Positions 1 through 33,154 of a stretch of DNA of 33,154 nt are shown here, in pieces; the first letter of the stretch is position 1, and each line of letters begins with the position of its first letter. The notes beneath the pieces were generated by a model. The model did not search any database. It saw nothing but the letters and a program-made list of their open reading frames with translations, and was not told the DNA's origin. This stretch comes from Geminicoccaceae bacterium. GTDB taxonomy: Bacteria > Pseudomonadota > Alphaproteobacteria > Geminicoccales > Geminicoccaceae. Position numbers and translations under genes: made by a program. The stretch spans positions 1 to 33,154 of the forward strand of contig JAGRGG010000004.1 in assembly GCA_020445645.1 (NCBI GenBank). Direction: 5' to 3'.

Positions 1-27
1 GCCCGGCGCAGCCGACGCGAAGCGTGT
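1..27 (-). repeat. Copy of dispersed ACGCTTCGCGTC hairpin element, cut by window start
   Basis: Read on the minus strand, this stretch contains ACGCTTCGCGTC followed by a GC-rich arm able to fold back with one mismatch (GCTTCGCG against CGCCGGGC). The same 12-base core occurs at 7620-7647, 22129-22140 and 33105-33116. The element points out of the window, so any T-tract that would make it an intrinsic terminator is not visible. Confidence 0.5.
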
Positions 28-341
28 CTTCTCCTTTACAAGGACCGCGCTTTACCCTCATAAGCACCCCCAGCCAAGCGCCTCGCCTCAAGGGGGCCGC
101 GCGTGGCGACGACAGGGATACGAGGGTAATGACGAGCAGCGTGGCGCCGACCGTCCTGGTCGCCCCGGCTTCGGCCACGGGGTCCGCCCGCCTGCGCCGC
201 CGGCTTCGCGCCGCCGCGAGCCTTCTTGGGCTTCGACTTACCGGCCCCTGAGCCCGTGCGTCGACGCGCGCGTTCAGGGGGAACGGCCGAACGAGACGGC
301 CATCCATCAGCCATGACCCGTACCCTATCGGAATCCAAGCG
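1..341. other. Leading stretch without a confident gene
   Basis: No recognisable gene was found upstream of leuA. Bases 1-27 carry a copy of the hairpin repeat described separately. A minus-strand open frame from an ATG at 314 to a TAA at 36 (92 residues, rich in Arg/Lys/Gly/Ala, no recognised domain) ends just before that hairpin, as flhA does at 7649, so it could be a small real gene. Its third-position GC is uneven and the best codon bias seems to switch frame around 170, so a frameshifted or non-coding stretch is equally possible. Bases 313-345 hold a tiny plus-strand frame overlapping the leuA start. Confidence 0.35.
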
Positions 342-1895
<1,554 letters not shown>

Positions 1896-1906
1896 TCGCG
1901 CCCTGA

Positions 1907-3061
<1,155 letters not shown>

Positions 3062-3185
3062 GGGGCGATGGACGGAGAGCGTCCCTTCGGGCAGGAGCTT
3101 CGCGCACTACCTGTGCGTTTCATGCTACGCTGTCGCCGTCTTCGGGGCGTCAGCCCGATGCCCCTGGCATAAGCGAGTAGGCCCG

Positions 3186-4109
3186 ATGTCGCTCAAGGCG
3201 GCCCTCTCCCGTCTCTTCGTCGTCCCCGCACCCCTGCGCCTCGCCGGCGAGCGTCTCCTCATCGCCGGGCTCGTCCTCGCGGCACTCGCGCTCATCGTCG
3301 TCTCCAGGGGGCCGGGGGAGACCCTGGAGGGCCTCCGCCTCGTCGTGCGCGACCCCCTCGTGCCGGTCATGACGGCGGCCCGCTACCCGATGGATCTGGC
3401 GGCCGGGGTCGGCGAGCGCACCGGCGCGCTCCTTGCCGTCTACCGCGAGAACGAGCGCCTGCGCGCCGAGAACGAGCGCCTGCGCGCCCGCGAGGCGGAA
3501 TCCGTCCGCCTCATGGTCGAGAACCGTTCCTTGCGCGACGTCCTGCGGATGCCGGACGAGGCGGATGCCCCGGACTACGCGACCGGCCACCTCATCGCCG
3601 ACGCCGCCAGCTCGTTCGTCCACACCCGCCTCCTCGACGCGGGGCAAGGCGTCGGCATCGAAGACGGGATGCCGGTGCTGTCGGCCGACGGGCTCGTCGG
3701 CCGGGTCATCAGCGTCGGACGAAAGAGCTCCCGGATCATGCTGCTCACCGACTTCAACTCCAAGGTGCCGGTCCTGATCGAGGGTTCGGGCGACCCGGCG
3801 CTGCTCGAGGGCGACAACACGAACGAACCCAGGCTCCGCTTCCTGCCGATCAACCCCCAATTCAAGCTTGGCGACCGCGTCGTCACCTCCGGCACGGGGG
3901 GGTTCCTGCCGTCCGGCCTGCTCGTCGGCGAGATCGCCCGCATCGACGACGACGGGGTCGCCGTCCGCCCCTACGCCGACTGGAGCCGGCTCGACGTGGT
4001 CTCGGTCCTGCGCTACCGCCCCCTGCCCCCGCCGGAGGCCGACGGGGCGTCGGCGCGGGCCTCGGCCCCGTCGGGGCTGGCCGCTCTGCAGGCGAGCGTC
4101 CGACCCTGA
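3186..4109 (+). CDS. mreC: Rod shape-determining protein MreC
   Basis: MreC is the periplasmic scaffold of the elongasome, which activates PBP2-RodA. The 307-residue protein has one N-terminal membrane segment (about residues 24-40), then a coiled coil at about 80-115 and a C-terminal beta-rich MreC domain (about 125-275). This order is typical of the family. The coiled coil contains an exact 21-bp tandem duplication (3447-3467 and 3468-3488), giving the heptad ENERLRA twice at residues 88-101. The C-terminal tail is rich in Pro, Ala and Ser. The stop overlaps the mreD start (TGATG), suggesting translational coupling. Confidence 0.95.
   Translation: MSLKAALSRLFVVPAPLRLAGERLLIAGLVLAALALIVVSRGPGETLEGLRLVVRDPLVPVMTAARYPMDLAAGVGERTGALLAVYRENERLRAENERLRAREAESVRLMVENRSLRDVLRMPDEADAPDYATGHLIADAASSFVHTRLLDAGQGVGIEDGMPVLSADGLVGRVISVGRKSSRIMLLTDFNSKVPVLIEGSGDPALLEGDNTNEPRLRFLPINPQFKLGDRVVTSGTGGFLPSGLLVGEIARIDDDGVAVRPYADWSRLDVVSVLRYRPLPPPEADGASARASAPSGLAALQASVRP
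3447..3488 (+). repeat. Exact 21-bp tandem duplication inside mreC
   Basis: Two identical adjacent 21-bp units (3447-3467 and 3468-3488) each encode the heptad ENERLRA. Identity at every base, including synonymous positions, suggests a recent in-frame duplication rather than conserved protein repeats. It adds exactly two coiled-coil turns, so the heptad register is preserved. Confidence 0.9.
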
Positions 4110-4636
4110 TGGCCGTTGTCGCCCGCCACCCCTTGAGCGTGCTGCGCCGCTTCCTGCCGCTCGCAACGGCGGTCGTCGCCGTCCTCGTCGACCTGATGCC
4201 GCTGCCCTCGGCGGCACCCCTCGCCGTCGCCCCGCTCACGACCCTTTGCGTGCTGTTCTTCTGGAGCGTCTACCAGCCGAAGCTGCTGGGGCCTCCGTCG
4301 ATCTTCGGCGTCTGCCTCTTCCTCGACGCGGCGGCCGGGCTACCGCTCGGCCTTACCGCCCTCGCGGCGCTCCTCGCCAGGGCGCTGCTCGGCGGGCGGC
4401 ACGTCCTCCTCCAGGCCTACGGCTTTCCCGTCCTGTGGGGCTGCTTCATGCTGGCCGCCGCGGCCGTGCTCTCGCTGCGCTGGGCGCTCGCCTGCCTTTC
4501 GTGGTGGCACCTCTTCGCCTTCGAGCCTATTCTGGTTGAAATCCTCCTCACCGTTGCCGCATACCCGTTGATCTCCTGGCTGCTCGGTGGGATGCAGCCT
4601 TGGCTGCGCGGCAGGCGCCATGCATCAGGAAGCTGA
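4109..4636 (+). CDS. mreD: Rod shape-determining membrane protein MreD
   Basis: MreD is the small polytopic membrane subunit of the elongasome. The 175-residue product has about five hydrophobic segments across residues 15-165 and short charged ends, which fits family size and shape. Sequence conservation in MreD is low, so the call rests on topology plus position between mreC and mrdA. Its ATG overlaps the mreC stop (TGATG), and its last 17 bases overlap the mrdA start. Those junctions argue for one translationally coupled transcript mreB-mreC-mreD-mrdA-rodA. Confidence 0.93.
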   Translation: MAVVARHPLSVLRRFLPLATAVVAVLVDLMPLPSAAPLAVAPLTTLCVLFFWSVYQPKLLGPPSIFGVCLFLDAAAGLPLGLTALAALLARALLGGRHVLLQAYGFPVLWGCFMLAAAAVLSLRWALACLSWWHLFAFEPILVEILLTVAAYPLISWLLGGMQPWLRGRRHASGS

Positions 4637-6452
4637 CCGTCAGCGCGTCTTCACGCGGCGCGCGCTCTTCGTCGGGGCCTGCCAGACCGCCCTGTTCGGG
4701 GTGCTGGGGTCGCGCCTCTACCACCTCCAGGTGCGGCAGGCCTCCGACTACGCGCTCCTCGCCGAGGACAACCGCGTCAACCAAAGGTTGCTGATCCCGC
4801 CGCGCGGCCGGATCTTCGACCGGCAGGGCCGCCCGCTCGCGCGCAACGTGCCGACGTACCGCGTCCGCGTCGTCCGCGAGCAGGCGAAGGACCTTGGCGC
4901 CGTGCTCGAACGGCTGGCGACGCTGATCCGCCTGCCGCCGGAGAGGATCGAGGAGATCCTGGCCAAGTCCAAGGTGCAGCGGGCCTTCGTCCCGCTCCCG
5001 GTCCGCGACGACCTGGACTGGGAGGAGGTGTCCAGGATCGCGATCCGGTCGCCGGACCTGCCCGGCGTCGTGCTCGATTCGGCGCTGCTGCGCGACTACC
5101 CCTACGGCGAGATCCTGGGACACATCCTGGGCTATGTCGGCCCCGTCAACGAGCGCGAGCAGGCGGACGACGGCGACCCCTTGCTGCGGATGCCGGAGTT
5201 CCGCCTCGGCAAGAACGGGATCGAGCAGAGCTACGACAAGGCCCTGCGCGGCCGGGCCGGCCTGAGCCAAGTCGAGGTGAACGCGGTCGGCCGCGAGATC
5301 CGCGAGCTGGCGCGCGACCCGGGGGACCCCGGCGACGATCTGCAACTGTCGCTCGACGTCGAGTTGCAGCGCTTTTGCTGCGAGCGGCTCTCGAACGAGC
5401 TTGCGGCGGCGGCCGTGTGCCTCGACGTCCACACGGGCGCCGTCCTGGCGCTCGCCAGCGTGCCCTCCTTCGACCCGCGCGCGTTCGCCAACGGCCTTTC
5501 GCAGCGCCAATGGAACGCGTGGCGCGACAACACCCGCCACCCGCTCGTCAACAAGGCGCTCAAGGGCGAGTACCCGCCGGGCTCGACCTTCAAGATGGTC
5601 ACAGGGTTGGCCGGCCTCGAGGCCGGGATCTCGCCCAGCCACGAGGTCTTCTGCCCCGGCTATATGAGCCTCGGCCGCAGCCAGTTCCACTGCTGGAAGG
5701 CGGGCGGGCACGGACGGATCGCCCTCAACGACGCGCTCGGCCAGTCCTGCGACGTCTACTTCTACGACGTGGCGCGCAAGGTCGGCGTCGACGCCATCGC
5801 GGCGATGGCGCACCGCCTCGGGCTCGGCCAGCGCCTTGGCATGGATCTCCCCGGGGAGAAGCCGGGCCTCATCCCGACCAGCGCCTGGAAGGAGGCGGCG
5901 CTCGGCGAGCCCTGGCAGAAGGGCGAGACCCTGGTGACCGGGATCGGGCAGGGCTTCGTCCTGGCGACCCCCCTCCAGCTCGCCGTCATGGTCGCCCGCC
6001 TTTGCAACGGCGGCCGGGCGGTGCGCCCGTGGCTCGCCCAAGGGCGGGAGGAGGCGGACGCGCCCTCGATCGGGCTCGATCTCGCCCACCTCCAGGCGGT
6101 GCTCAAGGGCATGAACGAGGTCGTCAACGGCGCCCGCGGCACGGCAAAACGGGCGGCGCTCACGATGGAGGGCGTGCGGATGGCGGGCAAGACCGGCACC
6201 TCGCAGGTAAGGCGGATCAGCCGGGCCGAGCGCGCGGCCGGGCTGCACAAGCGGAAAGACAAGCCCTGGGAGGACCGTGACCACGCGCTCTTCGTCTGCT
6301 TCGCCCCCTACGACGCCCCGCGCTACGCCGTGTCGGTGATCGTCGAGCACGGCGAGAGCGGCAGCGCCAGGGCCTCCCCCATCGCCCGCGACATCATGAC
6401 GAAGGCGCTCGAGATCGACCCCGCCGGCCGGCGGCTCGTGGCGCAGCGTTAG
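4620..6452 (+). CDS. mrdA: Penicillin-binding protein 2, elongasome transpeptidase
   Basis: PBP2 is the monofunctional class B transpeptidase that cross-links side-wall peptidoglycan made by RodA. The 610-residue product has a short cytoplasmic N-terminus and one membrane anchor (about residues 15-32). A PBP dimerisation/pedestal domain follows, then the transpeptidase domain. The three active-site motifs are present: STFK with the nucleophile at Ser322, the SCD form of the SxN motif at Ser376, and KTGT at Lys524. The ATG at 4620 lies inside mreD and gives the expected short cytoplasmic N-terminus; a GTG at 4587 would add 11 residues and is less likely. rodA follows after 27 bases. Confidence 0.96.
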   Translation: MHQEADRQRVFTRRALFVGACQTALFGVLGSRLYHLQVRQASDYALLAEDNRVNQRLLIPPRGRIFDRQGRPLARNVPTYRVRVVREQAKDLGAVLERLATLIRLPPERIEEILAKSKVQRAFVPLPVRDDLDWEEVSRIAIRSPDLPGVVLDSALLRDYPYGEILGHILGYVGPVNEREQADDGDPLLRMPEFRLGKNGIEQSYDKALRGRAGLSQVEVNAVGREIRELARDPGDPGDDLQLSLDVELQRFCCERLSNELAAAAVCLDVHTGAVLALASVPSFDPRAFANGLSQRQWNAWRDNTRHPLVNKALKGEYPPGSTFKMVTGLAGLEAGISPSHEVFCPGYMSLGRSQFHCWKAGGHGRIALNDALGQSCDVYFYDVARKVGVDAIAAMAHRLGLGQRLGMDLPGEKPGLIPTSAWKEAALGEPWQKGETLVTGIGQGFVLATPLQLAVMVARLCNGGRAVRPWLAQGREEADAPSIGLDLAHLQAVLKGMNEVVNGARGTAKRAALTMEGVRMAGKTGTSQVRRISRAERAAGLHKRKDKPWEDRDHALFVCFAPYDAPRYAVSVIVEHGESGSARASPIARDIMTKALEIDPAGRRLVAQR

Positions 6453-6479
6453 GCCGGACGGTCGAGAGAAGCATCGGGC

Positions 6480-7619
6480 TTGGCAACGCAGATCAAATCC
6501 CCGGAACGCGGGCTCGCCGAGAAGCTGGGGGCGCTCCGCTGGTCGCTCGTCCTCCTTCTCGCCCTGATCGGCGGGATCGGCTGCGCCGTGCTCTACTCGG
6601 CGGGCGGCGGCTCGGCCCAGCCCTGGGCGATCCGCCACGGCGTCCGCCTCCTGGTCGGGATCGGCATCATGCTGCTCTTGGCGATGGGCAGCGTCCGCTT
6701 CTGGTTCCGCTGGTCGTATGCGATCTACGCCGTCACCCTCCTCCTCCTTCTCGCCGTCGAGATCATGGGCGAGATCAGCAAGGGCGCCGAGCGCTGGATC
6801 GACCTCGGGTTCATGCAGCTCCAGCCCTCGGAGCTGATGAAGATCGCCCTCGTCCTCGCCCTCGCCCGCTACTTCCACAGCGCGTGGCTGGAGGAGGTGC
6901 GCAACCCACTCTACCTCGTCCCCCCCCTCCTGCTCATCGCCCTGCCGGCGATCCTCGTCCTGAAGCAGCCCGATCTCGGTACCGCCGTCACCCTGCTCGC
7001 CATCGGCGGCATCTTCCTGTTCCTCGCCGGCGTGCGGTTGTGGAAGTTCGCGCTCGCCATCGGCCTCGGAGGCGCCGCCCTGCCCGTCATCTGGGGCGCC
7101 ATGCACGGCTACCAGCGCCGGCGCGTCCTCACTTTCCTCAACCCCGAATCCGACCCCTTGGGTTCCGGCTACCATATCATCCAGTCGAAGATCGCGCTGG
7201 GCTCCGGCGGGTTCTGGGGCAAGGGCTACCTCCAGGGCACCCAGGCGCAGCTCTCCTTCCTGCCCGAGAAGCAGACCGACTTCGCGTTTACGATGCTCGC
7301 CGAGGAAACGGGCTTCGTCGGCGCCACGGTCACGCTCGGCCTCTACTTCCTCGCCCTCGCTTTGGCGCTGTCGGTCGCCCTGCGCGCCTCGCACCAGTTC
7401 GGACGCTTGGCCGCGATGGGCATCGGCATGAACTTCTTTCTCTACATCGTCATCAACGTCGCCATGGTGACGGGGCTGATCCCCGTCGTCGGCGTGCCGC
7501 TCCCGCTCATCTCCTACGGCGGCACGGCGATGCTCACCGTCATGGTCGGCTTCGGCATCCTCCTTTGCATCGACGTCAACGCCCAGGCGCAGATACCGCG
7601 CTTCCCGACCGAGCTTTAA
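6480..7619 (+). CDS. rodA: Rod shape-determining SEDS glycosyltransferase RodA
   Basis: RodA is the SEDS-family peptidoglycan polymerase that pairs with PBP2 in cell elongation. The 379-residue protein has about ten membrane segments. SEDS signatures seen are MQLQPSELMK, LKQPDLGTA, SDPLGSGYH, the loop PEKQTDFAF (its Asp corresponds to the catalytic Asp of characterised RodA proteins) and the C-terminal PLPLISYGG. The start is TTG at 6480, preceded by a GAGAG-type ribosome site; no ATG is available before the first membrane segment. The gene ends the elongasome operon and converges on flhA, with a hairpin in the 29-base gap. Confidence 0.95.
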   Translation: MATQIKSPERGLAEKLGALRWSLVLLLALIGGIGCAVLYSAGGGSAQPWAIRHGVRLLVGIGIMLLLAMGSVRFWFRWSYAIYAVTLLLLLAVEIMGEISKGAERWIDLGFMQLQPSELMKIALVLALARYFHSAWLEEVRNPLYLVPPLLLIALPAILVLKQPDLGTAVTLLAIGGIFLFLAGVRLWKFALAIGLGGAALPVIWGAMHGYQRRRVLTFLNPESDPLGSGYHIIQSKIALGSGGFWGKGYLQGTQAQLSFLPEKQTDFAFTMLAEETGFVGATVTLGLYFLALALALSVALRASHQFGRLAAMGIGMNFFLYIVINVAMVTGLIPVVGVPLPLISYGGTAMLTVMVGFGILLCIDVNAQAQIPRFPTEL

Positions 7620-7647
7620 ACGCTTCGCGCCAGCGGACGCGAAGCGT
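7620..7647 (-). terminator. Hairpin between convergent rodA and flhA; dispersed repeat copy
   Basis: Bases 7620-7629 pair perfectly with 7638-7647 (10 bp, 8-base loop). The hairpin begins right after the rodA stop and two bases past the flhA stop. On the minus strand it is followed by TTTAA, a weak T-tract, so it can act as an flhA terminator and perhaps in both directions. The minus-strand version shares its first 22 bases with 33105-33126 at the window end. Confidence 0.6.
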
Positions 7648-7648
7648 G

Positions 7649-9745
7649 TCAAATCTGCCCGAGGGTACGGAGCCGGGCCTTGGGATGGATCTCGTTCTGC
7701 GAGAGCACGACCGTCGTCGGGCGGAACCGTTCGATGACCGAGCGCACGTAGGGGCGGATCGAGGGCGAGGTGACGAGGACCGGGAGTTCGCCGCGCATCG
7801 CCTGCTCCTCGAAGCGCTCGCGCAGGAGCCTGATGAACGCCTGGAGCCTCGAGGGGGCGATGGCGAGCTGGCGCTCCTCGCCCGTGCCGGTGAGCGCCTC
7901 GGAGAACGCCTGCTCCCACTCGGGCGACAGGGTAAGCAGGGGGATGTAGCCGCCGGGGCCGGTGGCGTTGGTGCTGATCTGCCGGCCCATGCGGGTGCGG
8001 ACGTGCTCGATGATCAGGACGATGTTCTGCGTGTGCAGGACGGCCTCGCCGATCGCCTCCAGGATGAGGGGCATGTCGCGGATCGAGACGCGCTCGGCGA
8101 GGAGGCCCTGCAGGATGCGCTGGATGCCGGCGGTCGAGACGCGGTGCGGGACGAGGTCGGCCAGAAGCTTCTGGTAGTCCTCGTCGAGTTCCTTCAGGAG
8201 CTTTTGCGTCTCGGCGAAGGACAGCATCTCGGCGAGGTTGTCTTTCACGAGTTCGGTGATGTGGGTCGTGACGACGGTCGACGGGTCAACGATGGTGAGG
8301 CCTCTAAAGCTCGCCTCGTCGCGCAGGGCCGGCGAGATCCACGTCGCCTGGAGGCCGAAGGTGGGCTCGGTCGTGCGCTCGCCCGGAAGGGGGATGTCCT
8401 GGCCCTCGGGGTCCATGACGAGGAGCATCCCCGGCCGCAATTCGCCCCGGCCCGCCTCCATCTCCTTGACCCGGACAACGTAGGTGTTGCCGGGCAGTTG
8501 GATGTTGTCCTGGATGCGGATCGAGGGAAGGACGAAGCCGAGCTCGGCCGCGAGCTGGCGGCGCAGCGCCTTGATCTGGTCGGTGAGCCGCCCGCCGCCG
8601 CCCTCGCCGATGAGGGCAAGAAGGCCGTAGCCGAGTTCGAGGCGGATGGGGTCGATCTGGAGGAGGGCCGCGACCGGCTCTTCCTTCGCAGCACCCGGCG
8701 CAGGCAGGGCCTTGGCCTCTTCCGTCTTCAGGGCCTCGACGGCGGCGTCCCGCCCCCTCGCCTTCCAGGCGAGCCAGCCGGAGCCGCCGGCAAGGGCGAG
8801 GAACGGGAGGGCCGGCAGGCCCGGCAGGATGGCGAGCACGGCGAGCAGGCCGCTCGTCATGCCGAGCGCCCGCGGAAAGGCGCCGAGCTGGCCGATGAGC
8901 GCCTTGTCGGCCCGACCCGATACCCCGGCCTTCGAGACGAGGAGGCCGGACGCCGTCGAGACGATGAGGGCCGGGATCTGCGAGACGAGGCCGTCGCCGA
9001 CGGTGAGGATCGTGTAGCTCGCGGCGGCGTCGCTAAAGCTGATCCCCATCTGGCCGACGCCGATGATGAGGCCGCCGACCAAGTTGATCGCGGTGATGAG
9101 GAGGCCCGCAACGGCGTCGCCGCGCACGAACTTCGCGGCACCGTCCATGGCGCCGTAGAACGAGCTTTCCTCCTCCAGCTCCTTGCGCCGCAGCTTGGCG
9201 GACGCCTCGTCGATCAGGCCGGACGACAGGTCGGCGTCGATCGCCATCTGCTTGCCGGGCATGGCGTCGAGCGAGAAGCGGGCCGCGACCTCGGCGATGC
9301 GCCCCGAGCCCTTCGTGATGACGACGAAGTTCACGATGACGAGGATGGCGAACACGATGATGCCGATGACGAAGTTGCCCTGCATGATGAAGCCGCCGAA
9401 GGCTTCGATCACGCTGCCGGCGGCCTGCGGCCCCTCGTGGCCGTGCGCCAGGATCAGCCGGGTCGAGGCGAGGTTCAAGGACAGCCGGAGCATCGTCGTG
9501 ATGAGGAGGACGGTGGGAAAGGCGTTGAAGTCGAGGGGACGCTCGATGAACAGCCCGGTCAGGAGGACAAGGACCGAAAGGGTGATCGAGACGGCGAGCA
9601 GGAGGTCGAGGAGGAAGGGCGGCAAGGGCAGGATGAGGACGACCAGGATGCCGATGACGCCGAGCGCCATCAGCACGTCGCTCTGCCGGAGCGCGTGGCG
9701 CAGTTCCGGGATGATGAACGACGCGCCTTGGAACTGCGATGCCAT
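7649..9745 (-). CDS. flhA: Flagellar type III export gate protein FlhA
   Basis: FlhA is the large export-gate subunit that docks chaperone-substrate complexes and uses the proton motive force for flagellar protein export. The 698-residue product has an N-terminal membrane half with about eight hydrophobic segments. It carries the conserved FHIPEP-family loop (GSGRIAEVAARFSLDAMPGK and following, near residues 140-170) and a soluble C-terminal half. The start at 9745 is chosen because the protein then begins as usual a few residues before the first membrane segment and has an AAGGG ribosome site; an upstream start at 9823 would add 26 unconserved residues. A CtrA box lies at 9857-9871. flbD ends about 140 bases upstream. 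Confidence 0.97.
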   Translation of the reverse strand: MASQFQGASFIIPELRHALRQSDVLMALGVIGILVVLILPLPPFLLDLLLAVSITLSVLVLLTGLFIERPLDFNAFPTVLLITTMLRLSLNLASTRLILAHGHEGPQAAGSVIEAFGGFIMQGNFVIGIIVFAILVIVNFVVITKGSGRIAEVAARFSLDAMPGKQMAIDADLSSGLIDEASAKLRRKELEEESSFYGAMDGAAKFVRGDAVAGLLITAINLVGGLIIGVGQMGISFSDAAASYTILTVGDGLVSQIPALIVSTASGLLVSKAGVSGRADKALIGQLGAFPRALGMTSGLLAVLAILPGLPALPFLALAGGSGWLAWKARGRDAAVEALKTEEAKALPAPGAAKEEPVAALLQIDPIRLELGYGLLALIGEGGGGRLTDQIKALRRQLAAELGFVLPSIRIQDNIQLPGNTYVVRVKEMEAGRGELRPGMLLVMDPEGQDIPLPGERTTEPTFGLQATWISPALRDEASFRGLTIVDPSTVVTTHITELVKDNLAEMLSFAETQKLLKELDEDYQKLLADLVPHRVSTAGIQRILQGLLAERVSIRDMPLILEAIGEAVLHTQNIVLIIEHVRTRMGRQISTNATGPGGYIPLLTLSPEWEQAFSEALTGTGEERQLAIAPSRLQAFIRLLRERFEEQAMRGELPVLVTSPSIRPYVRSVIERFRPTTVVLSQNEIHPKARLRTLGQI

Positions 9746-9856
9746 TGTCCGACCCTTGCCCGATGCGTGGAGTGCCCGGAGCGGACGGCCGCTCCGACCT
9801 GTCTCGACCGCGAGGCCCGTCACGGCTTCGCCAGGACAGGCTCTAGCGGAACGTGG

Positions 9857-9871
9857 TTAAGCGAAGGTTAA
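9857..9871 (-). promoter_or_regulatory. CtrA box upstream of flhA
   Basis: TTAA at 9857-9860 and TTAA at 9868-9871 are separated by exactly seven bases, the full CtrA consensus TTAA-N7-TTAA. On the minus strand the site continues into CC, as in many CtrA boxes. It lies 112-126 bases before the flhA ATG and just downstream of flbD. This suggests that flhA has its own CtrA-driven promoter. Confidence 0.75.
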
Positions 9872-9882
9872 GGGCTTGATCC

Positions 9883-11217
<1,335 letters not shown>

Positions 11218-11251
11218 GCTCGAACCCTCCAGTCTTGCCGCGTTCTCGAGC

Positions 11252-11566
11252 CTAGGGCTCGCTCTTGATGATCTCGGTCATCGTCACGCCCAGGTGGTCG
11301 TCGACGACGATCACCTCGCCGCGGGCGACGAGGCGGTTGTTGACGTAGATGTCGACGGGCTCGCCGACCTTGCGGTCCAGCTCGACGACGGCGCCGCGCC
11401 CCAGCTTCAGGAGCTGGTTGACCGGCATGGTCGTCCGGCCCAGCACGGCGGCGAGCTGGACCGGGATGTCGTAGACGGCGCTCAGCCGCTCGACGGGGCC
11501 GCCGCCGTCGATCGCTTCGCCCCTGGCCGCCTCGCCGGCGACCGGCAACGTCGAGTCCTTCAGCAT
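11252..11566 (-). CDS. fliN: Flagellar motor switch protein FliN
   Basis: FliN forms the C-ring base with FliM and FliG, helps set rotation direction and anchors the export ATPase through FliH. The 104-residue product consists of a short variable N-terminus and a SpoA/FliMN domain. Typical motifs are PVQLAAVLGRT, LLKLGRGAVVELD, DIYVNNRLVARGEV and VDDHLGVTMTEI. An AGGGAGA ribosome site precedes the ATG at 11566, which lies just inside the end of the fliH-like gene. Overlap and order (fliG-fliH-fliN) match the physical partnership of the products. No fliM is present in the window. Confidence 0.95.
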   Translation of the reverse strand: MLKDSTLPVAGEAARGEAIDGGGPVERLSAVYDIPVQLAAVLGRTTMPVNQLLKLGRGAVVELDRKVGEPVDIYVNNRLVARGEVIVVDDHLGVTMTEIIKSEP

Positions 11567-12240
11567 CCGATGGTCTCCCTTGCATCGTTCATGGTCAGCG
11601 CTTCCAAAGCCTTGTCGACGGCCGCCTGCAGCAGTTCCGGCCGGTGGGCGGCCCAGCCACCCTTCCAGGAAGCCCGGACCCCACCCGGCTCCAGCCCCGC
11701 GTCCGGCGTCAGGGCGACCCTGGCGGCCAGGGGCAGGAGGCGGGGCTGCACGTACTCGATGGCGGCGGGCGCCACGCCAAGCTCCAGGACGGCGTCGTTC
11801 GGCAGGTGGGCGAGGCAGTGGTCGACGAGGTGCAGGGCCGCGTCGGCCACGCGGCGTTCGGCGGCGGCGGCGCCGTAGGCGCGGACAACCGCTTGCAGGA
11901 TCTCGGTCGCCTGCGCCCTGGCCGTCGCGGCGCGCGCGTGGGATTCGGCTTCGAGGCGCCCAAGGCTCGCCGCCACGGCCTCGATGGCCTCGGCCTTGCG
12001 GGCGGCAAACCCGCCCGTCGCTTCGGACGCCCCCATGCGCCGGCCCTCGGCGACGGCGGCGGCCAGCATGGGCGCCACCTCGTCCTCGGTGAAGGTCAGC
12101 GCCGTGCCGGTCGGCTCCCGGCCGCACGGCGCGACCCCCTCCGGGACGCCCGCGGCGTCCGTCGGGACGGCCTTCGGCTCATCGAGGTCGGGGCCGGGCC
12201 GGGCGAAGTTCCGGGTGATGATGAAGGGTCGGTGCCGCAT
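11560..12240 (-). CDS. fliH: FliH/FlbE-type flagellar assembly protein
   Basis: The 226-residue product sits between fliG and fliN, where Caulobacter-type operons carry flbE, the fliH equivalent. FliH proteins regulate the export ATPase FliI and link it to FliN. The sequence shows a variable N-terminus, then a long Ala/Glu/Arg-rich helical section (about 55-130) and a C-terminal alpha/beta region containing LTPDAGLEPGGVRA, like the FliH/V-ATPase-E fold. Identity across this family is weak, so the call leans on context. The ATG overlaps the fliG stop by one base (TGATG). The gene ends seven bases into fliN. Confidence 0.82.
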   Translation of the reverse strand: MRHRPFIITRNFARPGPDLDEPKAVPTDAAGVPEGVAPCGREPTGTALTFTEDEVAPMLAAAVAEGRRMGASEATGGFAARKAEAIEAVAASLGRLEAESHARAATARAQATEILQAVVRAYGAAAAERRVADAALHLVDHCLAHLPNDAVLELGVAPAAIEYVQPRLLPLAARVALTPDAGLEPGGVRASWKGGWAAHRPELLQAAVDKALEALTMNDARETIGC

Positions 12241-13238
12241 CAGTAGACCAACTCGTCTTCCTTGCCGTCGCTGAGGACGATCTCGCCCGCGGCGGCCAGG
12301 TCTTTTGCCATCGTGACGATGAACTGCTGCGCCTCTTCCACGTCCTTCGCGCGCACGCTGCCGAGGGCTGCCATGTCCTCCTGGAGGATCTTCCCGGCGC
12401 GCTCGGACATGTTCTTGAAGAACAGGTCCCTGACCGCCTCGCTCGCCCCCTTGAGGGCGAGGCCGATGCGCTTGTTGCCGGCGTTGCGCAGGATGGTCTG
12501 GATGCCCGACGCGTCGAGCTTGGCGAGGTCCTCGAAGGTGAACATGAGGGCGCGGATCCGGTCGGCGGTCTCCTTGTTCTGGCCCTCCAGGGAAGCGAAG
12601 AACCGGCCTTCGGTGCCGCGGTCGAAGTGGTTGAAGATCTCGGCCATGACCTCGTGGTTGTCGCGGCGGCTCGTGCGGGCGAGGTTCGACATGAACTCGG
12701 CCCGAAGCGTGCGTTCGACGTCGTCGAGGATGTCCTTTTGCACGATCTCCATGCGCAACATGCGCATGACGGCCTCGACGGCGAACGCCTCGGGCAGGCA
12801 GGCGAGGACCTTGGCCGCGTGCGCCGGCTCGATGCGCGACAGGACGACGGCGACCGTCTGCGGGTACTCGTTCTTCAGGTAGGAGGCGAGGACGGCCTCG
12901 TTGACGTTGCCGAGCTTGTCCCAGACCGTGCGCCCGGCGGGTCCCCGGATCTCCTCCATGATCTGGTTGACGCGCTCGGGGTCGAGGAAGCGCTCGAGCA
13001 GACGCTCGGTCGTGTCGAAGCCGCCGACGAGGCCGGACGAGCCGCTGAGCCTGTCGCGGAACTCGCCCATCACCGCCTCGACGGCCGCGTGGTCGATCCG
13101 GCCGAGGACGGCCATCGTCCGGGAGACCTCCTTGACCTCGTCGAGGTCGAGCTGGGAGAAGAGCCCGGACACTTCCTCGCCCCCGAGCGCGATCATGAGG
13201 ATCGCCGCCTTCTCGGCACCCGTCCTTGCCATCGTCAT
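12240..13238 (-). CDS. fliG: Flagellar motor switch protein FliG
   Basis: FliG is the torque-bearing rotor protein. It binds the FliF MS-ring by its N-terminal domain, FliM in the middle, and the MotA stator by its C-terminal domain. The 332-residue length is typical. The middle domain shows [12 protein letters not shown], an EHPQT-type FliM-contact motif with Tyr for His. The C-terminal domain shows [11 protein letters not shown] followed by charged torque-helix residues. Start at 13238 has a GGAAAGGA ribosome site; an ATG two codons later (13232) is an alternative. The gene follows fliF by 15 bases. Confidence 0.97.
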
Positions 13239-13253
13239 CGTTACGTTCCTTTC

Positions 13254-15044
13254 CTAGCCTTCCAAGAGCCAGCCGCGGATGACCCCGACCGCGTCCTCGG
13301 GCCGGGACTGGATCAGCCCCGTGACGTCCTGGACGAGCGCCGCGTGGACCCTGCCCTCGATGTTCTGGAGCACCATGCCTTCGGGCTGCTCTCCGGCCGC
13401 CCCGGGCGCATCGCCTGCCGCAAGGGCGGCGGGCGGGGCGTCGCCGGCAAGGGTGCTTAGCTCGGAACCGGTCGTGGCGACGGTTTCCAGGGACGCCTTT
13501 TCCTGCTCGGGCAGGAGGCGGCGCAACAAGGGCCGCACGCCGAAGAGCAAAGTGAGGATCGAGACGACGAGGAGGACGGCGGGCTCGACGAGGCCGAGCA
13601 GGTCGGCGCGGCTGAAGTCGAGAAGGGTTTCTTCGGGTGCCGCCTCGGGCTCGACGGCGATGAACTGGCGGCTGAGGATGGAAACTGTGTCGCCGCGCTC
13701 CTCGTCGAGGCCGAGCGCCGTCCGCACCAGGGTCTCGAGCTGCGCCAGCTCCTGGGCGTCGCGCGGCTGGAAGGCGAGCGTTCCGTCGGTGGCCGGGGCG
13801 TAGACGCCGTCGACCTGCACGGCGACCGACAGCCGCTCGATGCGCCCGCCGCGCTTGAGCTGGTTCTTGACGGTGCGCGAGACCTCGTAGTTGACGGTTT
13901 CCTCGGTGCGGTTGGTCTGCTCCTGGCTCGCGTCCCCGCCGCCCGCCTGCTGGTTGCGCTCGGCGGGCAGGTTGTTGGCGACGCTCACCCCTTCCTTCGC
14001 CGCCTTCTCGCTCGCATCGCGCTGCTCCTCGACCGTCTGGGTGCTGCGGACGACCTGCCCCTCGGGATCGTAGGTCTCCTGGGTGGTCGTCACCTCGTCG
14101 AAGTCGACGAGGGCCGTGACCTGGGCGTCGACCCGGCCCCGGCCGATCGTCCGTTCCAACAGCGTCACGACCTTGCGCTTCAGCCGTTCCTCCAGGCTCA
14201 CCTTGTAGTCGTCGGCCTCGTCCATGAGCAGGCCGTCGGCCGCGTCCTGGCCGCCCCGCGCCAGGAGGTCGCCGGCGTCGTCGAGGATGGTGACGCCCTT
14301 GGCGTCGAGGCCCGGCACCGACGAGGCGACCAGGTGCTGGATCGCCCCGATCTCCCGCCGGTCTAGCCCGCCCGCCACGCGCAGGCTCAAGAATACCGAA
14401 GCGCTCGGCTTCGTCTTCTCGCGCTGGAAGAGCTCGCGCTTCGGCTGGACGAGGTGGACCCGCGCCGAGCGCACCTGACGCATGCTGCCGATCGTCCGCG
14501 CCAGCTCGCCCTCGAGCGCGCGCTTGAGGTTGACGTTCGAGAGGAACTCGGTGGTGCCGAAAGGGTCGGCGTTGTCGAAGATCTCGTAGCCGACGGTCCC
14601 GCCGCCCGGCAGGCCCTCCTCGGCGAGGCTCATGCGCAGGCGCAGGGCTTCCTCGGACGGCACGAAGACCGAATCCCCGGCGCCCCCGAGCCTGTAGGGC
14701 ACACCGAGCGCCTCGAGCCGCCGGACGATCTCCTGGCTGGCACCCAGATCGAGGTCGGCGTAGAGCAGGGTGTAGCGGGTTTCGAGCGCCCGCCCGATGA
14801 GGAAGGCGAAGAAGGCGGCGAACGCCAGGGCGACGAGCCCGAGCGCCACGATCCGCCGCCCGCCAAGGGCCTGGATCTGGACCAAGGGCCGCGCCACCAC
14901 CGCCGGCAGGTTGCCCGCCATCGGCCCGAGCGGCCGTCCACCGGCCGGCACGAGGTTTCCGCCGGCCGTAGGCCCGCCCGCTTCGGGCCTTGCCAAACCT
15001 GCTTCGATCTCTTGGGCCATCGCCAAAGCTGTCTCTCTCGGCAT
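13254..15044 (-). CDS. fliF: Flagellar MS-ring protein FliF
   Basis: FliF builds the MS ring in the cytoplasmic membrane, the first flagellar structure assembled and the seat of the export gate. The 596-residue product has a cytoplasmic N-terminus, a membrane segment at about 65-84, and YscJ/FliF ring-building domains with the signature ARVHLVQPKRELF and ASVFL. A variable Gln/Asn-rich periplasmic stretch follows, then a second membrane segment at about 482-503. The 90-residue C-terminal tail includes the FliG-binding end. The ATG at 15044 lacks a strong ribosome site; an ATG at 15020 with GAGAGA upstream is possible. It heads fliF-fliG-fliH-fliN-flbD and is preceded by a near-consensus CtrA box. 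Confidence 0.97.
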   Translation of the reverse strand: MPRETALAMAQEIEAGLARPEAGGPTAGGNLVPAGGRPLGPMAGNLPAVVARPLVQIQALGGRRIVALGLVALAFAAFFAFLIGRALETRYTLLYADLDLGASQEIVRRLEALGVPYRLGGAGDSVFVPSEEALRLRMSLAEEGLPGGGTVGYEIFDNADPFGTTEFLSNVNLKRALEGELARTIGSMRQVRSARVHLVQPKRELFQREKTKPSASVFLSLRVAGGLDRREIGAIQHLVASSVPGLDAKGVTILDDAGDLLARGGQDAADGLLMDEADDYKVSLEERLKRKVVTLLERTIGRGRVDAQVTALVDFDEVTTTQETYDPEGQVVRSTQTVEEQRDASEKAAKEGVSVANNLPAERNQQAGGGDASQEQTNRTEETVNYEVSRTVKNQLKRGGRIERLSVAVQVDGVYAPATDGTLAFQPRDAQELAQLETLVRTALGLDEERGDTVSILSRQFIAVEPEAAPEETLLDFSRADLLGLVEPAVLLVVSILTLLFGVRPLLRRLLPEQEKASLETVATTGSELSTLAGDAPPAALAAGDAPGAAGEQPEGMVLQNIEGRVHAALVQDVTGLIQSRPEDAVGVIRGWLLEG

Positions 15045-15079
15045 GTCGCTTCTGCCGGAGAGGCTTAGGCCCAGTCTGG

Positions 15080-15094
15080 TAAAGATGCGGTTAA
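15080..15094 (-). promoter_or_regulatory. Near-consensus CtrA box upstream of fliF
   Basis: On the minus strand this reads TTAA-N7-TTTA followed by CC, one mismatch from the CtrA consensus. It is centred about 43 bases before the fliF ATG, and the fliF promoter of Caulobacter is also CtrA-dependent. That parallel supports the call; no binding data exist here. Confidence 0.6.
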
Positions 15095-15140
15095 TGCGCC
15101 GCTGCCGGACGTTTGGCCGGGCGGTTCGTCTTCGGCCTCG

Positions 15141-15161
15141 GCGCCGCCCGTCGGGCGGCGC
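15141..15161 (-). terminator. GC-rich hairpin between sciP and fliF
   Basis: Bases 15141-15149 pair perfectly with 15153-15161 (9 bp, 3-base loop) about 50 bases past the sciP stop. No T-tract follows on either strand. It may end or attenuate sciP transcripts before the fliF promoter, but the structure alone does not prove it. Confidence 0.4.
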
Positions 15162-15209
15162 GGACGGACCCGTCGGGGTGCGCCCGCCGGCGGTGAGCCT
15201 TTGGAATTC

Positions 15210-15482
15210 CTAGCGGAACTCCTGCAGCCGCGTCACCCGCAGCCCGCCCATGCCGTGCCGGTCGATGGCCTTTTCCCAGGAGCCGAATTCCTCGGCCGAG
15301 ATGTTGTAGCGCGTGCAGGCCTCCTCGAAGGTCATGAGCCCGGCCCGCACCGCCGTGACGACTTCCGCCTTGCGCCGCGCCACCCAGCGCCGCGTGTCGG
15401 GCGGCGGCAGGGTGTCGAGGCTGAGCATGGTGCCGTCCGGTCCGACGACCATCCGGGGACGTTCCGCTAGGGTTTCCGACAT
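15210..15482 (-). CDS. sciP: SciP-family CtrA inhibitor (DUF1153)
   Basis: SciP is a small helix-turn-helix protein that, in Caulobacter, binds CtrA and blocks transcription activation from CtrA-bound promoters without preventing DNA binding. The 90-residue product has the family core: PPPDTRRWVARRKAEVV, then an Ala-rich helix, then TFEEACTRYNISAEEF, WEKAIDRHG, and a C-terminal LRVTRLQEFR. A GGAGA ribosome site precedes the ATG. It stands alone between flgE (upstream) and fliF (downstream), with promoter-like AT-rich DNA before it containing a TTAA-N7-CTAA site. Its location among CtrA-boxed flagellar genes fits its role. Confidence 0.93.
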   Translation of the reverse strand: MSETLAERPRMVVGPDGTMLSLDTLPPPDTRRWVARRKAEVVTAVRAGLMTFEEACTRYNISAEEFGSWEKAIDRHGMGGLRVTRLQEFR

Positions 15483-15625
15483 GGGGCATCTCCGCCGATT
15501 TGCCGTTTCGCTTTCCGGCTCTTCTTCAATGTTGCTTGTTCTAACTTATAGGTCTTTAATGACAGCCTAATCATCATGGTAAATGCCACTCAAATTCGAT
15601 CGAGACGTGAAGAACATTTCCAGGC
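15483..15625 (-). promoter_or_regulatory. AT-rich promoter region of sciP with near-CtrA site
   Basis: This 143-base gap is far more AT-rich than its surroundings. Bases 15556-15570 read TTAA-N7-CTAA, one mismatch from the CtrA box. sciP is itself CtrA-activated in Caulobacter, so a feed-forward inhibitory loop is plausible. Exact -35 and -10 elements could not be fixed by eye. The upstream neighbour flgE ends at 15626, and no terminator hairpin is obvious after it. Confidence 0.5.
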
Positions 15626-16921
15626 TCAGCGGGTTATCTGCATGAGCTCGCCGAGCATGTCGTTGGCGGTCGTGATGATCTTTGCGTTGGCCGAGTAGGC
15701 GCGCTGGGTAACGATCATCTTCGTGAACTCCTCGGCGATGTCGACGTTGGCGCCTTCGAGCGAGGAGGGGATGAGCGAGCCCGCACCGCCCGTGCCGGCG
15801 AAGCGCAGGTTCTCCTCGCCGGACGCGGTGGTCTTGGCGAAGACGTTGCCCGAGCGCGAGTCGAGGGCGGAGGGGTTGGCGAAGGTGGCGATCGCGAGTT
15901 TGTAGAGGTTGCGCGTCTCGCCGTTCGTGAAGCTCGCCGAGAAGTAGCCCTCCTCGTCGATGCTGACGCCCGTGAGCGTGCCGGCCTCGACGCCGTTCTG
16001 CTTGACGAAGGCGACGTTGCTGGGGCTCGCGAACTGCGTCACCCCGTCGGTGTCGCCGACCGTGCCGAGCTTGAGGTCGATCGTGCTGGGCGAGGCGCCG
16101 AGCGCGGCGTCCCAGGTCACGGCCATCGGCATGGGGGCCAGGGTGCTGCCGGCGAACGCGCCCGTGCCGTCGAAGGTGAGATCGCCCGACGCGATGAGCC
16201 CGCCCGGGTGCGCGACCGCATCGACGGAAGCCGGATCGGCGTAGGCCTCGGTCGCCCAGGTGTTGGCGCCCGTCTTCAGGAAGCCGACGGTGAGGTCCTG
16301 GGCACGACCGAGGCTGTCGTAGACCTGCATGTTGCGGGTGAAGTGCGGGGGCACGGCCCCGGCCGCCATGTCGCCGGCCGCGTAGGCGCCCGCGTAGGCC
16401 ACGGCGTCGGCGTCCAGGTTGGCGCTGAGCTCGATCTCGGTCGTCGCCCGGGCGACGCCGTTGAGGGGGCCGGTGGCGACCGTCGTGAGCTGGTTGAGGT
16501 CGGCGATCTCGCCGTTCTCGTCGAGCTTCCAGCCGCGGAGGTAGAAGCCGCTGGGCGTGCGGAGGTTGCCGAGCACGTCCGGCTGGAACGCGCCGTCGCG
16601 GGTGTAGACCTGCTCGCCCGAGCCGTCCGCCTTCGCGTTGACGGCGAAGAACCCGTTGCCGGAAATGGCGACGTGGGTCGGCGAGCCGCTGCCCTGGACG
16701 AGGCCCTGCTTTTCGACCGAGCGCGCGGTGATCGCCCGCACCCCGCCCGGCGCGTAGGGGGCCTTGGTCGAGCTTTGCGTCACGAGGTCGGAGAACTGGG
16801 CGGCGGCACCCTTGTAGCCCGTCGTGTTCACGTTGGCGACGTTGTCGGAGATCATGCTCATCGCGCGGCTCTGGGCGCCGAGGCCCGAAACGCCGGAGAA
16901 CATCGAACCAAAAAGGCTCAT
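15626..16921 (-). CDS. flgE: Flagellar hook protein FlgE
   Basis: FlgE polymerises into the flagellar hook after export by the type III apparatus. The 431-residue product starts MSLFGSMFSGVSGLGAQSRA and carries the rod/hook N-terminal motif SDNVANVNTTGYKG. The middle section is less conserved. The C-terminal rod/hook helix includes GANVDIAEEFTKMIVTQRAYSAN, split here as ANVDIAEEF and QRAYSANAK. There is no cleavable signal peptide, as expected for this export route. A GAAGGAG ribosome site lies upstream of the ATG. It is the third gene of fliK-flgD-flgE, following flgD by 41 bases. Confidence 0.95.
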   Translation of the reverse strand: MSLFGSMFSGVSGLGAQSRAMSMISDNVANVNTTGYKGAAAQFSDLVTQSSTKAPYAPGGVRAITARSVEKQGLVQGSGSPTHVAISGNGFFAVNAKADGSGEQVYTRDGAFQPDVLGNLRTPSGFYLRGWKLDENGEIADLNQLTTVATGPLNGVARATTEIELSANLDADAVAYAGAYAAGDMAAGAVPPHFTRNMQVYDSLGRAQDLTVGFLKTGANTWATEAYADPASVDAVAHPGGLIASGDLTFDGTGAFAGSTLAPMPMAVTWDAALGASPSTIDLKLGTVGDTDGVTQFASPSNVAFVKQNGVEAGTLTGVSIDEEGYFSASFTNGETRNLYKLAIATFANPSALDSRSGNVFAKTTASGEENLRFAGTGGAGSLIPSSLEGANVDIAEEFTKMIVTQRAYSANAKIITTANDMLGELMQITR

Positions 16922-16962
16922 CGGCCCTTAACTCCTTCGTTGATCTTGTCGTTGGTTGACGA

Positions 16963-17640
16963 TCAGGCGGCGGACGCCGGCGCCCGCCTGATGCCGTGGA
17001 CGACGTCCATCGGGCGGGGCACGCCGCCGACGACGAGGAAAACAGCCCCGCCTTCCTGCTCGATCGCTTCGACGAGGCCGTTCACCTCGGTCTTGGCGGC
17101 AAGGGGGACGCCCCCGGCGTCGAGGGCGGAGACGCGCAGGCGGTAGGCGCCGGGGGGCAGGCGGTTGCCGGCGGCGTCGCGCCCGTCCCAGGCAAGCGTG
17201 TGCCGCCCGGCGTCGGCGGGGCCTTCGAGGAGGCGCACCGTCCGGCCGGCTTCATCGAGGATCTCGACGCCGAGCGAATTCGCCGCCTCGGGAAGCTCGT
17301 AGCCCAAGGGCACGTCCCCTTCGGCGCCCAGGCTGAAGCCGTCGCCCTCGATGCGGACCTCGGCGCCCAGGTAGCCGAGCGCCGCCGTGGCTTGGCTCGT
17401 CTCGATGACCCCGATCAGCTTGCCGAGTTGGTCGTTGGTGCGGATCGCCTGCTCGACGGTCGAGAATTGCACGAGCTGGGAGGTGAACTTGTCCGAGTCC
17501 ATCGGGCTTAAGGGGTCCTGCTGCTGCAACTGCGTCGTCAGGAGCTTCAGGAAGCCCTCGAAGTCGCCGGCCAAGCCCTTCGCCGCCGCCGAAGTCTTGT
17601 CCGGCGCGGTCGTGGCGGCGTTCGTCACGGTGAGCGGCAT
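16963..17640 (-). CDS. flgD: Hook capping protein FlgD
   Basis: FlgD is the temporary scaffold cap on which FlgE subunits assemble; it leaves when the hook is complete. The 225-residue product has the conserved N-terminal motif FLKLLTTQLQQQDPLSPMDS, with QLVQFSTVEQ after it. An Ig/tudor-like C-terminal half contains WDGRDAAGNRLPPGAYRL, typical of FlgD. The ATG at 17640 is preceded by an AGGAA ribosome site. It lies 14 bases after fliK. Operon order fliK-flgD-flgE pairs the length-control protein, the cap and the hook subunit. Confidence 0.95.
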   Translation of the reverse strand: MPLTVTNAATTAPDKTSAAAKGLAGDFEGFLKLLTTQLQQQDPLSPMDSDKFTSQLVQFSTVEQAIRTNDQLGKLIGVIETSQATAALGYLGAEVRIEGDGFSLGAEGDVPLGYELPEAANSLGVEILDEAGRTVRLLEGPADAGRHTLAWDGRDAAGNRLPPGAYRLRVSALDAGGVPLAAKTEVNGLVEAIEQEGGAVFLVVGGVPRPMDVVHGIRRAPASAA

Positions 17641-17654
17641 GAGGGTCGTTCCTA

Positions 17655-18941
17655 TCAGGCTTGGATGTCGTAGAGGCGGTCGAGCAGGACGCGGCGGGCA
17701 GCGCCCGGTAGGGCGGCGGGCTCGTCCGCGACGCCGTTCACGGGACGCCGTCCGCCCCGGAAGCGCCCCTCGCCGCCCGCGTGGCGGTCGCCCTGCTGGC
17801 GCAGGTTCATCTCGATCCCGCCGCCGAGCTGGAGGCCCTGCGCCGCGAGAACGCGCTCGATCTGGCGGGTATCGCGCTGGAGGAGCTCCAGGGTCTCCGG
17901 CCGCTCGGCGGCGATGACGACGTGGGCGCGCTGGTCGCGGCCCACCTCGACGGTGACGTCGACCCCGCCGAGTTCCTCGGGGTGCAGGCGGACCTCAAGG
18001 CGATCGATCCCCTCGCGGACGGCGTGGACGATCTCGACCGGCAGGTCGACGAGCGGTATCGGGTGCGCCGGGCGGGCGACGGATGCCATCGCCTCGGCCC
18101 TGTGCGCGTGGTCGGCGGCGACGGTGGTGCCGAGGGTCGTGGCGAAGAGGGGGCGAAGCGCCTCGGCGCCGGCGCGGTCCGGCGCCGGCAAGCCCTCGCC
18201 GGCGTCGCCCCGGTCCTTGCCGGGTGCCTGTTCGGCGATGGTGGTCGAGGGCGTGGCGGTCGTCCCGGCGGCAAGGGGCGCTGGGGCGGCATCGGCTTCG
18301 GCACCCGCCGGAGCGGATGGCGGAGGCTGGACGAGGCCCTCTATCCCCTGTCCGGCACCGGCGTCTCCGGCCGGCAGGGCCAAGGGCGACGCGGCGCCAT
18401 CGACGGGGCGGGAGGGAGCGGCGGGACCGGCCGTTGCCTGCGCTTGGCCCACGGCCCCTCCGGTCGCCGGGAGCGGGGCCGCCTGGAAGACCAGCCAGAA
18501 CGCCATGAGTTGCTGATCGGCGGTGGGCTCGGACACGGCGTCCCCGGCGGGCGGGTCGAGATCCTCCAGCACCACGGGCGGGGCCGCGTCGGCGGGCTGT
18601 TCCGGTTGCGCCGGCCGCATCGGTCGGACTTGGAGGAACTCGGTGAGGAAGGCCGCGAGGCGAGACTGATTCGGGGTCCCTGGCGGATTCGCCGCCGTGG
18701 GCAGGTCGAGGGCGGGCGTCGCGTCTGGCGCTTCGGGCGGCACGACCCCGTCGCCCGTCGCCTTCGACAGGGCGTCACCAGCGGGCGTGGCGAGGACGCC
18801 CGTTGCGGCTGGCGCCGGCGGCAAAAGCGAGGCCAGCAGGGCAGCGAACAGGTCCGGGAACGCGGCCTCGCCCGTCGCAGCGTTCGGGAACGCGGCGGCG
18901 AGGGGACCGGGACGAGGGGGGGCGGAGGTTTGGTCGATCAT
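17655..18941 (-). CDS. fliK: Flagellar hook-length control protein FliK
   Basis: FliK measures hook length and switches export specificity from hook to filament proteins. The 428-residue product has a long low-complexity Pro/Ala-rich N-terminal part (about 1-290) and a C-terminal Flg_hook domain with RLEVRLHPEELGGVDVTVEV and a following AAERPETLELLQ segment. This layout is typical. The ATG at 18941 is chosen; a TTG at 18983 would make the coding sequence run through the sigma-54 promoter and is rejected. No ribosome site is visible, and the predicted transcript starts only about 4-5 bases before the ATG, so translation may be nearly leaderless or begin further in. Confidence 0.85.
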   Translation of the reverse strand: MIDQTSAPPRPGPLAAAFPNAATGEAAFPDLFAALLASLLPPAPAATGVLATPAGDALSKATGDGVVPPEAPDATPALDLPTAANPPGTPNQSRLAAFLTEFLQVRPMRPAQPEQPADAAPPVVLEDLDPPAGDAVSEPTADQQLMAFWLVFQAAPLPATGGAVGQAQATAGPAAPSRPVDGAASPLALPAGDAGAGQGIEGLVQPPPSAPAGAEADAAPAPLAAGTTATPSTTIAEQAPGKDRGDAGEGLPAPDRAGAEALRPLFATTLGTTVAADHAHRAEAMASVARPAHPIPLVDLPVEIVHAVREGIDRLEVRLHPEELGGVDVTVEVGRDQRAHVVIAAERPETLELLQRDTRQIERVLAAQGLQLGGGIEMNLRQQGDRHAGGEGRFRGGRRPVNGVADEPAALPGAARRVLLDRLYDIQA

Positions 18942-18955
18942 GGCAAGGACCGAGG

Positions 18956-18971
18956 AGCAAGGCCCGTGCCA
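18956..18971 (-). promoter_or_regulatory. Sigma-54 (-24/-12) promoter of fliK-flgD-flgE
   Basis: The minus strand reads TGGCACG-N4-TTGCT, a full match to the RpoN consensus TGGCACG-N4-TTGCW. Counting from the GC of the -12 element, transcription should start near 18945. The operon downstream encodes hook proteins, the class driven by sigma-54 and FlbD in Caulobacter, and flbD is in this window. Confidence 0.88.
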
Positions 18972-19003
18972 GATAGGAAACAAGCGGCTTTCGGTGCGTC
19001 GCG

Positions 19004-19062
19004 GCCGGGGAAAGGCAGGGTTCCCCGGCAGGACTTGCCGGGTGGGCAGGGCGTTTCCTGCC
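19004..19062 (-). promoter_or_regulatory. Overlapping inverted repeats: candidate FlbD sites or dksA terminator
   Basis: Three inverted repeats crowd this gap. Bases 19004-19012 pair with 19021-19029 (9 bp), 19024-19030 (CCCGGCA) with 19036-19042 (TGCCGGG), and 19045-19050 (GGCAGG) with 19057-19062 (CCTGCC). The first two share bases and so are mutually exclusive as hairpins. They lie about 60-115 bases upstream of the fliK transcription start, the usual range for a sigma-54 activator. They also follow the dksA stop at 19078, so termination of dksA is the alternative; no T-tract is seen. Confidence 0.5.
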
Positions 19063-19077
19063 GCGCTGGGGGAGGGC

Positions 19078-19494
19078 TTATTCCTCCCGGTAGACCTGCT
19101 CGCGCCGCTCGTGGCGTTCCTGGGCCTCGATGCTCAAGGTGGCGATCGGGCGGGCGTCGAGTCGGCGCAGGCCGATCGGCTCCTGGGTGTCCTCGCAGTA
19201 GCCGTAGGTGCCGTCCTCGATGCGCTGGAGGGCCGCCTGGATCTTGTTGAGCAGCTTGCGCTCGCGGTCGCGGGTGCGCAGCTCGAAATTGCGCTGCGCC
19301 TCGGCGGAGGCCCAGTCGCTCACGTCGGCGAGGCGCTTGTCCTCCTCCTGGAGCTGGCGGAGCGTCATGCCGGAGCCGCGCAGGATCTCGTCGCGCCAGT
19401 GCAGGAGTTTGCGGCGGAAGTAGGCCGTCTGGCGCGGGTTCATATAGGGCTCGTCCTCGCTCGGCCGGTAGGTCTCGTCGACGACTTCGTCCAT
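19078..19494 (-). CDS. dksA: RNA polymerase-binding transcription factor DksA
   Basis: DksA enters the RNA polymerase secondary channel and, with ppGpp, adjusts transcription during the stringent response. The 138-residue product has the N-terminal coiled coil, with tip acidic residues Asp57 and Asp60 in the motif DVSDWASAEA, and a C-terminal globular part ending in AQERHERREQVYREE. Of the four zinc-ligand cysteines of E. coli DksA only the first is kept (Cys100); the others are Thr103, Ser121 and Ala124, as in many alphaproteobacteria. The ATG at 19494 has a strong GGGGGAG ribosome site and is preferred to an upstream start at 19557. Confidence 0.94.
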   Translation of the reverse strand: MDEVVDETYRPSEDEPYMNPRQTAYFRRKLLHWRDEILRGSGMTLRQLQEEDKRLADVSDWASAEAQRNFELRTRDRERKLLNKIQAALQRIEDGTYGYCEDTQEPIGLRRLDARPIATLSIEAQERHERREQVYREE

Positions 19495-19572
19495 GCGGCT
19501 CCCCCTTTCCTTAAGCGACGGCGAGCCTCGATTAGCCAATGGCCGGTTCGCCCGCAAGCTTTAGATCGGGGA

Positions 19573-19602
19573 TTCGTAGGCTTAAGAGCTTGAAAAGCGC
19601 AA
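19573..19602 (-). promoter_or_regulatory. Possible housekeeping promoter of dksA
   Basis: On the minus strand TTGCGC (19602-19597) is followed after 18 bases by TACGAA (19578-19573), a fair match to a -35/-10 pair. It sits in the AT-richer gap between the moeB-like gene and dksA, about 80 bases before the dksA ATG. The match is modest. Confidence 0.3.
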
Positions 19603-19636
19603 CGTTTCTCGGAAGCGATCGCGCACCATCGGTTTT

Positions 19637-20407
19637 TCAACGCATCCGGGTGCAGGCGGCGGCGCACTCTACCCTTCGGCGTAGGCGGATGGGGGTCGTC
19701 TCCGCCGCGAGCGCGTCGTAGAGGAGCATCCGGCCCGACAGCCCCTCGCCCAGGCCGAGCAGTTCCTTGACGACCTCGACCGCCTGGAGCGAGCCGACGA
19801 CGCCGGCGGCGGCGCCGAGCACGCCGCCCCGGGCGCAGGACGGGAGTACCCCGCCGTCCAGGGTCTCGTCGAGGAGGCAGCGCAGGCACGGGTGGGGGGG
19901 GCCTTCGTGAGCCTTCCAGGTGGTGAGCTGGCCGTCCATGCCCTGAACGGCGGCGGCGACGAGCGGCACGCCTTGGCGGCGGCAGGCGTCGTGGACGAGG
20001 AGACGGGTCTCCAGGTTGTCGCTGCCGTCGGCGACCGCGTCCATGCCATCGACGAGCGCGTCGACGTTGGCCGCGTCGAGGTGGGAAGGATGACGCTCGA
20101 TCGTGACGAGGGGGTTCAGGGCGCGAAGTCGGGCGGCGGCGGCCTCGACCTTCGAGGTTCCCTCGTCGCCGGTGGCAAACAGGATCTGGCGTTGCAGGTT
20201 GGAAGGGTCGACCGCGTCGTCGTCGACGATCCGCAGCGTGCCGACCCCGGCGGCGGCGAGGTAGAGGAGGAGGGGCGAACCCAGGCCGCCGGCGCCGACG
20301 ACGAGGACTTTGGCCCGCTTCAGCCGCATCTGCCCTAGCCCGCCCACCTCCGGCAGAACGATCTGCCGGGCGTAGCGGACGATCTCCCCCTCGCTCAACG
20401 CGGTCAT
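19637..20407 (-). CDS. moeB: MoeB/ThiF-family sulfur-carrier adenylyltransferase
   Basis: Proteins of this E1-like family adenylate the C-terminus of a small sulfur carrier (MoaD or ThiS) for molybdopterin or thiamine synthesis. The 256-residue product has the nucleotide motif GAGGLGSP at 38-45, Asp pair near 62-64, SNLQRQ near 69-74, and the conserved SDNLETR stretch near 132. The C-terminal part has GGVLGAAAGVVGSLQAVEVVK. A CLRC pair is present, but the usual second CxxC is replaced by CAAAC close to the C-terminus. Which carrier it serves cannot be told, as no moaD or thiS is present. It starts at 20407 with an AAGGGAA ribosome site; a CtrA box lies 21-35 bases upstream. Confidence 0.85.
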   Translation of the reverse strand: MTALSEGEIVRYARQIVLPEVGGLGQMRLKRAKVLVVGAGGLGSPLLLYLAAAGVGTLRIVDDDAVDPSNLQRQILFATGDEGTSKVEAAAARLRALNPLVTIERHPSHLDAANVDALVDGMDAVADGSDNLETRLLVHDACRRQGVPLVAAAVQGMDGQLTTWKAHEGPPHPCLRCLLDETLDGGVLPSCARGGVLGAAAGVVGSLQAVEVVKELLGLGEGLSGRMLLYDALAAETTPIRLRRRVECAAACTRMR

Positions 20408-20427
20408 GCTCGGTTCCCTTCGCGCCG

Positions 20428-20442
20428 TTAACACCCCCTTAA
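20428..20442 (+). promoter_or_regulatory. CtrA box between the moeB-like gene and the FlhB-like/fliO/fliP operon
   Basis: TTAA at 20428-20431 and 20439-20442 are separated by exactly seven bases, a full CtrA consensus, continuing into CC on the plus strand. The site lies 67 bases before the FlhB-like ATG and 21 bases before the divergent moeB-like ATG. CtrA control of the export-gate operon fits the known class II role; an effect on the moeB-like gene is inferred from position only. Confidence 0.75.
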
Positions 20443-20508
20443 CCATAGGCCGCTAGCGTCTCCCCATCGACGCCCGATCCAGGGCGTTCCGGCCACGAAG
20501 GAGCGCGG

Positions 20509-20793
20509 ATGGCCCACCGCATCGCCGACACCGCCTTTCGGAGCAAGCCCTCGGGGAACCGCTACCCCCGTCGGGTCGGATCGGAGCACGTCAGGATCGC
20601 AGCCCGCGTCCGCGCCTTGGCCGAGGAGCGCAACGTGCCGCTCCACGAGGATCCGAACCTCGCCCGGGTCCTGACCCTGATGGAGGGCGGCGCGCCGGTC
20701 CCCTCGGCGGCGCTCGCCGCCGTGGCGGAGGCGCTGGCCCTTCTCTACCGCCACGACCCGGCGCGGTCGACCTGTGGGAGCAACCTCGCATGA
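20509..20793 (+). CDS. Short FlhB-C-terminal-like flagellar protein
   Basis: The 94-residue product resembles only the cytoplasmic C-terminal domain of FlhB/YscU export-switch proteins. RIAARVRALAEERNVPLHED, NLARVL and PSAALAAVAEALALLYRH correspond to the segment after the autocleavage loop. There is no membrane domain, and the NPTH cleavage motif is absent. Stand-alone FlhB-like proteins of this kind (sometimes called FlhX or FhlB-domain proteins) occur in other bacteria and may replace or modulate the FlhB C-domain. The start at 20509 has a GAAGGAG ribosome site. It heads an operon with fliO and fliP and overlaps the next gene by ATGA. Confidence 0.8.
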   Translation: MAHRIADTAFRSKPSGNRYPRRVGSEHVRIAARVRALAEERNVPLHEDPNLARVLTLMEGGAPVPSAALAAVAEALALLYRHDPARSTCGSNLA

Positions 20794-21104
20794 GTGCCCG
20801 GAACGACGACGCGGCGGCGCGGCTGCGAGCGGCCTCGGCGGCGCTCGACGAGGCCCGGCGCCGGGCGGAACGGGGGGAGGCTCCGGATCTGGCGCCGCTC
20901 GCGGCGACGATCGGAGACTGCCTCGCCCACCTGTCCCGATCGGACGATCCGGCACAAGCCGCCCTGCGGCTCGCGCTCCGCGACGACGCGGAGCGGCTCG
21001 TCCGGACCCTCGACACCAAGAGCGACGAGCTTCGCCGCCGGCTCCGGGAGGGCGGCGCCACGCGCCGCGCGGCCGGGGCCTACGCCAACGGACAGAAGCT
21101 GTGA
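20790..21104 (+). CDS. Unrecognised small helical protein in flagellar export operon
   Basis: I do not recognise this 104-residue product. It is almost entirely predicted helix, rich in Ala, Arg, Asp and Glu, with no membrane segment, signal peptide or cysteine-based motif. A segment at about 65-90 (DDAERLVRTLDTKSDELRRR) looks like a coiled coil. It overlaps the FlhB-like gene before it (ATGA) and fliO after it (GTGA). It is therefore probably translated with them and probably linked to flagellar export. Size and composition would allow a FlgN/FliT-like chaperone or a FliO/FliP assembly factor, but no sequence signature supports either. Confidence 0.7.
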   Translation: MSARNDDAAARLRAASAALDEARRRAERGEAPDLAPLAATIGDCLAHLSRSDDPAQAALRLALRDDAERLVRTLDTKSDELRRRLREGGATRRAAGAYANGQKL

Positions 21105-21373
21105 TCGAGCTTTGGGAAATCGGCCGCTCGGCGGCGATGCTCCTCGTCGTCCTCGGCCTCGTCCTAGCGCTCGGCTGGGGGGCGAAGCGGCTCAAGCTGG
21201 GGCCGGCGGCGGCGAAGGGGGGGCCGGGGCGCAGGCTCCAGGTCGTCGAGAGCCTGTTCCTCGACCCGCGCACCCGCCTCGTCCTGGTCCGGCACGATGG
21301 GGCGGAGCACCTGCTCCTCGTCGGCGCGAACGGCGGGCAGGCGCTCCGTTCCACGGGGGAGGAGCGTCCATGA
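21101..21373 (+). CDS. fliO: Flagellar biosynthesis protein FliO
   Basis: FliO is a small membrane protein that helps the FliP ring assemble in the export gate. The 90-residue product has one N-terminal membrane segment (about 9-27), a basic Arg/Lys patch, then the typical FliO tail RRLQVVESLFLDPRTRLVLVRHDGAEHLLLV. The GTG start at 21101 overlaps the stop of the preceding gene (GTGA), which leaves little other choice. Its own stop overlaps the fliP ATG (ATGA), behind a GAGGAG ribosome site. Confidence 0.92.
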   Translation: MIELWEIGRSAAMLLVVLGLVLALGWGAKRLKLGPAAAKGGPGRRLQVVESLFLDPRTRLVLVRHDGAEHLLLVGANGGQALRSTGEERP

Positions 21374-22113
21374 AGCGCCTTTTGCGGACGGCCCTTCCCC
21401 TCATCGCCCTGGCGGCGGCGTTCCTGCCGGGCGCCGCGGCGGCGCAGGCGCTCACCCTCGACCTCGGCGAGGGCGGCAGCGTCACGGGGCAGATCGTCCG
21501 CCTCGTCCTCCTCGTCACGGTCCTGAGCCTCGCCCCCTCGATCCTCGTCATGGCGACCTCGTTCACCCGGATCGTGATCGTGCTCTCGTTCCTGCGGACG
21601 GCGATCGGCCTCCAGCAGAGCCCGCCCAACGCCGTGATCATCGGCCTGTCGCTGTTTCTCACCCTGTTCATCATGCAGCCGACCTTCGAGGCCGCGTGGG
21701 AGGCGGGGGTCGCTCCCCTCATCGCCGAGGAGATCGACGAGGCGACCGCCTTCGAGCGGGCGTCCGCCCCCTTTCGCACCTTCATGCTGGCGCAGGTGCG
21801 GGAAAAGGACCTCGCCCTCTTCTACGACATCGCCGACCTGCCGCCCGCCGACGGCCCCGACGCCGTGCAGCTGCGCGTCCTCGTCCCGGCCTTCATGATC
21901 AGCGAACTGCGCCGGGCGTTCGAGATCGGCTTTCTCGTCTTCATTCCCTTTCTCGTCGTCGACATGGTCATCGCCTCGGTGCTCATGTCGATGGGCATGA
22001 TGATGCTGCCCCCGGTCATGATCTCCCTGCCCTTCAAGCTGATCTTCTTCGTCCTCGTCGACGGCTGGTACCTCGTCGTGGGCTCGCTCGTGCAGAGCTT
22101 TCATACGTTGTAG
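21370..22113 (+). CDS. fliP: Flagellar export gate protein FliP
   Basis: FliP forms, with FliQ and FliR, the core channel of the flagellar type III secretion gate. The 247-residue product has a cleavable signal peptide (about 1-25, ending AAAQA), then the family stretch LVLLVTVLSLAPSILVMATS and FTRIVIVLSFLRTAIGLQQ. A periplasmic loop and two further membrane segments follow, with VPAFMISELRRAFEIGF and MGMMMLPPVMISLPFK. All are hallmarks of FliP/SctR. It is the last gene of the operon. fliQ and fliR are not in the window and must lie elsewhere. The HDAC-family gene converges on it 24 bases downstream. Confidence 0.97.
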   Translation: MKRLLRTALPLIALAAAFLPGAAAAQALTLDLGEGGSVTGQIVRLVLLVTVLSLAPSILVMATSFTRIVIVLSFLRTAIGLQQSPPNAVIIGLSLFLTLFIMQPTFEAAWEAGVAPLIAEEIDEATAFERASAPFRTFMLAQVREKDLALFYDIADLPPADGPDAVQLRVLVPAFMISELRRAFEIGFLVFIPFLVVDMVIASVLMSMGMMMLPPVMISLPFKLIFFVLVDGWYLVVGSLVQSFHTL

Positions 22114-22128
22114 CGATGGTGCTCATTA

Positions 22129-22140
22129 CGCTTCGCGTCA
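22129..22140 (+). repeat. Core of dispersed ACGCTTCGCGTC repeat between fliP and HDAC-family gene
   Basis: The 12-base core ACGCTTCGCGTC occurs again between convergent genes, overlapping the last bases of the minus-strand gene. Unlike the copies at 7620 and 33105, the following bases do not complete a good hairpin, so this copy may be degenerate or fortuitous. Confidence 0.35.
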
Positions 22141-23043
22141 TCCCGGCAGCGCCGCCGCCGCCCTGTGCAAAACGGCGTGGCGGGCCGCGACTTCGTTGGG
22201 GTCGGTGCCGTAGCCGCCGCCGACGACGCAGGCGACGGGGGTGCCGGATCTGCGGCAGGCGTCGAGGACGAGGGTTTCGCGGGCCATGAGGCCCGCGTCG
22301 GTGAGCTTCAGGCGGCCGAGGCGGTCGCGCTCGTGCGGGTCGACGCCGGCGTTATAGAAGACAAGGTCGGGGCGCTGGGTTTCGATCAAGGACGGCAGCA
22401 GGTTCTGGACGACGTTCAGGTAGGCGGCGTCGCCGGTGCCGGGGTCGAGGGGCACGTCGAGGCTGCTCTCGGCCTTTCGGGCCGGGAAGTTCGTCCGGCA
22501 GTGGATCGAGAGGGTGAAGACGCCGGGGTCGCCGTTCAGGATGGTGGCGGTGCCGTCGCCCTGATGGACGTCGAGGTCGACGACGAGGACGCGGCGGACC
22601 GCACCCTCGGCGAGGAGGAGGCGGGCGGCGACGGCCACGTCGTTGAAGAGGCAGAAGCCGGCGCCGAAGCCCTCGTGGGCGTGGTGGCTGCCGCCCGCCA
22701 TGTTGCAGGCGATCCCCCCTTCGAGGGCGAGGCGACCGGCCAGCACCGTGCCGGCGACGGCGCAGCGGCCGCGCAGGACGAGCGCCTCGTTCAGGGGAAG
22801 GCCGAGCCGCCGCTCCGCCTCGGGCGCGAGGCGGCGCTCCAGGACGGCGCTGACGTAGGCGGGGTCGTGGGCGAGCTCGAGCCAGCCGCGCGGCGCCGGG
22901 GCCGCCGTGAAGACCCGCTCGGCGGGCGCCAAGCCTTGCGCCTGAAGCAGACGGAACAGGAACCCGAACTTCGGCATCGGGAAGCGGTGACCGGGCGGCA
23001 AAGGCGCCACGTAGGCCGGGTGGTGGACGATGGCGGGGCGCAT
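22138..23043 (-). CDS. Histone deacetylase-family amidohydrolase
   Basis: The 301-residue product belongs to the zinc-dependent HDAC/AcuC/acetylpolyamine-amidohydrolase superfamily, which removes acyl groups from lysines or polyamines. Visible active-site elements are the catalytic pair His120-His121 in GGSHHAHEGFGAGFCLFND, zinc ligands Asp158 and His160 in DLDVHQGDG, the YNAGVDPHERD segment carrying the third zinc Asp, and a C-terminal GGGY. The bacterial substrate cannot be told from sequence. The start at 23043 is chosen for its AAGGA ribosome site and the family start HHPAY; an upstream frame start at 23109 is rejected. It is a single-gene unit on the minus strand, diverging from the glycan cluster. 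Confidence 0.9.
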   Translation of the reverse strand: MRPAIVHHPAYVAPLPPGHRFPMPKFGFLFRLLQAQGLAPAERVFTAAPAPRGWLELAHDPAYVSAVLERRLAPEAERRLGLPLNEALVLRGRCAVAGTVLAGRLALEGGIACNMAGGSHHAHEGFGAGFCLFNDVAVAARLLLAEGAVRRVLVVDLDVHQGDGTATILNGDPGVFTLSIHCRTNFPARKAESSLDVPLDPGTGDAAYLNVVQNLLPSLIETQRPDLVFYNAGVDPHERDRLGRLKLTDAGLMARETLVLDACRRSGTPVACVVGGGYGTDPNEVAARHAVLHRAAAALPG

Positions 23044-23198
23044 CGGGGCTCCTTGCGTGACGCGCGGCGGCGTGCCCGCCATATGGCGTCGTCCCCGGCC
23101 GCCGGCCATCGGCGCCAGTTCCGTCGATCGTGCTTGCCACGGCAGTTTTTAAACTTTAAGTTGATTTAAAGACACATCTTCCCCTGACAGGGTTGAAA
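23044..23198 (+). promoter_or_regulatory. Divergent promoter region before the glycan cluster
   Basis: The gap between the HDAC-family gene and the CDP-glucose dehydratase contains a sharp AT-rich block at 23146-23175. Inside it, CTTTAA (23154-23159) and TTAAAG (23166-23171) form an inverted repeat. This is the likely promoter/operator of the cluster. The TTAA spacings do not fit the CtrA consensus. AGGG about seven bases before the ATG at 23199 serves as ribosome site. Confidence 0.45.
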
Positions 23199-24326
23199 AT
23201 GCACATCGATCCTTCGTTCTGGCTCAACCGCCGCGTGCTGGTGACGGGGCATACCGGCTTCAAGGGCATCTGGCTGTCGGCGTGGCTGAGCGAGCTTGGG
23301 GCGGATGTGGTCGGCTTCGCCCTGCCGCCCGGCCACGCGGCGTCGCTCTACTACCTCGCCGACATCGACAAGCGGGTCGCCAACGTCACAGGGGACATCC
23401 GCGACCGCGACCTTCTCGTCCGCACCGTGCGTCAGCACCAGCCGGAGGTGGTCTTCCACCTCGCGGCCCAGTCCCTGGTCCTGCCGGGAATCAAGGACCC
23501 CGTGCTCACCTTCGAGAGCAACGTGATGGGCACGCTCAACCTCCTGGAGGCGGCGCGCCACGACCGCGACCTCGCGGCCCTTCTCGTCGTGACGAGCGAC
23601 AAGGTCTACGCGCCCTCGGAGCAGCCCCGCCGCGAGGGCGACCCGCTCGGCGGGCACGACCCCTACGCGGCCAGCAAGGCGGCGGCCGAACTCGTCGCCG
23701 CCACCTACGCCCGGCTCTACCTCACGCCGGGGGACGGGATCGGGGTGGCGACGGCGCGGGCCGGCAACGTCGTCGGCGGCGGCGACTTCAGCCCGCACCG
23801 GCTTTTCCCGGACCTCGTCCGGGCCGCCTACGACGACCGCGTCGCCCGCATTCGCAACCCCGAAGCGACCCGGCCCTGGCAGCACGTCCTCGACGCCCTG
23901 CACGGCTACCTCGTCCTCGCCCAGGAGCTGGCGCGGCAGCCGGAAGCGTTCAAAGGCGCCTGGAACTTCGGCCCGCTCGACGAGCGCGAATGGACCGTGG
24001 GGCAGGTCGCGGACGAGGCGATGCCGATCCTCGGCGGGAGCTGGGCGCCCGACCCCTCCGCCGGATCGGGGGCCAAAGCCGGCGCCGAAGCGCCCGTCCT
24101 GCGCCTCGCCTCGGACCGGGCCGTGCGCCAGCTCGCGTGGCGCCCCGTCCTCGACACCCACCGGGCGATCGCGTGGACGGCGGCCGACTACCGCGAGTTC
24201 GTCGAGGAGCAGCGGGCCGACTGGCTGTTCCGGCGCATCGACGCGTTCGCCGGCCGGGGCGGCGACCACGCTGCGACCAAGCGCCGTCGCCTCAGCATCA
24301 AGGGGGACAGACATGCCGTTGGTTGA
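23199..24326 (+). CDS. rfbG: CDP-glucose 4,6-dehydratase
   Basis: This SDR enzyme converts CDP-glucose to CDP-4-keto-6-deoxyglucose, the branch point to CDP-linked deoxysugars. The 375-residue product has the NAD-binding motif TGHTGFKG near residues 17-24, typical of RfbG. It also has the catalytic YAASK (Tyr-x3-Lys) near residue 157, preceded by TSDKVYAPSEQPRREGDPLGG-type sequence, and NVVGGGDFSPHRLFPD. The substrate is further supported by the adjacent cytidylyltransferase. An in-frame TTG at 23193 would add two residues; the ATG at 23199 is preferred. The last 14 bases overlap rfbF. Confidence 0.93.
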   Translation: MHIDPSFWLNRRVLVTGHTGFKGIWLSAWLSELGADVVGFALPPGHAASLYYLADIDKRVANVTGDIRDRDLLVRTVRQHQPEVVFHLAAQSLVLPGIKDPVLTFESNVMGTLNLLEAARHDRDLAALLVVTSDKVYAPSEQPRREGDPLGGHDPYAASKAAAELVAATYARLYLTPGDGIGVATARAGNVVGGGDFSPHRLFPDLVRAAYDDRVARIRNPEATRPWQHVLDALHGYLVLAQELARQPEAFKGAWNFGPLDEREWTVGQVADEAMPILGGSWAPDPSAGSGAKAGAEAPVLRLASDRAVRQLAWRPVLDTHRAIAWTAADYREFVEEQRADWLFRRIDAFAGRGGDHAATKRRRLSIKGDRHAVG

Positions 24327-25140
24327 ACCCGAGGACGTTCCCGTCTTCATCCTCTGCGGCGGGCTCGGCACGCGCCTGGGCGAGGCGGCCGAGGGGATGC
24401 CGAAGCCGATGGTGACGATCGGCGACCGGCCGATCGTCGCCCACATCATGCAGACCTACCGCCGCCACGGCTACCGCCGCTTCGTGCTCTGCGCCGGCTA
24501 CAGGGCCGAGGTGCTCAGCACCTATTTCCTGAGCTACGCCGGGATCGCCAACGACTTCACGATCGACATGGGCACCCGCGAGGTCGCCTACCACCAGTCG
24601 AAGGCGGCGCCCGACTGGGAGGTGACGATCGCGCACACGGGGCTCGGCACCCAGACGGGCGCCCGGATCGCCCAGGCCGCCGCCCGGCATCTCGGCGACG
24701 TCGAGCACTTCGCCGTCACCTACGGCGACGGCCTCACCGACGCCGACCTCGGCGCCGAACTCGACTTCCACCTCGGGCACGGCCGGATCGGCACCTCGCT
24801 CGCCATCAACCCCGTCTCGCGCTTCGGGATGCTCGGCCTGGACGGCGGGCGGGTGCACAGCTTCAGCGAGAAGCCGACCGAGGAGGCGACCTGGATCAAC
24901 GGGGGGTTCTTCCTCTTCCGCCGCCGCTTCATGGACTACCTCGACGCCGCGCCGGACTGCGTCCTGGAGCAGGCGCCGCTCCGCCGGCTCACCGAGGACG
25001 GCGAATTGATGGCCTTCCAGCACCAGGGCTTCTGGTCGTGCATGGACACGCCCCGCGACCGCGACGGGATGCGCTCGCTTTGGGAGAGCGGCGCCGCCCC
25101 CTGGCAGGGGATGCCCGGGCGCGCGGACGGGACGGGCTGA
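24313..25140 (+). CDS. rfbF: Glucose-1-phosphate cytidylyltransferase
   Basis: RfbF activates glucose-1-phosphate with CTP to give CDP-glucose, the substrate of the dehydratase encoded just before. The 275-residue product has the nucleotidyltransferase signature LCGGLGTRLGE and the sugar-binding segment MPKPMVTIGDRPI. It also has TYGDGLTDADL (metal-binding Asp) and FSEKPTEEATWINGGFF, close to known RfbF proteins. The start has an AGGGGG ribosome site inside the preceding gene. Its stop overlaps the next ATG (TGATG). Confidence 0.94.
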   Translation: MPLVEPEDVPVFILCGGLGTRLGEAAEGMPKPMVTIGDRPIVAHIMQTYRRHGYRRFVLCAGYRAEVLSTYFLSYAGIANDFTIDMGTREVAYHQSKAAPDWEVTIAHTGLGTQTGARIAQAAARHLGDVEHFAVTYGDGLTDADLGAELDFHLGHGRIGTSLAINPVSRFGMLGLDGGRVHSFSEKPTEEATWINGGFFLFRRRFMDYLDAAPDCVLEQAPLRRLTEDGELMAFQHQGFWSCMDTPRDRDGMRSLWESGAAPWQGMPGRADGTG

Positions 25141-25739
25141 TGCGCCGGCTGGCCAACCCCATGCCGGGCGTCCACCTGCTCGAGGCCGAGCCGAGGCGGG
25201 ACGAGCGCGGCGCCTTCGCCCGAACCTTCTGCGTCGACGAGATGGCGGGGTTCGGCATCGTGGCCAGGGTCCGCCAGGGCAACCTGTCGCGCACGAGCCG
25301 CCCCGGCACGGTCCGGGGGCTCCACTTCCAGCGCCCGCCCTTCGCCGAGACGAAGATCGTGCAATGCCTCGCCGGCAGCGTCCACGACGCGGTCGTCGAC
25401 CTAAGGATGGGCTCGCCCACCTTCGGCAGCAGCTTCACCGCCACACTCTCGCCGGGGAACGGCCGGATCATGGTGGTGCCGGAGGGCTGCGCGCACGGCT
25501 TTCAGGCGCTCGCCCAGGACAGCCTCGTCCACTACCTCGTGACGGCGCCCTACGCCCCGGAAGCCGAGGGGGGGCTGCGTTACGACGACCCCTTCGCCGC
25601 CGTCGTCTGGCCGCTCCCGCCGCGCCACGTCTCGGCGCGCGACCTCGCCCACGCTCCCTTCGACCCGGCGCTGGACGCCCTCCCGGGATTTTCCGCATTC
25701 CCCATCGCCGACAGGATCCCCGAATGCGCGTTCTCCTGA
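25140..25739 (+). CDS. RmlC-type sugar-nucleotide 3,5-epimerase
   Basis: The 199-residue cupin is of the dTDP-4-dehydrorhamnose 3,5-epimerase family. It shows RTFCVDEMAGFG, QGNLSRTSRPGTVRGLHFQ with the catalytic His, VPEGCAHGFQAL, and the YAPEAEGGLRYDDP stretch holding the Tyr and Asp region. Named members act on dTDP-sugars, but no RmlA, RmlB or RmlD is encoded nearby. The likely substrate is therefore the CDP-4-keto-6-deoxyglucose made by its two operon neighbours; this is inference. It overlaps both neighbours (TGATG before, 16 bases after). Confidence 0.85.
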   Translation: MRRLANPMPGVHLLEAEPRRDERGAFARTFCVDEMAGFGIVARVRQGNLSRTSRPGTVRGLHFQRPPFAETKIVQCLAGSVHDAVVDLRMGSPTFGSSFTATLSPGNGRIMVVPEGCAHGFQALAQDSLVHYLVTAPYAPEAEGGLRYDDPFAAVVWPLPPRHVSARDLAHAPFDPALDALPGFSAFPIADRIPECAFS

Positions 25740-26686
25740 CCGGCGCCAGCTCGTTCACCGGCATGTGGCTCGTCCTGGCGCTGGCCAAGCGCGGCGTCGA
25801 GGTGGTGGCGGCGCTGCGCGGCGATCCCCGTCGCTACGACGCGGTCCGGCAGGCGCGCATGACCCAGGTGGCGGCGCACGCGGCCGTCCTCCCCGAGGCG
25901 CCGATGGGAAGCCAAGCGCTGTACGACGCCGCCGACCGGCTCGGCCCCTTCGAGGGCCTGGTCCTGCACGGCGCGCACGTCGGCGACTTCAAGGATCCCG
26001 CCTACGATGCCGGGCGCGCCGTCGTCGCCAACACAGCGGGGCTGGAGCGGCTCGTGGTCCGCCTGAAGGCGAACGGGCTGAAGCGCATCGTCGCCACGGG
26101 CAGCGTCTTCGAGGCGGGCGAGGGCCGGGGCGACGGGCCGCTCCACCACGTCGGCGCCTACGGCTTCGCCAAGTCGATGACCTGGGAGATCCTGAAGGAG
26201 ACGGCCGACCGCGAGGCCGTGGATCTGGCAAAGTTCGTCATTGCCAGTCCCTTTGGGGCCTACGAGAAGCCGGGCTTCGTCCAGGAATTGATGCGGCGCT
26301 GGCTCGCCGGCGAGACGGCCTACGTCCGCACCCCCCAGGTCGGGCGCGACTGGGTCCCGGCCCCGGCCTTGGCCGAAGCGCACGCCGACATGGTCGCCGC
26401 CGCCCCGCCTTATCCCCCCCTCGCCCGGCTGACGCCGAGCTTCCTGCCGCTCACGAACGGCGCGTTCGCGGCCTTCCTCGCCCGCGAGGCGCGTTCCCGG
26501 CTGGGGCGCCCCTGCGCCCTTCGCCTCGCCGACCCGCCCGAACCCCCGGACGGCCCGCTGGAGCGCTACGGCGTCGACCGCCTCCCCGACGGCGACGGTC
26601 AAGTCCTGCGGGACGTTCTCGACGGCCTCGTCGGATGGCATCAGCGATTGGCTGAAAGGAAGCAGGGTTATTCGCTTATAAGTTGA
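25724..26686 (+). CDS. NAD(P)-dependent SDR epimerase/reductase
   Basis: The 320-residue extended SDR begins with the nucleotide motif TGASSFTG. It has the catalytic Ser region ATGSVFEAGEG and YGFAK (Tyr-x3-Lys). Family members reduce or epimerise nucleotide sugars. Following the 3,5-epimerase, it most likely reduces the 4-keto group to finish a CDP-6-deoxy-L-hexose, the role RmlD has in the dTDP pathway; the exact sugar cannot be told. The ATG at 25724 lies in the previous gene, with an AGGA ribosome site. A 98-base gap follows, with a GC hairpin at 26712-26727 and no T-tract. Confidence 0.82.
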   Translation: MRVLLTGASSFTGMWLVLALAKRGVEVVAALRGDPRRYDAVRQARMTQVAAHAAVLPEAPMGSQALYDAADRLGPFEGLVLHGAHVGDFKDPAYDAGRAVVANTAGLERLVVRLKANGLKRIVATGSVFEAGEGRGDGPLHHVGAYGFAKSMTWEILKETADREAVDLAKFVIASPFGAYEKPGFVQELMRRWLAGETAYVRTPQVGRDWVPAPALAEAHADMVAAAPPYPPLARLTPSFLPLTNGAFAAFLAREARSRLGRPCALRLADPPEPPDGPLERYGVDRLPDGDGQVLRDVLDGLVGWHQRLAERKQGYSLIS

Positions 26687-26784
26687 TAAACTCCTGCCCT
26701 TGCGGCATCATGCGCCCCAACGGGCGCCCGGTGCGGCGGAGCACGAACGAACGCCTTCCCTAAAGATTCGCACGGAGAAAGCTC

Positions 26785-27771
26785 ATGGCGCAGCGCAGCA
26801 TCGGGGTCATCGTCGTCACGTGGCGCGCGGCCGGGCTGATCGAGGCGTGCCTGAAGCCGATCCTGGCCTCGCCGCTGCGCCCGAGGGTGCTCGTCGTCAA
26901 CTCCTCCTCGAACGACGGCACGGTCGAGAAGGCGAAGGGCCTCGGCGCCGAAACGTGGGTCGTGCCGCGCGCCGACTTCAACCACGGCGCCACCCGCGAG
27001 GCCGCGCGCCGGCGGCTTGGCACCGACATCGTCGTCATGCTCACCCCCGACGCCCACGCGACCGACACCGGGTTTCTCGGCCGGCTCGTCCGCCCGATCC
27101 TGGAGGAGGGCGCCGCCGTCGCCTACGGCCGGCAGTCGCCAAGGACGGACGCCGACCCGATCGAATCCCTCAACCGCGCCTTCAACTACCCGAACGAACC
27201 CGAGACGCGCAGCGCCGCGACCTGCGAGGCGCAGGGCGCCTCCAACCACTTCTGCTCGAACGCCTGCGCCGCGTGGTCGCAAGAAGCGCTGGACGCGGTC
27301 GGCGGATTCCCGACGACGCTGGTGAGCGAGGAGACGATCGCCGCCGCCCTCCTTTTGGAGCAGGGGCGCACCATCGCGTATGCCGCCGACGCCGAGGTGG
27401 TCCACTCGCACCCGACGGGCCTCGTCGGCGACTTCAGGCGCCAGTTCGACGTCGGCCTCACCCGCGCCGTGTTCCGGGACGTCCTCCTCGCCCGCGAGGC
27501 GGACGAGGTCCGGGGCCGCGCCTACGCGAAGGCGCTCCTCGGCGGCGTGCTGCGGGAGCGCCCGGCGCTCCTCCCCTACGCCTTCCTGGACACCGCCGTG
27601 CGCTACCTGGGCTACCGGCTCGGCCGGATCGGCGAGCGCCTGCCGCGCCGGCTTGCCGCGTCGTTCAGCGGGCAGGACTTCTTCTGGGGCTCGTCGCACG
27701 AGGACGCCTTCTTCGGGGGCGGGGGCGGGACGGTCGAGGCGGGCGGGGAGCGGTTCCGTGATGCGGCTTGA
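26785..27771 (+). CDS. GT2-family glycosyltransferase, rhamnosyltransferase-like
   Basis: The 328-residue protein is a GT-A fold glycosyltransferase. It begins SIGVIVVTWRAAG, and VVNSSSNDGTVE marks the nucleotide-binding strand. FNHGATREAA is typical of rhamnosyl- and deoxysugar-transferring GT2 enzymes. MLTPDAHATD takes the place of the metal-binding DxD. That motif fits a transferase using the 6-deoxysugar made by the preceding four genes; donor and acceptor are inferred. A GGAGA ribosome site precedes the ATG. The C-terminal tail is Gly-rich. The stop lies 11 bases inside the next gene. Confidence 0.88.
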   Translation: MAQRSIGVIVVTWRAAGLIEACLKPILASPLRPRVLVVNSSSNDGTVEKAKGLGAETWVVPRADFNHGATREAARRRLGTDIVVMLTPDAHATDTGFLGRLVRPILEEGAAVAYGRQSPRTDADPIESLNRAFNYPNEPETRSAATCEAQGASNHFCSNACAAWSQEALDAVGGFPTTLVSEETIAAALLLEQGRTIAYAADAEVVHSHPTGLVGDFRRQFDVGLTRAVFRDVLLAREADEVRGRAYAKALLGGVLRERPALLPYAFLDTAVRYLGYRLGRIGERLPRRLAASFSGQDFFWGSSHEDAFFGGGGGTVEAGGERFRDAA

Positions 27772-28915
27772 GCCGGTGCGCGTCGCCCTCTTGACCAACA
27801 ACCTCCTCCCGCCGGGGGAAGGCGTGGCGCGGCACGTCGTCGAGGTGGCGAAGCGCCTCCAGGCGCGGGGCTTCGAACCCCTGATCGTCGCGCGCGGCGA
27901 GGGCTCGTTCGGCTGGCGGCGCGAAGGCTGCGAGGGGGTACCGGTCCTGCGCTACCCCCATCTTCCCGTGAAGCCCTTCCACCACGCCCTGAGCCGCCTG
28001 CCCCTGCAACGCTGGCTCGACGACGGCGCCGAGGGGGCCGACCTCGTCCACGTCCATCTGCCGCTGCTGCCGCCGCTCCGCACCCGGCTGCGCCGCGTCG
28101 TCACCGTCCACAGCCCGATGCTGACCGACGCCGCCGCGATCGGCGAGGGGGGGGTGCAGCCGGCGCTCCTGAAGCTCAACGCCAGGATCTTCAGCCGCCG
28201 CCTGGAGCAGCACCATCTGAACGGGGCCGAGACGGTCGTCGCGGTGTCGGAAGGGGTCGCGGACGAGCTTGCCGCGAACTACGCCCTGAAGGCGCCGCCG
28301 CGGGTGATCCCGAACGGGGTCGACACGCACTCCCTGCGCCCCGGTCCCAGGGCCAAGCGGGCGAATGGCCCCCTCCTCTACGTCGGCCGGCTCGGCTACC
28401 GCAAGGGGCTGTTCCGGCTCCTGGAGGCCGTTGCCCTGCTCGGGCCGGGGGCGCCGGTCCTGGAGCTGGCCGGGGCGGGGCCACTCGGCGAGGCGCTGCG
28501 CGCGCGGGCGCGGCTGCTCGGCATCCGGGACCGGGTGCGCTTCCTGGGCTTTCTCGACCGGGGCGCGCTCCTGGACCGGCTCCACGCCGCCGCCTGCCTC
28601 GTCAACCCGGCCGACTACGAGAGCGGGCCGCTCACCCTCCTGGAGGGCATGGCGACGGCGACGCCGATCGTCACGACGCGCACGGGGCTCGTCCGTGAGA
28701 TCGAGGGGCTGAGCGGCGGCAGGCCCCCTTTCGTCGCCGCGTCGAGCCAGCCGGCAAGCCTCGCCGACGCGATCGAGGGGGTGCTCGCCGACCCTCACGC
28801 GGCGGACGAGCGGGCCATCCTGGGGCGGCGGCTCGTCGAGCGCCACTTCGATTGGGAGAGCGTCGCCGACCGGCTCGTCGAGTCCTACGGCTGGGCGCAA
28901 AGGAAGGCGGCATGA
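27761..28915 (+). CDS. GT4-family glycosyltransferase
   Basis: The 384-residue GT-B enzyme has an N-terminal acceptor domain starting VRVALLTNNLLPPGEGVARHV (residues 6 onward) with HVHLPLLPP near 95. The C-terminal donor domain has LYVGRLGYRKGL, ELAGAGPLGEALR and an E-x7-E signature in ESGPLTLLE. The donor and acceptor sugars cannot be told. It overlaps the preceding GT2 gene by 11 bases and the next gene by ATGA, so it is part of one coupled transcript. Confidence 0.9.
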   Translation: MRLEPVRVALLTNNLLPPGEGVARHVVEVAKRLQARGFEPLIVARGEGSFGWRREGCEGVPVLRYPHLPVKPFHHALSRLPLQRWLDDGAEGADLVHVHLPLLPPLRTRLRRVVTVHSPMLTDAAAIGEGGVQPALLKLNARIFSRRLEQHHLNGAETVVAVSEGVADELAANYALKAPPRVIPNGVDTHSLRPGPRAKRANGPLLYVGRLGYRKGLFRLLEAVALLGPGAPVLELAGAGPLGEALRARARLLGIRDRVRFLGFLDRGALLDRLHAAACLVNPADYESGPLTLLEGMATATPIVTTRTGLVREIEGLSGGRPPFVAASSQPASLADAIEGVLADPHAADERAILGRRLVERHFDWESVADRLVESYGWAQRKAA

Positions 28916-30720
28916 AGCCCCGGCTCAAGGCGGCCCCGATCGCCGAGCGCCGGCGCTTCGCCGTCGTCTGCTTCGGCTTCGAAGCGGACCGCGTCCGCCG
29001 CCAGCCCTGGCACATGGCGCACGGCCTCGCGCTCGGCCTCGTCGCCGAGGGTCACGCCGTCACCCTCGTCACCGATGCCGTAGCGCCGCCCGCCGCCGTT
29101 CCCTACAGGATCGAGCGTCTGCCGGGCCTGATGGCCAGGGGCCGGGTCACGGAGGAACTTGCCGACCTCGTCGGCGACCTCGCGCCCGAGCGGGCCTTCC
29201 TCGTCACCGGCCTGCGCGAGATCGCGGCGATGCATCCCCTCCCCTGGGCGGCATCCACCTCGCTGGTCCTCGCCAGCCCCCGGCTGCGGCTGCGGGAGAT
29301 CCTCTCGCTCGGCCCCCGCGACCTGTGGGGGGAGCGCCACGTCCTCCTCCTGCCCTTCCTGAACGCCCTTCTCCCCGCAAGCCGTCTGCGGCGCGGCTTC
29401 GAGCGCAGCGGCGCCGAGGGCGTCGTCTACGTCAGCCGGGCGACCCGACGGCGGCTCACGGCGGAGGGCCTGCCGCCGGGGCAGGTGCTCACACCGCAGG
29501 TCGAGCCCTTCGACCCGCCCGCCGCCGAGACCCCGCCGGGCGAGCCCGTCGTCGCCTATCTCGGTCCTCCGCTCGCCACCAGGGGCGCCTGCCTCGCCGT
29601 CGAGGCGTTCGAGCGGGCGGCGGCGCACGGGCTCAGGGCCCGGCTCCTCATGCTGCTGCGCCCGGACGTGCCGGAAGGGCTCATGGACCGTCTCCTCCGG
29701 CGCGTCGAGGCGAGCCCGGCCAAGGGCAGGATCGAGGTCGAGACGGCGATGCTCGACGCCGCGGCGCTCCGCGCCCGCCTCGCCGGCGTCCGGGTCTTCC
29801 TCTTCCCGTTCAGGGCACCGGTCTCGGAGGCGCCGCTCGTCGTCCTGGAGGCCGGGCTCTCCGGCCGCCCCGTCGTCGTCCTGGACGCCCCCGGCGTCGG
29901 CGAGTACGCGCGGGCGTTGGGCGGGATCGTCGCCAGGGACGCGGGGGAGCTGCCGGCGGCCCTCCTCTGCGCCTGTCACCGCCCGCGGCCGCCCCTGGAA
30001 GACCCTGGGCGCTGGACCTCGTGGCCGAACGCCGCGGCGGGTCTCCTGCACGACGCCGAGCGCCCCTTGCGCCCCTGGCGGTTCATCGGCCTCTGCGGGG
30101 TCGACGGCAGCGGCAAGACCACGCTCTTGCGCGCGATCGAGCGGCGCCTCGCGGCGGAGGGCGTCGCCAGCCGCCACGTCTGGAGCCGCTTTCGCAACTA
30201 CTTGTCCAAGCCGCTGTTGGCGCTCACCCGCCTCACCGGGCACAACCGGAAGGAGGTCGCGGGTGGCGCCCGCGTCGGCTACCACGACTTCGAGGGCCGC
30301 CCCTTCATCGCCTGGCCCTTCCTCGCGCTCCAGGTCGTCGACAACCTGATCGACCTCGCGCTTCGCTACCGGGGGCGGCGGCCGATCCTCGGCGACCGCT
30401 GCGTCCTCGACACCGTCGTCGACCTCGCGGTCGACACAGGACTCGACGACCTCCTCATCGACCGGCTGGCACCCCGGCTCGTGCGCCTCCTGCCGGAACC
30501 CCGCCTGATCTGCCTCGTCGAGCGCCACCCGGCCCGGATCGGCGAGGCCCGCCCCGACGCCGTCGCCGACCGCGGCTTCGCCCGGCGGCAGGCGCTGTTC
30601 CGGCGCCTTGCCGACCGGCTGGACTTGCCGGTGATCGACAACAACGGCCTGCTCGAGGAGAGCGTCGAGCAGGTCTGGCGGCTGGCCACACCGGCCGTGA
30701 ACAGGGGTGAGGCTGAATGA
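28912..30720 (+). CDS. Glycosyltransferase fused to thymidylate-kinase-like P-loop domain
   Basis: The 602-residue protein has two parts. Residues about 13-375 look like a GT-B glycosyltransferase: an N-terminal Rossmann half with HMAHGLALGLVAEGH, then a C-terminal half with VVAYLGPPLATRG and SEAPLVVLEAG, an altered GT4 Glu motif with six rather than seven residues between the Glu pair. Residues about 389-595 form a P-loop kinase with Walker A GVDGSGKTT (Lys402), a GDRCVLDT segment like the DR(Y/H) motif of dTMP kinases, and a C-terminal helix region. There is no stop or frameshift between the parts. Function is unknown; the kinase domain might phosphorylate a sugar, lipid or nucleotide linked to glycan synthesis. 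ATGA overlaps exist on both sides. Confidence 0.82.
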   Translation: MKPRLKAAPIAERRRFAVVCFGFEADRVRRQPWHMAHGLALGLVAEGHAVTLVTDAVAPPAAVPYRIERLPGLMARGRVTEELADLVGDLAPERAFLVTGLREIAAMHPLPWAASTSLVLASPRLRLREILSLGPRDLWGERHVLLLPFLNALLPASRLRRGFERSGAEGVVYVSRATRRRLTAEGLPPGQVLTPQVEPFDPPAAETPPGEPVVAYLGPPLATRGACLAVEAFERAAAHGLRARLLMLLRPDVPEGLMDRLLRRVEASPAKGRIEVETAMLDAAALRARLAGVRVFLFPFRAPVSEAPLVVLEAGLSGRPVVVLDAPGVGEYARALGGIVARDAGELPAALLCACHRPRPPLEDPGRWTSWPNAAAGLLHDAERPLRPWRFIGLCGVDGSGKTTLLRAIERRLAAEGVASRHVWSRFRNYLSKPLLALTRLTGHNRKEVAGGARVGYHDFEGRPFIAWPFLALQVVDNLIDLALRYRGRRPILGDRCVLDTVVDLAVDTGLDDLLIDRLAPRLVRLLPEPRLICLVERHPARIGEARPDAVADRGFARRQALFRRLADRLDLPVIDNNGLLEESVEQVWRLATPAVNRGEAE

Positions 30721-31829
30721 TCTACATCTTCTACAACAACGACCCCCTCGCCCAGGACCAGGGTGGCGGCGCCGAGCACTTCCGAGGGCTCTACCGGGCG
30801 ATGCTGAAGTCGAGCCTCGACTTCCGCCTCGTCGGCGCCCGCCTCCAGCACGAGCGCGTCGCCCCGAACGTCGCCTACATCAGCGAAAGCTCGAACTTCC
30901 TGCGCTTCTACATGGCACTCTGGGGCTGGTTCTGGCGCAACCGCAAGCGGTTCAAGGACACCGACGTCTTCCACTTCCACCGCAATTACGCCGCTTGGCC
31001 GAAGCTGGTCCTGGCCCCCGGCCGGGGCCGGGTGCTCATCAGCTACCACAACGTCACCGGCCGCGTGCTCGACGGCTGGCTCGGCCGCCTCGCCCGGCCC
31101 TTGCGCGCCCTCATGCTCATGGGCGAGCGCCGGGTGGCCAAGCTCGCCGACGCCATCGTCTGCGTCAGCGGCCGCGACCGGAAGGAACTCCGCCGGATCG
31201 TCGTCCACGAGCCGTTCGAGCGCGCCCTCGTCATCCCGGCCGCGTTCGATGGCGCGCTCTTCAACAAGGAGGCGGCGCGGCCGCCCGGCGCCGCGCTCGC
31301 CCGCAGGATCCTGGCGGTCGGCCGGATCAGCCATCAGAAGAACATGCCGCTCGCCATCGCCGTGCTCGAGGTGCTGACGGCGCTCGGCCACGACTTCGAG
31401 CTGACGATCGCCGGCGACGGCGAGGACAGCCGGACGCTGGTGCGCCGCATCGCCGAGAGCCCCGCCCGCGAGCGGGTCAAGTGGGTCGGCCGGGTACCGC
31501 ACGACCGGATGCCGGGGACCCTGGCCGAGCACGGCATCCTCCTCCTCACCTCGCGCTACGAGGCGTCGCCCACCGTCGTCAAGGAGGCCCTGAAGGCGAT
31601 GCGGCCCGTCGTCAGCACCGACGTCGGCGACGTGCCGGACTGGCTCGACGAGGGGGTCAACGGCTTCGTGCGCGGCCAGGACGCGGCCAGCCTCGCCGAG
31701 GGGATCATCGAGGCGCGCCGCCTCGTCGAGGCGGGCGCCTACCGCCCCGCGTCCCGCATGGACCTCCTCAACGAGGACGCCATCATGAACCGGGTCGTCG
31801 GCCTCTATAGGAGGTTGCAGGCCGGGTGA
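30717..31829 (+). CDS. GT4-family glycosyltransferase
   Basis: The 370-residue GT-B enzyme begins MIYIFYNNDPLAQDQGGGAE and shows FHFHRNYA and SYHNVTGR in the acceptor half. The donor half has AVGRISHQKNMPLAI, LTIAGDGEDSRTL and an E-x7-E signature in EASPTVVKE, followed by STDVGDVPDWL, all typical of GT4. Donor and acceptor are unknown. It overlaps the fusion gene before it (ATGA) and the flippase after it (GTGA). An AGGAGG ribosome site for the flippase lies in its last codons (31809-31814). Confidence 0.92.
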   Translation: MIYIFYNNDPLAQDQGGGAEHFRGLYRAMLKSSLDFRLVGARLQHERVAPNVAYISESSNFLRFYMALWGWFWRNRKRFKDTDVFHFHRNYAAWPKLVLAPGRGRVLISYHNVTGRVLDGWLGRLARPLRALMLMGERRVAKLADAIVCVSGRDRKELRRIVVHEPFERALVIPAAFDGALFNKEAARPPGAALARRILAVGRISHQKNMPLAIAVLEVLTALGHDFELTIAGDGEDSRTLVRRIAESPARERVKWVGRVPHDRMPGTLAEHGILLLTSRYEASPTVVKEALKAMRPVVSTDVGDVPDWLDEGVNGFVRGQDAASLAEGIIEARRLVEAGAYRPASRMDLLNEDAIMNRVVGLYRRLQAG

Positions 31830-33154
31830 GGGCGGCGGTCGGCGGGTGGGTATCGAGGCTCGACCTCGCGTGGCTCGCGGGCGGGCGGCTGCTCGGCGCC
31901 GGGCTCGGCTTTCTGGGCGTCTCCCTCGTCGCGCGGACCCTGTCCCCCGGCGACCTCGGCCTGTGGTCGATGGCGCTCGCGCTTCAGGGCTACCTCCTCC
32001 ACCTCTCCGAGATGGGGCTGCGCTCGGTCGCCACCGCCGAGGCCGGGCTCGGGCCGGGCCGGTGGCGGGGGCTCCTCGGGCGCTACCTCCTGCTTCGCCT
32101 CTCCGCCTCGGCGGCGCTGATCGCCGCCGCCTTCTCGCTCCTGGCCTTCGTGCGGTCGGAGGCGCTGCCCGCGTTCGCCCTCGTGCTCTTCAGCCTGCCC
32201 CTCGTCGCCCTCCAGCTCGACTGGGTGCCGCTCGCCGAAGGCCGGGCCGGACGGGCGGGGGGGCTCCTCCTCGTCCGGCCCTTCGCTTTCCTCGTCCTCC
32301 TCCACGCCTTGCCGCCGCCGCTCGGGCTCGTTCAGGTGGCGGCGGCCTGGACGGGGGCCTGGGCCATCGCCGCCGCCGCGACGTGGCCCGGCCTGCCGGC
32401 CGGGACGGCGAACGCACACCCCCCGCCCCCCGTGCGGACGTTCCTGCGCCGCGGCCTGCCGCTCATGGGCGTCACCCTCTCGAACCAAGCCCAGGCGAGC
32501 CTCGATTTGCTCCTCGCGGGGCTCCTCCTGGCGCCGGAGGCGGCGGGCAGGCTCTACCTCGTCCTCGCGGTGCTCGCGGCGGCGCTGATCCCAGCGAACG
32601 CGCTCGGACAGCTGACCCTGGCCCGGCTCGGGCGGCACAGGGGCGACAGTGTGGCGCTCGCCGCGGCGCTCGAAGGGGACGCACGGCAGCTCGCCTGGGT
32701 CATGCTGCCGCTCGGCGGCGGGCTCGCCCTCGTCGCGCCCGTGCTGGCCCCCCTCGTCTTCGGCGAGGCCCACGCGGCGGCGGCGCCCCTCTTCCCCCTC
32801 TTCGCGCCCTGGCTCTTCCTCCAGGCGCAGACCACCCTCCTGCAAGGGGCGCTCGCGGCGCTCGGGCGGGGGGACGGCCTCTTGCGCGTCAACCTCGTCG
32901 CGCTTGCCGCGGCATCGCCCGTCGTGGCGCTGGCGCTTTGGAGCGGACGGATCGAGGCCCTGGTCCTCGCCCGCACGCTCGCCGAGGCCCTGCGCCTCTG
33001 GCGCCTCGCCCGCCTCCTCGGCGCGCCGGCTTGGCGCGCGTGGCTGCGGGGGGTCGCTTGGCCGGGGGGTTGCCTCGCCGTCGCGGCGGCGGGAAGCGTT
33101 GCCTACGCTTCGCGTCCGCTGGCGCGGGGCCTTTTTTTGTCTTTTTTCATCTGT
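31826..33154 (+). CDS. Wzx-like polysaccharide flippase, 3' end outside window
   Basis: The frame opens at a GTG (31826) overlapping the previous stop and stays open for 443 codons to the last base. The product is strongly hydrophobic with roughly ten to twelve membrane segments. It begins with GRLLGAGLGFLGVSLVARTLSPGDLGLWSMAL, here split as GAGLGFLGVSLVARTLSP and GDLGLWSMAL, the N-terminal signature of MOP/Wzx exporters. It would move the lipid-linked oligosaccharide built by the cluster across the membrane. Usual family length is 420-500 residues, so little is missing. The frame runs through a terminator-like hairpin at 33107-33138, which is odd. Confidence 0.85.
   Translation, partial: MRAAVGGWVSRLDLAWLAGGRLLGAGLGFLGVSLVARTLSPGDLGLWSMALALQGYLLHLSEMGLRSVATAEAGLGPGRWRGLLGRYLLLRLSASAALIAAAFSLLAFVRSEALPAFALVLFSLPLVALQLDWVPLAEGRAGRAGGLLLVRPFAFLVLLHALPPPLGLVQVAAAWTGAWAIAAAATWPGLPAGTANAHPPPPVRTFLRRGLPLMGVTLSNQAQASLDLLLAGLLLAPEAAGRLYLVLAVLAAALIPANALGQLTLARLGRHRGDSVALAAALEGDARQLAWVMLPLGGGLALVAPVLAPLVFGEAHAAAAPLFPLFAPWLFLQAQTTLLQGALAALGRGDGLLRVNLVALAAASPVVALALWSGRIEALVLARTLAEALRLWRLARLLGAPAWRAWLRGVAWPGGCLAVAAAGSVAYASRPLARGLFLSFFIC
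33107..33138 (+). terminator. Intrinsic-terminator-like hairpin with T-run at window end; repeat copy
   Basis: GCTTCGCG at 33107-33114 pairs over its full length with CGCGGGGC at 33123-33130 (two G-U pairs, 8-base loop). It is followed by C and seven T residues (33132-33138), then a second six-T run at 33142-33147. Bases 33105-33126 are identical to the minus-strand form of the rodA/flhA hairpin. The element lies inside the still-open flippase frame. Confidence 0.65.

Follow-up and report, generated by a model that had tools for sequence, protein, structure and literature searches.

The closest described counterparts of the locus treated here are the class III flagellar promoters of Caulobacter crescentus and the leaderless mRNAs of the Alphaproteobacteria. 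In the former, the action of FlbD at ftr sites has been described (PMC3930126), and a fliK-lacZ fusion has been used there to monitor FlbD and FliX at the class III level (PMC3096577). In the latter, 375 leaderless mRNAs are counted in Caulobacter, where they are translated about as well as other mRNAs (PMC4117421), and 171 in Sinorhizobium (PMC3616915). Leaderless mRNAs are for the most part bound by 70S ribosomes at a 5'-proximal AUG, and extra 5' bases or a greater distance from the 5' end cut their translation in some species (PMC9031893). Such mRNAs abound in the Alphaproteobacteria. In the present study the window, that is, the whole stretch of DNA that was analyzed, comprises positions 1-33,154 of contig JAGRGG010000004.1 from a member of the Geminicoccaceae, and "the family" in all counts below is this family. 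The window contains a fliK gene whose predicted sigma-54 promoter would leave the mRNA with next to no leader.

The fliK promoter and its surroundings

The features of the locus are collected in Table 1. The element TGGCACG GGCC TTGCT, read on the minus strand from 18971 to 18956 (the T of TGG is 18971 and the -12 C is 18957), agrees with the sigma-54 pattern TGGCAC-N5-TTGC at 11 of 11 specified bases, with GG at -24, GC at -12 and the fixed spacing between them, and 14 bases separate the end of the motif from the ATG at 18941-18939. Counting 12 steps from the -12 C places +1 at 18945, the nearest purine being G18944, and predicts a leader of about 4 nt. The Caulobacter spmX promoter, for which an RpoN motif is given at -26 (PMC4287350), implies about 13 steps and would place +1 in the window at G18944 itself.

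Table 1. Positions of the fliK promoter, its operon and associated features in the window
Feature	Positions	Strand	Remarks
FlbD-like sigma-54 activator, likely regulator	9883..11217	-	NF050807 702.8 bits, just below the cut-off of 750; Sigma54_activat
flgE, hook protein, third gene	15626..16921	-	Strong AAGGAG; NF004242 over cut-off
flgD, second gene	16963..17640	-	Shine-Dalgarno-like AGGAA; PF03963, PF13860
fliK, coding sequence, first gene	17655..18941	-	PF02120 E 4.3e-16, scanned as the ORF from the upstream TTG 18983
fliK start codon ATG	18939..18941	-	Shares the reading frame of the FliK ORF; in aligned loci, third-position GC is enriched only downstream
GCC directly before ATG, supposed leader stub	18942..18944	-	Of 19 family loci, 17 have GCC and 2 have GGC
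Predicted transcription start region	18943..18946	-	Computed from the -12 C
sigma-54 -24/-12 element TGGCACG-N4-TTGC	18957..18971	-	Following T is 18956; family relatives have it at the corresponding position before fliK
FlbD/ftr-like palindrome CGGCAAGTCCTGCCG	19026..19040	-	Centered about 88 bp upstream of +1
dksA, upstream neighbor	19078..19557	-	TIGR02420 over cut-off; TTG 19557 is a mechanical ORF start, probably too far upstream

Motif counting was dropped as evidence. Although the exact motif occurs only once within the window, matches with up to two mismatches number 9 there against a shuffle mean of 10.3, which is chance level; the whole genome holds 3 exact copies where composition, by our own arithmetic, predicts about 2.4, and at up to one mismatch it holds 36 matches, fewer than the 81 of the reversed pattern, so that the motif is not over-represented. 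The case therefore rests on context and comparison, and what we find convincing about the window site is its position, the FlbD-like palindrome upstream and its conservation in relatives, not the motif itself. The second exact copy in the genome (G000:C78, L239) lies inside a longer open frame and, judged by eye, near the start of a flgI-like gene with ATG options at 6 and 48 nt. The genome encodes RpoN (profile search, PF04552, 217.9 bits, over the cut-off, G000:C143) and FliX, the latter also over its profile cut-off.

The palindrome of Table 1 resembles the ftr sites of FlbD and is a candidate ftr site. Of 17 family loci, 13 carry a palindrome matching or nearly matching CGGCA-N5-TGCCG some 70-100 bp upstream of the promoter, against an expectation of 0.24 from mononucleotide shuffles; one is also found in 28 of 61 other loci, a set that includes a few duplicates and long-leader family loci. 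Just upstream of the ftr-like site in the window is a second, looser palindrome, CGGCAGGAAACGCCCTGCC (19045-19063, minus strand), which is possibly a tandem FlbD site.

The end of dksA is 136 nt from the fliK ATG and the end of fliK is 14 nt from flgD; within 15000-19600 neither a terminator-like site nor a promoter of the sigma-70-like type, the type that the scan covers, was found. Between flgE and fliF is a 90-residue DUF1153 protein (15210-15482, minus strand; PF06627, E 4e-39), DUF1153 being presumably the family of SciP, the Caulobacter cell-cycle regulator. A preliminary description of this DNA had proposed a consensus-perfect sigma-54 promoter on the minus strand and a transcription start near 18945, ahead of a first fliK ATG at 18941-18939, and both were recovered on recomputation; its further proposal that this promoter also drives flgD and flgE fits the short fliK-flgD gap and the absence of a terminator-like site from the region scanned.

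The fliK start codon

A leader of about 4 nt leaves no room for a Shine-Dalgarno sequence, and the DNA just upstream of the window ATG pairs weakly with the anti-Shine-Dalgarno sequence (-2.4 kcal/mol). Downstream of the ATG there is no in-frame ATG, GTG or TTG until codon 40, a TTG that falls past the FxxLL motif at residue 31 or thereabouts. This motif was found in 17 of the 19 short-leader family loci described below and in 27 of 37 outgroup loci, and its distance from the start has a median of 30 residues in the short loci versus 34 in the long-leader outgroup loci. When the 19 loci are aligned, frame-phased GC with third-position enrichment (0.81) is confined to the sequence downstream of the ATG. 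From the GC phasing, the ATG-to-FxxLL distance and the remoteness of the next in-frame start, the ATG at 18941 is very probably the true start of fliK.

Conservation in the Geminicoccaceae

The stretch upstream of flgD was sought in the family's 31 genomes, including the window's own; six had no FlgD match, one had flgD split over contigs and was left out, and one was cut off inside fliK, and in the remaining 23 readable loci, window included, fliK adjoins flgD. A spacing of 1-5 nt from the computed +1 to the first in-frame ATG is seen in 17 of the 23, representing 11 of 14 genera. Five loci, from genera g15 and g16, have leaders of 24-40 nt (L082 was read by hand), and a single one, L084 of G003, has no sigma-54 site at fliK. 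Two further fliK starts, each at the end of a contig (L254 of G029 and L267 of G020), share the short layout and bring the set to 19; their BLAST matches to fliK are weak (best E 0.51 and 0.020), and they were retained on the basis of promoter, genus and FxxLL-type motif, the core count without them being 17. Predicted leaders in the 19 loci are 1 nt (one locus), 2 nt (four), 4 nt (eleven) and 5 nt (three). At the in-frame ATG rate of the first hundred codons (34/2079), and with the locus that has no sigma-54 site excluded, the chance of 17 short leaders in 22 loci is about 1e-21 and that of 11 in 13 genera is 3e-15, figures that assume independent loci, which relatives are not.

The trinucleotide that precedes the ATG (Table 1) has G at -3 in 19 of 19 loci; the ATG itself is uniform in this set through selection, loci having been chosen for it. 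When the loci are aligned on the ATG, positions -14, -13 and -11 to -9 are almost information-free, and the invariant G sits 10-14 nt from the -12 C, so that the GCC/GGC module tracks the ATG and not the -12 element. The G at -3 would suit as the initiating nucleotide. Before the flgD start, GCC is present in 1 of 17 of the same operons. Compared with mononucleotide shuffles, the first 45 nt, counted from the GCC, have less predicted structure in 16 of the 19 loci (mean z +0.9).

In a quick FlgD tree, many forks of which are weakly supported, 20 of the 23 family rows group together and the long-leader genera g15 and g16 fall among the short-leader ones, a topology that fits one gain of the short leader with lengthening later and by which the trait seems reversible. 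Across the short-leader genera, FlgD is mostly 40-48% identical to that of the window.

Other families and other genes

The comparison set outside the family consists of 55 non-duplicate fliK loci that score 14 or more for sigma-54, in which the start was taken as the first ATG, GTG or TTG in frame, a rule that may misplace some starts. Leaders are 18-40 nt in 34 of these loci, 6-17 nt in 8, longer than 40 nt in 8 and 0-5 nt in 5 (L088, L094, L124, L125 and L145), and many in the 18-40 nt class carry a Shine-Dalgarno sequence, for example GAGGAAGCACC-ATG in L133. Long-leader fliK promoters of other orders (for example L137, L122, L135 and L163) seem to share a GGCGGAT- or GGCGAAT-like stretch around +1.

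Within the family operons, pairing with the anti-Shine-Dalgarno sequence is stronger ahead of flgD, for which the start was chosen generously, than in the DNA ahead of fliK (medians of -6.4 and -3.4 kcal/mol, p 0.007). The corresponding difference between short and long fliK leaders is modest (p 0.02), because in the short set the sequence ahead of the ATG belongs mostly to the promoter and not to the mRNA. In a few short loci the flanking DNA pairs with the anti-Shine-Dalgarno sequence, as in L065 (-10.5), and there a longer transcript could be Shine-Dalgarno-led.

A general sigma-54 pattern with an ATG 9-39 nt downstream was run on 80 relatives, many matches falling inside other genes, and 60 places from the family matches listed, with fliK loci excluded, were examined and their products judged by eye. 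Where the product behind the exact sigma-54 motif was recognizable, namely FlgF (in two genomes), a PII-like protein, a hydrogenase small subunit, and ABC transporter and binding proteins, the leaders are about 18-55 nt and mostly contain GGAG, GAGG or AAGG; since these genes keep such leaders, the near-leaderless layout is, by this comparison, not simply a sigma-54 habit in the family. Many of the remaining places, situated in long open frames or opening no useful frame, were left uncounted, and a 2-nt spacing at a LivH-like permease (L259) was set aside, its motif being inside a long open frame.

A class-wide search of 385 genomes for the exact sigma-54 motif combined with GCC-ATG gave matches in 12 genomes and one control match. 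Two of the matches are family fliK genes, and five (L286-L289 and L292, at about 1500 in each) precede the gene for an SLT-like protein in three other families, with leaders of 2-5 nt. No useful frame opens at L285, L290 and L291, which were rejected, as were L284 and L283, which encode other or unknown proteins; the L283 protein (G176, about 1501-2251) has no Pfam or NCBIfam match and stands behind an exact sigma-54 motif, a 5-nt leader and GCC-ATG. In the family search, the GCC-ATG matches G013:C10, G024:C457 and G019:C150, from 3 of 17 matching genomes, are not fliK. The SLT-like protein has a signal-peptide-like start, and its naming is weak (Pfam SLT at E 0.01, below the cut-off; TrbN at E 7e-4, far below the cut-off); we presume a possible link to the flagellar enzyme SltF. 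A search for this protein matched 128 of 289 genomes, and among the best 30 loci of the 128 matching genomes 17 reach an upstream sigma-54 score of 14 or more, with a leader of at most 5 nt in 6 of these 17 (L293-L296, L300 and L309), three of which share genomes with the five loci of the class-wide search. The near-leaderless sigma-54 design seems to recur outside fliK.

The preliminary description had left fliK with two readings, an mRNA with almost no leader or a start codon located further into the frame, and had proposed comparing fliK starts in relatives. That comparison, in which short ATG spacing predominates, favors the first reading, and the gap up to codon 40 speaks against the second. 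Its remark that the ATG has no ribosome site agrees with the short leader and the weak pairing upstream, and its view of a near-leaderless start as unusual for a late flagellar gene is borne out by the leader lengths outside the family. The FlbD-like site upstream of the promoter is absent from that description.

Discussion

We regard it as likely, from comparison of sequences, that FlbD and sigma-54 yield a near-leaderless fliK-flgD-flgE mRNA and that FliK is translated from it in a leaderless manner. RNA polymerase carrying sigma-54 would be activated by an FlbD-like protein acting at the palindrome, some 88 bp upstream, and the fliK-flgD-flgE transcript would start at or next to G18944, giving a 5' end of (U)GCC-AUG in which the leader amounts to about 3-4 nt. 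As such a leader has no room for a Shine-Dalgarno sequence, FliK would be read in the leaderless manner, probably by 70S ribosomes that bind the 5'-proximal AUG, while flgD and flgE would initiate at their own Shine-Dalgarno-like sites. The 3-4 nt stub may keep FliK low relative to FlgE, since in some species leaderless translation weakens as the AUG moves away from the 5' end. Sequence comparison supports the promoter, the spacing and the start codon in this scheme, as well as the differences from flgD and from the outgroups; the precise 5' end, the activating role of FlbD and initiation by 70S ribosomes are inferred.

With regard to the meaning of the short leader, the Shine-Dalgarno leader may have been lost by neutral decay, because Alphaproteobacteria translate leaderless mRNA well, and its loss may carry no regulatory meaning; we give this a chance slightly short of even. 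It is in keeping with the nesting of the long-leader genera g15 and g16 among short-leader ones on the weakly supported FlgD tree, but it does not predict the invariant G(C/G)C-ATG found in 19 of 19 loci across genera with FlgD as divergent as noted above, and the longer leaders retained by the other recognizable sigma-54 genes of the family also count against it.

A reading that we entertain only tentatively is that the 5'-GCC-AUG start is a selected regulatory device that recurs in other lineages. Translation of FliK would then be tied to an intact primary 5' end and to 70S initiation, with flgD and flgE on ordinary Shine-Dalgarno sites, and the hook ruler would be made in a small dose compared with the hook protein, one that depends on mRNA age. 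The near-leaderless sigma-54 design would have arisen more than once, in fliK of the family, in fliK of a few other lineages and in the SLT-like gene elsewhere, and GCC may itself be a positive signal for initiation at the 5' end.

Within the near-leaderless scheme, initiation at the A of the ATG, giving a strictly leaderless mRNA, is an unlikely variant. Such mRNAs are the measured class in Caulobacter and Sinorhizobium (PMC4117421, PMC3616915), and in the four loci with 2-nt leaders the A comes just 14 nt after the -12 C; in most loci, however, the window included, it is 16 nt away, against about 13 by the spmX geometry (PMC4287350), and the invariant G at -3 would be left unexplained. We consider it quite improbable that fliK is mostly transcribed from further upstream, by read-through from dksA or from another promoter, with the sigma-54 site as a minor start: the lack of a terminator-like site between dksA and fliK, the in-frame TTG at 18983 that precedes +1, and the family locus without a sigma-54 site (L084) would all accord with it, but no sigma-70-like promoter was found in 15000-19600, the sigma-54 site and the palindrome are conserved at this position, and a long leader would still be without a Shine-Dalgarno sequence at the window ATG. 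A true FliK start further downstream, with the missing ribosome site as the sole point in its favor, is scarcely credible in view of the absence of in-frame starts before codon 40, the agreement of the ATG-to-FxxLL distance with outgroup starts, and the onset of GC phasing at the 18941 ATG.

If fliK is indeed read from a near-leaderless mRNA, the family offers a natural paired comparison, of short with long leaders and of fliK with flgD on one mRNA, for the bearing of 5'-end initiation on protein dose, in the case of a protein that governs hook length. For annotators, an absent ribosome site is no reason to shift Geminicoccaceae fliK starts downstream.

Comparison with described systems

The window locus is like the class III promoters of Caulobacter crescentus (the fliK/hook operon) in its sigma-54 element, FlbD-like regulator, FliX, ftr-like palindrome and the gene itself (PMC3930126, PMC3096577). 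It is unlike the Caulobacter/Phenylobacterium loci L135, L161 and L163 in its leader, the first in-frame start in those being 50-56 nt from +1. The position of the palindrome is a further difference, since that of the window is upstream, whereas one Caulobacter study, by its title, reportedly concerns 3' (downstream) elements. The fliK promoters of other alphaproteobacterial families share with it the gene, the -24/-12 element and often the same palindrome, and differ in a leader that is usually 18-40 nt.

With the leaderless mRNAs of the Alphaproteobacteria the predicted fliK mRNA shares an AUG at or next to the predicted 5' end, the lack of a Shine-Dalgarno sequence and little 5' structure (PMC4117421, PMC3616915). 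The Caulobacter and Sinorhizobium counts refer to mRNAs with the A of AUG as the 5' end, whereas here 1-5 bases are predicted before the AUG; unlike those mRNAs, fliK has a sigma-54 promoter and an invariant GCC or GGC. A report of a sigma-54-driven leaderless fliK was not recognized in the open-license literature that was searched. Sigma-54/FlbD flagellar promoters and leaderless mRNA are known parts, and the fliK locus is in this respect not a new system; the new part is the conserved coupling of a near-leaderless mRNA to a late flagellar sigma-54 promoter.

Follow-up and report, generated by a model that had tools for sequence, protein, structure and literature searches.

A thymidylate-kinase-like domain fused to an atypical GT4 glycosyltransferase in a conserved Geminicoccaceae glycan operon: a candidate glycan-phosphorylating system

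What does a P-loop domain with the fold of thymidylate kinase do when it is fused to a glycosyltransferase inside a glycan operon? The question is raised by a 602-residue open reading frame on the forward strand (28912..30720) of the 33,154-nucleotide stretch of Geminicoccaceae DNA analysed here, referred to below as the window. A preliminary description had read this gene as one uninterrupted frame joining a glycosyltransferase (GT) to a kinase-like domain, and the frame is open as described. It begins at an ATG at 28912 that shares 4 bp with the stop of the upstream GT4 gene (28915), its stop shares 4 bp with the start ATG of the downstream GT4 gene (30717), and its product consists of an atypical GT4 domain (residues 1-381) followed by a thymidylate-kinase (TMPK)-fold P-loop domain (residues 388-602). 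The search for the same fusion in other genomes that the description had proposed returned 17 further fused Geminicoccaceae loci, from independent assemblies and at 42-56% identity, as well as four distant loci in which the two domains are split. With that of the window, 18 copies were aligned over their full length and every one is an unbroken fusion; their occurrence across independent assemblies rules out a frameshift or an assembly artefact. The predicted full-length model (pTM 0.65) leaves uncertain how the two domains are placed against each other; it contains no long helix between them. The fusion, the pairing of GT and kinase and their co-occurrence with the nucleotidyltransferase-like gene discussed below leave us in almost no doubt that they are real.

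The preliminary description also placed the fusion in a glycan cluster, and its surroundings are indeed a glycan operon that is conserved across Geminicoccaceae. In the conserved order, and on the forward strand of the window, this operon comprises a glucose-1-phosphate cytidylyltransferase-like (NTP-transferase) gene (24313..25140; PF00483; TIGR02623 at 261 bits, under the cut-off of 300), an RmlC-like 3,5-epimerase gene (25038..25739; PF00908, E 4e-50; TIGR01221 below cut-off), an NAD-dependent epimerase/dehydratase gene (25364..26686; PF01370, the domain running from about residue 121), GT2 (26785..27771; PF13641, PF00535), GT4a (27380..28915; PF13439, PF00534), the fusion gene, GT4b (30717..31829; PF00534) and a Wzx-like flippase gene truncated by the contig end (31826..33154; PF01943 at 30 bits, cut-off 28.2). 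The first two intervals are open reading frames whose starts may be later, and the true start of GT4a is probably near 27800. The positions of GT2, GT4a and GT4b are conserved, that of GT4b also in a Cycloclasticus metagenome-assembled genome (MAG), and the Wzx-like gene is conserved as well. Neither a methyltransferase nor an ABC polysaccharide exporter was recognised in the operon, which carries the Wzx-like flippase instead.

The kinase domain was found in 23 of 32 Geminicoccaceae genomes, with 36-61% identity in the first set from this family. In the nine genomes where it was not found, some of them fragmentary, the GT domain and GT4b were also unmatched; as all three are missing together, the system appears to be present or absent as a whole. 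Most of the genomes surveyed were MAGs. Within a sample of 385 Alphaproteobacteria the carriers were members of the Geminicoccaceae only, and among 78 genomes of another Pseudomonadota class a single one, G280, carried the kinase. Neither viral-contig scans nor a phage search gave any sign of a phage origin. A plasmid search with the full-length fusion also returned nothing, and the same search with the kinase alone gave a Herpetosiphon plasmid as its sole match.

The GT domain (28912..30054, forward strand) scores 28.5-29.7 bits against PF13692 (cut-off 27) and is predicted to adopt a GT-B fold, its nearest structures in the PDB being BshA, the top match, and other GT4 enzymes; a sequence search of the PDB gave no match at E 0.01. 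It thus has the GT-B fold and PF13692 in common with GT4 glycosyltransferases such as BshA, PimB' and WaaG, but differs from them at the positions that define their donor site. We compared the domain across 22 loci, covering fused and split forms, in which identity to the window copy falls as low as 19%. The segment GPPLATRG (residues 218-225; 29563..29586) takes the place of the canonical GR....KG of GT4, the Arg of GR being lost and KG reading RG in 22 of 22 loci. In the segment PFRAPVSEAPLVVLEA (residues 299-314; 29806..29853) the first Glu of EX7E is replaced by Ser and the second is retained (E313); the first position is Ser throughout the subfamily, with Ala in one member, and the second Glu is kept in all 22 loci, so that the altered Glu motif noted in the preliminary description is a trait of the subfamily. 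A QPW signature (residues 31-33; 29002..29010) is likewise invariant in the 22 loci. Two GT4 matches from Natrinema and Rhizobium, which have no adjoining annotated kinase and served as negative controls, lack QPW and possess the EX7E and GR....K residues that are replaced in the fused and split loci. Judged by sequence, these GT domains are therefore a subfamily marked by an invariant QPW and a changed GR..K and EX7E. The residues altered here contact the donor in GT4 enzymes, and their replacement implies that the donor is probably unusual, unless the GT domain is inactive, as it might be.

The kinase domain (residues 388-602; 30073..30717, forward strand) was modelled with confidence by AlphaFold (mean pLDDT 92), and its best Foldseek matches in the PDB are thymidylate kinases (TM 0.58-0.63, E about 1e-6, mostly 17-20% identity). 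A profile-profile comparison by HHalign with the thymidylate kinases (TMKs) of related genomes gave a probability of 97%. The domain reaches no curated family cut-off, scoring 15.9-18.4 bits against 83.25 for TIGR00041 and 14.5-16.3 bits against 27 for PF02223; its Walker A region matches many P-loop families weakly, and matches from a sequence search of the PDB were restricted to P-loops. The label "thymidylate-kinase-like" thus holds for the fold and the profile-profile match and fails for the curated families. The Walker A motif with Lys402 and the DRC segment reported previously are both intact: GVDGSGKT occupies residues 396-403 (30097..30120), its G, D, G, G and K not varying among homologues, whether fused or split, and DRC (495-497) opens the segment DRCVLDTVVD (residues 495-504; 30394..30423), which combines a DR motif with two invariant Asp residues (R496, D500 and D504 being invariant). 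The catalytic positions are invariant across the homologues from Pseudomonadota and Chloroflexota.

The domain shares with thymidylate kinase the fold, the Walker A GxDGxGK[ST], the DR motif and the LID-region Arg, but departs from it where dTMP would bind. The dTMP-phosphate motif REPGG, present in the genomic TMKs compared with them, is absent from 22 of 22 kinases, and in its place stands an additional family-specific stretch, WSRFRNYLSKP (residues 424-434; 30181..30213), with W424, R426 and S432 invariant. The base-binding Arg of helix 3 is also replaced, an invariant Asp (Asp477; 30340..30342) occupying the same column in a joint MAFFT alignment or lying within a few residues of it by hhalign. 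A separate canonical tmk is found elsewhere in the genome of the window and in 25 of the 26 genomes searched. The unmet cut-offs, the loss of REPGG and of the base-binding Arg and the separate tmk argue against a housekeeping dTMP kinase, and agree with the earlier idea that this is not an ordinary dTMP enzyme; a TMPK-like fold that is unlikely to act as a dTMP kinase is the reading that these sequence features suggest. The loss of the dTMP-site features would suit a non-nucleotide acceptor, and as Arg residues of the NMP-kinase type are retained, an acceptor that bears a phosphate is possible.

Outside the family, four distant loci carry the two domains as adjacent genes that overlap by 8-25 bp. 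These are found in the Cycloclasticus MAG (L043; GT 8854-9990, kinase from 9983), where GT4b and Wzx follow as in the window, in an uncultured proteobacterium (L050; GT 8842-9981, kinase 9971-10642), in G280 (L056; GT 4095-5237, kinase from 5227) and on plasmid pHAU01 of Herpetosiphon aurantiacus (L031). In the last of these, Haur_5093, annotated as "glycosyl transferase group 1", and Haur_5092, annotated as "Thymidylate kinase-like", overlap by 25 bp within a glycosyltransferase cluster; unlike the fusion in the window, this pair is split, is 24-29% identical to it and has other neighbouring sugar genes. As the end of the Cycloclasticus GT coincides with the start of the fused linker, the fusion would have arisen most simply through loss of a short overlap, and we infer a change from split to fused. 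Distances among the GT domains parallel those among the kinases (r = 0.93, against at most 0.60 in 2000 permutations).

A third gene, of about 230 codons and with the signature of a Pol-beta-type nucleotidyltransferase, is common to all four split loci; the Herpetosiphon copy immediately follows the kinase gene, where the plasmid gene table lists no gene. Most copies have a hydrophobic segment and are predicted to be membrane-bound. The motifs hG[GS], [DE]h[DE]h and a third h[DE]h are present, with GS, D-D and P[LM]D invariant in 11 sequences. As the best Pfam score (PF18765, 23 bits) is below the cut-off of 26.9, membership of the Pol-beta nucleotidyltransferases rests on these motifs; a PDB search with the profile gave only weak MNT matches. 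This partner of the GT-kinase pair, newly recognised here, is thus a putative membrane protein with an intact triad.

Searched with a profile built from the four split-locus copies, 23 of the 32 Geminicoccaceae genomes have the partner. There it occupies a second locus, which in the genome of the window lies at G000:C79:14247-14894. Presence of partner and kinase agrees in 28 of the 32 genomes (21 with both, 7 with neither; Fisher p 0.0003, uncorrected for relatedness); three of the four that disagree (G011, G027 and G012) are incomplete genomes (70-89%), and the fourth, G025, is spread over about 1150 contigs. Among 399 Pseudomonadota genomes, in what appear to be the same sample drawn for both searches, the kinase profile and the partner profile each matched only the genome of the window and G280. 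In seven Geminicoccaceae genomes the partner has Wzy-like, Alg14-like and Alg13-like genes as its neighbours, and in the genome of the window a WcaJ-type gene is also nearby (on G000:C79, Wzy_C at 44 bits and Bac_transf at 225 bits). The window's genome therefore holds Wzx, Wzy and an initiating phosphoglycosyltransferase, the Wzx-like gene in the window and the others at the second locus. In the Cycloclasticus MAG, where an initiating phosphoglycosyltransferase was found too, the genes of both loci are united in one Wzc/WcaJ/Wzx/Wzy cluster that includes a GNVR/Wzz protein. By analogy with this single cluster, the two Geminicoccaceae loci would serve one polymer; together they look like one Wzx/Wzy pathway, and the split loci are similar in character.

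Our main reading, to which we assign a probability of roughly 40%, is that both GT and kinase work on lipid-linked repeat units of a Wzx/Wzy pathway, where a sugar is added and phosphorylated and the phosphate is then processed by the nucleotidyltransferase. At the inner membrane face, the GT domain would act on a repeat unit linked to undecaprenyl diphosphate, and the kinase domain would transfer phosphate from ATP to a hydroxyl of a repeat-unit sugar, probably the newly added one. The nucleotidyltransferase-like protein might use or substitute this phosphate to form a phosphodiester or a nucleotidyl decoration, conceivably before flipping and polymerisation. A broader proposal goes further than we would press, and we hold it tentatively, as rather unlikely in full: a previously undescribed glycan-phosphorylation module of three enzymes, in at least two phyla, in which the atypical GT4 adds a sugar, a TMPK-derived glycan kinase phosphorylates it and the membrane Pol-beta-like nucleotidyltransferase caps the phosphate on a lipid-linked unit.

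The same three proteins could instead make and channel a donor. A free sugar or polyol would then be phosphorylated by the kinase and activated with an NTP by the nucleotidyltransferase-like protein, yielding an unusual donor for transfer by the fused GT. Kinase, nucleotidyltransferase and GT in sequence follow the logic of sugar salvage pathways, and both their co-occurrence here and the altered GT donor site in every member are as such a route would have it. We nevertheless consider it unlikely, since the predicted membrane location of most copies of the nucleotidyltransferase-like protein suits a lipid-linked substrate better than a free sugar, known sugar nucleotidylyltransferases differ in fold, and the fused operon already contains a cytidylyltransferase-like gene. 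Recovery by an NMP kinase of UMP, CMP or another nucleotide freed during glycan assembly would account for the NMP-kinase fold and for thymidylate kinases as top matches, and WcaJ-type enzymes do release UMP. Most GTs release NDP rather than NMP, however, and the kinase is tied to one GT subfamily and not to a phosphoglycosyltransferase; with REPGG and the base-binding Arg also lost, such recycling strikes us as improbable.

Slightly harder still to credit is a regulatory or structural ATPase, in which the P-loop domain would be a switch or scaffold for a GT complex in the manner of the pseudokinases of some EPS systems; a precedent exists in EcpK, a catalytically dead P-loop scaffold of Myxococcus EPS synthesis (PMC12004946), but here, unlike in a pseudokinase, no catalytic position varies even between very distant homologues. 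We give least credence, and very little, to the proposal of the preliminary description that phosphorylation terminates the chain or primes the lipid. GT-linked kinases do phosphorylate glycan ends in systems of the Klebsiella O7 and E. coli O9 type (PMC11231755), but no methyltransferase was recognised beside the fusion and no ABC polysaccharide exporter in the operon, which has a Wzx-like flippase, and the second or split loci have a Wzy-like polymerase together with an initiator of the WcaJ type. As a Wzx/Wzy pathway needs no phosphate terminator and is primed by the WcaJ-type enzyme, both versions lose ground in loci that, in the genome of the window and in Cycloclasticus, appear to have their own initiating phosphoglycosyltransferase. 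What survives of the earlier proposal is phosphorylation linked to a glycan, which leads our readings given a kinase of non-dTMP type fused to a GT in a glycan operon. On the main reading, action on the lipid-linked repeat unit, Geminicoccaceae carriers probably phosphorylate a surface sugar chain by means of a type of kinase not known for that role.

If this is correct, the union of a TMPK-fold kinase with a glycosyltransferase, accompanied by a nucleotidyltransferase-like partner, would be a new way of making surface polysaccharides that bear phosphate, and "thymidylate kinase-like" genes inside polysaccharide clusters are probably misnamed. Both forms, split and fused, offer small proteins amenable to testing. 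Our literature searches, whose coverage was incomplete, found no description of a TMPK-like glycan kinase, those candidate mentions of thymidylate kinase that were checked being unrelated. The coupling of phosphorylation to sugar transfer, put forward earlier as new, would be new here as regards the kinase fold only, since ORF6 of Klebsiella pneumoniae O7 already has GT and glycan kinase in a single polypeptide, made up of GT2 modules and a methyltransferase-kinase in which the kinase is AmiN-like in fold (PMC11231755). WbdD of E. coli O9 and K. pneumoniae O3 likewise phosphorylates O-chains (PMC11231755), and the known GT-linked phosphorylation of bacterial glycans is carried out by enzymes of other folds, on chain ends. 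ORF6 and WbdD thus resemble the fusion, in the role proposed for it, as kinases acting on a glycan in O-polysaccharide assembly, with ORF6 also being GT-linked. They differ in the fold of the kinase, in its association with a methyltransferase and coiled coil, and in serving chain termination in an ABC-transporter pathway (PMC11231755), whereas the fusion combines a TMPK fold with a nucleotidyltransferase-like partner in what looks like a Wzx/Wzy pathway.

An unnamed, putatively membrane-anchored Pol-beta-like nucleotidyltransferase, carrying the motifs GS..., [SA]D[IL]D.R and P[LM]D, co-occurs with the TMPK-fold kinase. In the window's own genome it is encoded at G000:C79:14247-14894 (9233-9913 of L113), and it is also present in the four loci where the glycosyltransferase and kinase are overlapping neighbour genes, namely those of a Cycloclasticus MAG (L043, 14270-14962), genome G280 (L056, 6943-7635), an uncultured proteobacterium (L050, 6980-7711) and the Herpetosiphon plasmid (L031, 10629-11222), the last having no gene listed over the stretch that holds it. 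L113 is one instance of a second conserved polysaccharide locus, apart from the window's operon, which is found in seven Geminicoccaceae genomes (L112-L118) and comprises Wzy-like, nucleotidyltransferase-like, Alg14-like and Alg13-like genes.

The glycan operon is preceded in the window by an ordinary mreB-mreC-PBP2-rodA operon (1919-7619, +) and a flagellar gene block (7649-18983, -). A ThiF/E1-like gene (19637-20446, -; PF00899, E 1e-69) sits between the flagellar genes and a histone-deacetylase-like gene, and a 558-aa frame (20428-22104, -) without a Pfam match recurs in two related loci at 52-54%. A 427-aa frame (23166-24449, -) had no Pfam or NCBIfam matches; in almost every Geminicoccaceae locus it is conserved, at 34-42%, and oriented divergently to the operon. 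Its start overlaps that of the cytidylyltransferase-like frame (24313-25140, +), so either one start or the other has probably been misplaced.
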